DNA of 64,000 bases from Pseudomonadota bacterium. GTDB taxonomy: Bacteria; Pseudomonadota; Alphaproteobacteria; UBA2136; JAPKEQ01. The translations under genes were made by a program, and so were the position numbers. The notes below the pieces were generated by a model. That model was not told the DNA's origin and did not search any database. It saw only the letters and a program-made list of their open reading frames with translations. The stretch is taken from positions 1-64,000 of the forward strand of contig JAYZXF010000016.1 in NCBI GenBank assembly GCA_036141575.1, written 5' to 3'. This document shows positions 1-64,000 of this stretch, one piece after another. How positions within the stretch are numbered: the stretch's first letter is position 1; the number at the start of each line of letters is the position of its first letter.

Positions 1-162
1 GCTGCTGGTTTGGGGTTGAATATGCGCACATGTCGCCACTGTCCAAGAGTCCCAAGCAAAGCCGGAACCACAAGGCATCAGTTGAGGGTTTTTCAAGCGC
101 ACAAGGGCACTTGCGATGTTGAAGCTCTCTTCTGTTTGCAGGAGAGCAGGTTTAAGAGTCAT
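1..162 (-). CDS. Trypsin-like serine peptidase, N-terminal fragment (runs off the left edge)
   Basis: Only the first 54 codons are present; the frame is open to base 1. An ATG follows a GGAG ribosome binding site. Residues 31-41 contain GSGFAWD and then a TCAH motif, which matches the N-terminal half of the trypsin-like protein encoded at 6400-7005 (CSGFALD, TCAH). The His would be the catalytic base of a chymotrypsin-fold peptidase. The Asp and Ser of the triad lie outside the window, so activity cannot be judged. It reads away from its neighbours and has its own promoter. The assignment rests on the paralogue comparison. Confidence 0.7.
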   Translation of the reverse strand, partial: MTLKPALLQTEESFNIASALVRLKNPQLMPCGSGFAWDSWTVATCAHIQPQTSS

Positions 163-211
163 ACTGATTCTCCATAAAAAAGGAACGCTTAAGATTAAGC
201 TGTATTTTTCA

Positions 212-240
212 TGTATAAGCAACCTCACAGAGGATTGCAA
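212..240 (-). promoter_or_regulatory. Sigma-70-type promoter for the left-edge peptidase gene
   Basis: On the minus strand TTGCAA is followed after 17 nt by TATACA, about 50 nt upstream of the ATG. Confidence 0.55.
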
Positions 241-255
241 GTATTCCACCCACAA

Positions 256-281
256 AAAGCCACCCCAATTGGAGTGGCTTT
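256..281 (-). terminator. Intrinsic terminator
   Basis: Inverted repeat AAAGCCAC/GTGGCTTT with T-rich flanks, just after the stop of the 117-aa minus-strand gene. The short spacer between stop and stem contains TCGA. Confidence 0.7.
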
Positions 282-292
282 CTATTTCGATG

Positions 293-646
293 CTATTTAA
301 AGCGGGTCACAAACATATCAATGTCTGCAGACGGCATCTCTTCAAGTTGTCTTGCACAGGCAAGCTCGCTGCCGTGTCGCCGTTTCATCAACAGTTTATA
401 CTCTGGGTGAACCATCGCGGCATATTTCATAACGCGACAGGCCTCAATCATCACTTCTGGGTTACCAGCGTTCAGAATAAAGTCAATGTCTGGAACACGC
501 GGCTGGCTTGCCAGGTCATCTTCAGTTTCAAGTTCCACATTTGTCAGCACAATACGAGCATGACGCCCATGTTCAGCTTCAAAAGACCTCACTTCTGACA
601 GCGCCCAGAACATAGCCGATGACGTGTGAAACGGTACAATTTTCAT
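293..646 (-). CDS. Unknown 117-aa cytoplasmic protein
   Basis: I do not recognise this protein. The start is the ATG of MKIVPF, which follows an AGAGGA ribosome binding site; a longer open frame upstream would read through the previous terminator and the promoter. It has no signal peptide or membrane segment. It looks alpha/beta, with a beta-strand-rich N-terminal half (RIVLTNVE) and a basic C-terminus. It resembles the next gene upstream in size and in its MKI(V/I) opening, but I see no convincing alignment. It has its own promoter and terminator, so it is a stand-alone unit. Confidence 0.75.
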   Translation of the reverse strand: MKIVPFHTSSAMFWALSEVRSFEAEHGRHARIVLTNVELETEDDLASQPRVPDIDFILNAGNPEVMIEACRVMKYAAMVHPEYKLLMKRRHGSELACARQLEEMPSADIDMFVTRFK

Positions 647-704
647 ATAGGATTTTTCCTCTAAGCTTCGTAAACGGAACACCAGATATATTGGTGGGAT
701 GCTT

Positions 705-733
705 GATATAAAGACTCCCCCTGCTTTCGTCAA
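705..733 (-). promoter_or_regulatory. Promoter (sigma-70 and sigma-32-like) for the 117-aa gene
   Basis: Minus strand: CCCCTTGACG, then TATATC after a 17-nt spacer. It can also be read as CTTGACG - 14 nt - CTTTATAT, near the RpoH pattern. Confidence 0.6.
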
Positions 734-746
734 GGGGTAAACGTAC

Positions 747-771
747 AAAACCCGCCATAAAGGCGGGTTTT
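747..771 (-). terminator. Intrinsic terminator of the 2117-782 operon
   Basis: AAAACCCGCC/GGCGGGTTTT stem with a 5-nt loop, right after the stop codon; the spacer contains ACGA. Confidence 0.8.
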
Positions 772-781
772 GCAATTCGTT

Positions 782-1138
782 TTAGTCTGCTTGAGCCTCA
801 GTGGCCAGCACAAACGTGGCAAGGGCACCCTCATCCATCCCTTGCAGGCAAATGGTAGAGGCATAGTCACGGCCAATATCGCGCTGAAGCACCAACTGGA
901 TATCAGTTGAAAAGAGCTCCATGCCCCAAAGCACATGACACATGGCATGCATGGCACCCTTTCCCTGCGCGCAGAAAACATATTCTGCATGCGGGTTGAC
1001 CAAACCGCTCGCAAAATCACGATCAGTGATTTCATGTGCATCACTGACCACAATTTTGGTCCCAGTTCTGTCTGTCTTGAAGAAATCCAAGAGTTGAGGA
1101 AAGGCTTCACCAGGCTTAGAAAAGCTGATAATTTTCAT
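782..1138 (-). CDS. Unknown 118-aa protein, last gene of a three-gene operon
   Basis: Unrecognised. The ATG follows AAAGGA, and the gene starts 19 nt after the stop of the 191-aa gene, so the two are almost certainly cotranscribed. The N-terminal half has alternating hydrophobic strands (KIISFS, TKIVVSDA), and a Cys-rich middle (CAQGKGAMHAMCHV) contains Cys and His spaced in a way that could bind metal; that is speculation. No export signal is visible. The operon ends in the strong hairpin just downstream. Confidence 0.75.
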   Translation of the reverse strand: MKIISFSKPGEAFPQLLDFFKTDRTGTKIVVSDAHEITDRDFASGLVNPHAEYVFCAQGKGAMHAMCHVLWGMELFSTDIQLVLQRDIGRDYASTICLQGMDEGALATFVLATEAQAD

Positions 1139-1157
1139 GAAGGATTATCCTTTAAGG

Positions 1158-1733
1158 TTAGCTTTTTAGGGTTGGTTTGGTTGCGTTGAGTACGGTGGTC
1201 AGATGACCTTCTGCAACATCAAGGGATTCAAGAAACGCCTCTGACAGCTTTCCATGACAATCCTGCGCACGCATATTCACAATGTGCGGCACAGAACCAT
1301 GGGTCAGATATCCGCTCAGTCCATGACGCAGCAGGTCTACCACATCCACGGAGGATGAGGGCTGAAGACTATCTGAGTTGGCGTATGCCTCCCCATCAGT
1401 CATAGAAGCCGTGTGGCCCAGATTCTCATACAGCCAGAGATCACAAGGAGCAAGGCGCCCTGCACCCCGACGAATCAGCCGATACATAGTATCAGGCGAA
1501 TCCGTATAGAACATGAGATTGTAACACTCGTCCTGTTCATCTGCGTACGGCACGTTACTGCGTGGATCGCAGCCGATAACCAGAGCGGTTTTGTCTTGAA
1601 GGTTTGCTTTCAGGAGCAGCTCTACAGCTTCATCTTCCGAAATGATCTGATGTGCGGCCACTTGGCTATCACGCATGGCATTGGCCAGCGTGGCAGACAG
1701 AATGGGCGCCACAATGTAGTTTCTTGCTGCCAT
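1158..1733 (-). CDS. Unknown 191-aa protein, paralogue of the 189-aa protein at 2807-3376
   Basis: The ATG follows AAGAGGAG. Co-linear similarity to the 2807-3376 product is visible along the length: an opening (N/Y)Y(I/V)xAP, a block FYTDSPDTMYRLIRR against IISDSPEFLYRFLRQ, then a conserved DLW(L/I), a Ser/Asp-rich linker and a P-H-I/L-V motif near residue 150. Length is conserved too (191 and 189 aa). No known domain is evident to me. It sits second in an operon 43 nt after the 113-aa gene. Confidence 0.75.
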   Translation of the reverse strand: MAARNYIVAPILSATLANAMRDSQVAAHQIISEDEAVELLLKANLQDKTALVIGCDPRSNVPYADEQDECYNLMFYTDSPDTMYRLIRRGAGRLAPCDLWLYENLGHTASMTDGEAYANSDSLQPSSSVDVVDLLRHGLSGYLTHGSVPHIVNMRAQDCHGKLSEAFLESLDVAEGHLTTVLNATKPTLKS

Positions 1734-1775
1734 GAGAGTGTCTCCTCTTTGGCAAGGGTTTCAGAAAAACTGGCC

Positions 1776-2117
1776 TTAGGTGGCCAGTGCCTTTCTCATC
1801 AGAGTTTCATCCATGTGCGCTGTGAACTGGCCTGTCATGAACAGGTGTTCAACATGGTTACCAGCATCTGGCAGCACATGAACATGAACGGCTTTCAAAC
1901 CACCATGAATATTGCGCAGTTGCATCAGCACCTGCATGACAGGTGTCACGCAGCTGGCCCAATACACTTTGCTGTAATCCTCATGAAGCTGATCCAAGTC
2001 GGACGAGTCCAACTGTGCAGCCACCACAAGGGCAATGGGTTTTTGGTTTGGATCTTGAACGGAAACATCCAAAACCGTAGCGCCAATTGGCTGGCTACCA
2101 ATTTCAACGATGTGCAT
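1776..2117 (-). CDS. Unknown 113-aa protein, first gene of the operon
   Basis: Start chosen at the ATG of MHIVEIG because GGAGG lies 6 nt upstream; an ATG 12 nt earlier sits inside that ribosome binding site. The product is soluble and His-rich towards the C-terminus (VHVHVLPDAGNHVEH). Function unknown. It is the promoter-proximal gene of a three-gene leftward operon (this gene, the 191-aa gene, the 118-aa gene) that begins with a heat-shock-like promoter and ends in a single terminator. Confidence 0.75.
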   Translation of the reverse strand: MHIVEIGSQPIGATVLDVSVQDPNQKPIALVVAAQLDSSDLDQLHEDYSKVYWASCVTPVMQVLMQLRNIHGGLKAVHVHVLPDAGNHVEHLFMTGQFTAHMDETLMRKALAT

Positions 2118-2175
2118 AAGCACCTCCATAGGTTTAGAGTTTTCAAAAGGAACGCAGAGATTTGCGTATTAGTTA

Positions 2176-2206
2176 GGATATAAGACTTTTTCTTAGAGTT
2201 TTCAAG
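2176..2206 (-). promoter_or_regulatory. Sigma-32-like promoter of the three-gene operon
   Basis: Minus strand: CTTGAAA - 15 nt - CTTATATCC, with a downstream CTAACTAAT resembling the TTAACTATC extension of other promoters in the window. Confidence 0.55.
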
Positions 2207-2211
2207 ATTGC

Positions 2212-2239
2212 TTGCATGTAAACCACAAAATAGTATACG
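2212..2239 (+). promoter_or_regulatory. Sigma-70-type promoter, divergent
   Basis: TTGCAT - 16 nt - TATACG; the -10 region contains the GTATAC hexamer seen at many cassette promoters. It is back-to-back with the leftward promoter. Confidence 0.5.
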
Positions 2240-2285
2240 ATAGATCAAATTTATCTTTTGTTCTTTTTCAGAAAGACTCCTCAAC

Positions 2286-2762
2286 ATGTTTTCATTTCTT
2301 TATGAAATCCTATGGGACATGCCTCTAGATATGATGTTTGACTGGGGCGGTCGCCTCGACCCACTTGGCACCTTCATGGCACTCCTTTGGTGGGGCCTTA
2401 TGGGGCTTGTCATCTCCATGATTCTTTACGGCATTTACTACGTGATTGAAACTGCTGGCATCCCTGAGCGTGCAGAACGCTCCACGATAACAGGTAAACA
2501 ATTTACACCCGCGCACACCACTATGGTCACTGTTAATACGGGTAAAAGCGTCAGCGTTATTCCTGTACATCATCCTGATCGTTGGCACATGACATTCCGT
2601 GTGAATAAATGTAAATCTCTGGTGTCATTTGATATTACCCAGTCTCAGTTCAACGCCATGAACAAAGGTGACGAAGTCAATATTATGATTCGCCGCGGCC
2701 GCATCTCTGGCAGCAAATACGGATTTGGTTTCCAAACCTTTAACAAAAGCGATTTCACCTAA
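2286..2762 (+). CDS. Unknown 158-aa membrane-anchored protein
   Basis: One clear hydrophobic helix, about residues 29-53 (TFMALLWWGLMGLVISMIL), is followed by a soluble C-terminal domain of about 95 residues rich in beta strands and ending in KYGFGFQTF. The N-terminus is acidic and aromatic rather than signal-like, so the protein is probably anchored in the inner membrane. The C-terminal pattern (hydrophilic strands, then a GD-V-x-I-x-x-RRGRISG turn) recalls the soluble part of the 135-aa protein at 3595 (FTFMLPDGT, ending KGRFSGK). Function unknown. Confidence 0.75.
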   Translation: MFSFLYEILWDMPLDMMFDWGGRLDPLGTFMALLWWGLMGLVISMILYGIYYVIETAGIPERAERSTITGKQFTPAHTTMVTVNTGKSVSVIPVHHPDRWHMTFRVNKCKSLVSFDITQSQFNAMNKGDEVNIMIRRGRISGSKYGFGFQTFNKSDFT

Positions 2763-2774
2763 CCCGTGATACAA

Positions 2775-2808
2775 CAAAGCCCCCGTTACGGGGGCTTTGT
2801 CTTTTTTT
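2775..2808. terminator. Bidirectional terminator between convergent genes
   Basis: AAAGCCCCC/GGGGGCTTT with a 4-nt loop and a T run on the plus strand; the A-rich flank serves the leftward gene. Confidence 0.85.
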
Positions 2809-3376
2809 ATCGTTTTTGAAAAATCTTTTGCATGGCTGCGGCTTGCGCCATCACCTCTTGCTCATAATTGCCAAACTCATCGTTATAGTTTGGAAACTGC
2901 ACAAGGCGCGGCAAACGTTTCAGCTCACGACCAATATTATCGCGAATCAACTCCGCAATCATACTGGCATGTACCAAGTCCTCCGAGGAGGTGTTGTCAT
3001 CATTCACAGATTTGCGGGAGCGGTCATTCCAGCTTTCTGTATTGTGATCAATCCACAGGTCGACCTGCATTTTCACATCTTGGCTTTGACGCAAAAAGCG
3101 GTATAGAAACTCAGGTGAATCAGAGATGATCACCAAGTCATAGGCATAACCTTCAGGAGAGGCTTCAATTTGCAGATAGCGATACAGCCCTGCTCCACAA
3201 ACCAGTGCAATATTTTCAGGCTTAAAGCCAAGGCCAACATCTTCCATAAACCAGTTGTTGACTTTGTAAGCCAAGCTACGCAGTGTGGTGGCTTGGCATT
3301 TTTTTGCAGGCGTTTCCAGCAGTTGACGCGTCAGGTAATAGGTATTTACAGGCGCCATCACATAGTACTGAGGCAT
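2807..3376 (-). CDS. Unknown 189-aa protein, paralogue of the 191-aa protein at 1158-1733
   Basis: The ATG is preceded by GAGAGG. It shares with the 1158-1733 product the opening MxxYxVxAP, the SDSPExxYRxLR block near residue 90 and a following DLWI; the N-terminal 60 residues are more diverged. A polar linker rich in Ser, Asp and Asn separates the two halves. No enzymatic motif is visible. It is a stand-alone unit and converges on the 158-aa gene. The duplicate pair points to local gene amplification. Confidence 0.75.
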   Translation of the reverse strand: MPQYYVMAPVNTYYLTRQLLETPAKKCQATTLRSLAYKVNNWFMEDVGLGFKPENIALVCGAGLYRYLQIEASPEGYAYDLVIISDSPEFLYRFLRQSQDVKMQVDLWIDHNTESWNDRSRKSVNDDNTSSEDLVHASMIAELIRDNIGRELKRLPRLVQFPNYNDEFGNYEQEVMAQAAAMQKIFQKR

Positions 3377-3452
3377 AAGTAGGCCCTCTCAGAAAAACAG
3401 AAGAAAAGATAGAGTTGCTTATGATGTAGCATAGCTCACCTTAAAACACAAC

Positions 3453-3480
3453 AAAGCCCCCATAATGGGGGCTTTGGCTT
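3453..3480 (+). terminator. Orphan intrinsic terminator
   Basis: AAAGCCCCC/GGGGGCTTT followed by GGCTTTTT. No rightward gene ends before it: the adjacent gene is leftward and starts on its other side. It may be a remnant of a lost or inverted cassette. Confidence 0.6.
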
Positions 3481-3495
3481 TTTATAGACTTCCCC

Positions 3496-3523
3496 CTTGA
3501 AATGCCCTCAACCACCCCTATAA
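3496..3523 (+). promoter_or_regulatory. Sigma-32-like promoter
   Basis: CCCCCTTGAAA - 13 nt - CCCTATAA, a very close match to the RpoH consensus. Confidence 0.65.
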
Positions 3524-3594
3524 CAAGGGTAATTCACTCAACTTAATGGGGCACCCTGCCCTCATCTTCCTTTTTATTCCACATGGAGACACAC

Positions 3595-4002
3595 ATGCCT
3601 TATTTCTTGATTTCTATCCTATTGGCGAGCTTAATCTGTATAAAAGAGCGCCAATATATTCAACGCGTCTTTGACGGCTATGGAAGGGAAACCAAAGCAC
3701 AAACAGCGATACTGATCAGCAAAAACTCAACAGAAAACCCCAATGCCCGACATATTTACACTGGAAAAGGGTTCATGAGACCTGGCCCGCGTAATGCGCG
3801 CTACTATTTCACGTTCATGCTCCCTGATGGCACCACCGATACAGTGGAGACACATTATGGTGCTTACATTTCATACTGTGAAGGTAACGTTATTCAAGCC
3901 GCAGTCTGCAAAGGGCGCTTCTCTGGAAAACAGAGGGTTGTTGGTTTTATAAAAGATTTAGGAATAGACCTGAGCCACTGTTTTTATGAAATAGAAGTTT
4001 AA
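3595..4002 (+). CDS. Unknown 135-aa protein with N-terminal membrane anchor
   Basis: Start placed at the second in-frame ATG, because the first (12 nt upstream) overlaps the GGAG ribosome binding site. Residues 2-16 (PYFLISILLASLIC) form a signal anchor or uncleaved signal peptide. The rest is soluble with paired hydrophobic strands (YYFTFMLPDGT). Two Cys residues lie in the C-terminal half. Function unknown; the soluble part weakly resembles that of the 158-aa protein at 2286. It has its own heat-shock-like promoter and terminator. Confidence 0.75.
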   Translation: MPYFLISILLASLICIKERQYIQRVFDGYGRETKAQTAILISKNSTENPNARHIYTGKGFMRPGPRNARYYFTFMLPDGTTDTVETHYGAYISYCEGNVIQAAVCKGRFSGKQRVVGFIKDLGIDLSHCFYEIEV

Positions 4003-4010
4003 AACGACAC

Positions 4011-4043
4011 AAAGCCCCGCAACTGCGGGGCTTTGGCTTTTTT
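4011..4043 (+). terminator. Intrinsic terminator
   Basis: AAAGCCCCGC/GCGGGGCTTT, then a T tract; the stop-to-stem spacer reads AACGACAC. Confidence 0.85.
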
Positions 4044-4183
4044 AGGAGTTTTATTGCTTACTCTAAATCTCGCATTTAAAAAATATGAAATTTTTAAAAT
4101 ACGACTCCCCGTAAGCGACTGTCTTGGTTGAAAGCGCATTCCTTCAAAAATAATCCTATGTCTTATTTTTAAGTTGCTTTAAA

Positions 4184-4242
4184 CCGCTCAAAAGCCCTGA
4201 GGCTTTTGGTTCGGCTATTCGCCTCACACTCTAATAGGCCAA
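4184..4242. repeat. Dispersed intergenic repeat, copy 1
   Basis: About 60 bp beginning CCGCTCAAAA, then a short stem (AAGCC..GGCTT), then TTCGG-CTAT-CGCCTC-CACTC, ending ATAGGCCAA. The same order of blocks occurs at 31116-31175. It sits in the otherwise empty 260-nt gap next to the capsid gene terminator. Confidence 0.5.
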
Positions 4243-4257
4243 GAGTGAAGAGCAAAA

Positions 4258-4290
4258 CAAAAAACACCCCGCACTTGCAGGGTGTTTTTG
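4258..4290 (-). terminator. Terminator of the capsid gene
   Basis: AAAACACCC/GGGTGTTTT stem; on the minus strand it follows the capsid stop and ends in TTTTTTGTTTT. Confidence 0.85.
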
Positions 4291-4303
4291 AGTTGCTAAC
4301 GCA

Positions 4304-5500
4304 TTAAGCAGAGATCTTCTGGATCTTGATGGCGTCAGTGTTCACCACTTCACCACCCGTACGCTTACGGAAGTAGAACTTCGCCGTACCTGGGGCTGTG
4401 ATCTCATCACGTGTCATGCGGATACCGCTGATGTGATCTACAATACGGTAACCTTCTGCAAAATCACCCACAGCCACAGAAAGGCCATTTGCCGCGACTG
4501 CTGGCATGTCGTCAGCTACAATCACAGGGCGACCAAGAAGTTCCATCTTGCCAAGGTTGACCCAGCTTTCAGGTAGAGGCTCACCGCCTGTGCTCTCAAG
4601 GTTCACAATCTGACCCCACGTACCAGCGTTCATCATCCATGATGCGTTACGCAGGTATGTTTCGCGACCCAGTGAAAACAGCACATCAACAAGACCCTGC
4701 TTAGTTAGAGCCGCAGCAGCGCCTGAGTTGATTTGCTCAATTTCACCAAAGCTTGTACCGTCCGTGTAAGTCAGGAAGCCTTTCGCAGAGCCTGTACCTG
4801 TACCAGACACAAAGTCTGCACCTTCAGCACGAGCAAATTTATCTGCCGCTTCACGGGCAATCTCAGCTTCAAGGTCAAAGCCACTGTCTTCAAGGATCTC
4901 TTCACTCGCAAAGATGTAAACACCTTTTTTATGAACTGGGATCTCGTTTTTACCGAACGTTGGCGCTGTTGTTTCAGAAACAGCCGCAGATTCAGCAAGG
5001 TTAGAAATACCAATATCTGCATCACGCACAAGCATCTGTAGCGCATCCTTAGATGTTGTAGAAACCGTTGCCGCACGGCGCACAGGTGAGAAGTCTTGTA
5101 GACGACGCACAATAGAAGTCGCCATGTCTTCTGGCACTGTGTAACCACCTTCAGAGTCAGTATGGCTTAGAGCCTTTGCTTCATAGTGGTTACCTTTTGC
5201 TGCGAGGCGTTCAGCCCACTCAGAGCGGTAATCGCCTTGAATCGCAGCCAGCTCAATTTCACCACTACGGCCTTTACGGATGTAATCCATAAACGCTTTA
5301 CGGTATTTAAGAACTGTCTCACTGCGTTCACGGGCTTCACCAGATGCCCCCTTCTGTACTGTTTCCATCAGGTACTGAAGTTTTTCATCTGTACGAGATT
5401 GATGTTTCTGGAGATCAGACATAGACTTTGTCACTTCCAGCGTTGTGTTTTTAAAGTGTGAGCCAATTTCGCTCATCATGTCTTTTACATTTTCAGTCAT
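4304..5500 (-). CDS. HK97-family major capsid protein (phage or GTA-like)
   Basis: 398 aa, the usual size for HK97-fold capsid precursors. The first ~110 residues are charged and helical (coiled-coil delta/scaffold region) and lead into a typical mature N-terminus (SEGGYTVPEDMATSI). Later blocks typical of the family are PVHKKGVYIFASEEILEDSG (spine helix and P-domain region), GTGTGSAKGFL, and a C-terminal GDFAEGYRIVDH-RDE block. This organisation resembles RcGTA gp5. The prohead protease is encoded 145 nt upstream on the same strand, as in phages. The ribosome binding site is weak. The frame is intact and the protein looks functional. Confidence 0.9.
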   Translation of the reverse strand: MTENVKDMMSEIGSHFKNTTLEVTKSMSDLQKHQSRTDEKLQYLMETVQKGASGEARERSETVLKYRKAFMDYIRKGRSGEIELAAIQGDYRSEWAERLAAKGNHYEAKALSHTDSEGGYTVPEDMATSIVRRLQDFSPVRRAATVSTTSKDALQMLVRDADIGISNLAESAAVSETTAPTFGKNEIPVHKKGVYIFASEEILEDSGFDLEAEIAREAADKFARAEGADFVSGTGTGSAKGFLTYTDGTSFGEIEQINSGAAAALTKQGLVDVLFSLGRETYLRNASWMMNAGTWGQIVNLESTGGEPLPESWVNLGKMELLGRPVIVADDMPAVAANGLSVAVGDFAEGYRIVDHISGIRMTRDEITAPGTAKFYFRKRTGGEVVNTDAIKIQKISA

Positions 5501-5645
5501 TTTTTTAACTTTCTTACATTAGCATTGAACGGTTTCACGAGTGCTTTAAATCCGCTCACAGTCGGCGAAAATTCACCTTGACCGAGGAGTACAGGCGACA
5601 TGTATAAGCACATACATGAGCCCAGCCCCGCAGGTAAAGGTGGAT

Positions 5646-6248
5646 TTACAGCTTCTGTGAGTAGGGTTTAAACGGCTCGGGCGCGGCTACAGCATCATGT
5701 AGTGCTTTCAGGCCCTCGGCTGCTGAGTTCGCCTCAGCGGCACTGAGGCCAAAACTGTTTTTGAAATCTTGTATCAGGCGATCTGCGCCTTTGACGTCTT
5801 TAATCTTAGCGTGGGTATTAGCTGGGAATGTCACCAGCGAAACTTCCATCAGCTTAACCTCACTAATTTCACGCACGCCGTCCTGTCTAATACGGCTTTT
5901 ACCAGAGGGAATAGAAAACCCAATGCTCACCCCACCAAAGGCGCCCATACGCGCCAGCTCAAACTTATCCTTCGCAAAAGCGCTGTTCATAGCAAACTTG
6001 GCACGCATTTCTAGGCCATTTTCTGTTTGCACAAGGCTCTGGATAACACCAAGCGGGTAAAAAGGATCATGCTGGTAGAGAAACTTGAAGTGACTAGCAG
6101 GATGTTCGTTTAGGCTTTTACTAAACGCACCAGGTAGAATCACATCCCCTTCCTCGTCTATAGTATGGAAGGTACTGGCAATGGCAACAATCTCGCCCTT
6201 TACGGCATCTGCACTTACAATCTCGGCACTAAAATCTCTTGTCTGCAT
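5646..6248 (-). CDS. HK97-type prohead (capsid maturation) protease, family S78
   Basis: 200 aa, typical for the family. Signature elements are visible: GDVILPGAFS near residue 35, H60 in the YQHDPFYPLG block, S108 in GGVSIGFS, and EVSLVTFPAN at about 135-144. The His/Ser pair fits the herpesvirus-assemblin-like active site. It would cleave the N-terminal delta region of the neighbouring capsid protein during head maturation. The start has an AGAGGAG ribosome binding site. Upstream, where a portal gene would normally abut, there are instead 4.9 kb of mostly rightward genes. Confidence 0.9.
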   Translation of the reverse strand: MQTRDFSAEIVSADAVKGEIVAIASTFHTIDEEGDVILPGAFSKSLNEHPASHFKFLYQHDPFYPLGVIQSLVQTENGLEMRAKFAMNSAFAKDKFELARMGAFGGVSIGFSIPSGKSRIRQDGVREISEVKLMEVSLVTFPANTHAKIKDVKGADRLIQDFKNSFGLSAAEANSAAEGLKALHDAVAAPEPFKPYSQKL

Positions 6249-6399
6249 AAATAGACTCCTCTGGGTTTACCCTACCAAGGATAGAAGCCACGTACAGATG
6301 TGCGAAGAGGCTCCCCTATGTGTTTTTACTTGCCTTATGCTTTCTCAAGCCGTATGCTTCATGTATACAAAACTTCTCTTTCCGTTTTAGGAGGCTCCT

Positions 6400-7005
6400 A
6401 TGACTTTACGTTTGGATGACTATGTCATCACCTTTATGGGCCCCGGTTTAAACACACCCAGATGTTCTGGTTTTGCATTGGATGAGCGCACGATTATCAC
6501 CTGCGCCCACTGCAATGTAGACCCGAACAACTTTGTGTATAACAGAGGTTACATTCGCACGTTACCACGCAAACGCCTTTGGGCGATTGAAGAGGACATT
6601 ATGTTCCTCACGTCTGGCTACAGCCATGGCTTCCCTGTTCTGCCTCACGCAGCGCCCTGCATTACTTTGAAAGAAGACTGCTACGTTGTGCCCCAATACC
6701 GCGAAGGTGAAAAAGGTCCGCGCCCCTGCAACAAAGCAGAGGTATGGGCAGGCCCTCAGCGCAAATGGATGCACAATAAAAGTGCTGGCACAGATGCCCA
6801 CCCCATGACGTTCCCCTATCATTTTCATGATGGTGGATCAGAGCGTGATGTACGTGTCTTTGGCTCTTCTGGCAGCCCTGTGGTTAACGCCAACGGCGAA
6901 CTGCTAGGCATGCATAACCAAAGCGATTGGCAAGACGGTATGGGATTCGCAATCCCCCTCTTCCAGATCTATCGCACTTGGAACCAAGTAAAGCCCAAAA
7001 ATTAA
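6400..7005 (+). CDS. Trypsin-like serine peptidase, cytoplasmic
   Basis: 201 aa. A chymotrypsin-fold triad can be placed: H37 in TCAH, D66 in EEDIMFL, S159 in GSSGSPVV, followed by a typical GELLGMHN strand. There is no signal peptide, so it probably acts in the cytoplasm, unlike DegP-type proteases; there is no PDZ domain. The start follows AGGAGG. It lies between the prohead protease and portal genes, on the opposite strand. A paralogue starts at the left edge of the window. Seven Cys residues make it unusually Cys-rich for a cytoplasmic protease. Confidence 0.8.
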   Translation: MTLRLDDYVITFMGPGLNTPRCSGFALDERTIITCAHCNVDPNNFVYNRGYIRTLPRKRLWAIEEDIMFLTSGYSHGFPVLPHAAPCITLKEDCYVVPQYREGEKGPRPCNKAEVWAGPQRKWMHNKSAGTDAHPMTFPYHFHDGGSERDVRVFGSSGSPVVNANGELLGMHNQSDWQDGMGFAIPLFQIYRTWNQVKPKN

Positions 7006-7015
7006 AAACGAAAAT

Positions 7016-7041
7016 ACCCCGCATATTGTGGGGTGTTTTTA
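7016..7041 (+). terminator. Intrinsic terminator
   Basis: ACCCC/GGGGT stem with T5 tail; the spacer after the stop contains ACGA. Confidence 0.7.
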
Positions 7042-7052
7042 CGTTTACACGC

Positions 7053-7083
7053 CTTGAAATTCACAGAGAAAGACCCAATACTT
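7053..7083 (+). promoter_or_regulatory. Sigma-32-like promoter
   Basis: CCTTGAAA - 14 nt - CCCAATACTT. Confidence 0.6.
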
Positions 7084-7140
7084 TCACTAGATCATCTGAT
7101 CTATTCGTACCGTTACGTTCCATCCTAGGAGGATTTATTC

Positions 7141-7689
7141 ATGGAACTCACCTTTCACAATGCCATCATGATGATGCGTCAGTACCACGGTTCTCAGCCC
7201 AGCGCTTTCCTGATTGGGAAAAGCCAAGGCAAAGACACCGGCAGCATTCATGATCCGAACAGCTTTGCCTTTGCGCAACAACTGGTCGGCATGATTCAAC
7301 TGCGTGCCTCGGACACTTCGGCGCTGATTTCCAGCCTGGGTCTGACCGCACAGCAGCGTGAAAACCTGTCTCTGGAAGCCATCGAGCAAGTGCAGCGCAA
7401 ACAACTTGTGCGCATGATGGGTGCATTCGACATCAAGTCGAGCCGCAACAAGGAGGCCATGGCACTGACGCTCACCAGCTTCCTGAAGCAGGGAGACGAC
7501 AATATCTCGCATGCCCACTGGGCTCAGTTTCTGACTGAACACAACTACGATGTGGTCGATATTCTGACCCCACCGGAGAAGAAAATGCGCGTGACCGCCA
7601 CCATGCAGGAAAACCTGCTTGCTCTGTTGGCATCTCTCGGCATCTCGCCCGAAGACCTGCAAGCTGAAGCCCCTCAAAAGGCCAGCTAA
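7141..7689 (+). CDS. Unknown 182-aa helical cytoplasmic protein
   Basis: Not recognised. The start has a strong AGGAGG 7 nt upstream. The protein is predicted almost all-helical with amphipathic segments (TAQQRENLSLEAIEQVQRKQLV) and no export or membrane signal. A LTPPEKKMRVTATMQENLLALLASLG segment near the C-terminus could form a helical hairpin. Leucine is encoded mainly by CTG and CTC, unlike the flanking phage-head genes. It is a monocistronic heat-shock-type cassette. Confidence 0.8.
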   Translation: MELTFHNAIMMMRQYHGSQPSAFLIGKSQGKDTGSIHDPNSFAFAQQLVGMIQLRASDTSALISSLGLTAQQRENLSLEAIEQVQRKQLVRMMGAFDIKSSRNKEAMALTLTSFLKQGDDNISHAHWAQFLTEHNYDVVDILTPPEKKMRVTATMQENLLALLASLGISPEDLQAEAPQKAS

Positions 7690-7699
7690 TCGAAACACG

Positions 7700-7735
7700 A
7701 AAGCTCACCCTTAATGGGGTGAGCTTTGCTTTTGG
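7700..7735 (+). terminator. Intrinsic terminator
   Basis: AAAGCTCACCC/GGGGTGAGCTTT; TCGA directly follows the stop codon. Confidence 0.85.
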
Positions 7736-7739
7736 GGGC

Positions 7740-7912
7740 TACATATTATGGCTATGCCCTGCACAATAGCGCTGTGCTTATTAAAACCTGCTTTATTTAT
7801 GTCTTGGTGGGACGCCTCGCTATCGCTTGAGCGTCACATTACATTGCCCCCCCGCTCAACGCCCTTAAGCGCTGACTCGCTTCGCTCGCACTCGTATCTT
7901 CTAATCCCCCTG
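7740..7912. other. Non-coding interval with inverted repeats
   Basis: No credible gene. It contains short GC-rich inverted repeats around CGCTATCGCTTGAGCG and CGCTGACTCGCTTCGCTCGC, reminiscent in composition of the dispersed repeat at 4184 and 31116. Confidence 0.4.
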
Positions 7913-7942
7913 TTGACAAACTCTCTACATTTCTTGTATACC
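7913..7942 (+). promoter_or_regulatory. Sigma-70-type promoter
   Basis: TTGACA - 18 nt - TATACC, with GTATAC overlapping the -10. Confidence 0.6.
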
Positions 7943-7993
7943 AAACCTACTCACACCTGAATTTTTCCGTTTCTTAGTATAAGGAGACTCCCC

Positions 7994-8494
7994 ATGAGCA
8001 ATGTTATTCTGCTCGAGTCGGTTCTCTCTCCCGCACCTAACAACCAAATTGGTCATTTGCCTGCTGGCAGCAAAACGCTGGCTGTACGCGACGCTGTGGA
8101 TGTGTACCTGCAAACCATGGCAGATCGCCCCTACCAGCGCTTTGCAATGGTTCTGGACCATAATCTGGATGATACGAACGTGAAAGAAATTCACGAGCGT
8201 GCACCGCTCTGCTTCCATGCAACAGACACAGAAACCCTGATGGCTTTTTGGAAAATAATTGAAGAACATAACGCTCATGACCGCATGATTGTGCACCTTG
8301 GCTTTAGCCTTGGTCGTCATGGCGACACCTGCGCTAGTTTTCTTAAAAGCCTGAAAGATGCATGGCTCGGCAGTGAAATTGACTACATCCCAAGTGATAT
8401 CCGCTGCCACAGTATGAACCTCACTGCTCATCGTACCCTATTGAAAGAACTGGAAGTTCTACGTGGTATTATTGGCCAAGGTGTAAAGACCTAA
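7994..8494 (+). CDS. Unknown 166-aa cytoplasmic protein sharing a QIGHLPA motif with the 203-aa protein at 20167
   Basis: Unrecognised; start follows AAGGAG. Residues 18-33 (NQIGHLPAGSKTLAV) match GQIGHLPASYGLAV in the minus-strand 20167-20778 product, which suggests a shared N-terminal element. The rest looks alpha/beta with no membrane or export segment. It is a monocistronic cassette directly upstream of clpP, but each gene has its own promoter and a terminator separates them. Confidence 0.75.
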   Translation: MSNVILLESVLSPAPNNQIGHLPAGSKTLAVRDAVDVYLQTMADRPYQRFAMVLDHNLDDTNVKEIHERAPLCFHATDTETLMAFWKIIEEHNAHDRMIVHLGFSLGRHGDTCASFLKSLKDAWLGSEIDYIPSDIRCHSMNLTAHRTLLKELEVLRGIIGQGVKT

Positions 8495-8501
8495 ACGATT
8501 T

Positions 8502-8534
8502 AAAAGTGCCCTGCCTAAAAATAGGGCACTTTTT
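8502..8534 (+). terminator. Intrinsic terminator
   Basis: AAAGTGCCCT/AGGGCACTTTTT; ACGAT follows the stop codon. Confidence 0.85.
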
Positions 8535-8536
8535 GT

Positions 8537-8566
8537 TTGACGCTCCCCTACCCCACACGATAGTAT
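8537..8566 (+). promoter_or_regulatory. clpP promoter, sigma-70-type
   Basis: TTGACG - 18 nt - TAGTAT. The predicted leader then begins with a CU-rich tract (CTCTTTTCCCTTTTTT) before the AGGAGG site. Confidence 0.5.
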
Positions 8567-8617
8567 TGAAAGGTTAAGAACTCTCTTTTCCCTTTTTTCT
8601 CTTAGGAGGCATATATT

Positions 8618-9307
8618 ATGCAACATCAATGGTTCGGCGCTGATGCTTCTGTTGTTCAAGCGATGATCAACGGCACTTACAAGGACCCTGTAACCAACGT
8701 TCGTTTGCCCTCTGTCACAACCACCCTGCCTGACGGACGCATTATCAACGAAGACCCCTACAGCAAGCTGTATGCTGGTGGTATTCTTCGTCTGAGCGGC
8801 CAGTTTGAAGATGGTATGGCAGACGTGATGACCACCCTGCTTTTGAACCACGAAGCAACCAGCAAAAACGATGCTCAGATGTACATCAATAGCCCTGGTG
8901 GCGTTGTGACCTCTGGTCTTGGTATCATTGATACCATGAACTACATCAAGAACGATGTAAGCACCATTGTGGTTGGCCAAGCGGCAAGCATGGGCGCGGC
9001 AACTCTGGTTGCCGGCGCACCTGGCAAACGCTTTGCACTGCCGAACGCTCGGATTATGGTTCACCAAATTCGTGGCGGTTCGCAAGGCACTCTGGATGAC
9101 ATGGAAATCCAGATTGAGGAAGCGCGTCAGCTGAACGAAATCTTGTTTGACCTGTTCGTGGAGCGCACCGGTCAAAGCCGAGACACCGTGAAAGACTGGT
9201 TCCGCAAGGACACGTTTTTCCGTCCCTCGGAAGCTGTGAAAGCCGGCATTATTGACAAAGTCATTACGCCGAACCAGCTGCAAGCTATGCAAGCTGGTGA
9301 CAGCTAA
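8618..9307 (+). CDS. clpP: ClpP-like ATP-dependent protease proteolytic subunit
   Basis: 229 aa, a little longer than typical ClpP (about 200). Key features: oxyanion region NSPGGVVTSG at 91-100, nucleophile S124 in GQAASMGAA, H149 in IMVHQ, and a GQSxDTVKDWF segment with D193 as likely third triad residue, ending in the usual EAVKAGIIDKVI. The N-terminus (first ~45 residues) diverges from housekeeping ClpP. No clpX or clpA is adjacent, so it must borrow an unfoldase or act as an accessory subunit. It lies in the gap between prohead protease and portal, on the opposite strand. Confidence 0.9.
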   Translation: MQHQWFGADASVVQAMINGTYKDPVTNVRLPSVTTTLPDGRIINEDPYSKLYAGGILRLSGQFEDGMADVMTTLLLNHEATSKNDAQMYINSPGGVVTSGLGIIDTMNYIKNDVSTIVVGQAASMGAATLVAGAPGKRFALPNARIMVHQIRGGSQGTLDDMEIQIEEARQLNEILFDLFVERTGQSRDTVKDWFRKDTFFRPSEAVKAGIIDKVITPNQLQAMQAGDS

Positions 9308-9320
9308 TCGACATTTTAAG

Positions 9321-9346
9321 ATACCCCGCATTTGCGGGGTATTTTG
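9321..9346 (+). terminator. Intrinsic terminator
   Basis: ATACCCCGCA/TGCGGGGTAT then TTTT; TCGA directly follows the stop codon. Confidence 0.85.
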
Positions 9347-9367
9347 CTTTCTAAAACACGAGCTTTT

Positions 9368-9397
9368 CTTGACAGAAAGCTTTGATCCCCATAAATA
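9368..9397 (+). promoter_or_regulatory. Overlapping sigma-70 / sigma-32-like promoter
   Basis: CTTGACA with CCCCATAAAT 12 nt downstream (RpoH-like), and TAAATA at 17 nt for sigma-70. Confidence 0.55.
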
Positions 9398-9446
9398 TGG
9401 GAGCAATTCATATCTTTTTTCTCTTTTCTACAACAAGGATCACTCT

Positions 9447-10274
9447 ATGTTTTCTAAAAAACGTAAAGCTAAACCTTTTCATGTGAATATGCTGTACATG
9501 CACGGCAAAATTCAAATGGGCAAACAGAATATCAATATCGGTAATTACCGTACTTTGATTGAAAATGCCTTTACCCGTGGTAACCCGCAACTGGTTATCT
9601 TGGATCTCACCACGCCTGGCGGCAGCCCCACTCAAAGTGACCTCGTCTACCAAGAGCTGATGCATTGGAAGAAGAAAACAGGGATTCCCCTGTACATTGT
9701 TGTGCAAGATGTTTGTGCCAGCGGCGGCATTTGGATTGCCATGGCAGCAGATAAAGTCTTTGCCAACCGTGTGTCTACCATTGGCAGCATTGGCGTTATT
9801 GTGGCCATTCCAAGCTTTGTTGAGCTCATGAAAAAAGCTGGCGTAGAGATGAATATCTATGCAGCTGGCAAAAACAAGGCGGGCATTAACCCAATGAAAC
9901 CTGTGACGCCCGAGCAAGAAGCTGAAATGACGCAAAAACTCAATACGCTTCACAAGATTTTCAAGGAACATGTGACAGAAGGTCGCGGTGAAACTCTGAA
10001 ACTGCTGACCCCTGACCTCTTTGAAGGCACGGTATGGCTTGGCGAAGAAGCACACGGCATCGGCCTGATTGACGGCCTCGGCTACACCCGCGAAGCCATT
10101 GCATCTCACCCTGACTTTAAAGAAGACATGGAGCCAAAAATCAAGCGCTATGCACTTCGTGCCCCCGGCATTATGGGCAGGTTCATGGGCAAAAGCCTCA
10201 TTGAAGCCATTGTGGACGCCCTCTACCACAGAATCAAATCTGAAGGTGATGACGGCCCTTTCAAGCTCCACTAA
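9447..10274 (+). CDS. S49-family (SppA/SohB-like) serine peptidase
   Basis: 275 aa from the ATG of MFSKKRK, preceded by AAGGA. A single S49 domain: DLTTPGGSP at 53-61, nucleophile S92 in CASGGIWIAMAADK, TIGSIGVI at 111-118, and likely general-base K144 in GKNKAGINP. There is no clear membrane anchor, unlike SohB and SppA, so it may be cytoplasmic. S49 enzymes serve either as signal-peptide peptidases or, in lambda-like phages, as capsid proteases. Here a dedicated S78 prohead protease already exists, so a stress protease role is more likely. Confidence 0.85.
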   Translation: MFSKKRKAKPFHVNMLYMHGKIQMGKQNINIGNYRTLIENAFTRGNPQLVILDLTTPGGSPTQSDLVYQELMHWKKKTGIPLYIVVQDVCASGGIWIAMAADKVFANRVSTIGSIGVIVAIPSFVELMKKAGVEMNIYAAGKNKAGINPMKPVTPEQEAEMTQKLNTLHKIFKEHVTEGRGETLKLLTPDLFEGTVWLGEEAHGIGLIDGLGYTREAIASHPDFKEDMEPKIKRYALRAPGIMGRFMGKSLIEAIVDALYHRIKSEGDDGPFKLH

Positions 10275-10283
10275 ACGAATAAA

Positions 10284-10312
10284 AAACACCCCGCAAATGC
10301 GGGGTGTTTTGC
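10284..10312 (+). terminator. Intrinsic terminator
   Basis: AAACACCCCGC/GCGGGGTGTTTT; ACGA follows the stop. It probably also serves the converging minus-strand gene. Confidence 0.85.
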
Positions 10313-10322
10313 TGTTTATTAA

Positions 10323-11105
10323 TTAACGCTCATCACTCATTTCAAAGTTCATTCCAAGATCATGTGTAAGCGGCTCTCTTGAGTCTTCTAGGTGTAGACG
10401 GTTATCAAACTTCGTCCCAGCTGTTTTAGCATCGGCTTGCAGTTCCATTGCGGCTCCTGCCATGTTTCTGCCTCCACCTATGGCATGGAAATCAGCCACA
10501 TCACCTTTGGCTTGCAGGTTTGCTTTAAATTCATGAATGGCGTCTGAGCGATCTTTAACCCCCAGAGTCCCTTTACCTTCTAAAGCCATCTCTGAAGCTT
10601 CAAACATATGGCCGTCTTCTGTAATTACATGTAGAGAATCTTGCGTTACAACTGTCGCAACTACTTTATCTTCATAGTCTTTAGGAGGTTGGCATAATGC
10701 TTCTCTTCGATAACTGTTCTCTAAACCATCACGCCTAGCCTCTAGAGCGTTTACAAGTTCAGGAGAGTTTTGCATATCAAAATGATCTTCCATAACAACC
10801 ATTGTGGCGTAAACTTCTCTATCTACACCGTGCTCTTGCTCAAACTGAATGGCCTCTTCAGAGTTTACAGCTCTATCAAAAGCTTCTTTATACTCACCTC
10901 TATTGACATCAAAACCGTTTCCACGCACAGAAAGCTGACCTGCCATAGCTGTTGAAACAGGGTTTTTATCTTCTGCGTCAATATAGCATTCGTCATAAAC
11001 CATCTCACCTGTATCTCTATCAAGGTGAGTTGTCTTTAACGTATAGCCTAGCCCATCCTCTGTAGGCTCTAGCGAATACGCTCCAAATACATGATCTGAT
11101 GGCAT
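10323..11105 (-). CDS. Unknown 260-aa acidic protein between portal and prohead protease genes
   Basis: The start has GGGAGG 5 nt upstream. No export signal or membrane segment is seen; the protein is acidic, with beta-rich N-terminal repeats (YTLKTTHLDRDTGEM) and a KVVATVVTQDSLHVITEDGHMFEASE block in the middle. I do not recognise a family. It lies on the same strand and in the same interval as the phage-head genes, 67 nt after the portal gene, so it may be a head-associated protein, or simply a core gene that was inserted there. Confidence 0.7.
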   Translation of the reverse strand: MPSDHVFGAYSLEPTEDGLGYTLKTTHLDRDTGEMVYDECYIDAEDKNPVSTAMAGQLSVRGNGFDVNRGEYKEAFDRAVNSEEAIQFEQEHGVDREVYATMVVMEDHFDMQNSPELVNALEARRDGLENSYRREALCQPPKDYEDKVVATVVTQDSLHVITEDGHMFEASEMALEGKGTLGVKDRSDAIHEFKANLQAKGDVADFHAIGGGRNMAGAAMELQADAKTAGTKFDNRLHLEDSREPLTHDLGMNFEMSDER

Positions 11106-11172
11106 GATAACCTCCCATAAACATCATCCAAATATTTATAGGAGGCTAGACAAGTGAAAAAGCTGACAGAAC

Positions 11173-12366
11173 CTAGCTACTCAGCGGCTTAAAACCAAGC
11201 ATTTCTCGTTTTTCAGCAGTCGTGAGGAAATCTGCCTCGCTAATACGCTTCCAACGGGCTTCTCTCAGAGGGCTTAAAGCATCCACACGGTCCCAGTCTG
11301 CGCCAACGCTATGAGACGCATTCACAAACGGTTTCATGTAATGATTAAGTTCACTGAGAACATGCTCAACAAGTGGCTTTACCGTGTTTTCATAAAAGTG
11401 CAGTTTGGCCTCTTTCATATTGTTAAAGGTGTTATCCCCTGGCAGGCCAATAAGAAATGGTGGCACCCCAAGTGCAAGTGCTGTCAGTCTTGCTGCCATA
11501 GAGCTTGTTTCCAAAAACTCCATATCCTTTGGAGATGTACCAAGTTCTTGCACATCCATGCCCCCTTCAAGGAAGACTGGACGCCCCGCGTTTTTAGCTC
11601 CTGTAAAGGCTTTAAGGAACTGCTGGCGGAGTGTATCACGCTGCTCAGCGCTCAATGTATCTTGGAATTTAAGCGCTGTTGTGAGACGTGCACCATTATC
11701 AAGCAAGCTCTTGTTAAACTCTGTGGCGCTGTTAAACACATCCACATGCCCCATTGCCGCTTCAAGCGGGCTTTGGCCGTAAAGCTCACTGAGTGGATTA
11801 AACTGTTTCACATGCAAAATAGAACTACGTCGTGTTTTATCATTCATACGGTAAAGTTTACGCTGGTACACATATCCCACAACCCCGCCATACTCATTCA
11901 GTTTGATTGTCACAAGATCAGGGCGCAGCACTTGTAAAGACACAGGCACACTCTCCCCGTCCCCATGCACAAGCACGTAAGCATTCCCCGCAATCATCAA
12001 ATGGGCATAAAGGCTATAGAAAAACTCATGCATACTTTGCCCTGAATTGGGCGCATCAAGAAGTGATTTCAATGGGTTTCCGTCTTCCAATACCACAGGC
12101 ACCGTACTACAAGCAGAGGCCACCTGCTTAATGCAAGCATATGCCACGGCATTTTTAGCGTAGCCTGCTTTTGCCATAGAGCTGTATGTTTTTCCACTCC
12201 AAGAGGCCTCAGGCGCACTCATCACAGCAAAGGGAAAGTTCTCATAAAATTTAGTCTGTTCTGGCGCTGTTTTGGCGGCGCGACCTCTTAGGGAAAATCG
12301 TTTCATAGTCAGAAATACATCCTTCTTGTTCGAGCTTAAAGACACGTTAATAGCTCTAGTCTGCAT
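11173..12366 (-). CDS. HK97-family portal protein
   Basis: 397 aa from the first ATG; MKRFSLRGRAAK (base 12306) is an alternative start closer to typical portal N-termini, and neither has a strong ribosome binding site. Family features: AVAYACIKQVASACSTVPV near residue 75, the LRPDLVTI wing, a core block with DNTFNNMKEAKLHFYENTV, and a C-terminal ELNHYMKP helix. The portal forms the dodecameric DNA gate of the head and docks the large terminase. Intact and same strand as terminase and protease, but separated from the terminase by a rightward ftsH. Confidence 0.9.
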   Translation of the reverse strand: MQTRAINVSLSSNKKDVFLTMKRFSLRGRAAKTAPEQTKFYENFPFAVMSAPEASWSGKTYSSMAKAGYAKNAVAYACIKQVASACSTVPVVLEDGNPLKSLLDAPNSGQSMHEFFYSLYAHLMIAGNAYVLVHGDGESVPVSLQVLRPDLVTIKLNEYGGVVGYVYQRKLYRMNDKTRRSSILHVKQFNPLSELYGQSPLEAAMGHVDVFNSATEFNKSLLDNGARLTTALKFQDTLSAEQRDTLRQQFLKAFTGAKNAGRPVFLEGGMDVQELGTSPKDMEFLETSSMAARLTALALGVPPFLIGLPGDNTFNNMKEAKLHFYENTVKPLVEHVLSELNHYMKPFVNASHSVGADWDRVDALSPLREARWKRISEADFLTTAEKREMLGFKPLSS

Positions 12367-12415
12367 CTCTGAATGGCAAGTGCGAAGGCTCCGTTTTTCA
12401 AATGTTTATTTTCAC

Positions 12416-12444
12416 TTGATGTATACAATGCATACAGGTATCAA
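12416..12444 (+). promoter_or_regulatory. ftsH promoter with GTATAC motif
   Basis: TTGATG - 17 nt - TATCAA. GTATAC begins at the last base of the -35 box, and a second half-like CATAC follows. Confidence 0.5.
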
Positions 12445-12498
12445 AGATGGAATTAAATATCTTTTTTCCCGATTTTCTCGACGACAAAGGAGGTAACC

Positions 12499-14676
12499 AT
12501 GCCTAATGGACGCCTTATTTTGCTCGGTGTAATGGGACTCGTTCTTGTCCTTGCCCTCTTTGGGCGTATGCAAGATCAGTCCAGCACTACAACGACTTTT
12601 CCGCAGTCAACAGCCCAACAAACGGGTCCTGCTGCGAACCCTCGCTCGCCTACACCTCAACAGACTCCGCGCCAAACCTATGCGCAAGAATCTGCTGAAG
12701 TCTGTGGGTTTGACTACAAAGACTTTGGTAATGCCACTGAAGCTCAGCACGGCTGTTTTGAAGCCAAAATGGAACAGCGTCAAGCTGAACTGGCTGAGTA
12801 CGAGCTACGCTCAAATACCGGTAACGGTAGCAGTGGTGGCAGCGGCATTTTCACGTTTCTTATCTTCGGCCTGATTGGTTTCTTCATCTTCCGTATGTTG
12901 ATGAACCGTCAAGGCGGTGGTGGCGGTGGCGGCGCAATGAGCGTTGGCAAATCCAAAGCCAAGAAAATTGAAAGCGCAAAAGACGTGAAAACGTTTGAAG
13001 ACGTTGCTGGCGCTGATGAAGCTAAAGATGCTGCACAGGACTTTATCGACCTGCTGCGTAACCCTCGCAAGTATGCTGGTATGGGCTGTAAAATGCCTAA
13101 AGGCGCACTTCTGGTGGGTGACCCGGGTAACGGTAAAACTCTGCTTGCAAAGGCTATTGCTGGTGAAGCCGGCGTGCCTTTCTTTGCAACATCAGGCAGT
13201 GAATTTGTTGAAATGTTTGTTGGTGTGGGTGCATCCCGCGTCCGCGACCTGTTCGAAAACGCACGCAAAGAAGCCCCTTGTATCCTTTTCATTGACGAAA
13301 TTGATGCCGTGGGTAAACAGCGTGGCAGTGGCATGAACGGCGGTAACGATGAACGTGAACAAACGCTGAACCAGCTTCTGGTGGAAATGGACGGTATGGG
13401 TAATGACGGCGAAGCGCCTGTTATTATTCTTGCTGCAACCAACCGCCCTGATACGCTGGATAACGCTTTGACGCGTCCGGGCCGTTTCGACAAGCAGATT
13501 GTTGTTCCGAACCCTGACTTCAACGCGCGCATGGCCATCTTTGGTGTTCATCTGCGTCATAAGCCGGTTGATCCGAATCTGGATTTCCGCATCCTTTCGG
13601 GTGCATCGGCGGGTATGAGTGGCGCTTCGATTGAAGCCATTTGTAACCAAGCAGGCATTCTGGCAGTAAAGCGTGGTAAACGCCAAATTGACCAGACTGA
13701 CATTGAAAACGCCATGGAGATCATGCAGATGGGTGCTGAAAACCGTACCCTGGGCATGAGCGACGCTGAAAAGGAAGCCACAGCTTACCACGAAGCGGGC
13801 CACGCAGTCATGCAGGCTCACGGTATTGCTGAAGGCTTTATTCGAGACAAGATCTACAAGGCAACCATTGTCCCCCGTGGACGTGCGCTTGGCTTTGTGG
13901 CCTCTCGTCCTGATGGCGACCGTGTCAGCATGAACTTTGGCGAGATGAAAGCTCGCATTGACATGATGCTGGCTGGCCGTATTGCTGAAGAAATTCAGTA
14001 CGGCTTTGAAGGTGTGACCACAGGTGCCTCGAATGACTATCAGCAAGCCACCAAGATGACTCAGAACATGGTTCGCGAAGGCGGATACATTGAAGGTCTG
14101 ATTGGTCGATTCGCTGAAGATCAAGGTGCCATTTTTGGTATGGGTGGCGGCAGCGGCGGCGGTTCTCGTCTGTCTGAGGAGCTTTTGAAGCGCCTTGAGG
14201 CAGAAGAGCAGCGCATCCGTGATGAGTCGTTCCAGCGTACATGGAGCCTCATGCAAAAAGGCGAAAACGGCGAACCTGATGGTAAGCTGCACGCTGCATG
14301 GGTTGCTATTGCAAACGCTCTGCTTGCGCATGAGACCCTTACGGGTGCTCAGCTGATGAAGCTGTATGATGATCCGACTTACGACATCGCGTCGGAGTTT
14401 GATGAAGATCATACTGTGCCGAATCCCCCGCGCGTTGACGGTATCCCGAAAGTGAACCGTAAAAGCAAGGGCCTTCCTAAGATTGACCGTAAGGAACCTG
14501 AGCTTCAGGAGAAGCCGGTGACTGAGGACACAGTAGAAGATGAAGCGGAAACGCCGACTGAAACTACTGAGGAAGAGTTTGCACCTGAAGGTGACGGCCT
14601 GACCGAAGAACCCGAAGTGGAAGAGCAGCCAGCTGGCCGCACGCCCCGTGACGGTGATCCGAAGGACGACACTTAA
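12499..14676 (+). CDS. ftsH: FtsH-like membrane AAA+ zinc metalloprotease with unusual N- and C-terminal extensions
   Basis: 725 aa, start at GGAGG. Membrane helices at about 5-21 and 113-134 flank a Pro/Gln-rich segment with two Cys (periplasmic part). AAA motifs: Walker A GDPGNGKT 207-214 (usually GPPGTGKT), pore loop FVGVG, Walker B FIDEID 264-269, second region of homology ATNRPD with RPGRFDKQ. Zinc site HEAGH at 431-435. From about 655 the tail is acidic and longer than in typical FtsH (about 640 aa). It is a divergent, probably secondary FtsH, transcribed alone between terminase and portal genes. Target unknown; membrane and regulator proteolysis expected. Confidence 0.92.
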   Translation: MPNGRLILLGVMGLVLVLALFGRMQDQSSTTTTFPQSTAQQTGPAANPRSPTPQQTPRQTYAQESAEVCGFDYKDFGNATEAQHGCFEAKMEQRQAELAEYELRSNTGNGSSGGSGIFTFLIFGLIGFFIFRMLMNRQGGGGGGGAMSVGKSKAKKIESAKDVKTFEDVAGADEAKDAAQDFIDLLRNPRKYAGMGCKMPKGALLVGDPGNGKTLLAKAIAGEAGVPFFATSGSEFVEMFVGVGASRVRDLFENARKEAPCILFIDEIDAVGKQRGSGMNGGNDEREQTLNQLLVEMDGMGNDGEAPVIILAATNRPDTLDNALTRPGRFDKQIVVPNPDFNARMAIFGVHLRHKPVDPNLDFRILSGASAGMSGASIEAICNQAGILAVKRGKRQIDQTDIENAMEIMQMGAENRTLGMSDAEKEATAYHEAGHAVMQAHGIAEGFIRDKIYKATIVPRGRALGFVASRPDGDRVSMNFGEMKARIDMMLAGRIAEEIQYGFEGVTTGASNDYQQATKMTQNMVREGGYIEGLIGRFAEDQGAIFGMGGGSGGGSRLSEELLKRLEAEEQRIRDESFQRTWSLMQKGENGEPDGKLHAAWVAIANALLAHETLTGAQLMKLYDDPTYDIASEFDEDHTVPNPPRVDGIPKVNRKSKGLPKIDRKEPELQEKPVTEDTVEDEAETPTETTEEEFAPEGDGLTEEPEVEEQPAGRTPRDGDPKDDT

Positions 14677-14685
14677 ACCGACCAG

Positions 14686-14715
14686 AACAGCCCCCACTCG
14701 GGGGCTGTTTTTTTA
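14686..14715. terminator. Terminator between convergent ftsH and large terminase
   Basis: AACAGCCCCC/GGGGGCTGTT then T7; CCGA lies in the stop-to-stem spacer. Confidence 0.85.
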
Positions 14716-15906
14716 TTCTCCAATACTGTAACGCCCTGCCCTATCCCGATCAGTCAGGTATTTCAGCGCTTGGGTGGTCATATCCACTTGGTCATCATGT
14801 GCGCTATGAGGGAACAGCACCATTTCATCGATATAGTCTTTTAGCCAGGGGGCATGTTTCGGTACAAAAATACGACCACTTTCAAACACTGGTGTCAGTA
14901 CATTTAGACGGGTATATTTATCACCTTTTGGTTGGATAGGAAGCACAGGAAGACGGGTCATAGATTTGAGGTCTTGAATGAGCTGCTGACCACTCGCTTT
15001 ATCCTCGATCAGAACCACATCAGCAGGCTGTTCATGACAGAGTTTTATGATACGTTTTTTTAAATCAGGATACGCTTCACGCACGCGCATCACATCCAAA
15101 AGATGATACCCATTCTCTGCCACGCCCCACAGGCCACCCACACTGTAATCTGCTTTTTCATGCGCTTTTATGGCCGTATCAAAACTCCATACCCTGCCTT
15201 TAATTTCAGCCACTTGAGACAATTTATTAAACCAACACCTCTTAACAAGACCATCTTCCACAACATCAAAGGAACATTCAAATTCTTGCGCATACTGCGC
15301 TTCACTCATACTCTCTCTGGCGGCTTTCAGTTCTTCAGAATCAAGTACACCACTCACTGATGCAGGTAGTGTTTTCGCGTGCCATGATTTTGGAAACCTC
15401 TCTGCCATTTGGTAGAGCTCAAAAAGCTGATTTTGCCCCTTTGGTGTCCCAATAAAAATAGACCACCCTCGCCGATCTGAAAGTGCAGGCCGTACAATGG
15501 TGCTCCATACCTCCATCGGGATATCTGCCATCTCATCTAGCACCACACCATCTAGGTATAAACCACGGAGCCGATCTGCATGAGAAGCACCAAGTAGTCG
15601 AATCACTCGCCCATAAAAACGAACTTCTAATGTTTGCTCATAGAACGTTACGGCATCACCGAGCGGGGCCAGAAAGGTCTTCAAATAGTCCCAAGCCACT
15701 TGGCGGGCTTGGTTACGGGTTGGGCAAATATAAGCGTAGCTTGGCTTTTCCCGCGTATTCTCAACTGCTTTTTTAATGATCTCATTAAGTGCAAAAACGG
15801 TCTTACCAAAACGGCGATGACAAATAAGCACGTTAAAGCGCTTTAAACTTTCATGAAGCTCACGCTGCAAAGGGCGTGGTGTGTAAGGAAGCTCAATGAC
15901 AGACAT
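14713..15906 (-). CDS. Phage/GTA large terminase (DNA-packaging ATPase and nuclease)
   Basis: 397 aa. ATPase: Walker-A-like CHRRFGKT at 29-36, Walker B VVLDE with D124/E125, coupling motif IGTPKGQ near 152. RNase-H-fold nuclease: D243 in SFDTAIK, IEDKASGQQL at 300-309, and D371/D372 in HDDQVDM. It packages DNA into the prohead through the portal and cuts it. Length fits GTA-type terminases. No clear ribosome binding site. The small terminase candidate lies 5 kb upstream instead of adjacent, with eight rightward small genes between. Confidence 0.92.
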   Translation of the reverse strand: MSVIELPYTPRPLQRELHESLKRFNVLICHRRFGKTVFALNEIIKKAVENTREKPSYAYICPTRNQARQVAWDYLKTFLAPLGDAVTFYEQTLEVRFYGRVIRLLGASHADRLRGLYLDGVVLDEMADIPMEVWSTIVRPALSDRRGWSIFIGTPKGQNQLFELYQMAERFPKSWHAKTLPASVSGVLDSEELKAARESMSEAQYAQEFECSFDVVEDGLVKRCWFNKLSQVAEIKGRVWSFDTAIKAHEKADYSVGGLWGVAENGYHLLDVMRVREAYPDLKKRIIKLCHEQPADVVLIEDKASGQQLIQDLKSMTRLPVLPIQPKGDKYTRLNVLTPVFESGRIFVPKHAPWLKDYIDEMVLFPHSAHDDQVDMTTQALKYLTDRDRAGRYSIGE

Positions 15907-15944
15907 AAAGGCATTTTAGAGATGTTTCAATCAGGTGCGAAGAG

Positions 15945-15973
15945 TTGACCAACAAAAAGAAGTTATGTATACA
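15945..15973 (+). promoter_or_regulatory. Sigma-70 promoter with GTATAC at the -10
   Basis: TTGACC - 17 nt - TATACA, a near-ideal match; palindrome ATGTATACAT spans the -10. Confidence 0.65.
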
Positions 15974-16020
15974 TAAAGACATCAACGCTCTTTCTTCCCT
16001 TTTTTACAAAGGACTTTTCA

Positions 16021-16461
16021 ATGCGTTATCTTTTGATTGCTCTTGTTGTTTTTATTGTGGCCAAAGAAGGCTACCGCGCCTACGAGCGCAATGCTGTTTA
16101 TACAGTTGAACGCCACGGCGTTGCCACTTTCACCCGCTCTGAAGAATGCGCAACCCTTTCACATTATTGGGTAGAGGCGCGGCGCCACGGCGCAGATGTT
16201 CTCGCACAAGCCACAAACTTGCAAACACTGGCAGACAATAACTGCGACCCTGCTTATTTGATGGGTGATGACTACGCTGAACATAGCGGCGCCTATATAA
16301 ACCCCAGAACCAATCAGGTGGAGTTTATACAAGGTGTCCGCGCGATTTGCACCAGCACCTTCCTCAAGTTGGATACCGCCGCATCCACAAACATGCTATA
16401 CGATCACCGTGCCTATGAGCGTGCCAAATTCAATTGGCTACAATGTGAAAGCTACGGCTAA
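16021..16461 (+). CDS. Exported/anchored four-cysteine protein, family member 1 of 8
   Basis: 146 aa with an N-terminal hydrophobic segment (residues 3-14), probably a signal anchor. Cys at 43, 75, 110 and 142; the second is followed by DP (NNCDPAYL). Residues 28-43 (TVERHGVATFTRSEEC) align with SVSRHGTVTYTRSEDC of the next gene. Spacing C1-C2 is 32 residues, as in its seven neighbours. Disulfide formation in the periplasm is likely. Function unknown. The ribosome binding site is AAAGGA; a CU-rich tract precedes it. Confidence 0.8.
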   Translation: MRYLLIALVVFIVAKEGYRAYERNAVYTVERHGVATFTRSEECATLSHYWVEARRHGADVLAQATNLQTLADNNCDPAYLMGDDYAEHSGAYINPRTNQVEFIQGVRAICTSTFLKLDTAASTNMLYDHRAYERAKFNWLQCESYG

Positions 16462-16474
16462 AAAACGATTGCTT

Positions 16475-16501
16475 AAAGCCCTCCTTCACGGAGGGCTTTT
16501 T
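16475..16501 (+). terminator. Intrinsic terminator
   Basis: AAAGCCCTCC/GGAGGGCTTTTT; ACGAT in the spacer. Confidence 0.85.
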
Positions 16502-16507
16502 GCGACG

Positions 16508-16539
16508 CTTGAAAAATTGGGGCAATGCTCCCATACTTT
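16508..16539 (+). promoter_or_regulatory. Sigma-32-like promoter
   Basis: GCTTGAAA - 15 nt - CCCATACTTTA, only 6 nt after the previous terminator. Confidence 0.65.
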
Positions 16540-16589
16540 AATGATCCAACCAAATATCTCCCGTCACGTCTAACCCTATGAGGTTTGCT

Positions 16590-17006
16590 ATGTTAGACCC
16601 ATATACTCTGCCACTGATCGTGGCCCTCGCCATCAATGCTATGGCGCCCGACTACCGCGACATGCCAACTGAGTTCCGTGATTCTGTCATGAGCGTTTCA
16701 CGCCATGGAACAGTCACCTACACGCGCTCGGAAGATTGCCGCACAGGCGCACGCGTCCTTCAACACAACATTGATGAAGGTGCATCCGCAGCTCGCCAAG
16801 CCAAAGACATTTGGACGCTCTATGCGGCCAACTGTGATCCCGGCTACCACTTTGGGAACTATTCCAAAGCAGGTGTTGAAAACTTCTGCATTGAACTGCG
16901 TATTGAATATGCTTTCCGCAAAAGCCTTGAATTGAGCCCCAGTCAAGTTTCTTTGAACCAGGCCACCTTCTACTGGCTGAAATGCGACAAGTACAACCAA
17001 GACTAA
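16590..17006 (+). CDS. Four-cysteine protein, family member 2 of 8
   Basis: 138 aa. Start taken at the ATG after ATGAGGT; an upstream in-frame ATG overlaps this site. The N-terminus (PYTLPLIVALAINAMA) is a weak signal-like hydrophobic stretch without a preceding Lys/Arg, so export is less certain than for its neighbours. Cys at 50, 82, 100 and 132; ANCDPGYH matches NNCDPAYL of member 1. The closest relative is member 1. Function unknown. Confidence 0.8.
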   Translation: MLDPYTLPLIVALAINAMAPDYRDMPTEFRDSVMSVSRHGTVTYTRSEDCRTGARVLQHNIDEGASAARQAKDIWTLYAANCDPGYHFGNYSKAGVENFCIELRIEYAFRKSLELSPSQVSLNQATFYWLKCDKYNQD

Positions 17007-17014
17007 CCGATTGC

Positions 17015-17041
17015 AAAAGGCTCCCTTCATGGGGGCCTTTC
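17015..17041 (+). terminator. Intrinsic terminator
   Basis: AAAAGGCTCCC/GGGGGCCTTT; CCGAT immediately follows the stop codon. Confidence 0.8.
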
Positions 17042-17049
17042 TGCATGCC

Positions 17050-17080
17050 CTTGAAAGGGCTTAAGAAACATCCCATACTT
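17050..17080 (+). promoter_or_regulatory. Sigma-32-like promoter
   Basis: CCCTTGAAA - 15 nt - CCCATACTT; one of the best RpoH-type matches in the window. Confidence 0.7.
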
Positions 17081-17130
17081 TCATTATCAAACTGAATATC
17101 TTCCGTCCCGCCAGCCATAGGAGGCAAGCC

Positions 17131-17631
17131 ATGAGACATATTCTTATGATGACTTCGCTGCTGATTGCAGTGACAACTTCCGCATTTGCAGATTCCGCAC
17201 CACAGGTGCAAACTGAAATGCCAACTCTGCAAGACCCGGCACCCATGGTGGAGGCCGTTGTGGTTCCCAAACGGGAACCTGACCACATCGTCAACACCAC
17301 GGCGCCTAAGCGTCATGCTGCTGCGGATTCACGCTTCTACTACGGAGCATGTGGTGTCTACATCAGCATGCTGAAATACACCGTCACCCCCATCTCAGTT
17401 GAGAATCAAATCTACTTCTACAAGCAACTTGCTGCAGAAGGATGTGACCCGAGACTGCTGACAGGTGATGAAACCAACCGCTACATGCGCTGCATGACTA
17501 TGCGACTGGTGATGCGTGATATTATTCACCAGAACCGCCAAGCAGGTAGCAACCATGTAGACATTGACCCTGATACGTATGACCAGTACCGCCTGGCATC
17601 TGCACGCAGGGAGGCTCTTCAGTGCAGCTAA
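17131..17631 (+). CDS. Secreted four-cysteine protein, family member 3 of 8
   Basis: 166 aa with a clear signal peptide (MRHILMMTSLLIAV..) cleaved probably after SAFA (residue 20). A Pro-rich linker (21-60) precedes the Cys domain: C74, C105 (EGCDPRLL), C121, C165 at the C-terminus (ALQCS). It keeps the 31-residue C1-C2 spacing. Periplasmic or secreted. The linker is unique among the eight. Start supported by AGGAGG. Confidence 0.85.
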   Translation: MRHILMMTSLLIAVTTSAFADSAPQVQTEMPTLQDPAPMVEAVVVPKREPDHIVNTTAPKRHAAADSRFYYGACGVYISMLKYTVTPISVENQIYFYKQLAAEGCDPRLLTGDETNRYMRCMTMRLVMRDIIHQNRQAGSNHVDIDPDTYDQYRLASARREALQCS

Positions 17632-17641
17632 TCGACGATTA

Positions 17642-17677
17642 GAAAGTGTCCAATATATCGGGCACTTTCTTTTTTTC
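17642..17677 (+). terminator. Intrinsic terminator
   Basis: GAAAGTGTCC/GGGCACTTTC with T7; TCGACGAT follows the stop codon. Confidence 0.8.
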
Positions 17678-17703
17678 TTGCTTTGTATACACAACCCTAT
17701 ACA
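17677..17703 (+). promoter_or_regulatory. Promoter with GTATAC in spacer
   Basis: CTTGCTT and CCTATACA separated by 12 nt; GTATAC lies just downstream of the -35. The -35/-10 assignment is uncertain. Confidence 0.4.
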
Positions 17704-17750
17704 ATAAAAGGGATTTTTATCTATCCCCTTCCCTTTTTGGAGTTCTCCAC

Positions 17751-18137
17751 ATGAAACGTACGATCCTTGCCATGGCCACCATTGCAGCCACCGCACTTTC
17801 TACCTCTGCTTTTGCACAGGCCACTGACGCTGATGTTGAAGCCACCAATACCTGCAGAGGTTTGGCTATTGCCATTGATTCTGCGATCGGTAATTTGGGC
17901 ATTGGCAACGCGGCTATCTTCCTTGGCTGGTATGCCGAACAAGAATGCTCTCCGCAAGAGCTGGCGGATATTCTGGAACAAGGCCCCATTCCTGAACTTT
18001 GTGAAGAACTGGCAGAACAAGCCATCCTCACGCAAGAAGACATGGATGCCGACCCAACCCTTGCAGAAGGCGGCGAAATTTTCCTCGAATTCTTGGAAAA
18101 TGGTCAAAAGGCACTGCAGTGTCCAGCCACCGAATAA
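17751..18137 (+). CDS. Secreted four-cysteine protein, family member 4 of 8
   Basis: 128 aa from the ATG after TTGGAG; longer upstream frames lack a ribosome binding site. Signal peptide with cleavage after AFA (about residue 22). Cys at 35, 66 (QECSPQEL), 84 and 124 (ALQCP). The mature part is helical and acidic (pI clearly low). C1-C2 spacing is 31. It is most similar to member 5 (EHQCHPQQL, ALQCG). Likely a small periplasmic disulfide-bonded helical bundle. Confidence 0.85.
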   Translation: MKRTILAMATIAATALSTSAFAQATDADVEATNTCRGLAIAIDSAIGNLGIGNAAIFLGWYAEQECSPQELADILEQGPIPELCEELAEQAILTQEDMDADPTLAEGGEIFLEFLENGQKALQCPATE

Positions 18138-18154
18138 AACATCGATTTCAACAG

Positions 18155-18182
18155 AAAGCACTCTTATGGGGTGCTTTTTTCT
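18155..18182 (+). terminator. Intrinsic terminator
   Basis: AAAGCACTC/GGGTGCTTTTTT; ATCGAT in the spacer. Confidence 0.8.
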
Positions 18183-18209
18183 TGCGATGTATACCAAAAC
18201 TGTTATGAT
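18182..18209 (+). promoter_or_regulatory. Sigma-70-type promoter with GTATAC in spacer
   Basis: TTGCGA - 16 nt - TATGAT; GTATAC directly follows the -35. Confidence 0.5.
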
Positions 18210-18252
18210 CCGGTTGATTCTTATCTGCTTTATCCCGTTTTGGAGTTTTTCT

Positions 18253-18657
18253 ATGAAACGTTCAACAATTCTTGCATCCATTCTTGCAACTGGCCTGATG
18301 GGTACATTTGCTTTTGCGGAGACTGAAGCCGCAGATGATATTGTTCAACCTCTCACATGTGAAGAGATCATCAGTGCCGTTGAAGAAAGCGCCACTGGCG
18401 AAAACGTTGGTAACTTTATTGTTGCGCTTGAAGCTTTTGCTGAGCACCAGTGCCATCCCCAACAATTGATTGAGGCAAGCCCTGAGCCGGACGCCAGCCG
18501 TTACCAGCTGTGCATCAATATCATGAACGAAGCTGAGAGCATGCCGGGCATGCTTGAGCGCGGTACCATCAACCAAGATGAGTTTGATGAAGCAGCTGCC
18601 GCTTACCAAGCTTCAGCAAGCGCGCTGCAGTGCGGTAACGTCTTCCTAGGCGACTAA
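18253..18657 (+). CDS. Secreted four-cysteine protein, family member 5 of 8
   Basis: 134 aa; ATG after TTGGAG. MKRSTILASILATGLMGTFAFA is a typical signal peptide. Cys at 36, 67 (HQCHPQQL), 87 and 127 (ALQCG). Shares with member 4 the opening MKR-T-IL, the acidic helical body and the Cys spacing (31, 20, 40). The frame upstream stays open through the previous gene's terminator, but the ribosome binding site and signal peptide fix the start. Confidence 0.85.
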   Translation: MKRSTILASILATGLMGTFAFAETEAADDIVQPLTCEEIISAVEESATGENVGNFIVALEAFAEHQCHPQQLIEASPEPDASRYQLCINIMNEAESMPGMLERGTINQDEFDEAAAAYQASASALQCGNVFLGD

Positions 18658-18673
18658 TTCAATCGATCCACTT

Positions 18674-18703
18674 AAAAGGCATTCTCTCCAGAATGCCTTT
18701 TTT
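18674..18703 (+). terminator. Intrinsic terminator
   Basis: AAAAGGCATTC/GAATGCCTTTTTT; ATCGAT in the spacer. Confidence 0.85.
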
Positions 18704-18704
18704 G

Positions 18705-18733
18705 CTTGATATACAAGCTGTAAACCATACACT
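18705..18733 (+). promoter_or_regulatory. Promoter, sigma-32-like or sigma-70
   Basis: CTTGATA - 13 nt - CCATACA; alternatively TTGATA - 16 nt - TACACT. Confidence 0.5.
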
Positions 18734-18782
18734 GTTCGAGCTTTATATCTGACCTTTCCCTCTTTTTTAGGAGCATTCCTTC

Positions 18783-19172
18783 ATGCAACGTTTTCTTATT
18801 CCTATCTTAGCTGTTGCAGGCCTTGTGGCATTTGCTTTTTATATCCTAAGCCCTCCTGCAGACCCTCCACTTCATGAAAAAAGCTGTTCGCAAATTTTGG
18901 AGTATGATTTTTCTGCAGGCGTAGAAAATGATCCTCTGGAAGCCACGGCTTACATGGACCAATATGCAAGCAAAGGCTGTTCGCCAGACACTCTGGCTGA
19001 AAAGCTTGGCGGTGAACGCATTGAAGTTTGCATTACTCTGCTGGGGCTAGAAGAAGTTCTGGATAGCGTCATTTCTTCAGGTCTGATGACCAGTGTCGAG
19101 CTTGAAGAAGCGCAATATACCAAAACATTTATGATTGCGACTCAAAACGCACTGTCCTGTACAGACTTTTAA
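18783..19172 (+). CDS. Membrane-anchored/exported four-cysteine protein, family member 6 of 8
   Basis: 129 aa. The hydrophobic N-terminus (FLIPILAVAGLVAFAFYIL) is long and lacks a clear signal peptidase site, so it may be a signal anchor with the Cys domain in the periplasm. Cys at 35, 66 (KGCSPDTL), 83 and 126 (ALSCT). Spacing 31-17-43. Otherwise helical and acidic like members 4 and 5. The ribosome binding site is AGGAG. Confidence 0.85.
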   Translation: MQRFLIPILAVAGLVAFAFYILSPPADPPLHEKSCSQILEYDFSAGVENDPLEATAYMDQYASKGCSPDTLAEKLGGERIEVCITLLGLEEVLDSVISSGLMTSVELEEAQYTKTFMIATQNALSCTDF

Positions 19173-19190
19173 ATCAAAATCGATTGTATA

Positions 19191-19215
19191 AAAGCCCTCT
19201 TTTTAGGGGGCTTTT
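19191..19215 (+). terminator. Intrinsic terminator
   Basis: AAAGCCCTCT/AGGGGGCTTTT; ATCGAT in the spacer. Confidence 0.8.
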
Positions 19216-19218
19216 GTA

Positions 19219-19246
19219 TTGACAGTTGATTTTAAAAGTCTATACT
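19219..19246 (+). promoter_or_regulatory. Sigma-70 promoter
   Basis: TTGACA - 16 nt - TATACT; GTATAC lies 12 nt downstream of the -10, near the expected start of transcription. Confidence 0.65.
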
Positions 19247-19300
19247 CGCACCGTTCTGTATACCTTCCTTTCTTTTTCAACCACAAGGAGTACCCTCCTC

Positions 19301-19672
19301 ATGAAGCATCCCCTTGCTTGCGCCCTGATGGCTTTAGGCATTACCGCCTCAAGTGTATCTGCACAAGGCACAGGCACGCTGCGGGACCCGACCGCTCCAA
19401 ATGCTGCCCGCATGTGTAACAGAGCTCTGGATAATATTTCTGATGGATTCAGAGAGCAAATTCCTATGTTCCTTGCTGGCGGTATTGTTGACTACCGCGA
19501 CTATGACTGCGACAAGCATCGCGTATATGAGCGCTTTGGTTATGTGACCCAAAAACAGTTCTGCAAGAACTTAACGGTTTATATCCGTCAATACGACAGA
19601 GATGACCCGCAAGACGAATATATTCACGCACTGGATAAGCTCCACAGCCTCATGAACTGTGCCTTCTATTAA
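19301..19672 (+). CDS. Secreted four-cysteine protein, family member 7 of 8
   Basis: 123 aa from the ATG after AAGGAG (10-nt spacing). Signal peptide MKHPLACALMALGITASSVSA. Cys at 39, 70 (YDCDKHRV), 88 and 120 (MNCAFY); an additional Cys sits in the signal peptide. C1-C2 spacing 31. More basic and Tyr/Asp-rich than members 4-6. First gene of a two-gene unit with member 8, which follows after 27 nt with no terminator between. Confidence 0.85.
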   Translation: MKHPLACALMALGITASSVSAQGTGTLRDPTAPNAARMCNRALDNISDGFREQIPMFLAGGIVDYRDYDCDKHRVYERFGYVTQKQFCKNLTVYIRQYDRDDPQDEYIHALDKLHSLMNCAFY

Positions 19673-19699
19673 CTTCCCCTTCTTCTTGGAGACCCACAT

Positions 19700-20107
19700 A
19701 TGAAACGTACTTTTTTTTACGCCCTTGCAATGGTAAGCACTCTGGCCGCCAGCCCCTCCTTTGCACAAAGTGTGATGGATGGAGGCGTCCAAGGGCCAAG
19801 CGACATCATGAAGCAATCCCTATGCGAGGCCTCTGCTGAAGGCATCATCCTAGGTCTTCGAGGCACCTCTGAAGACCACAAAAGCTTTCTGGCGATGAGC
19901 CGGTATGACTATAACTTCTGGGAATGTGGCAACATTTACAGCTTCAGAACATTCCTGCAAGACCAGCTTGGTATTGATGCCCAGCCAGCTTTCTGCACTG
20001 AGCTTGAAGCTTATGTCAATGAGCTGATGGATGGCGGCGCTGCGTATGACAGCTACCTGAAAGAAGTTCTGAAAGCCAAAGATGCCATTGCCTGCGGCAA
20101 TGGTTAA
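19700..20107 (+). CDS. Secreted four-cysteine protein, family member 8 of 8
   Basis: 135 aa; ATG after TTGGAG. Signal peptide with Ala-rich cleavage region (SPSFAQ). Cys at 42, 76 (WECGNIY), 99 and 132 (AIACGNG). C1-C2 spacing is 34, slightly longer than in the others. Its N-terminal FLAMSRYDYNFWECGNIY aligns with the MFLAGGIVDYRDYDCDKHRVY of member 7, so these two are sister genes. Cotranscribed with member 7. Confidence 0.85.
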   Translation: MKRTFFYALAMVSTLAASPSFAQSVMDGGVQGPSDIMKQSLCEASAEGIILGLRGTSEDHKSFLAMSRYDYNFWECGNIYSFRTFLQDQLGIDAQPAFCTELEAYVNELMDGGAAYDSYLKEVLKAKDAIACGNG

Positions 20108-20120
20108 AGCCAATCGACAC

Positions 20121-20150
20121 AAAAAACCCCCGCATTATGCGGGGGTTTTT
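20121..20150. terminator. Bidirectional terminator
   Basis: AAAAACCCCCGC/GCGGGGGTTTTT; TCGA in the plus-strand spacer. Also closes the leftward 203-aa gene. Confidence 0.85.
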
Positions 20151-20166
20151 CTCGTTTAGAAAAGGC

Positions 20167-20778
20167 TTAGTCGTCATCACCATCAAACATGTCGTCGATC
20201 GTATTGGGATCTTCAGCAGGTTCGTTGGTATTGGCCGGCTCTTTGCCTTCCGCGTCAATGGCATCCTGAATGTTTTTTGGTGTTTTTTCAACAACCACAG
20301 TACCTTCCAGAGCCAACAGTTCAGCACCAGATGCATAAGGGTTAAACAGCATTAGAACTTGCGTCACACCCAGACCATCCAGAAGCGCATTGATTTCCGC
20401 TTCCTGACCAGGTTCAGCCTGTTCTTTTTGAATACGCTCAGCATCAAAAAGAACATCTTCTGCAACAACGGCACCAATAGCGGTACCGTCTTCCAGGGGC
20501 GAAGTCACAAGGTCATCATACAGAACATCACCTGCATCATTGGTCACAGTCACATGCACGCACTCAATTTCGAGCACGGCAGCAATGCTGTCATCCAGCG
20601 CAGGCGCTGTGTCATAAATCTGGTAATAGCCTTCACCATCGGCTTGCGCCACTGCAAGGCCATAGCTTGCCGGCAGATGGCCAATTTGGCCGTCTGAAGT
20701 CTGCATAGGCAGCACACAGGCACGCAGGAATGCAACATAACGGACCACTGTTTTGGCAGTCGAATTCAATTGAGTCAT
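20167..20778 (-). CDS. Unknown 203-aa acidic protein with QIGHLPA motif
   Basis: Start supported by CGGAG. N-terminal QTSDGQIGHLPASYGLAVA matches the 7994 product; the middle is beta-rich and the C-terminus (from about 165) is highly acidic and disordered, ending DDMFDGDDD. No export signal. It lies downstream of the small terminase gene on the same strand, but the motif shared with a cassette protein argues that it belongs with the cassettes. Function unknown. Confidence 0.75.
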   Translation of the reverse strand: MTQLNSTAKTVVRYVAFLRACVLPMQTSDGQIGHLPASYGLAVAQADGEGYYQIYDTAPALDDSIAAVLEIECVHVTVTNDAGDVLYDDLVTSPLEDGTAIGAVVAEDVLFDAERIQKEQAEPGQEAEINALLDGLGVTQVLMLFNPYASGAELLALEGTVVVEKTPKNIQDAIDAEGKEPANTNEPAEDPNTIDDMFDGDDD

Positions 20779-20862
20779 TTTAGAGCTCCGTTGTGAAAAA
20801 GAGAAAAAGATAGTTAAATCGTATTCAACCTAATGGATCACTTTAAAAAGCGCAAGCTTTAG

Positions 20863-21216
20863 TTACTTCTCAGCCCATTTTAAAACAGCAGGCTCATCCG
20901 CATTTTCAGAAGAAATAGAATCAGACACAGGCGCACTCCCCCATCCAAAACGACTTTTCATATATGTGGCCCAAAGGCTGACTTTGAAGTTTTTATCATA
21001 AAGTCCTTCGCGGCCTTGGGCACTCCACCAACTTTCAGCAAGTGTTTCGCCTTTCTCTACCGCGCGTGCAAAGCTAGGGTGTTCATCTTGCCAACGCCTC
21101 AGTGTTGCCATGTCTACCTTAAAGTGAGCCGCGACTTCACATAACGCTGCACCAGAGCTCATCAGCTCTAACAGGGTACTGCAATAGGCACGTTTGTAGA
21201 CATCGATTCGAGGCAT
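20863..21216 (-). CDS. Probable phage/GTA small terminase (DNA-recognition subunit)
   Basis: 117 aa from MPRIDVYK; a longer frame to 21411 would overlap the porin leader and lacks a ribosome binding site. The core is a helix-turn-helix-like segment (LCEVAAHFKVDMATLRRWQDEHPSFARA) followed by a second helical block (YMKSRFGW), a pattern common in small terminase subunits, which recognise pac/cos DNA and stimulate the large terminase. Position upstream of terminase, portal, protease and capsid on the same strand fits that role. The family call is by pattern only. Confidence 0.65.
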   Translation of the reverse strand: MPRIDVYKRAYCSTLLELMSSGAALCEVAAHFKVDMATLRRWQDEHPSFARAVEKGETLAESWWSAQGREGLYDKNFKVSLWATYMKSRFGWGSAPVSDSISSENADEPAVLKWAEK

Positions 21217-21415
21217 ATATATAGAATGCAAGCTCACGGGGCCTTTGCGAAGATGTTGCAAATAGGATACAAAACATAACTGGAGTGTGTCTGTCCTACA
21301 CTTCATATGCAAGTTTATGCTCCCAAGCTGAGGAAAACTCTGCCTATAGTAAAGATATAGGAAGGCGGAATGACGCCTGAACCGTTTTAAAAAGAAAAAT
21401 AAAAGGAACATGCAA

Positions 21416-22528
21416 ATGAACGCACGTTACATTGCTGCTCTTGCTCTTGTTGCTACATCAGTAACAGGCATGGCTCAGGCTGAAGTTGAATTTTACGGCC
21501 ACATTAACAAAGCGACTATGATTTACGATGATGGTCAAGACACTGAATTTAACATTGTTGATAACAACATGAACCGCACAATGTTTGGTATCGCTGCTGA
21601 GAAGAACGTACACTGCGGCCTTACAGCATCTGCTCTTCTAGAGATGGATCACCAAACAAACCGCTCTTCTAGCATCACGCAAAACAACGCTGGTGGTATC
21701 CAAAGCACGCCTGTTCAAAACAACGGTGGCGTAAGCATGCGCACTGCACGTGTTGGTCTTTCTGGTAACTGGGGTGGCGTATTTGTTGGTACGCAAGTGA
21801 CTGCTATTGACGATGTATTCTACCGCGACCTTGGCCCTGCCGGCGATGTAATGGGACCAGGCGTATCTGCATTTGGTGGTGGTGTTCAGTTCCGCGATAA
21901 CACAGGTGCTCTACAAACACTTGGTGGTACAGCTTTAACTGCAAGCAACATGACACTTGGTTTTAACGGCGACCTAGAAATCGCTGATACAATTCAATAC
22001 AACACACCTGTATTTGAAGGCTTTAACGCAAGCATTAGTGCTCAGCAAGGTGGTAACATCGATACAGCTCTGCGTTACGAAGGTGAGTACGAAGGTTTCA
22101 AAGTTGACTCTGCGATCGGTATGGCATTTGAAAATGACGATGCAACAGCTGCAAATGACATCCTAGATACAACACTTCAAGCGGCTCTATCTGTTGCGCA
22201 CGAAAGTGGACTGGCTGGTACAGTTTCTTACGTGAAGCAGTCTCTAGATAACAAAACTGCTGGTGTTGAAGACCCAACAGGTTACTACGTAAAGCTTGGT
22301 TACGGCTGGGATAACTACGGTATTGCTGTAGACTACAGCAAGTTCTCAGACCCGATCACAACTTCTGCAACTGATAACGAGCTTTCATCTTACGGTGTTG
22401 GTGGTCAAGTTGACATGGGCCACGGCGTAAGCCTTGGTGCTACATACCGCATCTACGAAGCTGATGTAACAGGTGTAAGCCTTGATGACATCAAAGTTGG
22501 TGCTATGACTATGAAGGTTAAGTTCTAA
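21416..22528 (+). CDS. Gram-negative outer-membrane porin
   Basis: 370 aa. The ATG of MNARY has AAAGGA 8 nt upstream; an ATG 6 nt earlier is too close. Signal peptide cleaved after AQA. The mature chain starts VEFYGHINKA and ends in Phe (KVKF), as BAM-assembled beta-barrels do; alternating strands and Gly/Asn/Asp-rich loops run throughout. It resembles general diffusion porins (trimeric, 16 strands). Leucine is mostly CTT/CTA, unlike the cassettes. Single gene with its own terminator. Confidence 0.88.
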   Translation: MNARYIAALALVATSVTGMAQAEVEFYGHINKATMIYDDGQDTEFNIVDNNMNRTMFGIAAEKNVHCGLTASALLEMDHQTNRSSSITQNNAGGIQSTPVQNNGGVSMRTARVGLSGNWGGVFVGTQVTAIDDVFYRDLGPAGDVMGPGVSAFGGGVQFRDNTGALQTLGGTALTASNMTLGFNGDLEIADTIQYNTPVFEGFNASISAQQGGNIDTALRYEGEYEGFKVDSAIGMAFENDDATAANDILDTTLQAALSVAHESGLAGTVSYVKQSLDNKTAGVEDPTGYYVKLGYGWDNYGIAVDYSKFSDPITTSATDNELSSYGVGGQVDMGHGVSLGATYRIYEADVTGVSLDDIKVGAMTMKVKF

Positions 22529-22548
22529 GTCGAACAACTCATTTAAAG

Positions 22549-22576
22549 AAAGGGGCGCAAGAGCGCCTCTTTTTTT
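22549..22576 (+). terminator. Porin terminator
   Basis: AGGGGCGC/GCGCCTCT with T7 tail. Confidence 0.85.
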
Positions 22577-22792
22577 GTCACACTCCCCTCTTCAAACAAT
22601 AGTCAGACCAAATTCATCCTATATTTTGTCAGTTTTTCTAAAAGCCCTAAGTTTTCTGTACTTTCCAAGCTCTCCACCACCTGAAACTGTATTCAACTTG
22701 AGTGTCAGCAATTGATTTAGATCCCAAACCATATACAATTGTGAGTAACTCATAGGTTTTGAGGTAATAAAAATAAATAGGGCTCTTTAAAC

Positions 22793-24943
22793 ATGTCGAT
22801 TCTTTCAGTTCTTAATCGCATAAAAATTCGCGGAAAAATTATCGCAATGGCACTCATCATTGGTACGGTTCCACTGCTGACTGCATCATGGATTGCAATC
22901 ACGCTATCTAGCGCAAACACAACACATCTTCTTGAAGACAAACTGATCACGGTTGCAGAAATTCGTGATGAAGAAATGAAACAAGTTCTTGATAGCATGG
23001 GTTCTGTTGCTCTGTCTCAGTCTAATAGCCTCTTCACACATGAAGCCCTTAAAGACTTTAACGAAGCCATTATTGCGCTTGAAACAGAAGGTATTGATAA
23101 GGTAGGTCTTCAGCAGCGCTATGCTTACCAAAAAGAGAACACGAAAGGTGTGGAAGCACATAGTGCAGGCATCTGGCAAAAGCTGGATAAAAAAGCACAA
23201 AAGCTGCAAAGCATGTACATCACACAAAACGATAACCCAATTGGTGAAAAAGAAAAGCTGACATCTATTGGCGATGAGTCTCTGTATGACATTGCTCATA
23301 AAAAGTACCACCCAACATTCCGTGAGTTTCTACAAGATTTTGAACTTTACGATATCTTTATTGTAAACCACACAGGCCGCGTGGCTTACAGTGTTTACAA
23401 AGAAGTAGACTTTGCTACCAACGTTCTAAAAGGCCCTTACGCCGATAGCGGCCTTGGTGAAGCTGTTAAAAAAGCGCTCTCTTCTAACGATTCTCACAAA
23501 ATGATTGCAACAGACCTTGCATTTTACGAGCCATCTTACGGTGCGGCAGCCCTCTTTGGGGCCACACCTATTGTAGAAAATGGCGAAACAATTGGTGCCT
23601 TTGTTGTACAGATGCCTTACGAAAAAATTACTAAAATTGCAGGCGCAACGCTAGGCCTTGGTGAAACAGGTGAAAGCTACCTTGTTGGTGAAGACATGCT
23701 TGCCCGTACAGACGGGCGTCAAGGGCTAAAAATGTTTGACCGTGTAGATACAGAAGCAGTAAAGCGTGGCCTAAACGGTGAACACGGTTTTGTGCATGAC
23801 ATAAACTATGCAGGGGTTCCTGTTCTCAGTGCTTATGCACCTCTTGAGTTCTTTGGCCACAAATGGGCTTTCATTACTGAAGAAACAGAAGCTGAAATTG
23901 CAATGCCAATTTGGCAAATGACAAAAACAATCCTGATCTTCTCTTCTGTTCTACTTGGCCTTGTGGTTGTAGGTGGCATGTGGTTTGGCCGCTCACTCAG
24001 CAAACCAATCCAAGATATTACAAAAGCTATGAACGAACTTGCTGAAGGTAACCTTGCAGCAGACGTTGAGATTAAAGCTAAGGATGAAATTGGCGATATG
24101 GCGAAGGCTTTTGAAGTGTTCCGTCAAAACGCGATTGATAAAAAAGCAGCTGACGATGCCATGCTTGCTGAACAAGCGCGCAAAGAGCAACTTGCTGCTG
24201 ATATTAATGACCGCGTTGTAAGCGTTGGTGATAGCATCCGTGAGATTGTAAGTGGTAACATGAACCTTTCTGAACGTACAGAAGCACAGGCAGCCAATGT
24301 AGAGGAGACAACGTCTGCTGTACAAGAAGTTGCAAGCCGCATTAACGAATCAACTGAGGATGCAAACAAAGCGCTTTCTATTGCTGAAGAAACACAAGGT
24401 GTTGCAGACGAAGGTCGTGATGTTGCAGCCAATGCAATCCAAACAATGCACGCAATTACTGAATCTTCTGAGAAGATTGAGAGTATCATTGGCGTGATTG
24501 ATGAGATCGCTTTCCAAACAAACCTTCTTGCGCTTAACGCGGCGGTAGAAGCAGCCCGTGCAGGTGAGCAAGGCCGAGGGTTTGCTGTTGTGGCAAGTGA
24601 AGTCCGCAATCTTGCAGGCCGAAGCTCAAAAGCAGCTCAAGAAATTAAAGAGCTGATTACTGAGAGTGTAGCGCAAGTTCGTGAAGGTTCTGAAGAAGTG
24701 AACAAGACGGGTGACCGTCTCAGCCAAATCGCTGAGCGTGCGGCAACAACAGCTTCTACAGTCAACCAGATTGTAAGTGCAATGCGTGAGCAATCAATCA
24801 GCATTAATGAGATTAACAAAGCCGTTGGTGAGGTTGATAACTTCACACAGCAAAACGCTGCCCTTGTAGAGGAAGCAGCGGCGGCCTCTCGTAGTGTTGA
24901 AGAGCAAATGCAAAACATTGTAGCGCTCATTAACGAGCAATAA
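22793..24943 (+). CDS. Methyl-accepting chemotaxis protein (transmembrane chemoreceptor)
   Basis: 716 aa. TM1 at about 15-40; periplasmic sensor about 41-375, Cache-like (paired blocks [19 protein letters not shown] and [12 protein letters not shown]); TM2 about 380-402; HAMP with [19 protein letters not shown]; long helical signalling domain with hairpin tip [22 protein letters not shown]. It signals to CheA/CheW. No che genes are in the window and there is no C-terminal CheR-binding pentapeptide. Ligand unknown. Core-type codon use. Confidence 0.93.
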
Positions 24944-24962
24944 ATCTCACAAGAGTCCAGCG

Positions 24963-24990
24963 GCCCTCTGCATGTGCAGAGGGTTTGCTT
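24963..24990 (+). terminator. Terminator-like hairpin
   Basis: GCCCTCTGCA/TGCAGAGGGT followed by a weakly T-rich stretch. Confidence 0.6.
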
Positions 24991-25030
24991 CTTTTAGAGG
25001 CAAAATTCTTACTGAGTCTGGCTATTTTGC

Positions 25031-25059
25031 TTGATAAAACCCTCATTTTGGCGCATAAC
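25031..25059 (+). promoter_or_regulatory. Sigma-70-type promoter
   Basis: TTGATA - 17 nt - CATAAC. Confidence 0.4.
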
Positions 25060-25113
25060 GCCCAAGAATACTTTACCTTTTTTCCCTTTTCACATTTCAT
25101 AAGGATCCCCTTA

Positions 25114-25749
25114 ATGACTGATATGCCTGAGCTCTCTCAAGAAGCAAAGGATGCAATTGCCTTTAGCTATGGCATTGATACCCCAGCTAAAGCAAGAATG
25201 GTCGAAGCATTTGCAGCAAATCCAAAAGAAAAGCCTTTCTATGGATTTCTTGCGATTCGCGTCAGCAAAGGTGCCTTTGCCAATGTATATAGGCATGTGA
25301 TGTACCCTAAGAGCATCATTCGCCTCAGCACCCCATGGACAGGCGACGTCAATGTTGCTCGTGCAGTAAAAATGGCTCCTGGGGGCCATACCTGCTACAT
25401 GGAAGAGTGGGTTATTCCCAACCAAGGCAACCGCTATACACCCAATGTTGAGATGTACATTCGTCTCAATACTGGTGAAACGCTTGCCATTATGGAGCAC
25501 CTTGTCCCCCCTTCTCAAGATAACGAAGGGTTTATGGATAGCTTTCGGGAGGAACTCCGTATCATTACTGGCATGAACCGCAAAAAGAAGCGCCCTCAGG
25601 GCTATCACCAAATGCCACGGGAGCTGAAAAGAGTCATCAACTTTTTAATCAGCACTCCCAAGCGGTTTCGCATAGATTTTGTTGAGAATCACAAAAATAT
25701 TCTCATGCGTCGTTGCGGCCAAATCGTGATCACAGATCCACTCAGTTAA
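25114..25749 (+). CDS. Small kinase-fold-like protein, family member A
   Basis: 211 aa from the ATG after AAGGATCC. It belongs to a five-member family in this window. Shared blocks: SKGAFANVYR (glycine-loop-like), a strand ending in R70 where kinases carry the ATP-binding Lys, YMEEWVIPNQGNRYTPNVE (alphaC-like with conserved E, then N..(V/T)PxV), IMEHL (hinge-like), and C-terminal KNILMRRCGQIVITDPLS (N and TDP, like catalytic-loop N and DFG Asp of aminoglycoside-kinase-type proteins). The HRD Asp is unclear, so it may be a pseudokinase. Confidence 0.75.
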   Translation: MTDMPELSQEAKDAIAFSYGIDTPAKARMVEAFAANPKEKPFYGFLAIRVSKGAFANVYRHVMYPKSIIRLSTPWTGDVNVARAVKMAPGGHTCYMEEWVIPNQGNRYTPNVEMYIRLNTGETLAIMEHLVPPSQDNEGFMDSFREELRIITGMNRKKKRPQGYHQMPRELKRVINFLISTPKRFRIDFVENHKNILMRRCGQIVITDPLS

Positions 25750-25760
25750 AAATCGATTCA

Positions 25761-25792
25761 AAAAACCCCTGCCAATTTGGCGGGGGTTTTGC
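25761..25792 (+). terminator. Intrinsic terminator
   Basis: AAAACCCCTGCC/GGCGGGGGTTTT; ATCGAT in the spacer. Confidence 0.85.
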
Positions 25793-25839
25793 TGCCTCCC
25801 CTTTAAAATCAAAATATCCCCCCTCACCTTAGAAGGGGC

Positions 25840-25868
25840 TTGTTTTTTTGCAGCTAACAATGTATACA
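25840..25868 (+). promoter_or_regulatory. Sigma-70-type promoter with GTATAC at -10
   Basis: TTGTTT - 17 nt - TATACA. Confidence 0.5.
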
Positions 25869-25912
25869 GTTCAACACATTCTCTCTTTCTTCCCTTTTTT
25901 ATGGAGTCCCTC

Positions 25913-26548
25913 ATGGTCACACTCGGAGAACTTAGAAAACTAGGTTACGACCCTGAAGGGCGTAACATCAAATTCATCTCGGGCTTTCATAGCCCCGAGG
26001 AACAATTGCTGCTGCAAGAGTTTCTTGCCCTTAAACGTCACAACACACAGCTAGATGGCTGGACATGCCTTTCTGATGCGGGTTGTTATTCCCTTGTAAT
26101 GACACATCCCACCTTCCAAGGCCAAGTGGCTAAGGTTTCTGCAAACTGCAATGACCCCGCCTTTTGGCACTACATGGAAGCTATTATTCTTCAAAATCAG
26201 CATAACCCCCATGTCCCTCAGGTCAGTGGGTATGTGCGTGTGAAGGATGGGTCTTTTCTTGTTCTGATGGAAAAGCTGAATGAGCTGGCTCAAAAGGATC
26301 ATTCACGTATTCGGCCTCTGCAAGACATGACAGAAGGCAAGTACCCGCCTAAAAGCTATGTGCGCAAGCGCATCTCTGATGAAGAAGCTGAACGCTATGC
26401 CGCAAGACTTCCTGCGCCGCTGTTTGAGCTATGCATGCTCATTCGCGCCAATCCCAACCATTGGGGTTTTGATATCTCGCACATGAATGTTCTCAAACGT
26501 GGGGACGACCTTGTGCTCACAGATGTCTATGCAATCGACTACAGATAA
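25913..26548 (+). CDS. Small kinase-fold-like protein, family member B
   Basis: 211 aa; start at the second ATG because the first overlaps GGAG. Family blocks: K74 in GQVAKVS (lysine strand), YMEAIILQNQHNPHVPQV, VLMEKL, and C-terminal HMNVLKRGDDLVLTDVYAIDY, where the usual DPL is DVY. GFDISHMN resembles a catalytic loop with D upstream of N. It retains more kinase-like residues than member A. No export signal. Possible activities range from small-molecule kinase to pseudokinase; none can be chosen from sequence. Confidence 0.75.
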   Translation: MVTLGELRKLGYDPEGRNIKFISGFHSPEEQLLLQEFLALKRHNTQLDGWTCLSDAGCYSLVMTHPTFQGQVAKVSANCNDPAFWHYMEAIILQNQHNPHVPQVSGYVRVKDGSFLVLMEKLNELAQKDHSRIRPLQDMTEGKYPPKSYVRKRISDEEAERYAARLPAPLFELCMLIRANPNHWGFDISHMNVLKRGDDLVLTDVYAIDYR

Positions 26549-26561
26549 ACGAACGATAGAG

Positions 26562-26590
26562 ACAGCCCCTACATGGGGCTGTTTTCTTTA
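26562..26590 (+). terminator. Intrinsic terminator
   Basis: ACAGCCCCT/GGGGCTGT then TTTTCTTT; ACGAACGAT in the spacer. Confidence 0.8.
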
Positions 26591-26598
26591 TTCACCCT

Positions 26599-26627
26599 AT
26601 TGAAACGCATAAAAAACACCTTATATA
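26599..26627 (+). promoter_or_regulatory. Sigma-32-like or sigma-70 promoter
   Basis: ATTGAAA - 13 nt - CCTTATAT; TTGAAA - 16 nt - TATATA on the sigma-70 reading. Confidence 0.5.
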
Positions 26628-26685
26628 TATGTCATCGTGCCTGCATATGCAGGCTTATCTATTATGCTAACTTTTGGAGTCAACA

Positions 26686-27273
26686 ATGACCCTGATGAAA
26701 CCTGTCCCCATGTGGGCTGGAGACCCTCTCCTTCCCCACCCTGTAGAAAACTACTGGGGAAAACTCACCGAAGAGCTCATGGTGCTGGCCTTTAACATCT
26801 GTGAAGGCACTGAAGGCCTTGGCCCTCTCATTGACGAAGGCTCAATTGCCCACGTTTTTGAAGTGCCACGCCGTCCCGATCTGGTGGTGAAAATCACTCA
26901 GGAGTTTGATGACGGCTATGCCAAATGGCTCGAGCAGTTTGTGCTGATCAATCAGGACAATCCGCACGTGCCCAAGGTGGTGCTTCATATGCGTCTCAAC
27001 AATGGCCAAAGTGTCACCATCATGGAAAGGCTCACCCCTTTTGATGATGCGGACCCAACCGTCCAAGTGACCCAACAGCGCAAGATGCTGCTCACCATCG
27101 CTGATGAACTTGGTGAAGGCAAAATGGATGCGGTTCTGGATCTAGATATGCCTGAAGGCATCTTTGAGATTCTGGATTTCCTCAGCCAGTTCAATACAGA
27201 CTGGCTGACCATTGAAGAAAAGAACGCCATGTTCCGTGGCGAGACTCTTGTCTTCACGGACCCGATGATCTAA
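26686..27273 (+). CDS. Small kinase-fold-like protein, family member C
   Basis: 195 aa; ATG after TTGGAG. Clear family blocks: EGSIAHVFEV (glycine-loop-like), K69 in DLVVKIT, WLEQFVLINQDNPHVPKV, TIMERL, and terminal EKNAMFRGETLVFTDPMI with D192. It is the easiest member to read as a kinase N-lobe. The C-lobe is very short (about 80 residues), so these proteins are minimal compared with true kinases (250+ aa). High CTG usage. Single-gene cassette. Confidence 0.75.
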   Translation: MTLMKPVPMWAGDPLLPHPVENYWGKLTEELMVLAFNICEGTEGLGPLIDEGSIAHVFEVPRRPDLVVKITQEFDDGYAKWLEQFVLINQDNPHVPKVVLHMRLNNGQSVTIMERLTPFDDADPTVQVTQQRKMLLTIADELGEGKMDAVLDLDMPEGIFEILDFLSQFNTDWLTIEEKNAMFRGETLVFTDPMI

Positions 27274-27284
27274 CACGACAACGT

Positions 27285-27313
27285 AAAAGCCCCCTTCCAC
27301 AGGGGGCTTTTGC
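27285..27313 (+). terminator. Intrinsic terminator
   Basis: AAAAGCCCCC/GGGGGCTTTT; ACGAC in the spacer. Confidence 0.85.
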
Positions 27314-27369
27314 ATGCCCTTCGCACTCCTTTAAAAGGCCTTTACCCTATACACACAGAAAGGAGCCCC

Positions 27370-27603
27370 ATGAGCAAAGCCCCCCTCACGCAAAAAGAGC
27401 GTCTCGCACGCATAGAAACCAGCATGCAAAGCATCAATAAACGCTTAGAGGAAGAACTGCCTCTACTCCGTGAAGATATTCGGCATATGCTCGCCTACCA
27501 AAACCGTCAACGCGGCGCCATGGCTGTTATTCTTACCGTTGGTGGCGCCTTTATGACCGTTGGTACCGTGGTTATGGGGACAGTGCTTAAAAAAGTGTTT
27601 TAA
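27370..27603 (+). CDS. Small coiled-coil/membrane protein, holin- or XhlA-like architecture
   Basis: 77 aa; ATG after AAAGGAG. Residues 8-45 form an amphipathic helix (ERLARIETSMQSINKRLEEE) and 49-74 a C-terminal transmembrane helix with Gly-rich face (TVGGAFMTVGTVVMG). This order is that of XhlA-type phage lysis accessory proteins, but such short coiled-coil/TM proteins also exist elsewhere. No endolysin gene is nearby, so lysis is only one possibility. No terminator follows directly. Confidence 0.7.
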   Translation: MSKAPLTQKERLARIETSMQSINKRLEEELPLLREDIRHMLAYQNRQRGAMAVILTVGGAFMTVGTVVMGTVLKKVF

Positions 27604-27612
27604 AACCCTTAT

Positions 27613-27642
27613 ATTGAAAATCGTCCTCACCATCCCCATAAT
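27613..27642 (+). promoter_or_regulatory. Sigma-32-like promoter
   Basis: ATTGAAA - 14 nt - CCCCATAAT, followed by CTAACTATC as at several other cassette promoters. Confidence 0.65.
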
Positions 27643-27735
27643 CTAACTATCATTAGCTCTCGAGCTATCACCGCGCGTACCGCTTTTCTTACCCGATCTG
27701 GGTGCTTTGGTGCGCTTACCTTTGAGGAGAATCCC

Positions 27736-28074
27736 ATGCGTAAGCATTTTGTATTTGCACTGTTTGTTGTCATTGCAGCCGTTTTTGCGGCCTTTCAATT
27801 TGTTATGCCGGCAGCATGGTGGGGGCCGACAGCTCTCGCAACCATGCTTTGTATGGTTGGCATCGCCATGCACTTCATCTTCCGATACAACGCAGAGAGT
27901 GAAGTTGGCCTGTTTCTTGTGCTTGCTGGCGGCTTTGGCGCCAGCACTGCAAGCTGGATCATGCCGGGTTTCATGACTTGCCAAGCCGTTTGGATGGGCA
28001 TCTATATGACCATCGCTGTAATTTCGGCCTTCATGGCAGTGTATAAAAGTGGGCTGACACCACACTTTGCCTGA
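27736..28074 (+). CDS. Unknown 112-aa four-helix membrane protein
   Basis: Start follows GAGGAG. Four hydrophobic segments cover almost the whole chain (about 5-26, 30-50, 57-77, 83-104), with few charged residues. No family recognised. Heat-shock-type promoter and own terminator suggest a small stress-induced inner-membrane protein. GC-rich codon choice as for other cassettes. Confidence 0.8.
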   Translation: MRKHFVFALFVVIAAVFAAFQFVMPAAWWGPTALATMLCMVGIAMHFIFRYNAESEVGLFLVLAGGFGASTASWIMPGFMTCQAVWMGIYMTIAVISAFMAVYKSGLTPHFA

Positions 28075-28088
28075 TCATCGATAAGATT

Positions 28089-28120
28089 CCACCCTGTTTT
28101 TGCAGGGTGGTTTCTTTTTA
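28089..28120 (+). terminator. Intrinsic terminator
   Basis: CCACCCTG/CAGGGTGG then TTTCTTTTT; ATCGAT in the spacer. Confidence 0.8.
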
Positions 28121-28250
28121 TTGTGACTTAAACACCCTCTAGGCTGTCATATTTTTGGACCTTAATTAATACTCATCTTCATAAGTGTACAAGAGGTGAT
28201 AGTCTCTTGGTAAGGGCTATCTTACTAAATGAAGGGTATTGGGGATGACT

Positions 28251-29072
28251 ATGTTCAAAAAAATTCATGTAAAAGTCGCATGTTTACTGGCTATTTCAGC
28301 AGTTATAGCGGCACCACTGGCAACAGCACAATCCAGAGGTGGCGAAAGTCTGTCTAGGCAAGTACAATCTCTTAAAACGATGCTTGATAGCTACCGCACC
28401 ACTCAGGCAGCGCTGAATGCCACTCAAGATAATCAGATTAATGCTCTGACAACTCAAATTAATAGCATGAATAGCTGTGCAAATAATTCTATGGTTTATG
28501 CACCAAGCAACCCTGCAAGTGATGCAAATGGTTGTTTTCGCCCAAGTACTGGAAGTATTACGCAAGGACGTATTTCCCGTCCACTGGAATATACAAACTA
28601 CAGCGGACGTGTCACATTTGATACACCTTTTTCCAGAAGACCTAGTATTACGTATAGCGTAACTAATTTCCACGCAGGTGGCCCATGTCGAGGTTATGAT
28701 GTTCACCCAACTCTTACCATTACAAATATCACGCGTAGAGGCTTCGATTATACAATGCCTGGCGCCCGTGGTGGATGTAGTTGGCATTCAACATATGGAG
28801 CTCTCTGGTTTGCATCAGAAGATCCTGTTCAAGTTAGCGGGCCTCTTGTCTGCCCATCAACAACTCACTCTGGTGCCACATTCCCATCCAGAAGTGCAGG
28901 CACCACGCATAATGTTACCCTTTCTGGGGGATGTCCAAGTAGACCTGGACAAATTACACAAACAAACCAGCGTATTGTAACAGGTACATGTACAGCTGAC
29001 TCTAGTGGAACAAGTGCAACATGGGGTAACTTTTCAAGTCGCCAAAATTGTACTTACCGTAATGAACGCTAA
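28251..29072 (+). CDS. Secreted protein with coiled-coil N-terminal module, paralogue of 37696-38424
   Basis: 273 aa from the ATG after GGGGA. Signal peptide (MFKKIHVKVACLLAIS..ATAQ). Residues about 35-85 form a coiled coil opening SLSRQVQSLKTMLDSY and ending in an NSC-x(n)-MVYAP-x(n)-GCF motif with two Cys. The same module starts the minus-strand 37696 protein, while the C-terminal domains differ completely. Here the C-terminal part is Ser/Thr/Gly-rich and has six further Cys, suggesting an extracellular beta domain. Possible role: a surface stalk with a variable tip. AT-richer, core-type codons. Confidence 0.8.
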   Translation: MFKKIHVKVACLLAISAVIAAPLATAQSRGGESLSRQVQSLKTMLDSYRTTQAALNATQDNQINALTTQINSMNSCANNSMVYAPSNPASDANGCFRPSTGSITQGRISRPLEYTNYSGRVTFDTPFSRRPSITYSVTNFHAGGPCRGYDVHPTLTITNITRRGFDYTMPGARGGCSWHSTYGALWFASEDPVQVSGPLVCPSTTHSGATFPSRSAGTTHNVTLSGGCPSRPGQITQTNQRIVTGTCTADSSGTSATWGNFSSRQNCTYRNER

Positions 29073-29083
29073 GATAAACTCAA

Positions 29084-29114
29084 AAAAACACCCCGCACAT
29101 GCGGGGTGTTTTCC
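29084..29114. terminator. Bidirectional terminator
   Basis: AAAACACCCCGC/GCGGGGTGTTTT between convergent genes. Confidence 0.85.
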
Positions 29115-29125
29115 TTTTGGTTAAT

Positions 29126-29614
29126 CTACTTACCAATGGCGATATGTTTCGGTTCTTTTTCTATCGTTTGTATTTTGGGTAAAGTGACTGTAAGGACGCC
29201 GCTTTCATAATCAGCTTTGATGTGTTCTTCGTCTACTATATCGCGGAAGTGGAAGCTACGTGTGAATGATCCATAAGATCTCTCCATACGATGCCAATTC
29301 TCGCCTTCTTCACATGTCTCTCTCGCTGACTTTTCACCAGAGATGGTCAGTAGGCCATCCTTATAGCTAACATCTATCTCGCTTTCCTCTACACCAGGAA
29401 GCTCAGCTGTCACTTGGTAAGTATTTGGACTTTCTTTCACGTCCATGACCACACTCATCATAGAGGCGGCTGCTGATGTTGCGGTAGTGGAGCGCGGCAT
29501 TAAGCCTGCGAACATATTCTCCATCTGCCGTTCCATTCGAGCAAAGTCGTCCCAAAGTGGTGAGAGGCCTTTAGACGCATGTTTCGGTCTGTTTTTTTTC
29601 ACAACAGCACTCAT
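29126..29614 (-). CDS. Hsp20 / alpha-crystallin-family small heat-shock protein
   Basis: 162 aa from MSAVVKK, which has GGAGGG at ideal spacing; a longer frame to 29698 has a poor start. The alpha-crystallin domain runs from about 55 to 155 (VKESPNTYQVTAELPGVEESEID, then SYGSFTRSFHF and a GVLTVTLPK strand). A C-terminal I-x-I-like IAI supports oligomerisation. An ATP-independent holdase for unfolding proteins. The leader of about 85 nt between the upstream terminator and the start could fold, but no classical ROSE element is evident. Confidence 0.93.
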   Translation of the reverse strand: MSAVVKKNRPKHASKGLSPLWDDFARMERQMENMFAGLMPRSTTATSAAASMMSVVMDVKESPNTYQVTAELPGVEESEIDVSYKDGLLTISGEKSARETCEEGENWHRMERSYGSFTRSFHFRDIVDEEHIKADYESGVLTVTLPKIQTIEKEPKHIAIGK

Positions 29615-29700
29615 CGTCTTTCCCTCCATATTTACTTTGGCACTCTTATTATTCATGGGAGAGCGCTCCCCATATTTACCTATGTTTTCTGGGCACAAAA

Positions 29701-29723
29701 AAAGGCAGGAAATTCCTGCCTTT
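29701..29723 (-). terminator. Terminator of the phage-tail-like operon
   Basis: Perfect AAAGGCAGGAA/TTCCTGCCTTT; T7 follows on the minus strand. Confidence 0.85.
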
Positions 29724-29763
29724 CTGACACTTTTCTGACCTGAACCAGATTGGGACTTTCACC

Positions 29764-30003
29764 CTAAAGCTGCGCTCTAAGCTGCTGCTTTCTGGCGCGA
29801 ATCCCTTCTAAATATTCAGAAAGTGTGAGCGACGCCGCATCAGCCACGTCTTCTACGTCACGTCTCAGCTTTGTATCAAGCTCTAGAAGCTCTTTTAAAA
29901 CCTCTTCACGTGCTTTACCCGCCTCGCGTACTGCACGCTCCTCAGAACTGATCTCAGATCGTGGTTTTGCGCTTACAGCGCCATTTTCAAGAATATGTCT
30001 CAT
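29764..30003 (-). CDS. Small phage-type protein, third gene of tail-like operon
   Basis: 79 aa, predicted helical and charged (SSEERAVREAGKAREEVLKE) with a C-terminal SLTLSEYLEGIRARKQQLRAQL. Its start overlaps the previous stop (TAATG), so translation is coupled. Small helical proteins of this type often follow tail-fibre genes in prophages (fibre assembly or chaperone-like), but I cannot name a family. Core-type codons, no cassette features. Confidence 0.7.
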   Translation of the reverse strand: MRHILENGAVSAKPRSEISSEERAVREAGKAREEVLKELLELDTKLRRDVEDVADAASLTLSEYLEGIRARKQQLRAQL

Positions 30004-30614
30004 TAGAATGTACTCCTTTCATGAATCACAGTACCTGCGGTTAGCTTGGTTGTGCCTGTGCCTTCTAGGTTATCGTCTGTACCCACTTCAAGGCTTGAAA
30101 GCGCTGCCCCAACATTTTTAAACACAGCATTTACTTCACTAATCGCAAGCCCCGCACTCACGTATGAAAAGTGCTGAATTTGTGCATTAATAAAACCATC
30201 TGCATTTTGTGATGGTGTTAGCGTAATACACATGTTCATACGGGCGCCTGTGTTGAGCGTAAAGTAAGACATGTAGCCACTGTTTGTATTGGTACGCTCA
30301 ACAGCACTGCTTGAATTGTTATACCCTGTATTACTCTGTGAATAATAAGAGCCTGTTGTATCGTTAAAAGTAAGAGCCAGACGTTTGCTGGCATTGGCTG
30401 TTACACCATACATCCAAATGCGATGCACAGTGCCGCTTTCAAAGCCTGAAAAGGCAACGGCGTCTACATCTGATGAAATGGTTTGTGTTGAAACATGTTC
30501 CCACGCTCCACCTGCACTTGGCGGTACGGCTGCAGCGCTATTACTAAGCGTCACAGTATGAACTGGTTGGCTCTCTACTGTCACTGTGTTGGTTTCTGTA
30601 ACGGTAATACTCAT
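30003..30614 (-). CDS. Probable phage tail/fibre-type beta protein
   Basis: 203 aa, Ser/Thr/Asn-rich and beta-dominated, without a signal peptide (MSITVTETNTVTVESQPV). The pattern of short strands, the GTVHRIWMYGVTANASKRLALTF block and the LSSLEVGTDDNLEGTG tail resemble virion-decoration or tail-fibre tip domains. The ATG overlaps the stop of the upstream gene. Placement in a three-gene operon with a baseplate-type protein supports a virion role. Confidence 0.65.
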   Translation of the reverse strand: MSITVTETNTVTVESQPVHTVTLSNSAAAVPPSAGGAWEHVSTQTISSDVDAVAFSGFESGTVHRIWMYGVTANASKRLALTFNDTTGSYYSQSNTGYNNSSSAVERTNTNSGYMSYFTLNTGARMNMCITLTPSQNADGFINAQIQHFSYVSAGLAISEVNAVFKNVGAALSSLEVGTDDNLEGTGTTKLTAGTVIHERSTF

Positions 30615-30964
30615 CGCGTCACCTCCGCATCCACTGTCATCGTACCGCGCAGCAGACGAATCACCACGCCTGCTGGGCTTTCTAACTCAAGGTCATATTT
30701 AAGCACTTGGCCAGCATTAAGAGCTGCTGTTTCAGCGGCTGTCATCTCAATATCAAACTGGCCAGAGGTTGGATTTGAGAAATCAATACCACTACCAACG
30801 CTAAGGTTAATGACTGGAGACACATCACTCACATTAACGCGTGCCTGCATGCGTGCGCTGTAGCCTGTAAGGTCAATGGCTGTTCCAGTATTATCGGTAT
30901 AGGTGAGCGTCGTTTTAAACGTCGCGCCCTGCTCAATTAAAAAGTCATGCTGTGCTGCGCTCAT
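30611..30964 (-). CDS. Probable phage baseplate/fibre-adaptor protein (BppU-like N-terminal pattern)
   Basis: 117 aa; start after AAGGAG. QHDFLIEQGATFKTTLTY, then DLTGYSARMQAR and a later LKYDLELESPAGVVIRLLRGTMTVD: this order of blocks is common to prophage proteins annotated as baseplate or tail-fibre adaptors that begin with an all-beta domain. First gene of the operon. It lies 9 kb from the nearest head gene, so the virion locus, if it is one locus, is split. Confidence 0.7.
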   Translation of the reverse strand: MSAAQHDFLIEQGATFKTTLTYTDNTGTAIDLTGYSARMQARVNVSDVSPVINLSVGSGIDFSNPTSGQFDIEMTAAETAALNAGQVLKYDLELESPAGVVIRLLRGTMTVDAEVTR

Positions 30965-31115
30965 GAGGGCTCCTTGTTTGTTGTGTTAGGAGTAGTATGA
31001 GGCAGTAGTGGCTTGGTGATAAGCAGCTCCTTTAATACTGCTTTATCGCACATAGCTTTGCATGTGCGTTTAGATGTTTTTCGCACAAGCTCAAAACGTA
31101 TGTCTTGGGCTTCGC

Positions 31116-31175
31116 CCGCTCAAAACCCTCCACCTCGGGTTTTGGGTCGCTATCGCTCCCACTCGCATAGGCCAA
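31116..31175. repeat. Dispersed intergenic repeat, copy 2
   Basis: Begins CCGCTCAAAA, then a stem (AACCC..GGGTT), TTTTGGGTCG-CTAT-CGCTCC-CACTC, and ends ATAGGCCAA, the same block order as 4184-4242. Confidence 0.5.
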
Positions 31176-31194
31176 CGTTGTGCTATATGCAAAG

Positions 31195-31222
31195 AAAAAC
31201 ACACCCCGAAGGGTGTGCTTTA
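31195..31222 (-). terminator. Intrinsic terminator
   Basis: CACACCC/GGGTGTG with CGAA tetraloop-like turn; T-rich on the minus strand. Confidence 0.8.
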
Positions 31223-31231
31223 AAAAGTCGC

Positions 31232-31672
31232 TTATTTATTATGTACCGTAATATCGCCCATGCTTGTTTTTGTATTGCCAGAAACACTGCCCTGGACAGT
31301 AACATTACCCATGGATGTTTCGATATCACCGCCAACATCACCTTGCACCGTGACCTCACCTTGACTGGTGCCTACATTACCACCAATATGGCCGCGCACA
31401 TCAACATCGCCTTGAGACGTATTCAGATTCCCCTGAACAGCGCCTGCAACATTTACATCACCTTGGGTGGCAACCACATCTCCATGCACGTCTCCTTGCA
31501 CTTCAATCGTAACGCTTTCAATATCACCGAGGACTTCAGTCGCTTTACTGCCATCTTCATAGGTAATTTCAAGTTTGGCAATGCGTTTATCACTGCCGCT
31601 CACAACTTCACCATTTTTGCCAATCACAATGTTATTGCCAGAATAGGTTTTACCATTGATACGAATACTCAT
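31232..31672 (-). CDS. Repeat protein, predicted beta-helix (bactofilin-like pattern)
   Basis: 146 aa; start after AGGAG. After a ~50-residue N-terminal domain, four to five 17-residue repeats run to the end: each carries TS(Q/M)G(D/E/N)V-x-V-x-G-x-(V/I)-x-G-(N/D). Such short-period V-x-G repeats form right-handed beta-helices in bactofilins (polymer-forming cytoskeletal proteins), but bactofilins are usually preceded by a membrane-targeting segment that is not seen here. It could also be a self-assembling or phage-derived fibre element. Confidence 0.75.
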   Translation of the reverse strand: MSIRINGKTYSGNNIVIGKNGEVVSGSDKRIAKLEITYEDGSKATEVLGDIESVTIEVQGDVHGDVVATQGDVNVAGAVQGNLNTSQGDVDVRGHIGGNVGTSQGEVTVQGDVGGDIETSMGNVTVQGSVSGNTKTSMGDITVHNK

Positions 31673-31828
31673 AAGACTCTCCTAGAGCTAAAAAAAGAAA
31701 AACAGATAAGAATTCCTCTCCTTTATACCTAAGCAGAAAACTGTATGCAACATGTTTGTATATTTAGAAATCTAGTAAATTTTTTCCTATAAAAATCATA
31801 CCTCATACATTTTTTTTCATTTCAGGGG

Positions 31829-31857
31829 TTGACCAAATCTAAAAAAATACTTATACC
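31829..31857 (+). promoter_or_regulatory. tRNA-Lys promoter
   Basis: TTGACC - 17 nt - TATACC, 21 nt before the tRNA. Confidence 0.7.
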
Positions 31858-31878
31858 AGTTCAGCAACAGCAAACGAT

Positions 31879-31954
31879 GGGTCGTTAGCTCAGTTGGTAG
31901 AGCAGTAGACTTTTAATCTATTGGTCACAGGTTCAAGTCCTGTACGACCCACCA
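31879..31954 (+). tRNA. tRNA-Lys (anticodon TTT)
   Basis: 76 nt including encoded CCA. Acceptor GGGTCGT pairs with ACGACCC; anticodon loop CTTTTAA; T-loop GTTCAAGTC. Followed by its own terminator. Confidence 0.97.
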
Positions 31955-31956
31955 TT

Positions 31957-31985
31957 AAAAAAGCTCCCAGATGGGAGCTTTTTTA
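31957..31985 (+). terminator. tRNA-Lys terminator
   Basis: AAAAAGCTCCC/GGGAGCTTTTTT immediately after the CCA end. Confidence 0.85.
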
Positions 31986-32008
31986 TATTCTTCGTTTACC
32001 AGCCTTGT

Positions 32009-32263
32009 TTACCAGCCTTTATTCTGGCTATCGTTATTACTCACTCCCCGTTTTTCATTGAACTCACTCAATGAAACAAACAAAGGGTAAAGCCCCTCAC
32101 TTGGCGGCAGTAAATTATCATTTATACCGTAAGCCTTATGACCAAGGCGTTTTTGATCATACTCAAATTGGTGAAACATCTGCTTTGTGGTGTTCCCTAA
32201 AAAGATCTCACCTGTTTTACATTCAGGATGAGTAAAATGACGCTTACCCAGATACAAACTCAT
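32009..32263 (-). CDS. Unknown 84-aa protein
   Basis: Start at MSLYLGKRHF, preceded by AAGAGGA; an upstream in-frame start would lie inside the previous terminator. Soluble; FTHPECKTGEIFLGN near the N-terminus, then a helical middle and a polar C-terminus ending NKGW. Unrecognised. The stop is 24 nt from the tRNA-Lys terminator, which is probably shared. Confidence 0.65.
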   Translation of the reverse strand: MSLYLGKRHFTHPECKTGEIFLGNTTKQMFHQFEYDQKRLGHKAYGINDNLLPPSEGLYPLFVSLSEFNEKRGVSNNDSQNKGW

Positions 32264-32292
32264 ATGAATTGTCCTCTTAATCAGAAAAAGAA

Positions 32293-32318
32293 AAGAACCC
32301 CCTAGCAAGGGGGCTCTT
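32293..32318 (-). terminator. Intrinsic terminator
   Basis: AAGAACCCCC/GGGGGCTCTT; serves the leftward 100-aa gene. Confidence 0.75.
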
Positions 32319-32331
32319 CGGTTTAAAAGTA

Positions 32332-32634
32332 TTACTCAGCCGGGATGGCCTCAAAAGCGGTACCGCCAAGAACAACACAGGTTACGCCAGGCTGGATTTC
32401 CAGAGTCCAGGTCCAAGTACCTGTCTCTGTGTTGGCCCAAACCATCGCAACACCGTTACCTTTCAGCCCTGCGGCGAAAGGAACTTCTTGGTATTTTTCA
32501 GCGCCCAGCCTTTCATGCACGATTTTAGTTTGATTACAGAACATCGGCAGCGCAGGCTGCTGTTGTGCAAAAGCAGAAGTCGCAGGAACAGACAGAGTCA
32601 GTGCAGCGGCGGCTACAAGCAGAAACTTCTTCAT
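32332..32634 (-). CDS. Secreted 100-aa protein, two cysteines
   Basis: Clear signal peptide (MKKFLLVAAAALTLSVPATSAFA). The mature part starts with C33 (MFCNQTKIV) and has a second Cys near 85 (GVTCVVLGG), probably a disulfide. The strand-rich core (VAMVWANTETGTWTWTLEI) suggests a small beta-sandwich. Start after AAGGAG. Two-Cys proteins of this kind are common hypothetical exported proteins in alphaproteobacteria (from memory); no function can be stated. Confidence 0.8.
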   Translation of the reverse strand: MKKFLLVAAAALTLSVPATSAFAQQQPALPMFCNQTKIVHERLGAEKYQEVPFAAGLKGNGVAMVWANTETGTWTWTLEIQPGVTCVVLGGTAFEAIPAE

Positions 32635-32799
32635 AGGGTTTCTCCTTCAAGAGAAAAAAAAGGGGGGGAAATATTCCAGCAAAAACAAGCCTAATGGCTT
32701 GAACAAAAGGAACAGAATTGTTTTGGATTCATAAAAGTCTGACACAGTCCCCATTGCTTACAAAGCATTTTTTTTGATTTTTTGCAAAAACATCAAAAA

Positions 32800-32826
32800 A
32801 GAAGCGGCTCAAATCATGAGCCGCCC
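32800..32826 (-). terminator. Terminator of the 36575-32847 operon
   Basis: GCGGCTC/GAGCCGC; minus strand continues into TTCTTTTTTGATG. Confidence 0.8.
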
Positions 32827-32846
32827 CCCTTCTCTTTTCAAGCAAA

Positions 32847-34181
32847 CTAAGCGTCTTGCAGGTCATCCCTTACCATGACCAATTCAACACCCCAGTGTGT
32901 GGCAAGATCCAGCACACTCTCGTAGGCGTCTCTTGGATGGAGGAACTTTTTGTTGAACATCATCACTGTACCGCGTTCTGGGTTAATTTTACTTACGTTG
33001 CAGGCAATGATGTCATACAGCTTAACAATATGATCCTCTGGATCGTTATAGAGGCATAGCTCAAAGTGTGGCAAGTGAGAGAACTCTGTCTTGTAATCGA
33101 TAATCTTAGGTTCATCATCTGTCTCTTCCTGCACCTCAGTCTTCATGCTATCGCCTTCAGTTGACATGTTTTGAAGAAATTCATCACGACGTGCTTTAAG
33201 GGCTTCTTTATGTCGTTCCATTTCCTTTTGTGCAGACTCATCAAATGTTGGCACATGGTTGAAGTACACAAAGAGAACAGAAAACAGAATCACCAAAAGA
33301 AGAGCTGAAAGGTATTCCATACTCATAGATGGGTAATCTACATAACCAAACGCACCGCCAATGTACTGGAACGTAAATGTCAGCAGTGGAGAAATGGCTG
33401 TAATCGCAAGAAAGTTTTCAGACTTAATCACTTTTGTTGAAATAAACTCAAAGTAACGAATCGCCCCAAGGCCAAACAAACCGTAAAAGGCCGCAAAGAT
33501 AAAGCTTGGTACATTTACAAACTGTTCAAACGTTGGCGCAAAGCCAAATGTGTTGATATCAAACATACTTTGAAGCGTTGAGATAATCGCAAGAAACACA
33601 ATAAACGTGACAGACGTTGCTGTCATAATAAAGGCGGTTACACGCAAGCGCTGTGAGATACTTGTCGCCAAGTTATTTGTCTTATGTGTTTCACTAATGA
33701 GTGCCTGCATCGCTTGGAAAAAACTAAAGAAGAAAATAAGCGTGTAAACAGGAACACGAACCTCAGATGGGACAAAGTAAGCCACCCACACGAGTGTTCC
33801 AAACAGCCCAACAAAAGCAAGCATGCCCTTTTCCATACGAGCACGTTTCATAAACACAAAGCCAATAAGAGAGGAACATACAATACTAAAGCGGCCAAGC
33901 AGGCTCATATCTGCAGCACTGATATACGTCATGGCTGCCACAAAGCAAGCTGTACTCAGTAGAAACGTAACACCGTATGTCCACGTACTGAGAGACTGCA
34001 TTGTCTCTTTTGCAAGCAGGCCAGGCCCGGCCACAACAAGCATTGAGAGAGAGGCAAAAAGCATCCCTTGCCCAACAAATAAAATTGGATGAATATCAAA
34101 GTTTCCAACAAACATCATCACTACGTTAAAGAACGCAACAATAAGGCTCCATGCAACGGCTGCTATATACCCTTCTCTCAT
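32847..34181 (-). CDS. Polytopic membrane protein, EamA/DMT-like, with cytoplasmic C-terminal domain
   Basis: 444 aa. About ten hydrophobic helices in the first ~310 residues, in two halves, as in drug/metabolite transporter (EamA) proteins; then a highly charged linker and a soluble domain (from about 355) ending LATHWGVELVMVRDDLQDA. The soluble tail is unusual for EamA transporters. Its start overlaps the 81-aa gene by 4 nt (ATGA), so it is cotranscribed and coupled. Substrate unknown; the linked polyamine-synthase-like gene makes an amine a reasonable guess only. Confidence 0.75.
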   Translation of the reverse strand: MREGYIAAVAWSLIVAFFNVVMMFVGNFDIHPILFVGQGMLFASLSMLVVAGPGLLAKETMQSLSTWTYGVTFLLSTACFVAAMTYISAADMSLLGRFSIVCSSLIGFVFMKRARMEKGMLAFVGLFGTLVWVAYFVPSEVRVPVYTLIFFFSFFQAMQALISETHKTNNLATSISQRLRVTAFIMTATSVTFIVFLAIISTLQSMFDINTFGFAPTFEQFVNVPSFIFAAFYGLFGLGAIRYFEFISTKVIKSENFLAITAISPLLTFTFQYIGGAFGYVDYPSMSMEYLSALLLVILFSVLFVYFNHVPTFDESAQKEMERHKEALKARRDEFLQNMSTEGDSMKTEVQEETDDEPKIIDYKTEFSHLPHFELCLYNDPEDHIVKLYDIIACNVSKINPERGTVMMFNKKFLHPRDAYESVLDLATHWGVELVMVRDDLQDA

Positions 34182-34423
34182 AGGAAGCCTCCTCCCGCTG
34201 CATACTTACTAAAGGTCATAATAAAGATGGCATAAGTCATGATGACAGAGAGCACAACAAACATCATCGTGTAGTACACTTTCAACTGTTTCGCGTCTGA
34301 TGTTCTTAGCTGCACAGGTTCACCCTTGCGACGCTTCGCAAGCTTCTCCAAAAAGAGCTTCTCCTGCACATTTACAGGAAGAGGCCTACGCTTATCCTCG
34401 TTCATCTTCTGACTTTTCACCAT
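34178..34423 (-). CDS. Small single-helix membrane protein in spermidine-synthase operon
   Basis: 81 aa (or 75 aa from the internal ATG of MNEDKRR). A basic N-terminal half (RRPLPVNVQEKLFLEKLAKRRKGE) is followed by one TM helix (about 52-73, VYYTMMFVVLSVIMTYAIFIM) and a Gly-rich end. It overlaps both neighbours by short stretches, so it is translationally linked. It may be a partner subunit of the polytopic protein encoded downstream. Confidence 0.7.
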   Translation of the reverse strand: MVKSQKMNEDKRRPLPVNVQEKLFLEKLAKRRKGEPVQLRTSDAKQLKVYYTMMFVVLSVIMTYAIFIMTFSKYAAGGGFL

Positions 34424-36575
34424 TCCTAATTCTTTCTTCTCGTTTCAGGGCTCTCAGTACTTTGAGCGCACTGTTCTTTTCATCCGTCCATAGAGGGGAT
34501 GCCTCTACACGGTCAGTTTCAATATTACCCCAATTATAGTTTTCTTTCATAGACATAACGAGATTTTTATCAGCACTTACACCAAACCAGTTTGACGCAT
34601 AAATCAGCTGATCTTCGTCTGTATCTAGGAAACGGTGCATCGGCTCTAGGCCAAGTTCGTAAGCTTGCTTAAACAACAGCGGTGAAAAATCAAAGTGTCT
34701 GTTACTTACGTTATAAAGCACAGCTCCACCTTCTTTAAGGTGGTCTGTATAAAGCTTCATGGCTTCCATTGTCAGCATATGAATCGGCACAGAGTCAGAG
34801 CTAAATGCGTCCAATAGAATGATGTCGTATTTCTTACCCGAGTTTTTGAGGTTTAAGCGACCATCACCCAGAATTATATTCACGTTGACGCCTAACTCTT
34901 CTGCTTGTTTAAGGTATGTAAACAGCCCTGTTTCATATGAAATTTTAACCACTGTTGGATCAATCTCGTAAATATCAAAGTCATGGCCTACATTTCCGTA
35001 AAAGTCAGCCATACCACCAGTACCAAGGCCAATCATAGCCACATCAAGTTTTGAGTATGTAGGGTCAAGAATTTCAAAAGCTGCATAAGCAGGTTTGTAA
35101 TAAGACCACCCTGTTCTCTTATTATCAAGAGACTGAACACCATGTGTTGTTGATCCGTGAAGTAGATATCTTGCATTGGTATGTGGAAGGTCTAGGACAC
35201 GGTAAAAGCCATAAAAGCTTCGGTCAGTATGTACGTAATTCAAGTTAAAGACACTTAGAGCCAAGCACACCATAATGCTTACTGGGAACAGGTAACGGTA
35301 CCTAAAGAAGAGCAAGCTATACACAAGGAAGAGCGTTGCAATAATAAACGTAACACCTTGAAGGTTAAATACCCAAAAGGCTACCATTGCAAGTGTGACA
35401 AACGTTGCAACCATTGTAATTTGACGGTTTGTCACATTCTTATAAATAACAGGCATAGGCCCCACAAGCAGAGCAACTGCAAGGCTGAGCGGGTACTCCC
35501 ACATCCAGTTAATAAAGAAAATTGGCGCAATAATCACATGGAAAATGCCACCAAAAACGCCACCAAAGGCAATTGCCAAGTAGTATGATTCTAAGTGGTG
35601 TTTCTCTGGTCGGGCATTGTACAGGATCACATGGACATAAAGTGCAATGAGGAAATAAATCAGCAAGTGAAGGATGATATTTTCAATCGTGGCATTGATT
35701 CTTAAAATCATCATAATAAAGACCAGAACAGTCAGTCCACGTACCATTTTTGAGAACTGTGTTAGATCCTTAACATGATAGCCTCCAAAGGCAATGATGT
35801 ATGTCAGCAGGAAAACACCTAGCGGCAGAATCCAGAACATTGGGAAAGCTGCAATATCAGACGTAATATAAAACGTCACGCCATGCATCAGGCTAGATGG
35901 GATAAACGCAAGAAAAGCCCAGTACCCAAGTTGTTTAAACGTTGGATGATCCACTGCATTCATTTTTGTATTGAGCTCAATATCTGCCTTTTTCGTAAAG
36001 CCTGTCCAAGACAGTAAAATCATAAACCCAACGCCCCAAACGAGAGCGATCATACCCCATAGAGCCACTTGCTCTAAAGTTGTGTAATAAGGCTCTAAAA
36101 ACAAAGGATATGCGAGCAGCCCAAGCAGGCTCCCTGCATTACTAAACGCATACAAGCTATAAGGCTCTTTATTTGGAAAATGAATTACTTCAAGTCTCTG
36201 AATCAGAGAGACCGTTGTTGAAAGAAACAGGAACGGTACGCCAACAACGCTAAGGCCGTAAATAACAGTACTGAGCCACGGCGCTGCCGTATTCACGTGC
36301 TCTACGGCACTCACATTAAGCGGGAGCGCAAATATACCGCAGAGAATAATCAGGCCAATCTGCCCCCATGCTGCCCATTTTAAAGGCACCGCTTTCCAAA
36401 GCCATGCATAAAAGTACCCTGCAAGTAACAGCGCTTGGAAAAGAAGAAGCAATGTATTCCACACCATAGATGACCCTCCAAGATAAGGAAGAAGAGGTTT
36501 TGCAATCATCGGCTGAAGTACGAATAAAAGAAGTCCACCCAAAAAGACTGTGAGTGAAGAAATTGTGTGAAACAC
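34392..36575 (-). CDS. Membrane-embedded spermidine-synthase-like protein
   Basis: 727 aa. Residues 1 to about 420 form 10-12 membrane helices; about 490-690 is a Rossmann-type aminopropyltransferase-like domain: GLGTGGMADFYG (motif I), YEIDP (acidic ribose-binding position), LGDGRLNL and DIILLDAFSSDSVP. Such fusions are annotated as spermidine synthase-like but mostly untested; they may methylate or modify substrates rather than make spermidine. First gene of a three-gene operon. Confidence 0.85.
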   Translation of the reverse strand: MFHTISSLTVFLGGLLLFVLQPMIAKPLLPYLGGSSMVWNTLLLLFQALLLAGYFYAWLWKAVPLKWAAWGQIGLIILCGIFALPLNVSAVEHVNTAAPWLSTVIYGLSVVGVPFLFLSTTVSLIQRLEVIHFPNKEPYSLYAFSNAGSLLGLLAYPLFLEPYYTTLEQVALWGMIALVWGVGFMILLSWTGFTKKADIELNTKMNAVDHPTFKQLGYWAFLAFIPSSLMHGVTFYITSDIAAFPMFWILPLGVFLLTYIIAFGGYHVKDLTQFSKMVRGLTVLVFIMMILRINATIENIILHLLIYFLIALYVHVILYNARPEKHHLESYYLAIAFGGVFGGIFHVIIAPIFFINWMWEYPLSLAVALLVGPMPVIYKNVTNRQITMVATFVTLAMVAFWVFNLQGVTFIIATLFLVYSLLFFRYRYLFPVSIMVCLALSVFNLNYVHTDRSFYGFYRVLDLPHTNARYLLHGSTTHGVQSLDNKRTGWSYYKPAYAAFEILDPTYSKLDVAMIGLGTGGMADFYGNVGHDFDIYEIDPTVVKISYETGLFTYLKQAEELGVNVNIILGDGRLNLKNSGKKYDIILLDAFSSDSVPIHMLTMEAMKLYTDHLKEGGAVLYNVSNRHFDFSPLLFKQAYELGLEPMHRFLDTDEDQLIYASNWFGVSADKNLVMSMKENYNWGNIETDRVEASPLWTDEKNSALKVLRALKREERIRNGEKSEDERG

Positions 36576-36658
36576 GCGTATTTACCTTTTATTATTTTTA
36601 TTCCCATAAAAAATAAGAGATTTTGAAGGTGCTGGCTAACTTTTTCTTAAAATAAAGG

Positions 36659-36686
36659 TTGATTAAATTCCCTTTAGGCCTAATAT
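36659..36686 (+). promoter_or_regulatory. Sigma-70-type promoter
   Basis: TTGATT - 16 nt - TAATAT. Confidence 0.55.
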
Positions 36687-36741
36687 GCCAACAAAATTCA
36701 TCTCTCTTTTCTTTTCTGCTGTCATATAGGAGTTCTACAGC

Positions 36742-37299
36742 ATGAATAAAACATCCGTAACCTTGGTTTTGGAAGGCATCAAATATACACTGTTCCCAAG
36801 TGGAACAGTTGCGATTGAAGACGGCGAACCCACAGCATGGACCAAGATCAATGAAACAGACCGCTATCGCCTGATTGAAGCCGGCCTGATGCGGGCACAA
36901 AGCCCCAAGCGCATTCCCGCAGATTACCGCCTACTGATTTACCAAACTCTGGAAGATCATCAGCAGGCTGATGTCTACGCACGGCTTTACCAGACGCTCT
37001 CCAAAGGACAGAAAAAGCACGTCCGTGCACGTGTCACAATCCGAGGCACACGTTACCGCCTACATGATGACGCCAGCGTCACCATTAACGGCAAGGACAA
37101 CATCCCTTGGCTGCTCATGGAGGGTTCGCACCGCCATGCACTGGTTTACGAGTGCATCACGCGGGCTTACTATAAAGAGCATCCCCATAGCCGTAACGCT
37201 CCATTTCTTTCTGATGAACTGGCGGGCTATATCGAAAATGCTGTGAAAGACCCTGACCAATACAAAGTATTTGAACAGGTTTGCGGCTCTTTTGAGTAA
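36742..37299 (+). CDS. Unknown 185-aa protein with an internal duplication
   Basis: ATG after TAGGAG. Two repeats of about 50 residues: residues 5-50 (VTLVLEGIKYTLFPSGTV..) and 96-142 (VRARVTIRGTRYRLHDDASV..). Each has two strands of the pattern V-x-(L/I)-x-G-x-(K/R)-Y-x-L, a PxAW or IPWL segment and a following helix. A third partial helix-rich unit follows. No known domain. Monocistronic CTG-rich cassette. Confidence 0.75.
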   Translation: MNKTSVTLVLEGIKYTLFPSGTVAIEDGEPTAWTKINETDRYRLIEAGLMRAQSPKRIPADYRLLIYQTLEDHQQADVYARLYQTLSKGQKKHVRARVTIRGTRYRLHDDASVTINGKDNIPWLLMEGSHRHALVYECITRAYYKEHPHSRNAPFLSDELAGYIENAVKDPDQYKVFEQVCGSFE

Positions 37300-37310
37300 A
37301 TCGATGTTAA

Positions 37311-37342
37311 AAGAAGCCCCCAAGTTGGGGCTTCTTTTTTAT
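37311..37342 (+). terminator. Intrinsic terminator
   Basis: AAGAAGCCCC/GGGGCTTCTTTTTT; ATCGAT spans the base after the stop codon. Confidence 0.85.
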
Positions 37343-37412
37343 TTGCAGCAACCGCTCTTCGTGTTAAAGGTAAGTCATCTTCATCTGTGTCCCTGTTTAA
37401 CGGAGTTTCCCT

Positions 37413-37646
37413 ATGGCACACTCTCCTAAAATTACCTTCACATTCTCCGACAGCAAAAAGATTATCAAAGCTGCCGAGCATCTGGATGATGTGATTCAGG
37501 CGTTCAATAAATATGAACGTGCTGGCTACCCCAACCCTTTCACCATTGCCACCAAAGTTGACGACGAAGAGATCACGTTCCTGTTTTTCAAAAAGACATG
37601 GCACACATTCCCCGAGATGACCGTTGGCATTCTTGCAAAGGATTAA
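37413..37646 (+). CDS. Unknown 77-aa protein
   Basis: ATG after CGGAG. Small alpha/beta protein: strand (KITFTFS), helix (KKIIKAAEHLDDVIQAFNKY), then two strands (PFTIATKV, EEITFLFFKK). No export signal or recognisable motif. Own terminator; no convincing promoter, although a TTGCAG lies upstream. Confidence 0.7.
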   Translation: MAHSPKITFTFSDSKKIIKAAEHLDDVIQAFNKYERAGYPNPFTIATKVDDEEITFLFFKKTWHTFPEMTVGILAKD

Positions 37647-37655
37647 TCGACACAA

Positions 37656-37686
37656 AAAAGCCTCTGTTTTTACAGAGGCTTTTTGC
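37656..37686. terminator. Bidirectional terminator
   Basis: AAAAGCCTCTGT/ACAGAGGCTTTTT; TCGA directly after the stop codon. Confidence 0.85.
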
Positions 37687-37695
37687 ATATTAACT

Positions 37696-38424
37696 TTAAT
37701 GTGTTTTTGTCACTTCTGGCCTAACTGGAGGCCTGCTCCTTACGCTTAAATTAGGGATATTTGCAATTTCACCTGTCCATAGTCCTTGATAAATAGCGCC
37801 CTTAACATTTGTTAAATTAGTATTTCTATCCATAGTCACCGTCCCGCCATCTCCCACAGGAACCCAAGTATCGTCGACACGAATGTAAGACTCAATTGTT
37901 ACATTTACTGTATTACCAGAGCTCCATTCTTTATCTACATCCCGCCTAAATTGAAACGTATGTGTTCTGGTCTTCAAAACCGCGCTTGAAATCGTATCAA
38001 TATTTAAAACTTGGAAAATATCTGCTGGTATATGCTTTGGGGTATACGACTGAGGCTCTTGATAAGAGATATTATAGTGTCGATCTGTATCAATAATCTC
38101 AGAATTTGGAATAACTTCCAGTACACCTGCAGAAGATACAGACATACAGTTGCCTTCACTATTAGGGGCTCGTGTTGGTGAATAAATCATGCCGCGGTCT
38201 GCACAGTTATTAAAAGCATCCACTTCTGTACGAAGTGTTGTTACGTTGCTTTCAATTGCCGCCACGCGTGTTCCCATGACTGCTGAGTAACTTTCCAGCG
38301 CTGTTTTAAGTGCAACAACTTGACGAGACAAACCTTCTGAGCCAACACCTTGCCCCCAGCTAGATGCTGTGGATACCATAAGAAACGCCGCAGCAAGAGA
38401 GAGTGCTTTTGTATTAAAAATCAT
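37696..38424 (-). CDS. Secreted protein with coiled-coil module, paralogue of 28251-29072
   Basis: 242 aa with a signal peptide ending near SWGQ (24). Residues 30-90 (GLSRQVVALKTALESY, then FNNCADRGMIYSP, then GNC) match the N-terminal module of the 28251 protein including both Cys and the (V/I)Y(A/S)P motif. The C-terminal ~150 residues are an unrelated beta-rich domain (QFRRDVDKEW.., TVNVTIESYIRVDD). The constant stalk and exchangeable tip resemble adhesin, pilus-tip or tail-fibre organisation. Convergent with a cassette. Confidence 0.8.
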   Translation of the reverse strand: MIFNTKALSLAAAFLMVSTASSWGQGVGSEGLSRQVVALKTALESYSAVMGTRVAAIESNVTTLRTEVDAFNNCADRGMIYSPTRAPNSEGNCMSVSSAGVLEVIPNSEIIDTDRHYNISYQEPQSYTPKHIPADIFQVLNIDTISSAVLKTRTHTFQFRRDVDKEWSSGNTVNVTIESYIRVDDTWVPVGDGGTVTMDRNTNLTNVKGAIYQGLWTGEIANIPNLSVRSRPPVRPEVTKTH

Positions 38425-38557
38425 ATTATATCAACCCCGTGCATATACTATTTAGATCATATATAACCCTAACAACTTATAGAAACTATCTCAAACTTTT
38501 CGTGACACTAACCAATTATTTTTTAATCCTTATGATAAAGAAGAGACAACGCCACCT

Positions 38558-38588
38558 ATTGAAACTCCAAAAACCCTTCCCATACTTT
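38558..38588 (+). promoter_or_regulatory. Sigma-32-like promoter
   Basis: ATTGAAA - 14 nt - CCCATACTTT. Confidence 0.65.
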
Positions 38589-38648
38589 ATTTACTACCCC
38601 TTGTAAAAAGGATCATCTCTCTGTCAATTCTATCCCATGGAGGTTCCC

Positions 38649-39011
38649 ATGAAATTCGCAGTTATTGCCGCGCTGGCCATTGCCGCAGCCCCCCTGAGCG
38701 TTGCAGCTCAAGAACCGGTCATCATCCCTGGTGGTGAATATATGATCGCCTATCACAACGGCCAAGGTGTTGTTTGCCCCAAAGGGGAAGAATGCACCTT
38801 CTGGAAGGACACCGACATGACCCACATGGTCAATGTTGTTGGCTACATTGCCAGCGCCACGGTGAAAAACTTTGGCGCCACACAGCGCGCCAAAGGTGAT
38901 GACGTGCCAACCCGTGCCCAGTTTGAAAAACTGCTGACGGACAGCCGCTGGCCCGCCCACTTCAAAGCCCTGTATGAGGCCGCAAAGAAACTAGAGCGCA
39001 GCAGCGCCTAA
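38649..39011 (+). CDS. Secreted 120-aa protein
   Basis: Start at GGAGG-TTCCC-ATG; the earlier in-frame ATG overlaps the ribosome binding site. Signal peptide MKFAVIAALAIAAAPLSVAA. Mature part: two Cys in VVCPKGEECTFW (7 residues apart, likely a disulfide loop), then a helical C-terminus (AHFKALYEAAKKLERS). Periplasmic. Unrecognised family, heat-shock-type promoter, own terminator. Confidence 0.8.
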   Translation: MKFAVIAALAIAAAPLSVAAQEPVIIPGGEYMIAYHNGQGVVCPKGEECTFWKDTDMTHMVNVVGYIASATVKNFGATQRAKGDDVPTRAQFEKLLTDSRWPAHFKALYEAAKKLERSSA

Positions 39012-39022
39012 TCACTCGAAAC

Positions 39023-39056
39023 AAAGCCCCGCAAAATGCGGGGCTTTGGCTTTTCT
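39023..39056. terminator. Bidirectional terminator
   Basis: AAAGCCCCGC/GCGGGGCTTT; TCGA in the plus-strand spacer. Confidence 0.85.
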
Positions 39057-40123
39057 TAGAATGGTACTGGGTAGTCTTGGTAGACCTTATGAATGTCTTT
39101 CAGACACTCTTCACTCAGTTCCACATCCACAGCAGCAATATTGCTCTTCAGCTGTTCCATGTTTGTGGCACCAATAATGGTACTCGTCATCCATGGCTCA
39201 CGAATTGTAAAGGCAATCGCCATCTGACATACATCTAGGCCATGTTTTTCAGCCACGCCCATGTAGGCACGTACAGCCTTATCTGTGTTCAGTGCAAGGC
39301 GTGTATGGAAACGATCTTCCTGTCCGCTCATGACTTCTGGTGAAAAACGTGCGCCTTTTGGAAACTTGCCATCTAGGTACTTTCCGCTCAGTACACCCAT
39401 TTGTAGCGGAGACCATGGCAGGTAAGCGACCTCTTCCAGCGCACAAGCTTCTGCAACATCATGCTCATCACGTCGACGCAGAAGGTTATATTCATTCTGA
39501 ATACTCACAATACGTGGTAGCCCGTGTTTTTCAGCAAGTTCAGCAAACTGTGTAATACCCCAAGCAGAGTCATCAGACAGGCCAATATGGCGAATTTTAC
39601 CTGCATCCACTTGTGCTTTAAGCGCTTCAAGTATCTCGAGCTTGTTTTCAATAATTTTCGCGCGTGCCTCTTTACCCATAGCAGGTTTAAAGTCCCACCA
39701 GTTGGCAAAGTGATAGTTCGAGCGGTTTGTTGGCCAGTGCAGTTGATACACATCAATATAATCTGTTTTCAGGCGCTTTAGGCTTTCATCTACAGCGACT
39801 TCAATGTTGGCTTTATTAATCACAGGAGCCTCTTCACCACGGGCCCAAGGTACTGGTGAAAACTTAGTGGCAAGAACCACATCAGAGCGCTTACCACGGC
39901 TCTCAAACCAGTTTCCGATGACGGTTTCTGTTGTCCCGTAAGTTTCTGGAGATGGTGGAATGGCGTACATTTCAGCTGTATCCCAAAAGTTTACGCCCTG
40001 CTCAAGTGCGTAATCCATTTGACGGGAGCCTTCGTCTTGTGTGTTTTGCTTGCCCCAAGTCATTGTCCCAAGGCAGATACGGCTCACCTGCACATCAGAT
40101 GAACCCAATTTTGCGTATTTCAT
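39056..40123 (-). CDS. Aldo/keto reductase, Tas-like
   Basis: 355 aa from MKYAKLG (a further 20 residues are open upstream). NADPH-dependent TIM-barrel oxidoreductase: catalytic tetrad D48, Y53, K87 and H129 (FWDTAEMY, LATKF, QLHWPTN), cofactor end IIGATNMEQL. The NYHFANWWDFKP insert around residue 135 and the length fit the Tas subgroup of AKRs. Substrate unknown. Single core-type gene; no ribosome binding site stands out. Confidence 0.9.
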   Translation of the reverse strand: MKYAKLGSSDVQVSRICLGTMTWGKQNTQDEGSRQMDYALEQGVNFWDTAEMYAIPPSPETYGTTETVIGNWFESRGKRSDVVLATKFSPVPWARGEEAPVINKANIEVAVDESLKRLKTDYIDVYQLHWPTNRSNYHFANWWDFKPAMGKEARAKIIENKLEILEALKAQVDAGKIRHIGLSDDSAWGITQFAELAEKHGLPRIVSIQNEYNLLRRRDEHDVAEACALEEVAYLPWSPLQMGVLSGKYLDGKFPKGARFSPEVMSGQEDRFHTRLALNTDKAVRAYMGVAEKHGLDVCQMAIAFTIREPWMTSTIIGATNMEQLKSNIAAVDVELSEECLKDIHKVYQDYPVPF

Positions 40124-40220
40124 TAAAAGAAATGCCCTATTTGTTTTGTGGATTTTCAGAAAGGTTAACATAGGACTTTCCAAACCTAAAGTTCAAAATT
40201 ATCGAACCTAAAATTTTCTC

Positions 40221-40249
40221 TTGATCTTTATATCCCTCTCTTCTATACC
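40221..40249 (+). promoter_or_regulatory. Sigma-70-type promoter
   Basis: TTGATC - 17 nt - TATACC. Confidence 0.55.
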
Positions 40250-40304
40250 GCATTTATACCTACTCTCTCGTTCTGTTTAGAGGCATCCACCCGGATGAAT
40301 ACTC

Positions 40305-40892
40305 ATGATCTACATCCCTCGCTTCCCTTTTGTGGCACGTGGAATTAAATTTGATATTTGCCATGGCTTTGAAGGTGAGCATAAGCAAAACTTACTACAG
40401 GGTTTTCATGCTTTTACAGCAGATCCAAGACCACTCCTCTTTCATCAACTTGTACGTGATGCAACAGCAGTTGGGTCAGGCTCATATGCACGCGTATTTG
40501 AAAATCCGCTCTTCCCTAATCAGGTTTTTAAACTCACCAACAAACAAGACAAAGGCTACCAACGCTGGATGGAAGACTTTGTGCTTAAGCGGCAAAACAA
40601 CCGCTTTGTCCCTCAGGTTAATAGCTATGCCCGCACCAATACGGGGCGTATTCTTTGCATGATGGAAAAATTGACGCCAAGCTATGAAGTACCAGATGGC
40701 TTTCGCTATAATGAAAACCAGAAAGGTGCTGGCTTACATCTAGATTTTGCACCGCATGATGAACTCCCCGATGAGCTGCGTCAGATTAAAGCTTTTCTGT
40801 ATGACTTCCTCTATAATGACTCCATTGATATTCGCGTGCCCAATGTGATGCGTCGCGGAGAGCAAGTTGTCATTACGGACCCTCTCTTCTAA
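40305..40892 (+). CDS. Small kinase-fold-like protein, family member D
   Basis: 195 aa. Best preserved kinase-like N-lobe of the family: GSGSYARVFE (glycine loop, 57-66), K76 in NQVFKLT, E90 in WMEDFVL, then NNRFVPQV and MMEKL. C-terminus IDIRVPNVMRRGEQVVITDPLF with N180 and D192, matching the layout D-x-x-x-x-N-(V/I)-x-R-R-G-x-x-V-I-T-D-P of small phosphotransferase-like proteins. Start ATG follows CGGATG, a modest site. Adjacent to member E. Confidence 0.78.
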   Translation: MIYIPRFPFVARGIKFDICHGFEGEHKQNLLQGFHAFTADPRPLLFHQLVRDATAVGSGSYARVFENPLFPNQVFKLTNKQDKGYQRWMEDFVLKRQNNRFVPQVNSYARTNTGRILCMMEKLTPSYEVPDGFRYNENQKGAGLHLDFAPHDELPDELRQIKAFLYDFLYNDSIDIRVPNVMRRGEQVVITDPLF

Positions 40893-40898
40893 AAACGA

Positions 40899-40927
40899 AA
40901 AAAGCCCCCATCTCGGGGGCTTTTTAT
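40899..40927 (+). terminator. Intrinsic terminator, same sequence as at 41657
   Basis: AAAAAGCCCCC-ATCTC-GGGGGCTTTTT; ACGA in the spacer. Stem and loop are identical to the terminator of the next cassette. Confidence 0.85.
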
Positions 40928-40937
40928 CTATTCATGA

Positions 40938-40969
40938 CTTGTAATATCAAAACTCCACCCCCATATATT
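40938..40969 (+). promoter_or_regulatory. Sigma-32-like promoter
   Basis: CTTGTAA - 14 nt - CCCCATATATT. Confidence 0.55.
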
Positions 40970-41012
40970 AAGTACGTACCAACCTTCCTTCACTTTCTTG
41001 GAGATCAGACTT

Positions 41013-41645
41013 ATGATTCCCGTTCCCTTTCGCATTTCCGCGTTTCCCTTCTTTGCTCTGCGTGAAAAAGCCTGCTTTACGCATGGATTCACAGAGCTGA
41101 AAGAACAGGAAATTCTCGGCGCTTATACAAGCTTTACCCCCTCTGAGATGCAGGAACACTTTGGCGATGAGCTGACCAGCTTGAATCACCACCCGTTCCA
41201 AGAGCTTTACCGCATCAACAGCGCAGACGGCCTCACGCTGCGTACCACCCAACACGACAGCGACGATGCCGCCTTCGTCGAATGGATGGAAGGTTTTGTT
41301 TTGAAGAATCAAGACAACCCCTACGTCCCCAAAGTGCGTAGCTATGCGCGGTTCAACACTGGAAGAACCATCACCATCATGGAAGATCTCAGCCTCCTGC
41401 CCCATGAAAGGGGCATTAATACCGAGGTTCAAAATCTCAGCTGTTTTCTGTTGAGTTGTTTCTCTGACGAAAAACACCTCGTACGCGAGGCCCTTCGCGA
41501 AGGCTACGATGAGAAAACCTTGCTCGCAGCTCTGATCTTTATCAAGAAATACTCAGGGCACAACTCAAACCGCTATTCCCTTGGCATACAATCCTGCCTC
41601 GATCGGCAAGGCCAATTTGTGTTCTTGGACCCGCTTGTCGCCTAA
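41013..41645 (+). CDS. Small kinase-fold-like protein, family member E
   Basis: 210 aa; ATG after TTGGAG. Family blocks: WMEGFVLKNQDNPYVPKV, YARFNTGRTITIMEDL, and terminal QFVFLDPLVA with D206. The glycine loop and lysine strand are degraded (R77 at the Lys position; LYRINSADG instead of the loop), and the N of the catalytic-loop-like motif is lost (SLGIQSCLDRQ). It is the best pseudokinase candidate. Identical terminators suggest tandem duplication with member D. Confidence 0.75.
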   Translation: MIPVPFRISAFPFFALREKACFTHGFTELKEQEILGAYTSFTPSEMQEHFGDELTSLNHHPFQELYRINSADGLTLRTTQHDSDDAAFVEWMEGFVLKNQDNPYVPKVRSYARFNTGRTITIMEDLSLLPHERGINTEVQNLSCFLLSCFSDEKHLVREALREGYDEKTLLAALIFIKKYSGHNSNRYSLGIQSCLDRQGQFVFLDPLVA

Positions 41646-41656
41646 GCTATCAATCG

Positions 41657-41688
41657 AAAAAGCCCCCATCTCGGGGGCTTTTTTTTAT
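41657..41688 (+). terminator. Intrinsic terminator, same sequence as at 40899
   Basis: AAAAAGCCCCC-ATCTC-GGGGGCTTTTTTTT; TCGA in the spacer. Confidence 0.85.
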
Positions 41689-41696
41689 ATCTTATG

Positions 41697-42890
<1,194 letters not shown>

Positions 42891-42927
42891 TTAGCGTGTC
42901 CTTTTAAATGAGAGATAAGGCAAAACT

Positions 42928-43731
42928 ATGTCGACCTCAGAAACTGAAATTCTCCCTGTAGAGAAGTTCAAACACTTTTTAGACACCACCCTCACCATTG
43001 GTATATATGGTGATGTTGGCGTGACCTCTCACACCTATAACAGTGCCCTTTACGGCCTGATGCAGGTACTTGGTACAGGCGTGACATATAAACTGCTGAA
43101 AGCGCCTGAGGTGATCTCTGGTACATGGCGTGAAGACGTAGACATCTTTGTTATGCCCGGCGGTGCAACCACTCCAATGCATGAGAAGCTCACAGAAGTT
43201 GGCTGCGCCCAAATTCGCGAATACGTGAATGACGGCGGTAGATACATTGGTTTTTGTGCTGGGGCTTACTTTGGCGCAGCATTTGTTGAGTTTGCCAAAG
43301 GCGATCCTGACCTTGAGCGTATCACTGAGCGTGAGCTTGGCTTCTACCCTGGTACGGCCATTGGCCCTGTGTTTGCTGGCTTTAAATACCATGAGCTCAA
43401 AAAGAGCCTTGCGGTACGTCTCAACTTCCCTGAGCAGAAGTACAACACGCATTTCTCTTACTTCAACGGTGGCTGCTACTTCCAGGATGCTGCAAAATAT
43501 GACAACACCAAAGTCATTAGCACATATCCTGAAAAGCAAGATAAAGCCGCCATCATTATGTGTACAGCAGGAGACGGTAAAGCCCTTCTCTGTGGTCCGC
43601 ATATTGAGTACGTGCCAGAATTGCTTCCGCCTGAAGTACCTGCAGATGTCATTCAAAAGCTGCTGAGTACCAAAGAGCAAAAACAAAACGCTCTCCAACT
43701 CATGATTGAAGAGCTGTTAAGCGAAAATTAA
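42928..43731 (+). CDS. BPL_N-type class I amidotransferase-like protein
   Basis: 267 aa. Class-I glutamine-amidotransferase-like fold: IGIYGDVGVT, FVMPGGAT, nucleophile elbow GGRYIGFCAGAYFG with C110, and CGPHIEY with the His. Matches the N-terminal domain found in biotin-protein ligases (BPL_N) and in stand-alone proteins; here no ligase domain follows. Actual reaction unknown. The ribosome binding site AAGGC is weak. The stop codon abuts the terminator with no ACGA/TCGA spacer, so it is not a typical cassette. Confidence 0.85.
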   Translation: MSTSETEILPVEKFKHFLDTTLTIGIYGDVGVTSHTYNSALYGLMQVLGTGVTYKLLKAPEVISGTWREDVDIFVMPGGATTPMHEKLTEVGCAQIREYVNDGGRYIGFCAGAYFGAAFVEFAKGDPDLERITERELGFYPGTAIGPVFAGFKYHELKKSLAVRLNFPEQKYNTHFSYFNGGCYFQDAAKYDNTKVISTYPEKQDKAAIIMCTAGDGKALLCGPHIEYVPELLPPEVPADVIQKLLSTKEQKQNALQLMIEELLSEN

Positions 43732-43757
43732 AAAGCCCCCGAAATGGGGGCTTTTTG
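43731..43757 (+). terminator. Intrinsic terminator
   Basis: AAAAGCCCCC/GGGGGCTTTTT starting at the stop codon itself. Confidence 0.85.
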
Positions 43758-43759
43758 CC

Positions 43760-43790
43760 CTTGAATTTCTTATAAAGAATCACCATATAT
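43760..43790 (+). promoter_or_regulatory. Sigma-32-like promoter
   Basis: CCCTTGAAT - 16 nt - CCATATAT. Confidence 0.6.
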
Positions 43791-43858
43791 CAACCACTGA
43801 ATCAACCTGCGCACCTTTTATCACCACCTTTTGGTGCGCCCTTTCTATGGAGACATCT

Positions 43859-44338
43859 ATGTCGAGAACAATTGTTGAAGGCTTCCACAAAGGCAGCGCT
43901 CATGAGCTTGCAACTCTGCTGATGGAGCGGACCATTGAAGAGATTCATGTTCCTGCCAAAGGCAACGTGGATTTCATTGCCTTCAAGCTGGACGGCAATG
44001 ACAAACTCACCATCCTGCAGCTGGCCAACAGCCTGAGTGCAGGCAATGATGGTGAGATCAAACTGATCTGCACCAACTGGCACATTGGCCGTCCTGGCGA
44101 CTTCACCAAGTCACCTGTGGTGCGTGTGGAAGAAGAGGTTCGCCTCTCCGCCATCCACTACAAAATTTGGTGCGGCAATCACGTACCGATCGAGATTACC
44201 ATTTTCTCGAGCAGTGAAGAAACGGTTCTGCTGCGCGACGCAGGCCTGGTCAAAGAATTTGACAACTGGGACGCTGAAACGCTGAAGCTGAAGCACAACT
44301 TCATCACCGACACCATGCGCCACGAACAGGCCGCATAA
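43859..44338 (+). CDS. Unknown 159-aa beta-rich cytoplasmic protein (cluster protein 1)
   Basis: Start at the ATG after GGAGACATCT; the earlier ATG overlaps GGAG. Alternating strands (FIAFKLDGNDKLTILQL, GEIKLICTNWHI, VPIEITIFSSSEET) with a helical C-terminus. No signal peptide. Similar in style to the cluster proteins at 44942, 45779, 46700 and 47248: a strand with (T/A)I-x-x-I or KxIxxI followed by ITIxxxxxEE-type strands. Unknown function. Confidence 0.8.
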   Translation: MSRTIVEGFHKGSAHELATLLMERTIEEIHVPAKGNVDFIAFKLDGNDKLTILQLANSLSAGNDGEIKLICTNWHIGRPGDFTKSPVVRVEEEVRLSAIHYKIWCGNHVPIEITIFSSSEETVLLRDAGLVKEFDNWDAETLKLKHNFITDTMRHEQAA

Positions 44339-44357
44339 CACTGCAAAACGAGTAACT

Positions 44358-44379
44358 AAGCCCCTACGGGGGCTTTTTT
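44358..44379 (+). terminator. Intrinsic terminator
   Basis: AAGCCCC/GGGGGCTT then T5; ACGA in the spacer. Confidence 0.75.
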
Positions 44380-44480
44380 ACATCGTCAGGTTCTGCTTTC
44401 GCTCTTTTATTTTGTAAATATAAAATTTACACTTAGGTGCTTCCCCATGTATGACTTCCCTCCCTAATAGGCCAACACCT

Positions 44481-44510
44481 ATTGTATTCCCTACAGACCA
44501 TCCCCATAAC
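44481..44510 (+). promoter_or_regulatory. Sigma-32-like promoter of a three-gene cassette
   Basis: ATTGTAT - 14 nt - CCCCATAAC. Confidence 0.55.
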
Positions 44511-44555
44511 TTAAGGTACAACAACTCTTTCTGACCATTTTTGGAGGGCTTACCT

Positions 44556-44756
44556 ATGCGTAACCTTATGAATACCACTGCCATCATTGGCACCGCCTGT
44601 CACTTGGCTTTGGGAGCTGATGCTTTGGTTCCCCAGTACGAACCATTTCGGCAAGGCAGCTTTATGATGCTTGGCGACAACATTGTGGCGCTGGCCAGTG
44701 ACCACCTGAGTACTCAGGAGGTTTACACCCCTGCCAACCTGAATGAAGCTGCATAA
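44556..44756 (+). CDS. Unknown 66-aa protein, first gene of small operon
   Basis: ATG after GGAGG. Residues 5-22 (MNTTAIIGTACHLALGAD) are moderately hydrophobic, not a convincing signal peptide. The remainder is polar, with a strand-like SFMMLGDNIVALASD. The TAA stop overlaps the next ATG. Unknown function. Confidence 0.65.
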   Translation: MRNLMNTTAIIGTACHLALGADALVPQYEPFRQGSFMMLGDNIVALASDHLSTQEVYTPANLNEAA

Positions 44757-44926
44757 TGAAAGCAGCCCTCACCACGGCAGAGCGCAATGCGCTCATGCCG
44801 TTCTCAACCATCTATGTGCATAAGCGCGGCAGTGTTGCCGTGCTGAACGCACACACCGCTATGGCAAACGGCACAAAGCTGTTCTGCCTGTTTTACCCTG
44901 TTAAACCTGCGGCAAACCAGCCGTAA
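44756..44926 (+). CDS. Unknown 56-aa protein, translationally coupled
   Basis: Too short for most gene finders but well supported: its ATG overlaps the previous stop (TAATG), its frame is CTG/GC-rich like the neighbours, and it ends 15 nt before the next start. Sequence begins MKAALTTAERNALMPFSTIY and has VHKRGSVAVLNAH in the middle. No recognised family. Confidence 0.6.
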   Translation: MKAALTTAERNALMPFSTIYVHKRGSVAVLNAHTAMANGTKLFCLFYPVKPAANQP

Positions 44927-44941
44927 CCTTTGGAGACACAC

Positions 44942-45631
44942 ATGTCCAATATCACCATTGATCGCACTCAAATTCGTGAAGCTCTGTGGGGCAGCTCGTT
45001 TCAAGAGGTGCGCGTCAGTCCCAAGGCTATCGCCTTCATAGACACCTATGACAACATCAATCACATCTTCGAACCGCAAAACGCGGTCATCGTTGAAGTG
45101 GTCAATGGCGGTTCGCCATGCTGGCAGTACGTGAATGGCATCCAGCCCAAAGACATACAACATGCAGAACCCTTTGGCTGGTTTGAGGTGGAAACCACCC
45201 TTGAAGACTCTGTTGAGCTTCCCTTTCTGGGCGGCAAGATTGTCACCATCAGGGTTGTTGATGCCGATCTCATGGGTGGTATTCTGCCGATTGAGATCAA
45301 ACTCTACGCCCGTGACAAGGACGCAGAGGTCAGCCTCACACGCGCTTTCCGTGATGATGAAGATATGCTTCTTACCATGTGCCAACCTGTCAGGTACATG
45401 CAAGTGAGCATGCCAGTGAAGATCGGCAGCGAAGCCCTGAGCATCAGTGATCTCGTGGAAAAGAACAACGCTTTTGCCGAGTCTCTGGAAGAAGAGGACG
45501 ACCAGCCTGAAATTGGCCAAGGCATGAGCCTTGGTGATTTGCTGACCAAGCATTTGACAGACAAAAGCCAAGAAGGCATCCAACAGGACCCAAACGCCCT
45601 GTGGTTAGAACCAGACTGGCGCATCGATTAA
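44942..45631 (+). CDS. Unknown 229-aa beta-rich acidic protein (cluster protein 2)
   Basis: ATG after TTGGAG. An N-terminal half of strands (QEVRVSPKAIAFIDTYD, NAVIVEVVNGG), a middle block VTIRVVDADLMGGILPIEIKLYARDKDAE comparable to VPIEITIF in cluster protein 1, then an acidic, probably flexible C-terminus (EEEDDQPEIGQG). Soluble. Third gene of a unit with the 66- and 56-aa proteins. Unknown function. Confidence 0.78.
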   Translation: MSNITIDRTQIREALWGSSFQEVRVSPKAIAFIDTYDNINHIFEPQNAVIVEVVNGGSPCWQYVNGIQPKDIQHAEPFGWFEVETTLEDSVELPFLGGKIVTIRVVDADLMGGILPIEIKLYARDKDAEVSLTRAFRDDEDMLLTMCQPVRYMQVSMPVKIGSEALSISDLVEKNNAFAESLEEEDDQPEIGQGMSLGDLLTKHLTDKSQEGIQQDPNALWLEPDWRID

Positions 45632-45640
45632 AAAACATAG

Positions 45641-45671
45641 AAAAGTCCCCTCCGGGGGGCTTTTCTTTTTT
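45641..45671 (+). terminator. Intrinsic terminator
   Basis: GAAAAGTCCCC/GGGGGGCTTTTC then T6. ATCGAT here precedes and overlaps the stop codon. Confidence 0.85.
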
Positions 45672-45682
45672 GCTTCACAAGC

Positions 45683-45713
45683 CTTGAATTTCGGATTTTC
45701 ATAACCATAATTT
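45683..45713 (+). promoter_or_regulatory. Sigma-32-like promoter
   Basis: GCCTTGAAT - 15 nt - CCATAATTT, followed by AACTATC. Confidence 0.65.
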
Positions 45714-45778
45714 AACTATCAACCCATTCCCTCTTTCTTAGGGGGCTATCTTTTACCGACTTACCTATGGAGGAATCT

Positions 45779-46564
45779 ATGTCGGATTTTGGAAACAAGC
45801 TGGCCGCGGCACTGACTGGTAACGACGCATTTGTCAACCGCCCCAAAGGCGAAGGCACTGTGTCCGTCAACGGCCAGATTGCGTCTTCTGGAGAGGAGCT
45901 GCTGGAAAACACCCATCACCGCACATTGGTGAACGCCATGGAAGAAAAAGTGATCACGGGCATCACCGTGGACACCATCGGCCGGAGCATCACCTTTCAA
46001 CGTGATGGCGAGGACGATATCGTCGCAAGCTTCCTGCATGGGGACCGTAAAGCGCAAATCATCCAAGTGGTGGCGCCGAAAACCATGGGAGAGTTCCAGA
46101 TTTGTGAAGTGCTCAAATACTCGCAAGAGGTCACAGGGTACTCCACACGTAACGGCGAACCCACCTACCCCGGCTTCACGGGCATGATGACGCGCATCAC
46201 CATCACACAGACATCGTTTGAAGAAAGCGATGCCATTGATATCTGGATTCTGTCTCCCGAGGCAACCCAGCCGTATCAGTGTGATGAGCTGGTGGTGAAG
46301 GACTTGGTTGACACTGTCGACCACGATCATCAGGAACTGAGCCCTCTGTCTCTCAGCTCGCAAAGCACCTACTTCAATTACGCATGGTGGGATTGCTGCC
46401 CAGACCTGCGCATCCCTTCCGCCGTTGAGATGGAAATTGCAAACGCCTATGCAGCGATTGATGCTGAGCAGGACGCTCTGGAAAACATCAACAACCAAGC
46501 AGAAGCGGAAGCCTTTGCCGAAGAACAGGCAAGAGACGATGCCGATAACCATTGGCATCCCTAA
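45779..46564 (+). CDS. Unknown 261-aa acidic protein (cluster protein 3)
   Basis: ATG after GGAGG. Core strands EEKVITGITVDTIGRSITFQRDGED and GMMTRITITQTSFEESDAIDIWIL parallel blocks in cluster proteins 2, 4 and 5. The C-terminal 60 residues are helical and Ala/Glu/Asp-rich (a repeated EAEAFAEEQARDDADN pattern). Contains a WWDCCPDL motif with adjacent Cys. No export signal. Largest member of the group; unknown function. Confidence 0.78.
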   Translation: MSDFGNKLAAALTGNDAFVNRPKGEGTVSVNGQIASSGEELLENTHHRTLVNAMEEKVITGITVDTIGRSITFQRDGEDDIVASFLHGDRKAQIIQVVAPKTMGEFQICEVLKYSQEVTGYSTRNGEPTYPGFTGMMTRITITQTSFEESDAIDIWILSPEATQPYQCDELVVKDLVDTVDHDHQELSPLSLSSQSTYFNYAWWDCCPDLRIPSAVEMEIANAYAAIDAEQDALENINNQAEAEAFAEEQARDDADNHWHP

Positions 46565-46576
46565 GCGATAAAACAT

Positions 46577-46606
46577 AAAAACACCCCCGCAAGGGGGTGT
46601 TTTTGT
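46577..46606 (+). terminator. Intrinsic terminator
   Basis: AAAACACCCCC/GGGGGTGTTTTT; CGAT in the spacer. Confidence 0.85.
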
Positions 46607-46616
46607 TTATAGAGGC

Positions 46617-46647
46617 GTTGAAAATGGAAAAATAATCCTCATAATTT
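46617..46647 (+). promoter_or_regulatory. Sigma-32-like promoter
   Basis: CGTTGAAA - about 14 nt - CTCATAATTT, then AACCATC. Confidence 0.6.
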
Positions 46648-46699
46648 AACCATCCAAACGCATTATGCGTGCCTTTTTTTCTAACATTGGAGATCCTTT

Positions 46700-47128
46700 A
46701 TGGGACTGACTTTCCTTCGTGAATTGAACGATGTACTGGTTGGCAAGCAGCTAGACTTCATCAACAAAACGACCGACGACCAGTTCCTCACATTTGTGAC
46801 GGACGAAGGCGACGGCCTGCCCCACACCTATGGCTTTGCCGTACGGGGCACAGAAACAGCTCGTATTTCGGCTGTTATCAATACAACTTACGGCCTCGGC
46901 TACAAAGTGGCCGCCGTCAGCATGCTGCGCTTTGACAGCACCACACGCATCACTCTGATCATGGATCAAGATGAACGTGGAGGCAGCGAACGCATCAACA
47001 TTGATGTGAAATGCGGTGATGACGGCTATGCTCCGGTTCTGCGCTTTGTAGAACCGGCGCAATACCCTGAATCCGCCCTGTACATTCAAAATGTCCGCAC
47101 GGACTATGAAGAATATGCAGCCGCCTGA
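46700..47128 (+). CDS. Unknown 142-aa beta-rich protein (cluster protein 4)
   Basis: ATG after TTGGAG. Opens with a helix (FLRELNDVLVGKQLDFI), then DDQFLTFVTDEGDGLPHTYGF, KVAAVSMLRFDSTTRITLIMDQDE and a strand pair. The order GK-x-(L/I)-x-x-I ... (L/I)TF(V/I)TDEG ... ITLIMDxDE resembles cluster protein 5 (GKTIKAIES, ITFITDEGEPF, DFLMESDE). Soluble, monocistronic, unknown function. Confidence 0.8.
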   Translation: MGLTFLRELNDVLVGKQLDFINKTTDDQFLTFVTDEGDGLPHTYGFAVRGTETARISAVINTTYGLGYKVAAVSMLRFDSTTRITLIMDQDERGGSERINIDVKCGDDGYAPVLRFVEPAQYPESALYIQNVRTDYEEYAAA

Positions 47129-47137
47129 ACGATGATG

Positions 47138-47166
47138 AAAGAGCCCCTGTTAAGGGGCTCTTTTAC
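47138..47166 (+). terminator. Intrinsic terminator
   Basis: AAAGAGCCCCT/AGGGGCTCTTTT; ACGAT follows the stop codon. Confidence 0.85.
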
Positions 47167-47178
47167 TTGCTTCACTCC

Positions 47179-47210
47179 CTTGAATTTCGCTCAATCATAC
47201 CCATACTATA
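47179..47210 (+). promoter_or_regulatory. Sigma-32-like promoter
   Basis: TCCCTTGAAT - 14 nt - CCCATACTATA, then ACTATC. Confidence 0.7.
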
Positions 47211-47247
47211 ACTATCAATAACTTTCACTTTTAGCTAGGAGGACACC

Positions 47248-47760
47248 ATGTCCCGCACTCTTGAAGCACTTCGTACTGCCGCAAACACTGCTTGCATCAC
47301 AGGTAACTTTTCAGCCGCTCGCTGCTTTGCATCGGCCATGCGCGCAGCCAGCAAAGTTCAGTCTTTCGATGGTATGGAAATCATGAATGGCAAAACCATC
47401 AAGGCCATCGAATCCGACATCGTGCAGGATGGTGAACATCGCTACGGCATCACGTTCATCACCGATGAAGGGGAACCTTTCACCTTCACCTGCTCAGGCA
47501 TTGACGGCCAGCTGCTGGACGAAGAATCGTTCATCTCCACCATTCACGGTGTTCAGGGCATGATCGGCAAAACCGTTCACAGCCTCAGCCATGTGGATTT
47601 CCTGATGGAAAGCGATGAGCGCCGCGGCGCCTACACGCTGACGGCCACCGATGGCACTGAACTGAACATCGTCGTGGTGACGAAAGGGCCGGAAAAAACG
47701 GTTCTGCGCCACAATGATTTCGGCTGCCACTTCCACGCCCCTCTCAAAACGGATGTCTAA
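47248..47760 (+). CDS. Unknown 170-aa protein with duplicated beta unit (cluster protein 5)
   Basis: ATG after AGGAGG. A helical N-terminal 45 residues (ALRTAANTACITGNFSAARCF) precede two similar units: MNGKTIKAIESDIV..YGITFITDEGEPFTF and MIGKTVHSLSHVDFL..AYTLTATDGTELNIVV. Each is GK-(T/V)-x-x-(I/L) followed by strands with a TD(E/G)G turn, showing an internal duplication of the unit seen once in cluster protein 4. Unknown function; soluble. Confidence 0.8.
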   Translation: MSRTLEALRTAANTACITGNFSAARCFASAMRAASKVQSFDGMEIMNGKTIKAIESDIVQDGEHRYGITFITDEGEPFTFTCSGIDGQLLDEESFISTIHGVQGMIGKTVHSLSHVDFLMESDERRGAYTLTATDGTELNIVVVTKGPEKTVLRHNDFGCHFHAPLKTDV

Positions 47761-47771
47761 GACATCACACA

Positions 47772-47803
47772 AGAAAGCCCCCAACTGGGGGCTTTCTGCT
47801 TTT
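47772..47803. terminator. Bidirectional terminator
   Basis: AGAAAGCCCCC/GGGGGCTTTCT with T-rich flank. Confidence 0.85.
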
Positions 47804-48970
47804 CTATATCTTCACTTGAACTTTCTTAACCCCAAGCTTGGTACGAATTTTATATCTCAAAGGTGTTTCTACCCATGCATAGGCAATATGTGACGCCACC
47901 ATAATCGCTACAAAGATAAGCAGTAGATGAACTGTCATCACCTCAAAGTTATCTGCTGGCACACTGTCATATTCATCTTTAAAGAAATAAATCATCACGC
48001 GCGCAACAGGCTGATGCAGCAAGTACATTGCAAATGAGAGTTTACCGAGATGCATCAAAAATGGGTGTGCAAAGAAATTATGAACAGGGCCAGACATAAG
48101 AGACAGGCAAAGTACCATAAAAATAAGGCAAACCATATACGCCATTTTAGGGACGCCATAAATGCCATAAGCATCCAAAGACATCATCACACCAAGTAGG
48201 ATGAGAACACCCATAAACATAGCGTCCCACTTAAGACCTTTTGTCTGTTTAAAATGCTGATAGAGGCCATACACAAAAGCACCAGAAAGCAGTCCGAAAT
48301 TGGCACGTGCAAGTGCCCCATACCCGTGATCAATCATGAAATCTTTCACATAAAAATGCTGAACCACTCCGTAAAACGCACAGATAACCACAATAGAAAT
48401 CAATTGGATATATGTACTTTTTAAACGTGTAATGAAGAATAAGTAAAATGGAAACATCAGGTAATTAAAGAACTCTGCGCTGATCGACCAGGCAGGCCCA
48501 TTCCATGCAGATTTATTCTCTAAAACTCCCCATGAAGTTGTGAGTGTAAAGTTGGCCAGCCATGCCCAAGGTTCTACAACGCGGTAAGAGCTCCCCTCAA
48601 AGCCTTCTTGAATATCAACGTACTGCCAAACCCCTAGCATATACAAACCAACAATAAGTAAAAGAACCATGGCATAAAGCGGATAAACTCTTGCAAGCCT
48701 CACAACAAGAAAGTCTTTTACTTTCTTCAGCGTAATACCAGCTGCAAAACGATCCGCATAAAGGTGCATGAGTAAAAAACCAGTAATCATGAAAAAGATA
48801 TCAACACGGAAAGTGACCGTAACAAACGGCGCAAATTTCAGCTCATTAAAATACTGCGCAAATTTAGGTCCCACATCACCGTAGAGCATCATATTAGAGA
48901 GAATAACAAGCGCACAGAGGATAAATTTAATCCCTGTAAGAGGTGCGATAATTTCCTTAGATTTTGCCAT
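47804..48970 (-). CDS. Acyltransferase-3 (OafA/YrhL) family membrane protein
   Basis: 388 aa, about ten TM helices. N-terminal LTGIKFILCALVILSN, FRVDIFFMITGFLL, RLARVYPLYAMVLL and SISAEFFNYLMFP follow the acyltransferase-3 layout; the catalytic His that normally sits near residue 25 is not obvious (ALVILSNMM instead of HF/Y), which may affect activity. Family members O-acylate sugars of LPS or other glycans. Its start overlaps the stop of the cyclophilin gene, so the two are coupled. Confidence 0.85.
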   Translation of the reverse strand: MAKSKEIIAPLTGIKFILCALVILSNMMLYGDVGPKFAQYFNELKFAPFVTVTFRVDIFFMITGFLLMHLYADRFAAGITLKKVKDFLVVRLARVYPLYAMVLLLIVGLYMLGVWQYVDIQEGFEGSSYRVVEPWAWLANFTLTTSWGVLENKSAWNGPAWSISAEFFNYLMFPFYLFFITRLKSTYIQLISIVVICAFYGVVQHFYVKDFMIDHGYGALARANFGLLSGAFVYGLYQHFKQTKGLKWDAMFMGVLILLGVMMSLDAYGIYGVPKMAYMVCLIFMVLCLSLMSGPVHNFFAHPFLMHLGKLSFAMYLLHQPVARVMIYFFKDEYDSVPADNFEVMTVHLLLIFVAIMVASHIAYAWVETPLRYKIRTKLGVKKVQVKI

Positions 48971-49539
48971 TATTTAAAAGCAATACCAGGGTATTTAATA
49001 ATACGCATTTGACGGATACGGTCTCCCTTTGTCAGGCGATCCACAATATTTTGGCCTTTATTCACATGCCCTAGAATAGAGTACATGCCCTTTTGCGCAG
49101 GCGCATCACGCAGGAAAATAATGACTTGCTTATCACTTGGCAGGCCGTTTTCAAGGTTCGCCATCCCAATATCCATGTGTTGAATTTCACGGTATGACTC
49201 TTGCCCCACATGGAGCGGAAACTCAGCGTTATCCTCACCAACAGTACGGCGATCTCCAAACTGAAGCGCATAACCCGGCGCCATATGGTGAATCTGCAAA
49301 CCGTTGTAGTAGCCGTTTTCAACGTTTTTCAGGAAGTTTAGGCCAACACTTGGTGAGTTGTTATAAAGCGTAATATAAAAGCGGCCTGAGTCTGTTATGG
49401 CTTCAATAATATAACTATGTGTTGATGGAATAATGACCTTTGCTTTGGCATCCATTGCTACAAACAGGCACATTACTGCTAATGTTAAACGCATCATCCA
49501 CATCATAAGAGCGGGCTCACTTTCTTTATTATTACTCAT
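48970..49539 (-). CDS. Cyclophilin-type peptidyl-prolyl isomerase, exported
   Basis: 189 aa from MSNNKES; the frame extends another 31 residues upstream without support, and MMWMMRL is an alternative. A hydrophobic segment (RLTLAVMCLFVAMDAKA) looks like a signal peptide. The domain follows: ITDSGRFYITLYNNSPSVGLNFLKN, GYYNGLQIHHMAPGYALQFGD, VIIFLRDAP and YSILGHVNKGQNIVDRL. Typical FxxQ and other active-site residues are altered (AMVHP-like RxxP), so isomerase activity may be weak. Upstream partner of the acyltransferase. Confidence 0.8.
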   Translation of the reverse strand: MSNNKESEPALMMWMMRLTLAVMCLFVAMDAKAKVIIPSTHSYIIEAITDSGRFYITLYNNSPSVGLNFLKNVENGYYNGLQIHHMAPGYALQFGDRRTVGEDNAEFPLHVGQESYREIQHMDIGMANLENGLPSDKQVIIFLRDAPAQKGMYSILGHVNKGQNIVDRLTKGDRIRQMRIIKYPGIAFK

Positions 49540-49647
49540 CTTTAGTTTAGCAAAACTTGCCTTTTTTATTAAAAACAAACAGAGAACCTCAGACCTTAAA
49601 GAAAAACTTTCATCTACCTGTGATGTTTTCATACCTCTCTTTGTGTC

Positions 49648-49684
49648 ACAAAAAAAGAGGCACCATAACGGTGCCTCTTTTCTT
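49648..49684 (-). terminator. Terminator of the K+ channel gene
   Basis: AAAGAGGCACC/GGTGCCTCTTT; T7 on the minus strand. Confidence 0.85.
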
Positions 49685-49695
49685 CGTTTGAGAGT

Positions 49696-50883
49696 TTATT
49701 CCAGCCCGTCCGTTAGGACTTGGCGTACTTTCCGTGCGGAAGGTTGAGCGTCGTAAGGGGCTGCAATGAACACTTTCACACAGTCCTTGACTCTGTCGCC
49801 TTCAGCTAAAATACGACTCACGGTATCACCGTTGCCGTTCACATAACCACGGAAATCCCAACCAGCATGCACAGCCTTACAGGCCACGTCAGCCCAGGAG
49901 GCATCCTTAATGGTGATGGGGTAGTCATTGGTATCAATGCCGCCCGCTTGGAAGTTATCGCGGTTCAGCGCATAAACACCAGGAGACAACGCCTCAGAAA
50001 CCAAAATACCGGGGTGGTAGTGGTCGGCAAGCACAGCAGATGTTGCGCCGTTTGTTTTCATATATGCCAGATCACGGTCAGCCGAAGCTTCAGCAATTAC
50101 CAAACCACGGTAAGCAAAGTTCTGCCGAATCCGATACACAATGGACGAAATCACATCGTCAGCATCTTTACGTGTCGGATCAGGGCAAAGAACCAGCACC
50201 ATGGCAGCACTGCGTACGTTGGCTTTTTCAAGATCACGCTCATCCGAGCCTGACCCACGGTAGCCTGTGGCGTTCATGTCGAGCTTTTTCGCAATGCTTT
50301 GCAGCTCGGCAGGCACGTTTTCAGCAAGAAACTGAATCTCGTGCTTCATCAAGTCGGGGTGCCCTTTGATTTGCTCAAGAAGGCTTTCAACGTAATGGGC
50401 CGTCCCTTGAACAGGAAGGCCAACAATCAGGATATGGTCTGTCATGTCCTTCCATTCCCATCTGTAAGTTTGTTTCAGTTCGCGTTGGTAGGAGTGATAC
50501 TCCGAATGATACGTCAGGATACCGGGCAACTGGAAGATGCCGTAAGTCCCGATCGCAATGGTTGTGAGCCGCCCAAAGGGGGTGGTCGCACTAATATCAC
50601 CGTAACCAACAGTGGTGAAGGTTGCCCAAGTGACCCAAATGGCGTCCATGGCTTTCACATCTAGGGTGAAAACCATAATCCACACATGTTTTAGGGTAAC
50701 CAGATACGCAACAAAAACATTGCCAACCATGTTCTCTGGAAGAAGTTCCAAGTACATGAACATGAGTGCGTGCGCCACGAAGGCAAACGCAACACGTTTA
50801 AAGCATTTGTTTCTGAGCTGAAGGTAGTCGTTGGGCTCAAGGTAGCGCTTCTCGAAGCGCTTCCGCCAAAAAAAGAGACTCAT
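49696..50883 (-). CDS. Potassium channel with cytoplasmic RCK/TrkA-N-like domain
   Basis: 395 aa from MSLFFWRKR (AAGGAG upstream). Membrane helices at about 28-48 and 54-75, pore helix and selectivity filter TVGYGD at 91-96, inner helix about 103-123. From about 147 a Rossmann-like domain (MTDHILIVGLPVQGTAHYVE) and a second lobe to the C-terminus, as in MthK/Kch-type channels gated by ligand or nucleotide. It borders the MotA/MotB-like operon and the Ter operon, so ion homeostasis under envelope stress is a plausible role. Strongly biased to GC-ending codons, as in cassettes. Confidence 0.9.
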   Translation of the reverse strand: MSLFFWRKRFEKRYLEPNDYLQLRNKCFKRVAFAFVAHALMFMYLELLPENMVGNVFVAYLVTLKHVWIMVFTLDVKAMDAIWVTWATFTTVGYGDISATTPFGRLTTIAIGTYGIFQLPGILTYHSEYHSYQRELKQTYRWEWKDMTDHILIVGLPVQGTAHYVESLLEQIKGHPDLMKHEIQFLAENVPAELQSIAKKLDMNATGYRGSGSDERDLEKANVRSAAMVLVLCPDPTRKDADDVISSIVYRIRQNFAYRGLVIAEASADRDLAYMKTNGATSAVLADHYHPGILVSEALSPGVYALNRDNFQAGGIDTNDYPITIKDASWADVACKAVHAGWDFRGYVNGNGDTVSRILAEGDRVKDCVKVFIAAPYDAQPSARKVRQVLTDGLE

Positions 50884-50953
50884 AAGACCTCTCCTTATAA
50901 TGACAGCGCAGCTTTCTACGCGTGATGAACGATTTAGATTACAAGATTTTTCC

Positions 50954-50982
50954 ACTATACAGATTTGTTGTATACACTTCAA
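50954..50982 (-). promoter_or_regulatory. K+ channel promoter with GTATAC in spacer
   Basis: TTGAAG - 17 nt - TATAGT on the minus strand; TGTATACA directly follows the -35. Confidence 0.6.
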
Positions 50983-51000
50983 GTCTTAAAAGAAATTCTC

Positions 51001-51029
51001 CTTGATTTTAGAATTTTAATACCTATATA
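51001..51029 (+). promoter_or_regulatory. Sigma-32-like promoter of lipoprotein gene
   Basis: CCTTGATT - 14 nt - CCTATATA. Confidence 0.5.
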
Positions 51030-51076
51030 TAGCTTAATTCCCCTCACCTTCTCTCCCGTTAAAAAGGTTAACTCTT

Positions 51077-51631
51077 ATGAAACACCTTCTTTTTGCTCTT
51101 GCAGCTTTTGGCCTGCTCACCGCTTGTGACACCTCAACCAAACAAGACGCGCAGCAGATTCACATCTCTGGGCCAGCCACAGTTTCTGAAGAAGATCCTG
51201 TTCGGACATTCCTCAAAGTGAAGTTTGCCCACGTGCAATACTGCGTGCAAACCTTTGGCGTTGAAACGGCATGTACAATGGCCAGATCTGGCCACATGCC
51301 GCAGGATGCCGAAGCGATCTACGCAGAACTGAAACGGCTTGCAAAGGCTCCCAATGAAAGCTTTCAGCAGTTTTTGGTTGAAGGCCCCCAAGAGCTCACA
51401 CAGCCTGGCCAAGTCCAAACCTACGCAAGGTATCACGTCGATGGCCTTGAAGGTTCAACTCTGCACAAAGTCTGGCATGTCATCCTTGCCAGCGACGAAG
51501 GCACCACCATCACAAAGGACGTGTACTCTTTCAGCGTCCATGGCGTAAAAGACCTCTCCAGGGGAGAGCGCAAAGCCATCAACCGTCAGGTTGGGGCCAA
51601 CATTACGGCAGCTGTTCAGGCACTCCAATAA
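51077..51631 (+). CDS. Predicted lipoprotein, 184 aa
   Basis: ATG after AAAAGG. Lipoprotein signal MKHLLFALAAFGLLTAC with the acylated Cys at 17, followed by D18, which in enterobacteria favours inner-membrane retention. The mature part has two Cys (VQYCVQTFGVETACTMA), a helical middle and a beta C-terminal half. It is divergent from the K+ channel and convergent with the MotA/MotB-like operon, so it may act with them in the envelope. Unknown family. Confidence 0.85.
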   Translation: MKHLLFALAAFGLLTACDTSTKQDAQQIHISGPATVSEEDPVRTFLKVKFAHVQYCVQTFGVETACTMARSGHMPQDAEAIYAELKRLAKAPNESFQQFLVEGPQELTQPGQVQTYARYHVDGLEGSTLHKVWHVILASDEGTTITKDVYSFSVHGVKDLSRGERKAINRQVGANITAAVQALQ

Positions 51632-51644
51632 GCGATAAAACATG

Positions 51645-51675
51645 AAAAAGGCACCCAACAGGGTGCCTTTTTCTT
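51645..51675. terminator. Bidirectional terminator
   Basis: AAAAAGGCACCC/GGGTGCCTTTTT; CGAT in the plus-strand spacer. Confidence 0.85.
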
Positions 51676-52841
51676 TAGCGTCGATCAGAGTCCTCTTTGA
51701 GGATTCCAGGAAGAATAACACCACCAAAGCTGCCTTCGCTGCTTGCGGTTCCGTTATCCGTCATGGAGTTCAGCTGGTCCAAAGTAATGGCGCCAGACTC
51801 AAGAAGTTCTAGAAGCATGGCAAGTCCTCGTTCAGAGCCTTGACCACCGTTTCCGCCTTCGACTCCGTCAGCATCGCCCTCACCTTCTGATTCTCCATCT
51901 CCCTCTTCTTGTTGAGGGTCTAGAAGCTCATAAGGTGGCATTCCCGGCAGGGAAATGAGCGGTGCGCGGTTGAAGGTTCTTGACTCGAACTCTTCCAGTT
52001 TGGTGATAAAGATGATATCTGCCTGAAGCTTCAGCTCTGTCTCATCCCAAATGGTCAGAGAAGCTGTCTTCACCTCTTCGACCATAGCTCTCAGCAGAGG
52101 CTCAAGGTCAGAGGCATAAGCTGGCAGCAGGTCATGTCCAAGAAACTTTTCAAGGGCAATGGCAAAGTCTTGCACTTTAAGCTCACCATTTACCAGTTTC
52201 CAGTACACATCAAATGGCAGGCCATCTTCATGTAAAAGTTCTTGCAATACGGTTGTATCAATCGGTGTCTCATAAGAGGCAATCCGATCCAGCACCACGT
52301 CCCCAGCCTCGTTGCTTGCAATTGAGCAATAACGCGGGAAAGTTTCGCCAAATACAGCTGTGTTAGACAACAGCAGACCAATACGCTCTTCACCGCCCAG
52401 CTCATCCTGAACAGGATCAACATTCACCGTGAAGATGTTTTTCTTGGCCACCAGCGCAGGGACTTCTCTGCCGTTCAACTCAATGGTCGACTCTTCCATA
52501 ATCAGAAGGCCGTCTTGGTCAAACGCCAGCATAGGGCAAGCCCCATGTGGCATCCCTCGCCCTGTATTTTCATACAGAGTCGGCATTGAGGCACCCAGAG
52601 CCATTTGCAAAATAAAGGTCACACCGGCAACCACCGCCAAAGCCACGCCCCAAAAGCCTCTGCGATAACGCAGAACAATGTAAACGAGGCCAGCAAAGGT
52701 CACGCCAGTCATCGCCATCACACCAAAGGTGAAAGGGTCGCCGTATTCTTTTAGAAAGATGCTCCAGAGGTAACCAATTTCGGCATCCCCTGAAAACACG
52801 CTACGCCAATAGGTTGGCGACGTTAGGATTTGCCAGAACAT
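51675..52841 (-). CDS. Unknown membrane protein, fourth gene of MotA/MotB-like operon
   Basis: 388 aa from MFWQILTS (GAGGAG upstream), 13 nt after the preceding stop. Two or three N-terminal helices (about 33-52 and 59-78, FTFGVMAMTGVTFAGLVYIV and GVALAVVAGVTFILQMALGA), then a soluble domain of ~180 residues (VNVDPVQDELGGEERIGLLLSNTAVF.., IWDETELKLQADIIFITKLEEFESRTF) and a Gly/Glu/Asp-rich low-complexity tail ending near an LLELLESGAITLDQLN helix. The membrane-plus-periplasmic-type layout suggests a scaffold. Unrecognised family. Confidence 0.78.
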   Translation of the reverse strand: MFWQILTSPTYWRSVFSGDAEIGYLWSIFLKEYGDPFTFGVMAMTGVTFAGLVYIVLRYRRGFWGVALAVVAGVTFILQMALGASMPTLYENTGRGMPHGACPMLAFDQDGLLIMEESTIELNGREVPALVAKKNIFTVNVDPVQDELGGEERIGLLLSNTAVFGETFPRYCSIASNEAGDVVLDRIASYETPIDTTVLQELLHEDGLPFDVYWKLVNGELKVQDFAIALEKFLGHDLLPAYASDLEPLLRAMVEEVKTASLTIWDETELKLQADIIFITKLEEFESRTFNRAPLISLPGMPPYELLDPQQEEGDGESEGEGDADGVEGGNGGQGSERGLAMLLELLESGAITLDQLNSMTDNGTASSEGSFGGVILPGILKEDSDRR

Positions 52842-52854
52842 CACTGACTCCTCA

Positions 52855-53658
52855 TTATTGATAACGCTGCACAACAAAGGGGTACTGGGTCGTCGTATCG
52901 ATCGACTCAGGAACCAACTCATTGTTTGCGTCAATGGTGAAAGAAACCAGTGTCACCTCACGGGGTGCACGGGATGTTATTGAGATTTCCTTTTGCCCTT
53001 TATAAACCTCCACTTCACTCTCCTGGCCTTCATTGAAAACAATAAAGCCACTCACGCGAGTTATGTGGGATTCATCAAACAGCTCAGGGCGGAACAAGTC
53101 AGCGTTAATGACATACCGGCCCGGAGGCAGGAATGCATATTGGCTAAGCAGTTGTTCTGCACGCACGGTGGTATAGATGGGGTCACCCGTACCTTCATGC
53201 GTTTGATTCACAGAGCCCCGATCATCGGGTGTATGAATCATCAAGCTGTCTGTATCAGCAATACGGTGATTATAAACCACCTCCTTGCCATGTGGCGTAA
53301 TGCGCATCATCCAGAGGTCCACATCACTTGTGGCGCATTCTGGCGGAAGCTTTCTGGGGTTAAATCCAGAATCTCCAATCTGCGGGCATCGTTCGCCAAT
53401 TTTTAGGGCATAAGCGTCATTCAGGTTGCCATCCCAGCTAATCTGCGCGCGCAGAGCCACACGGCCCGGACGTTCAGCAAGAGCTGTATCTTCCGCGCCC
53501 AATGTGTCACTCACTTTCGCGAAATACACAAGGATCAAAGAAGCAGCAACAATCAGCAGCCCAAAAAACAGAACCCATTTTTGGTCCAGCAGGGCTTTAA
53601 TGTTGTTATTGGCTTCAGCCTCATTAGAGGCCGTTCCAAAACGTGTTCGACGTCTCAT
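52855..53658 (-). CDS. Single-pass membrane protein, paralogue of MotB-like protein
   Basis: 267 aa from MRRRTRF (GGAGG upstream). One TM helix at about 28-48, then a periplasmic-type domain. The C-terminal 35 residues (VTLVSFTIDANNELVPESID, then TTTQ) match the C-terminus of the preceding gene's product (TVLSFEVDENGKIIPDSID, then RETQ), and the PPGRYVINADLFRPELFD block aligns with APGHYSFNIVLDESFQD, so the two proteins are duplicates. It lacks the Asp pair before the TM. Unknown function. Confidence 0.8.
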   Translation of the reverse strand: MRRRTRFGTASNEAEANNNIKALLDQKWVLFFGLLIVAASLILVYFAKVSDTLGAEDTALAERPGRVALRAQISWDGNLNDAYALKIGERCPQIGDSGFNPRKLPPECATSDVDLWMMRITPHGKEVVYNHRIADTDSLMIHTPDDRGSVNQTHEGTGDPIYTTVRAEQLLSQYAFLPPGRYVINADLFRPELFDESHITRVSGFIVFNEGQESEVEVYKGQKEISITSRAPREVTLVSFTIDANNELVPESIDTTTQYPFVVQRYQ

Positions 53659-53716
53659 TGAGACCTCCATAGAGAGGGAAAGAAAGCACCGCCACAAACG
53701 CGGCGGTGCGCAGTGT

Positions 53717-54649
53717 TTATTGAATCAAGGGTTTGATACTGACTTGCGTCTCACGGTCAATGCTATCCGGAATGATTTTGCCATTTTCATCAACCTCAAA
53801 GCTCAGAACAGTGCGTTCAAGCATATCATCCAGGCTGGTAAACGTAACAATATCATTAAACAGAACAGTTTCCTGATCTGTCCCTTCAAACACCACAAGG
53901 TAAACCTCAAACGACACGGGCCAAGTTGGCATCGCGGGCTTAAAGTTATAGTTTGGAACCTGCATCTTCCACAGCATGTCCTGAAAACTTTCGTCCAGTA
54001 CAATGTTAAAGCTGTAGTGACCAGGCGCCAAGAACTTGTGGCGGTACGTCATTTCTTCCGTACGCATAGGTTGGTACAAGGGGGCGCTGTTATAGCCATC
54101 CCCTGAACGTCTCGGCGTGAAAGGCCGGCCATGAGTTGGGTTACTGTTCAAGTAAGCCGGAACACTGTAAGCAAACGCACCTTCAGCACTGGGGAGCTTA
54201 TTGGGAGAGTCAAGGCTCAACACATCGTAAACCGTACCATCAGGCGTGGTGTAACGTGCGTAAAGGTCTTGGTCTACAATAATGCATTCCACAGGACGCT
54301 TCAGATAGATCTCACGGTATTCTTCTTTAATGAAGGGCGTACCTTCAACAAAGTGGCTTAAATCACCAAGCCAGTGGCCATCAATTTCACGAGGGCATTG
54401 CCCTTCGCGTACATAACCACCTTCTTGGCCATAACCTGAACGCGCCTCAAAACGAAGCGCAATCCCCGGAGCCCAGCTTGACGCAGGGCCGCCACCAGCT
54501 TCACCCTTGGAAAACAGCACCAAAAGAGCAACAACAATAATCAGCAGGATGAAGATCATGGCTGACAACAAGTCATCCATCACCGCATCTTGTTCTGCCT
54601 CATTGTCATTATTCCCCCAGTGCCGTCCAAAAGACCGCTGGTGTATCAT
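53717..54649 (-). CDS. MotB/ExbD/ZorB-like single-pass membrane protein
   Basis: 310 aa from MIHQRSF, whose ATG overlaps the MotA-like stop (ATGA). Acidic N-terminus with D25-D26 just before the only TM helix (DDLLSAMIFILLIIVVALLVLF), the arrangement of the proton-carrying Asp in MotB, ExbD and ZorB. No OmpA-type peptidoglycan-binding domain is evident; the periplasmic part is a beta-rich domain shared with the next gene product. Order and coupling with the MotA-like gene support a stator-like complex. Confidence 0.78.
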   Translation of the reverse strand: MIHQRSFGRHWGNNDNEAEQDAVMDDLLSAMIFILLIIVVALLVLFSKGEAGGGPASSWAPGIALRFEARSGYGQEGGYVREGQCPREIDGHWLGDLSHFVEGTPFIKEEYREIYLKRPVECIIVDQDLYARYTTPDGTVYDVLSLDSPNKLPSAEGAFAYSVPAYLNSNPTHGRPFTPRRSGDGYNSAPLYQPMRTEEMTYRHKFLAPGHYSFNIVLDESFQDMLWKMQVPNYNFKPAMPTWPVSFEVYLVVFEGTDQETVLFNDIVTFTSLDDMLERTVLSFEVDENGKIIPDSIDRETQVSIKPLIQ

Positions 54650-55419
54650 GACGCATGCGTCTCCTTGCCAGCACCATTCATCCAAGCAAGAAAGCCGGAA
54701 GAATAGAGCTCCAAGTGCAAGTCATTCGCAATGTCTTGGACAGTGCGCTCGGTACGGTCAATGGCATGACCAATGAAAACCGAACCAAACAGCAGACCAG
54801 CAAGCGTACTCATGATCGCAAGACCAAGGTACTCAAACATCATCACCACAAACTGGAAAACAGCTTCTGTTTCACCAGAGGCCATGATGTCTGCGCCAGC
54901 AGTTGCCAGACGAATACCGACATAAGTCCCCACGATACCGTAGGTCAGAAGGTTGCGTTTTACCCAATGGATTCCTTTGGCGCGTTGCGCATGCTTTGTG
55001 GCGTACCAATCCAGCAGGACCAGGTCATCCACTTCCACATCCTTTTGTCCACGCAGCCCTTGCAACTTTGCAAGAACTTGAGCCAAAAAGGTGTTCTTTT
55101 CCTTGTCATTCAGCGTGTCAGTGTCCAAAGCGAGCTTATAGCCCTCTTCTCCGCCACTCACTTGCTGTTTGACTTTGGCCAGCAGAGCCACTTCACGATC
55201 CACCATAGCTTGGTACGGCAAAACCTGAAAAAGCGCTGCGCCAAGGAAGATCAGTGCCATGGCACCAATCCAGACGTGGGTCAGCATGTCATCTGGCAGG
55301 ATCAGGTCAAACAGACCAAAAATCGAGCCGCCAATGAAGAATCCAAGCACCATCAGTGCTTTCAATATCAGTTGATTTCGTGCCGTTTTGAGATAGGCAC
55401 CATTTTGTACAGAATTCAT
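54646..55419 (-). CDS. MotA/TolQ/ExbB/ZorA-like proton-channel protein
   Basis: 257 aa; AAGGAG before the ATG. Four TM helices at about 18-40, 46-66, 156-176 and 197-218, with a ~90-residue cytoplasmic loop between the second and third. The GIVGTYVGIRLATAG and LGLAIMSTLAGLLFGSVFIG segments fit the conserved core of the MotA/TolQ/ExbB family. First gene of a four-gene operon (proton channel, MotB-like, its paralogue, membrane scaffold). Not flagellar: no other motility genes are nearby. Zorya defence ZorA is a formal alternative, but no ZorC/D/E follows. Confidence 0.78.
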   Translation of the reverse strand: MNSVQNGAYLKTARNQLILKALMVLGFFIGGSIFGLFDLILPDDMLTHVWIGAMALIFLGAALFQVLPYQAMVDREVALLAKVKQQVSGGEEGYKLALDTDTLNDKEKNTFLAQVLAKLQGLRGQKDVEVDDLVLLDWYATKHAQRAKGIHWVKRNLLTYGIVGTYVGIRLATAGADIMASGETEAVFQFVVMMFEYLGLAIMSTLAGLLFGSVFIGHAIDRTERTVQDIANDLHLELYSSGFLAWMNGAGKETHAS

Positions 55420-55815
55420 CTTAGTGTCTCCTTATAAGAGAGAGGATGATGCGCGAAAATGCGCAAAAGACAGATTCAGATGCATAAATTGCATACAATG
55501 CTCTCATTTAATATGTATACTGTCAAGCCGTTAGATTTATAAAACGTGCATTAAGCCTCTGCTTTCGTGCTCAAATGCTCTTCATATTCACATTTAATTG
55601 AATTGAAAAATCTTAGAAAAAATCTCCATATCTGATTGACAAAACAAGCATTGTATACTAAAGGTGGCATTGTACACGCATCTGCATACAGTTTTTTATA
55701 GTGCATTCCTTGTGAATCGGTAACGATTAACATGCTGTACACTCGTGCCATCACCTCTAGGTGCATGGCTTTCATTGCCCCTTGTGGGTTTCTCACTACT
55801 ATAAGGAGTTCCATC
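55420..55815. promoter_or_regulatory. Divergent regulatory region between proton-channel and Ter operons
   Basis: No gene. AT-rich, with two GTATAC motifs (55515-55520 and 55653-55658), two TTGACA boxes in opposite orientation (near 55520 on the minus strand and 55636-55641 on the plus strand), and a TGCATAAATTGCATAC inverted repeat. Positions of the -10 elements are ambiguous. Probably controls both operons. Confidence 0.5.
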
Positions 55816-56385
55816 ATGGAATTTTCGCTTGAAGAAAAACCGTCCTTCGTTCTGCAGGAAAAGAAACCGTTCTATTTCGGCCTGGGCTGGGACTGTTCGT
55901 TTGACGTGGACCTGATCGCTGTTGTTCTGACCGATGGCAAACTGACCGGCACGCCGGACTTTGTCTATTACGGTAACCAGAGCCACGGTTCTGGCGGTGT
56001 CCAGCTGAGCGATGACGCCCAAGACGGCGGCGGCGATGACGGTGATGATGAATTCGCAATCATCGACGTGTCGAAGCTGCAACCGAACCAAAGCGTTGCC
56101 ATCGTGGTCAACATTGCGAACGGCGCCAAAGAAGGCAAGAACTTCAGCCAGATCGGCAACCCGTATGTGCGGGTTTGTGACGGTTCGGATGAAAACTCGC
56201 CGGAACTGCGCAAGTTTACCCTGTCCAAGGGCGCAACCAAGACCGATGTTGCCATCGAATTCGGCCGCATTGAGTGCGTGAACGGCGACTGGTCCTTCAA
56301 CGGTACCGGCGCTGCTCTGGGCACCAATGGTGAGGTGATTCCGATTGCCAACAAATATGGCGCCGGCTTCAACCCGAACGCCTAA
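55816..56385 (+). CDS. TerD-family protein (Ca2+-binding, stress/tellurite-resistance type)
   Basis: 189 aa; ATG after AAGGAG. TerD pattern throughout: FGLGWDCSFDVDLIAVVLTDGKL, DFVYYGNQ, acidic loop DDAQDGGGDDGDDE (residues 66-79, where Ca2+ ligands lie), DVSKLQPNQSVAIVVNI, and a final GDWSFNGTGAALGTNG. TerD proteins act in membrane-linked stress complexes with TerB/TerC. Cytoplasmic, no signal. First gene of a TerD-TerB-TerD unit opposite the proton-channel operon. Confidence 0.92.
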   Translation: MEFSLEEKPSFVLQEKKPFYFGLGWDCSFDVDLIAVVLTDGKLTGTPDFVYYGNQSHGSGGVQLSDDAQDGGGDDGDDEFAIIDVSKLQPNQSVAIVVNIANGAKEGKNFSQIGNPYVRVCDGSDENSPELRKFTLSKGATKTDVAIEFGRIECVNGDWSFNGTGAALGTNGEVIPIANKYGAGFNPNA

Positions 56386-56398
56386 TTCTCGCGAACAG

Positions 56399-56420
56399 GG
56401 TGCAGGTTTTCCTGCACCCT
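56399..56420 (+). terminator. Attenuator-like hairpin inside Ter operon
   Basis: GGGTGCAGG/CCTGCACCC with only a short T-poor tail; may reduce, not stop, transcription. Confidence 0.5.
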
Positions 56421-56453
56421 TCCATTCACCCCTAACACCAAAGGAGGCTAACC

Positions 56454-57086
56454 ATGTTCAGTGGTCTCGGCCGAAAACTAAAAGGGCTTGCCAACATTGG
56501 TGTGGGTAAGCTAGAGGAGCTGATTGGCCAAATCGGTGACTTGGATGAAAAAGACCGGCAAATGATAGAGCACGCTGTTGCTGTTGCTGCTGGTCTGACT
56601 GCTGGCGCAAATGGCCAGCTGAAGCCTGAAGAGGCTGAAAAGATCCAAGTGATTATCAGCTTGCATAAGCTGACAAAAGGCTTTGACGGCGCTCAATTTA
56701 TGGCAACTGTCACTGAGGTTGTCAAAAATGTGGAAATGGTGAGCATGGATTTTGCGCTCAGCAACTATGCTGATGACGTGAATGTGCTGAAAAGCATCCC
56801 TGCTCTTGCCAATGTGTCTGGCCAACTGTGTGTTGAAATCGCCTCTGCGGATGGCGACTTTGATGCAGACGAAGCCGAAGTTGTGAAAACAATCTTCGAA
56901 AAAATTGGTTTGAACCCAAATGAGTTCCCCAAGCTTCGTGATGCGTTGGACCAAGCTGCGGCTTGGAACCAAAGCCCAGCAGCACCCACTCCTCCTCCGC
57001 AGCAAACCCGGCCAACACCGCCGGCAGCACCTGCACCTTCAACCCCTCCTGCAAGCACACCTGACGACGACGATCCGTGGTCGTAA
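56454..57086 (+). CDS. TerB-family protein with proline-rich tail
   Basis: 210 aa; ATG after AAAGGAGG. Helical TerB-like domain about 10-165: DLDEKDRQMIEHAVAVAAGL, then ASADGDFDADEAEVVKTIFE (the ADG-x-x-(D/E)-x-x-E acidic turn of TerB). A Pro-rich flexible tail (172-205) ending DDDDPWS follows, probably a partner-binding or membrane-proximal linker. In known Ter systems TerB bridges TerD and membrane components; here the membrane partner could be the tail-anchored TerD or the proton-channel proteins. Confidence 0.85.
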   Translation: MFSGLGRKLKGLANIGVGKLEELIGQIGDLDEKDRQMIEHAVAVAAGLTAGANGQLKPEEAEKIQVIISLHKLTKGFDGAQFMATVTEVVKNVEMVSMDFALSNYADDVNVLKSIPALANVSGQLCVEIASADGDFDADEAEVVKTIFEKIGLNPNEFPKLRDALDQAAAWNQSPAAPTPPPQQTRPTPPAAPAPSTPPASTPDDDDPWS

Positions 57087-57125
57087 GCTTGCGTAACTTC
57101 CCTCTAACCTGAAAAGGACTTCAAC

Positions 57126-57812
57126 ATGTTTGAACTTCAGGAAAAACAATCCTTCGACCTTACAGAAAAGGCCTCTGGCGCCACGCAGTTCTATGTCGGC
57201 GGCGGCTGGCAAGCCCCGAGCGGCAGCTGGGACTTGGACTTCAGTGCGATTGCGATCCATGACAATGGCTCGACATCCATGGCCTATTATGGCGGAAAGT
57301 CTATCCTGGGCGGCGCAATTTGCTGTGGTGATGACGAGCAGTCTGGTGGTGACGGCGTGGGCGACGATGAACATATCCTCATCGACACCAGCCGTATCCC
57401 TGCTGATGTGAACAAGGTGGCTCTGGTTGCCAACATTTACAGCGGCGGCACCTTTGGCGAAATCAAAAAGGCCTATATGCGGATCTGTAACGGATCCAGC
57501 GAAACGGCCCCGGAGCTTTTCCGCTTCCCGCTGGTGAACAACCTGTCGGGCAAGGCTGTGGAATTTGGCTTTTTGAAGCGCACCGACAGCGGTTGGGAAT
57601 TTGAAGCCACTGGCGTTGAAATCCCCAATGGCAGCCGTCTGGACAACATTCGTCCGCGCTACGGTTCCGGTGGTGGTCGCCGGCGTTCTGCACCGTCCAG
57701 CTCTGCTGGTTCGACTGCAGCACCGCAGGCCTCTTCCGGCGGCAGCAGCGCTCTGCCCATCATTCTGGTGGTGGCAGCAGCCGTTGCGGCGGCAGCATTC
57801 TTCTTGCTGTAA
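57126..57812 (+). CDS. Tail-anchored TerD-family protein
   Basis: 228 aa; ATG after AAAAGGA. TerD domain about 15-180: SWDLDFSAIAIHDNGS, MAYYGGK, a Cys- and Asp-rich loop (CCGDDEQSGGDGVGDDE), DTSRIPADVNKVALVANI, GWEFEATG. Then a Gly/Arg/Ser-rich linker and a single C-terminal TM helix (209-228, ALPIILVVAAAVAAAAFFLL), an unusual addition to TerD that would tether it to the inner membrane. The Cys pair in the Ca2+ loop is also unusual. Confidence 0.9.
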   Translation: MFELQEKQSFDLTEKASGATQFYVGGGWQAPSGSWDLDFSAIAIHDNGSTSMAYYGGKSILGGAICCGDDEQSGGDGVGDDEHILIDTSRIPADVNKVALVANIYSGGTFGEIKKAYMRICNGSSETAPELFRFPLVNNLSGKAVEFGFLKRTDSGWEFEATGVEIPNGSRLDNIRPRYGSGGGRRRSAPSSSAGSTAAPQASSGGSSALPIILVVAAAVAAAAFFLL

Positions 57813-57844
57813 CAGCCCCTGCTGAAAAATCGACCCAATGAAAG

Positions 57845-57873
57845 AAACCCCTGCGTAAAGCAGGGGTTTTTTC
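57845..57873. terminator. Bidirectional terminator between terD and nrdF
   Basis: AAACCCCTGC/GCAGGGGTTTTTT; TCGA in the spacer. Confidence 0.85.
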
Positions 57874-57890
57874 GTGGTGTTTCCTGAGAA

Positions 57891-58916
<1,026 letters not shown>

Positions 58917-59031
58917 TTATTTTTCCTAAAACGTTCTCTATGAGATGAGATTTTGCTTTGGTGAAGCTGCGCCGAGTACTTCTCTCGTACTTCAGCAGCA
59001 AACCAAACAAAAGGTCACTCTTAGAGGGCGT

Positions 59032-61227
59032 TTACAAGCTGCAAGAGACACACCCTTTAACTTCTGTACCCTCTAGTGCCATTTGGCGCAGACGGATGTA
59101 GTAAATGGTTTTAATGCCTTTTTTCCATGCGTAGATTTGTGCTTTGTTAATGTCTCTTGTTGTTACTGTATCTGGGAAGAACAGTGTCAGAGACAGGCCT
59201 TGGTCTACGTGCTGAGTTGCTGCAGCGTAGGTATCAATGATTTTTTCAGGGCCAATTTCGTAAGCGTCCCTGTAGTACTCTTGGTTTTCATTATTCATGA
59301 ATGCCGCTGGGTAGTACACGCGTCCGATTTTACCTTCCTTACGAATCTCAATCTTCGACACGATTGGGTGAATAGAAGATGTTGAGTTGTTAATGTAAGA
59401 AATAGAACCTGTTGGTGGTACAGCCTGTAGGTACGAGTTGTAAATCCCGTGCTTCATCACAGATTTCTTCAGCTTTTCCCAGTCTGCTTGTGTTGGGATA
59501 TGAATGCCCGCTTTCTCAAACAGCTCTTTTACGCGTGGGGTTGCTGGTGTCCACTCTTTTTCAGTGTACTTATCAAAGTATTCACCTGTTGCGTACTTAG
59601 ACTCTTCAAAGCCTTTGAAAGCCTTGCCACGCTCTTTTGCCAGGGCGTTAGATGCTTTAACGGCATGGTATGTCACTGTGTAGAAGTAGATGTTTGTAAA
59701 GTCTACACCTTCTTCGCTACCGTAGTGAATGTGCTCACGTGCAAGGTAACCGTGCAGGTTCATTTGGCCAAGGCCAATGGCGTGCATTTCATCGTTCCCT
59801 TTCGCAACAGATGGCACACAGTCAAGGTGGCTCATTTCTGATACAGCAGTCAGCGCACGAATAGATGTTTCAACTGTTTTGCCAAAGTCTGGTGAATCCA
59901 TTGTTTTCGCAATATTCAGTGAACCTAGGTTACAAGAAATATCATTCCCCATTGTTTTGTAGTCTAGGTTTGTATCGTACTCACTTGGGCTGTTGACCTG
60001 TAGAATCTCAGAGCAAAGGTTACTCATGGATACACGGCCTTTAACCGGGTTGGCTTTGTTTACTGTATCTTCAAACATGATGTACGGGTAGCCAGACTCA
60101 AACTGGATTTCCGCAATTGTTTGGAACAGTTCACGTGCGTTAATTTTTGTTTTCTTAATGCGTGGGTTTTCCACCATTTCGTCGTACTTTTCAGTCACTG
60201 AAATTTCAGAGAATGGAACGCCGTAAATGCGCTCAACATCATATGGTGAGAACAGGTACATGTTCTTGTTCTCTTTTGCGAGTTTGAACGTAATATCTGG
60301 GATCACAACACCAAGAGAAAGAGTCTTAATACGGATCTTCTCATCTGCGTTTTCACGCTTGGTATCCAGGAACTTCATGATGTCTGGGTGGTGTGCGTTT
60401 AGGTAAACGGCACCGGCACCTTGTCTTGCGCCAAGCTGGTTGGCGTATGAAAATGAATCTTCAAGAAGCTTCATCACTGGAATCACACCAGAAGATTGGC
60501 CTTCAACTTTCTTAATGGGTGCGCCTGTCTCACGTAGGTTTGTCAGCATAAGAGCAACGCCTCCGCCACGCTTAGAGAGCTGTAGAGATGAGTTAATCCC
60601 GCGAGAGATCGATTCCATGTTGTCCTCTACACGAAGCAGGAAGCAAGACACAAGCTCACCACGTTGCTTTTTACCCGCGTTTAGGAATGTCGGCGTTGCT
60701 GGCTGGAAGCGCCCGCCAATGATTTCATCAACAAGCTGTGTTGCGAGCTTTTCATCACCACGTGCAAGGGTAAGAGCTGTCATCACAACACGATCTTCGT
60801 AACGCTCTAGGTAGCGTGAGCCGTCAAATGTTTTAAGTGTGTAAGACGTGTAGTATTTGTAAGCACCAAGAAACGCAGGGAAACGGAATTTTTTACCGTA
60901 AGCGTGGTCGTACAAGCCAGAAATAAAGTCAAACTCGTACTGGCCAAGAACTTCGCTCTCGTAGTAACCCTTCATTGTCAGGTGACCAAGCTTTTCTTCT
61001 AGGTTGTGGAAGAACACAGTATTTTGATTTACATGCTGCAAGAAGTACTGACGCGCGGCTTCTTTATCTTTATCAAACTGAATTTGGCCGTTTTCATCAA
61101 CCAGGTTGAGCATTGCATTGAGGTCAAAATAACTCAGCTCAGATGTATCATCTGCGTTATGTACAAGCTCTAGGCCTGTGTCCTCGTTCTCTAAGATGCT
61201 TGTTTGAGCGTTTTTTGCTGCGTCCAT
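59032..61227 (-). CDS. nrdE: Class Ib ribonucleotide reductase alpha subunit
   Basis: 731 aa, typical NrdE length. Reduces NDPs to dNDPs. Visible: [10 protein letters not shown] (first active-site Cys), [27 protein letters not shown] with the radical-site region, [18 protein letters not shown], and the C-terminal redox pair CVSC five residues from the end, which NrdH reduces. It lacks the N-terminal ATP cone of NrdA-type enzymes. Its start overlaps nrdI by 37 nt. Confidence 0.96.
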
Positions 61228-61622
61228 AGTTTTCCTAGTCCTTCTTGTACTCGTCTTACGTCAGTTGGTGTGCCTCTGAGTTCAAAGCGGTAGAGCATCG
61301 GCACGTTGCACTTCCTTGAGATTACATCGCCTGCATAAGCGTAGTATTCTCCAAAATTAGTATTGCCGCTACCAATCACACCTTGGAGATGGGCACGGTT
61401 ATTGGGGTCGTTGAGAAAGCGGATCACCTGTTTAGGCACTGCGCCGCTTCCATCGTCAGCTGCATATGTTGGGCAAATAAGGACAAAAGGCCGTGTCATC
61501 TCTAGATGTGGATCTTTTGGCGATGTAGGGATGCGAAAGGCATCCATCTCTAGCTTTTCAACAAAGTGATGCGTATTGCCTGAACTGGTTGAGAAGTAAA
61601 CAACACATGGGGGCTGCATCAT
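61191..61622 (-). CDS. nrdI: NrdI flavodoxin-like protein
   Basis: 143 aa from MMQPPCVV (AAGGA upstream). FMN-binding signature [18 protein letters not shown], then [19 protein letters not shown] and the terminal [18 protein letters not shown], all typical of NrdI, which supplies oxidant for Mn-cofactor assembly in NrdF. Short gap from nrdH and overlap with nrdE indicate one operon. Confidence 0.95.
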
Positions 61623-61647
61623 GGCCTTTGTCCTTATAGCATTAAAG

Positions 61648-61887
61648 TTATGCAACCATGCGGCTTGGCGTCAGCGTCGCAATTTTGTCTGGACGGAAAC
61701 CAGACCAGTGGTCGTCCTCTGTTACCACAACAGGGGCTTGGCGGTAGCCAAGTTCAAGAACAGTGTTCATCGCTTCTTCATCTTGCATGATGTCGATCAG
61801 GCTGTACTCAATACCTTTGCGGTCGAGTTCTTTATAAGTTGCTACGCATTGCACGCACGCAGGTTTTGTATAAACGATAACAGACAT
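61648..61887 (-). CDS. nrdH: NrdH glutaredoxin-like redoxin
   Basis: 79 aa from MSVIVYTK. Active site C11-V-Q-C14, then [15 protein letters not shown], a QAPVVV cis-Pro motif and WSGFRPDKI, matching NrdH. It is the reductant for NrdE and is itself reduced by thioredoxin reductase. First gene of nrdHIEF, downstream of NrdR boxes. A frame extends 28 residues upstream into the leader but lacks a ribosome binding site. Confidence 0.95.
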
Positions 61888-62064
61888 GGCCTGACCCTTT
61901 TTATTATTTTTATTATTTGTGGGTACAGCACCATATATTGCACCCGAATTTTGTATATCATGCCTTGTCACAGGACAGCTTAAACAGCTCTTTAAAGTTG
62001 ATTTCTCTTACAACTCAACAGCTTGAAGAGTGTGCTGGCGTTGTATTCACTTTTTGTCCCTCTG

Positions 62065-62113
62065 ACACTATATATAGTATGCTCTCACACCATGCAGTGT
62101 CAATATATAGTTA
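62065..62113. promoter_or_regulatory. Pair of NrdR boxes
   Basis: Box 1 ACACTATATATAGTAT (62065-62080) and box 2 around TCAATATATAGT (62100-62111) match the NrdR consensus ACACWATATATWGTGT. Centres are 33 bp apart, about three helical turns. They cover the -10 and -35 of the nrdH promoter, as expected for ATP-cone repressor NrdR. Confidence 0.85.
62074..62103 (-). promoter_or_regulatory. nrdH: nrdHIEF promoter
   Basis: Minus strand TTGACA - 18 nt - TACTAT, with the -35 in NrdR box 2 and the -10 in box 1. The transcript leader to nrdH would be about 180 nt and holds no other gene. Confidence 0.7.
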
Positions 62114-62250
62114 TTCGCTATTTTGGCTATACATCTGCTTTTTGTGTAAAAACAATGTTCTGAGAGGTGATTTTTTTGAAATTTTTATGAGCAGAGAAAA
62201 TGCATACTATGCATACATGTTGAGAGAAAGAAAAAGAGCCTTTAAAACGA

Positions 62251-62281
62251 TTGAAACCCCCTTGTTCCGAGGGGGTTTCAA
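62251..62281 (-). terminator. tRNA-Thr terminator
   Basis: TTGAAACCCCC/GGGGGTTTCAA followed on the minus strand by TCGTTTT. Confidence 0.8.
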
Positions 62282-62283
62282 CA

Positions 62284-62359
62284 TGGTGCCGGTTGCAAGA
62301 TTTGAACTCGCGACCTACTGATTACAAATCAGTTGCTCTACCAACTGAGCTAAACCGGC
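62284..62359 (-). tRNA. tRNA-Thr (anticodon TGT)
   Basis: 76 nt with encoded CCA. Acceptor GCCGGTT pairs with AACCGGC; anticodon loop TTTGTAA between ACTGA/TCAGT stems; T-loop GTTCAAATC. Confidence 0.97.
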
Positions 62360-62459
62360 GACGGAGGTGAATATGCACAAATTTTTGAGCTTTGGCAAGA
62401 GGCTTTTTTATACTTTTTGCATTTTTTTTGAAAAAAGTTAAAAACCATATATTTGATGG

Positions 62460-62488
62460 TTGACAACTCCCTCTGCGCGCGGCATTCT
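62460..62488 (+). promoter_or_regulatory. tRNA-Ser promoter
   Basis: TTGACA - 17 nt - CATTCT, 14 nt before the tRNA. Confidence 0.55.
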
Positions 62489-62502
62489 CTGCCCACTGGT
62501 AT

Positions 62503-62595
62503 GGAGACGTGGCCGAGTGGCTGAAGGCGGCACCCTGCTAAGGTGTTATACGGTGTAAAGCCGTATCGTGGGTTCGAATCCCACCGTCTCCGCCA
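62503..62595 (+). tRNA. tRNA-Ser (anticodon GCT)
   Basis: 93 nt with CCA and a long variable arm (TACGG..CCGTA). Acceptor GGAGACG pairs with CGTCTCC; anticodon loop CTGCTAA. Its 3' end is repeated 200 bp downstream. Confidence 0.97.
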
Positions 62596-62599
62596 GTAA
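62580..62599 (+). repeat. tRNA-Ser 3' end, repeat copy 1 (possible att)
   Basis: CCCACCGTCTCCGCCAGTAA, identical to 62783-62802; this copy is part of the functional tRNA. Confidence 0.75.
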
Positions 62600-62603
62600 A
62601 TTA

Positions 62604-62630
62604 ATTTCCCCTGTTTAGGGGAATTTTTAT
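62604..62630 (+). terminator. tRNA-Ser terminator
   Basis: ATTTCCCCT/AGGGGAATTTTT. Confidence 0.75.
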
Positions 62631-62782
62631 TTTGAAGCAGGATAAATTTAATTAGGGATGAGAACCCGCGGGTTTGAAAGCGAAGCTCAGCAAATGAACG
62701 AAGTGAATGGCAAAGTGAAGCGCTGACGGGATGCCTTTAGGCATAGCCGCCCGAAGGGTGAAGGGCTTTAGCCCGAATCAAC

Positions 62783-62802
62783 CCCACCGTCTCCGCCAGT
62801 AA
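62783..62802 (+). repeat. tRNA-Ser 3' end, repeat copy 2 (possible att)
   Basis: Exact 20-bp copy with no tRNA upstream of it. The ~180 bp between copies has no gene, only short GC-rich inverted repeats (GCCTTTAGGC, CGGGATGCC). Preceded by CGAATC as is copy 1. Confidence 0.75.
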
Positions 62803-62812
62803 TTCTTGAACT

Positions 62813-62833
62813 CACCCCTCGGGGTGTTTTTTT
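62813..62833 (+). terminator. Terminator downstream of the duplicated tRNA end
   Basis: CACCCC/GGGGTG with T8; probably the original tRNA-Ser terminator, now separated from it. Confidence 0.7.
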
Positions 62834-62849
62834 ATACCTAAAAAACAAA

Positions 62850-62872
62850 CAACACCCCCAAATGGGAGTGTT
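62850..62872 (-). terminator. Intrinsic terminator
   Basis: AACACCCCCA/TGGGAGTGTT; on the minus strand it follows the 110-aa gene, whose stop is followed by ACGA. Confidence 0.7.
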
Positions 62873-62884
62873 GAATGATTTCGT

Positions 62885-63217
62885 TTAAAGGGCCTGCAAG
62901 CGCTCAATACACGTTTCTGCACGGGCAGCAACGCCAGAAAGGTCATGCGTGGTTTCAGGGTGATCCTGCATCACATGGTGTGAAGAACGCAGAACTCGGC
63001 CAGCAATACTGGCCCACAGTTTCACATCTTGTGCACTGCCTAAGCCAATATTGTGCTCAAGGTTGTGTTCTATACGCTGAATCGCTCCAACAAGAACATC
63101 CACCTTTTCAACCACAGAGTACGGTTCAGTTCGTTTTGTAAACGTACCTGCCTGATCTGCAGTAATATCTAAGAGGGTATTCAGATTTACGACGGGGGGA
63201 TTGTTATCTTTTGTCAT
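62885..63217 (-). CDS. Unknown 110-aa helical protein
   Basis: Start at MTKDNNPP (GGAAG upstream); the longer frame runs through the promoter. Soluble and mostly helical (VVEKVDVLVGAIQRIEHNLEHN, VKLWASIAGRVLRSSHHVM). His-rich, one Cys near the end. No family recognised. Cassette-type unit: own promoter, ACGA after the stop, own terminator. Confidence 0.7.
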   Translation of the reverse strand: MTKDNNPPVVNLNTLLDITADQAGTFTKRTEPYSVVEKVDVLVGAIQRIEHNLEHNIGLGSAQDVKLWASIAGRVLRSSHHVMQDHPETTHDLSGVAARAETCIERLQAL

Positions 63218-63263
63218 AGAGGCTTCCACATACATAAAAGGAAAGAAAGAGACGTTTGGTATA

Positions 63264-63291
63264 TGTATAAACATTATTTTTTGAATTACAA
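63264..63291 (-). promoter_or_regulatory. Sigma-70-type promoter
   Basis: Minus strand CTTGTAA - 16 nt - TATACA; a CU-rich tract (CTCTTTCTTTCCTTTT) follows in the leader. Confidence 0.55.
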
Positions 63292-63341
63292 GTATGCCCC
63301 CCAAAACCTTAGAAACACACCCTAAAACAGAGGTACACAAC

Positions 63342-63370
63342 TTGTTCTGCTTGTATAAGTTCTTATAATA
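63342..63370 (+). promoter_or_regulatory. Promoter giving a probable leaderless mRNA
   Basis: TTGTTC - 17 nt - TATAAT. The ATG lies only 6 nt past the -10, where transcription itself should start. Confidence 0.55.
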
Positions 63371-63376
63371 TATATA

Positions 63377-64000
63377 TGAAACTTAAAGCATACTGGACAC
63401 TCTTAATGATGGCTGTGACCCTCACAGCTGGTGCCCATGTGCATGCACAAGAAACCGTTCAAGTCACAAGATCAGATGATAAACCACTCTCTCTAACGCT
63501 CTACGGCGCATGGCTACAAGAGAGGTGCGACCCAATTATGATTCTATCTCATGGTCTCAATGATGATGGCTCCTCTCTCTCTTTCATGGCCCTGTCTTTT
63601 GCAAAAAAAGGCTTTAATGTTGCTGTCATGAATCACCCAGAAAGCAACAAGGACACCGTAGTTGGTGCAAGTACTGAAGAATTTATAGCAGCAAGCCATG
63701 ATACCTATAAATTTAAGGCTCGCATGCTCGACCTCTCTGCCGCATATAAATACGCCACACAAAATTGCCAACCTGAGATTCAAGTCATGGGAGGCTATGC
63801 CATGGGTGCAGCACTTACTGTGTTAGAAGCAGGTGCTAAATCGAAACTGCCCATCAAGGGGGAAGACCGTTTTACGGCCTATATTGCTCTCTCCCCTCAA
63901 GGCGTGGGAAAGGTGTTTTCTAGAGCGGCATGGACCAAAATTGTAAAGCCAATGCTCATGATGACTGGCACCAAAGACGACACGCTAGATGGCGAAACTT
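63377..64000 (+). CDS. Alpha/beta-hydrolase-like exported protein, truncated at right edge
   Basis: 208 codons visible; the frame is open to the end. Signal peptide MKLKAYWTLLMMAVTLTAGAHVHA. The fold order is recognisable: IMILSHGLNDDGSS (oxyanion HG), FNVAVMNHPESN, then the elbow VMGGYAMGAALT and later KPMLMMTGTKDDTLDG (acid Asp). The elbow reads G-Y-A-M-G, with Ala (codon at 63799) where the nucleophile Ser of G-x-S-x-G should be, so it may be inactive or use another residue. No ribosome binding site precedes the ATG. Confidence 0.8.

What the first reader, a model, noticed from the sequence alone, without database searches (positions are those of the whole stretch)
49696..57812. Candidate new membrane stress or defence system: K+ channel, MotA/MotB-like complex and Ter proteins
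A leftward operon encodes a MotA/ExbB/ZorA-like channel, a MotB/ExbD/ZorB-like protein with an Asp pair before its TM, a duplicated partner of the latter, and a membrane scaffold. Divergent to it is TerD, TerB (Pro-rich tail) and a TerD with a C-terminal TM anchor. A lipoprotein gene and an RCK-type K+ channel complete the block. All have cassette-like codon use. Proton-driven membrane complexes occur in Zorya defence and Ter proteins in phage/tellurite stress responses, but I know of no described system combining these with a K+ channel. The tail-anchored TerD would place the Ter complex at the membrane beside the channel.
Basis: partly seen in the sequence, partly recalled or inferred. Interest (0 to 1): 0.82.

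Follow-up and report, generated by a model that had tools for sequence, protein, structure and literature searches.

The report
Proton motor with TerD-like periplasmic head
The nine genes are real but are not one conserved system: the potassium channel is an unrelated neighbour, while the membrane-motor operon is an unusual copy of a widespread, apparently undescribed proton-driven module whose outer part appears to be built like the stress protein TerD.

Summary
All nine genes exist as described. Genomes with the motor module and genomes with TerD hardly overlap (38 and 11 of 289 in the class; 16 and 39 of 319 in the phylum; the only shared genome is this one). In the congener the K+ channel lies beside tRNA-Thr without the intervening 11 kb. 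No other motor or Ter locus examined has a K+ channel relative in its flanks (about 8 kb).

The four-gene operon is a duplicated variant of a conserved MotA/ExbB-like – MotB/ExbD-like – small membrane protein module found across Pseudomonadota. The MotA-like fold is confirmed by prediction. The MotB-like protein keeps the membrane Asp but has no peptidoglycan-binding domain, so it is not Zorya. Its periplasmic head is predicted to have the TerD fold: TerD structures rank on top, and its sequence profile aligns with TerD over the acidic motif far above shuffled controls. In some relatives a lipoprotein gene follows directly.

Most likely this is a proton-driven envelope motor with a TerD-type, perhaps metal-binding, head. 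Whether it works with the adjacent, TerC-less TerD–TerB–TerD(TM) operon is open; only this single case supports it.

The parts
54646..55419 (-). MotA/ExbB/TolQ-like proton-channel subunit (257 aa, P0006)
   Evidence: AlphaFold model pLDDT 89.4; best fold matches ExbB, TolQ, ZorA, MotA, Z 9-12.5; profile hits MotA E 7e-8 and ZorA E 1.3e-6 in PDB sequences; 33 of 36 family members hit PF01618; conserved GxxGTxxG and TTLxG motifs
53717..54649 (-). MotB/ExbD-like subunit 1: N-terminal TM with Asp, TerD-like head that has lost the DDxG motif, Cys pair (P0005)
   Evidence: 44% identical to the G196 copy; residue table
52855..53658 (-). MotB/ExbD-like subunit 2: TM with Asp25, TerD-like beta-sandwich head with DxD, DDxG and E motifs, Cys pair (P0004)
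   Evidence: AlphaFold model; VIA matches to TerD structures Z 8.7-10.2; profile-profile comparison with TerD
51675..52841 (-). conserved third component ('scaffold'): two hydrophobic, probably TM segments and a large C-terminal region (P0003)
   Evidence: homologue in the same operon position in G196, 36% identical; short version stands with MotA and MotB in most loci; no Pfam family
51644..51673 (-). terminator-like hairpin ending the motor operon
   Evidence: 13-pair stem just after the stop of P0003
55420..55815 (.). intergenic region between the divergent motor and Ter operons
   Evidence: AGGAG-type Shine-Dalgarno sequences before both the MotA-like and the TerD start
55816..56385 (+). 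TerD protein (P0007)
   Evidence: PF02342 E 9e-28
56454..57086 (+). TerB protein with Pro-rich, acidic C-terminal tail (P0008)
   Evidence: PF05099 E 2e-8
57126..57812 (+). TerD protein with C-terminal hydrophobic tail anchor (P0009)
   Evidence: PF02342 E 3e-28; last ~20 residues hydrophobic
57842..57872 (+). terminator-like hairpin ending the Ter operon
51077..51631 (+). lipoprotein gene, convergent with the motor operon; link to it unknown
   Evidence: lipobox; no family; no homologue near other modules
49696..50883 (-). K+ channel with RCK domain; judged NOT part of the system
   Evidence: kept in the congener without the block; absent from the flanks of all other modules and Ter loci examined

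Best explanation
The region is three separate units placed side by side. (1) An RCK-type K+ channel that belongs to the older neighbourhood of the genus. (2) A four-gene operon encoding a variant of a widespread inner-membrane proton-driven motor. The MotA/ExbB-like subunit forms the pentameric channel. The two MotB/ExbD-like subunits supply the proton-accepting Asp in the membrane and carry a TerD-fold head in the periplasm, and a third membrane protein completes the complex. Proton flow turns or pulls the MotB dimer and so moves the TerD-like heads. The heads probably bind a metal ion through the conserved DxD/DDxG/E residues and act on an envelope partner, in several relatives perhaps the lipoprotein encoded next in the operon. 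The window copy has duplicated the MotB subunit, one paralogue keeping the acidic site and one losing part of it, so a heterodimer is likely. (3) A TerC-less TerD-TerB-TerD(tail-anchored) operon, divergent from the motor operon, probably a cytoplasmic metal- or stress-responsive complex held at the membrane. Shown: genes, module conservation, lack of Ter linkage elsewhere. Predicted: channel fold, TerD-like fold of the head. Inferred: periplasmic side, 5:2 assembly, metal binding, envelope role, heterodimer.
For: MotA-like fold and motifs. Three genes MotA, MotB and third protein stand together in 31 of 36 other loci, the rest cut by contig ends or divergent. The four-gene form with duplicated MotB is also in G196. 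MotB head: TerD structures 3ibz, 2qng, 2qz7 and 2kxt at Z 10.2, 10.1, 9.7 and 8.7 over 144-150 residues, then a drop to about Z 5, apart from 7jtk_A (8.7) and 9a6r_B (8.1). These four are TerD family by sequence. Profile-profile score of the MotB head against 78 TerD domains is 30.0 (P 3.8e-4), against 11.9 +/- 1.9, maximum 17.7, for 60 column-shuffled controls and 12.1 for the reversed profile; aligned at W, DxD, Y, DD, E. Invariant D112, D114 and E168, near-invariant D145, D146 and G148, TM Asp25 in 37 of 38. A Cys pair in all four duplicated-type heads fits a periplasmic disulfide. Conserved lipoprotein gene directly downstream in loci of three families. K+ channel outside the block.
Against: Foldseek alone gives no significant match for the MotB model (best E 0.067), and the TerD match comes from the second aligner at 3.6-4.1 A. 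Pfam TerD does not hit any MotB member; 8 of 38 hit DUF2135 weakly instead. hhalign probability is only 36%. The MotB model has mean pLDDT 78.8. Topology, stoichiometry, ion flow and metal binding are untested. MotB1 has lost the DDxG motif. Divergent adjacency to the genome's only Ter operon, together with a TerD-like head, is a coincidence that this explanation leaves unexplained.
Confidence: 0.6

Rival explanations
1. Motor operon and Ter operon form one functional system in this lineage: cytosolic TerD/TerB complexes, anchored by the tail-anchored TerD, couple to a motor whose periplasmic heads are TerD-like, the motor taking the place of TerC as the membrane component.
For: Divergent arrangement with one shared intergenic region; both units missing from the congener at the same place; no TerC in the genome; MotB head TerD-like; the genome has only one Ter locus.
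Against: Never seen together in any other genome of two samples; G196 has the same four-gene operon and no TerD; the absent block also holds an unrelated ribonucleotide reductase operon, so shared presence can be mere co-insertion or co-loss.
Confidence: 0.2
2. A Zorya-like anti-phage system with a ZorAB-type motor and Ter proteins as effector.
For: ZorA profile hit E 4.8e-6 and fold match to ZorA Z 10-11; TerD relatives occur in phage genomes.
Against: MotB head is not a peptidoglycan-binding domain by any test here; the MotA-like protein ends right after the channel helices; no ZorC/D/E-type effector in the window block or recurrent beside the module; no PADLOC family beyond ZorA. ZorA hits are explained by shared superfamily.
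Confidence: 0.06
3. The complete nine-gene block including the K+ channel is one membrane stress system, as first proposed.
For: Adjacency in this one genome.
Against: K+ channel kept without the rest in the congener; no co-occurrence elsewhere; codon use of the block is ordinary.
Confidence: 0.03
4. The MotB-like head is a DUF2135/YfaP-like or other calcium-binding beta-sandwich, resembling TerD only through shared architecture.
For: 8 of 38 members weakly hit DUF2135, best E 2.3e-4; general DxDL...D pattern.
Against: TerD structures lead the structural ranking and the TerD profile match is far above shuffles. The two readings may be compatible if DUF2135 and TerD are related; not tested.
Confidence: 0.25

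Closest known systems
ExbB-ExbD / TolQ-TolR / MotA-MotB ion-driven 5:2 motors
   Same: Channel subunit fold and GxxGTxxG/TTLxG motifs; partner with one N-terminal TM carrying an Asp; adjacent genes
   Different: Partner head is TerD-like instead of a TolR/ExbD or OmpA-like domain; a conserved third membrane protein; here the partner is duplicated
Zorya ZorA-ZorB (PMC11890865)
   Same: ZorA-type channel domain by sequence and fold
   Different: No ZorA cytoplasmic tail, no peptidoglycan-binding ZorB head, no effector genes
TerD/TerB tellurite-resistance and stress proteins (terZABCDEF)
   Same: TerD and TerB families present and divergent to the motor; MotB head predicted to share the TerD fold and acidic motif
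   Different: No TerC in the genome; one TerD is tail-anchored; the TerD-like head is fused to a motor TM and probably periplasmic
Tol-Pal / Ton envelope energisers
   Same: Channel fold closest to ExbB/TolQ; in several relatives a lipoprotein gene follows, recalling Pal in the Tol-Pal cluster
   Different: No TolA/TonB-like linker recognised; the lipoprotein is DUF3108-like, not OmpA-like

Membership tests
MotA/ExbB/TolQ proton-channel superfamily (P0006) | channel-subunit fold | tested here: met
   Z 9-12.5 to ExbB, TolQ, ZorA and MotA over about 200 residues; PDB profile E 7e-8
MotA/ExbB/TolQ proton-channel superfamily (P0006) | conserved Gly/Thr motifs of the pore helices | tested here: met
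   G161, G164, T165, G168 invariant; T204, T205, L206, G208 at least 90%
MotB/ExbD/TolR partner (P0004, P0005) | single N-terminal TM with ion-binding Asp | tested here: met
   helix 12-53; Asp25 in 37 of 38 members; ion binding itself not tested
MotB/ExbD/TolR partner (P0004, P0005) | 5:2 assembly and proton transport | not testable with these tools
   no multimer prediction or assay available
TerD superfamily (MotB head) | TerD fold | tested here: met
   four TerD structures among the top rows, Z 8.7-10.2, on a predicted model; Foldseek alone not significant
TerD superfamily (MotB head) | sequence homology over the acidic motif | tested here: inconclusive
   score 30 against shuffles of at most 17.7, pairwise P 3.8e-4, but hhalign probability 36% and no Pfam TerD hit
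TerD superfamily (MotB head) | calcium binding | not testable with these tools
   motif only
Zorya | ZorB peptidoglycan-binding head | tested here: not met
   no Pfam domain of that kind in any of 38 members; predicted head is TerD-like
Zorya | long cytoplasmic ZorA tail | tested here: not met
   257 aa, ends after helix 243-249
Zorya | ZorC/D or ZorE effector genes | tested here: not met
   none in the window block; no recurrent helicase or nuclease of that kind beside the module
canonical Ter system | TerD and TerB | tested here: met
canonical Ter system | TerC membrane protein | tested here: not met
   no PF03741 match in the whole genome (97.7% complete); control genomes ring
one conserved K+ channel-Mot-Ter system | co-occurrence in other genomes | tested here: not met
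   no other genome with both module and TerD in samples of 289 and 319; no channel relative in the flanks examined

The most novel reading that the evidence does not exclude
A proton-driven motor with TerD-fold heads on the periplasmic side works with cytosolic and tail-anchored TerD/TerB proteins across the inner membrane, as a TerC-less Ter system that turns metal or envelope stress into mechanical work.
Probability: 0.2. Interest if true: 0.85.

Novelty: new variant of a known kind. Interest (0 to 1): 0.58.

Why it matters
Ion-driven 5:2 motors power motility, nutrient uptake, outer-membrane upkeep and phage defence, and are told apart largely by the head on the MotB/ExbD subunit. A widespread branch with a TerD-like head would add a further kind. 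It would also give the poorly understood TerD fold a defined mechanical and topological setting, testable in culturable hosts such as Azospirillum, whose replicons encode a relative.

Tried and rejected
Close relatives of P0006 in plasmids, phages and a first genome scan: none. The second genome scan found only the G196 locus, named WGLU01000003.1.

Attachment-site duplication around the 11-kb block: none found in the window; the congener seems to have its own element in the tRNA-Thr anticodon region.

Link to lanthanide/PQQ alcohol dehydrogenases: 6 of 36 module loci have one nearby and 0 of 10 TerD control loci; suggestive only. PHROGs: nothing for the motor proteins. Promoter scan: no excess over shuffles.

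Literature: none of the listed papers (best 10 of 161 that hold at least two of TerD, ExbD, MotB, TolR) mentions TerD; the 2012 Ter comparative-genomics paper is not held. Annotation of the Azospirillum locus: the record carries none there.
Full report
OBSERVATION. The nine genes between 49.7 and 57.8 kb are present. Pfam confirms the RCK-type K+ channel, TerD, TerB and a second TerD. The four leftward genes have no meaningful Pfam match of their own; the MotA-like one hits PADLOC ZorA at E 4.8e-6. Terminator-like hairpins close the motor operon at 51.64-51.67 kb and the Ter operon at 57.84-57.87 kb, and AGGAG-type ribosome-binding sites precede the divergent first genes.

CONSERVATION. A relative of MotB1 (45% identity) was found in genome G196 of another family of the class. 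It lies in the same four-gene order MotA, MotB1, MotB2, third protein. A shorter three-gene form, MotA - MotB (about 200 aa) - third protein, occurs in other families. With profiles from these, 38 of 289 class genomes carry the MotB family. In 31 of 36 fetched loci outside the window all three genes stand together; the exceptions are contig ends or divergent copies. In a phylum-wide draw 16 of 319 genomes carry it. The window's own genome has a second, divergent copy on contig C11 next to a tRNA synthetase-like gene, which the congener shares.

NO LINK TO TER OR K+ CHANNEL. TerD occurs in 11 of the same 289 class genomes and 39 of the same 319 phylum genomes. The only genome with both is this one, against about 1.4 and 2.0 expected by chance. 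No relative of the K+ channel (phmmer E<0.01) lies in the fetched flanks (about 8 kb a side where the contig allows) of the other modules or of ten TerD loci. In the congener G001 the K+ channel (51% identity) keeps its left neighbours. An 84-bp, 98% identical copy of the tRNA-Thr end (window 62246-62329) begins 132 bp from the channel. TerD and the four-gene operon were not found in G001 (genome about 85% complete), and its ribonucleotide reductase small-subunit match is only 27% identical. So the stretch from about 51.0 to 62.2 kb is present here and absent there; the channel belongs to the older locus.

WHAT THE MOTOR PROTEINS ARE. The profile of the MotA-like family hits MotA, ZorA, PomA and ExbB chains in the PDB. 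The AlphaFold model (pLDDT 89.4) matches ExbB, TolQ, ZorA and MotA, and 33 of 36 members hit PF01618. The MotB-like model (pLDDT 78.8) is a long N-terminal helix followed by a beta-sandwich. Foldseek is not significant. The second aligner puts the four TerD-family structures of the PDB at the top (3ibz Z 10.2, 2qng 10.1, 2qz7 9.7, 2kxt 8.7; 3.6-4.1 A over 144-150 residues); apart from 7jtk_A (8.7) and 9a6r_B (8.1) the next rows are near Z 5. A profile search confirms that these four entries are TerD family. Comparing the head profile with 78 TerD domains gives score 30.0, P 3.8e-4, probability 36%, aligned over W...DxD...Y...DD...E; 60 column shuffles reach at most 17.7 and the reversed profile 12.1. 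D112, D114, E168, G180 and E234 are invariant; D145, D146 and G148 are lost only in the MotB1 paralogues. Pfam finds only weak DUF2135 matches in 8 of 38 members. I therefore call the head TerD-like: fold predicted, sequence relation likely, not proven.

HOW IT MAY WORK. By analogy with ExbBD, TolQR and MotAB (established knowledge), protons passing the membrane Asp would drive rotation or pulling of the MotB dimer inside a MotA pentamer. The Arg-rich N-terminus of P0004 and the Cys pair of the duplicated heads place the head in the periplasm by inference. In seven loci of three families a lipoprotein gene follows directly; six of the proteins were aligned and share the lipobox Cys, with a weak DUF3108-like domain. 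It is a plausible envelope partner. In six of 36 loci a PQQ alcohol dehydrogenase, a Ca- or lanthanide-dependent type of enzyme, lies nearby, against none of ten TerD loci; this fits a metal theme but is weak. The duplicated MotB pair, one with and one without the full acidic motif, suggests a heterodimer.

COMPARISON. Not Zorya: ZorB has a peptidoglycan-binding head, ZorA a long cytoplasmic tail, and Zorya carries effector genes (PMC11890865); none is met here. Not a canonical Ter system: the genome lacks TerC. Apart from the generic channel subunit the branch has no family in Pfam, NCBIfam or PADLOC, and none of the papers listed by the literature search joins TerD with ExbD, MotB or TolR. 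Azospirillum replicons carry a relative at 56-57% identity to one family member.

VERDICT. The proposed nine-gene system is not supported. The motor module with a TerD-like head is a real, conserved and apparently undescribed variant of ion-driven motors. Its divergent position beside the genome's only Ter operon is intriguing but unique so far.

Noticed in passing
window 57891-61971: Ribonucleotide reductase operon (NrdF-, NrdE-, NrdI- and glutaredoxin-like genes) lies in the same stretch that the congener lacks between K+ channel and tRNA-Thr; the congener's small-subunit match is only 27% identical.
   Followed up: partly
window 62284-62359; G001 contigs C124 and C125: tRNA-Thr appears to be an integration site: in the congener a copy of the tRNA 3' half plus flank sits beside the K+ channel and the full tRNA at another contig end, as expected for an integrated element.
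   Followed up: partly
window 43847-47760: Run of small rightward genes of unknown type with similar layout; only some have relatives in the congener.
   Followed up: no
L076 7493-10133 (G000:C11): Second, divergent three-gene motor module of the same genome, downstream of a tRNA synthetase-like gene and conserved in the congener (L128); a similar copy with a shared neighbouring gene is in G196 (L077).
   Followed up: partly
L015, L079, L087, L089, L092, L098, L105: Conserved lipoprotein gene (lipobox Cys, weak DUF3108-like) directly downstream of the three-gene module in three families.
   Followed up: yes
L011, L080, L082, L083, L100, L103: PQQ alcohol dehydrogenase genes within a few kb of the module; some loci also share cytochrome c, pentapeptide-repeat or nuclease-like genes.
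   Followed up: partly
L010 12081-14354: Catalase-peroxidase (KatG)-like gene just downstream of the four-gene operon in G196; identified by eye.
   Followed up: no
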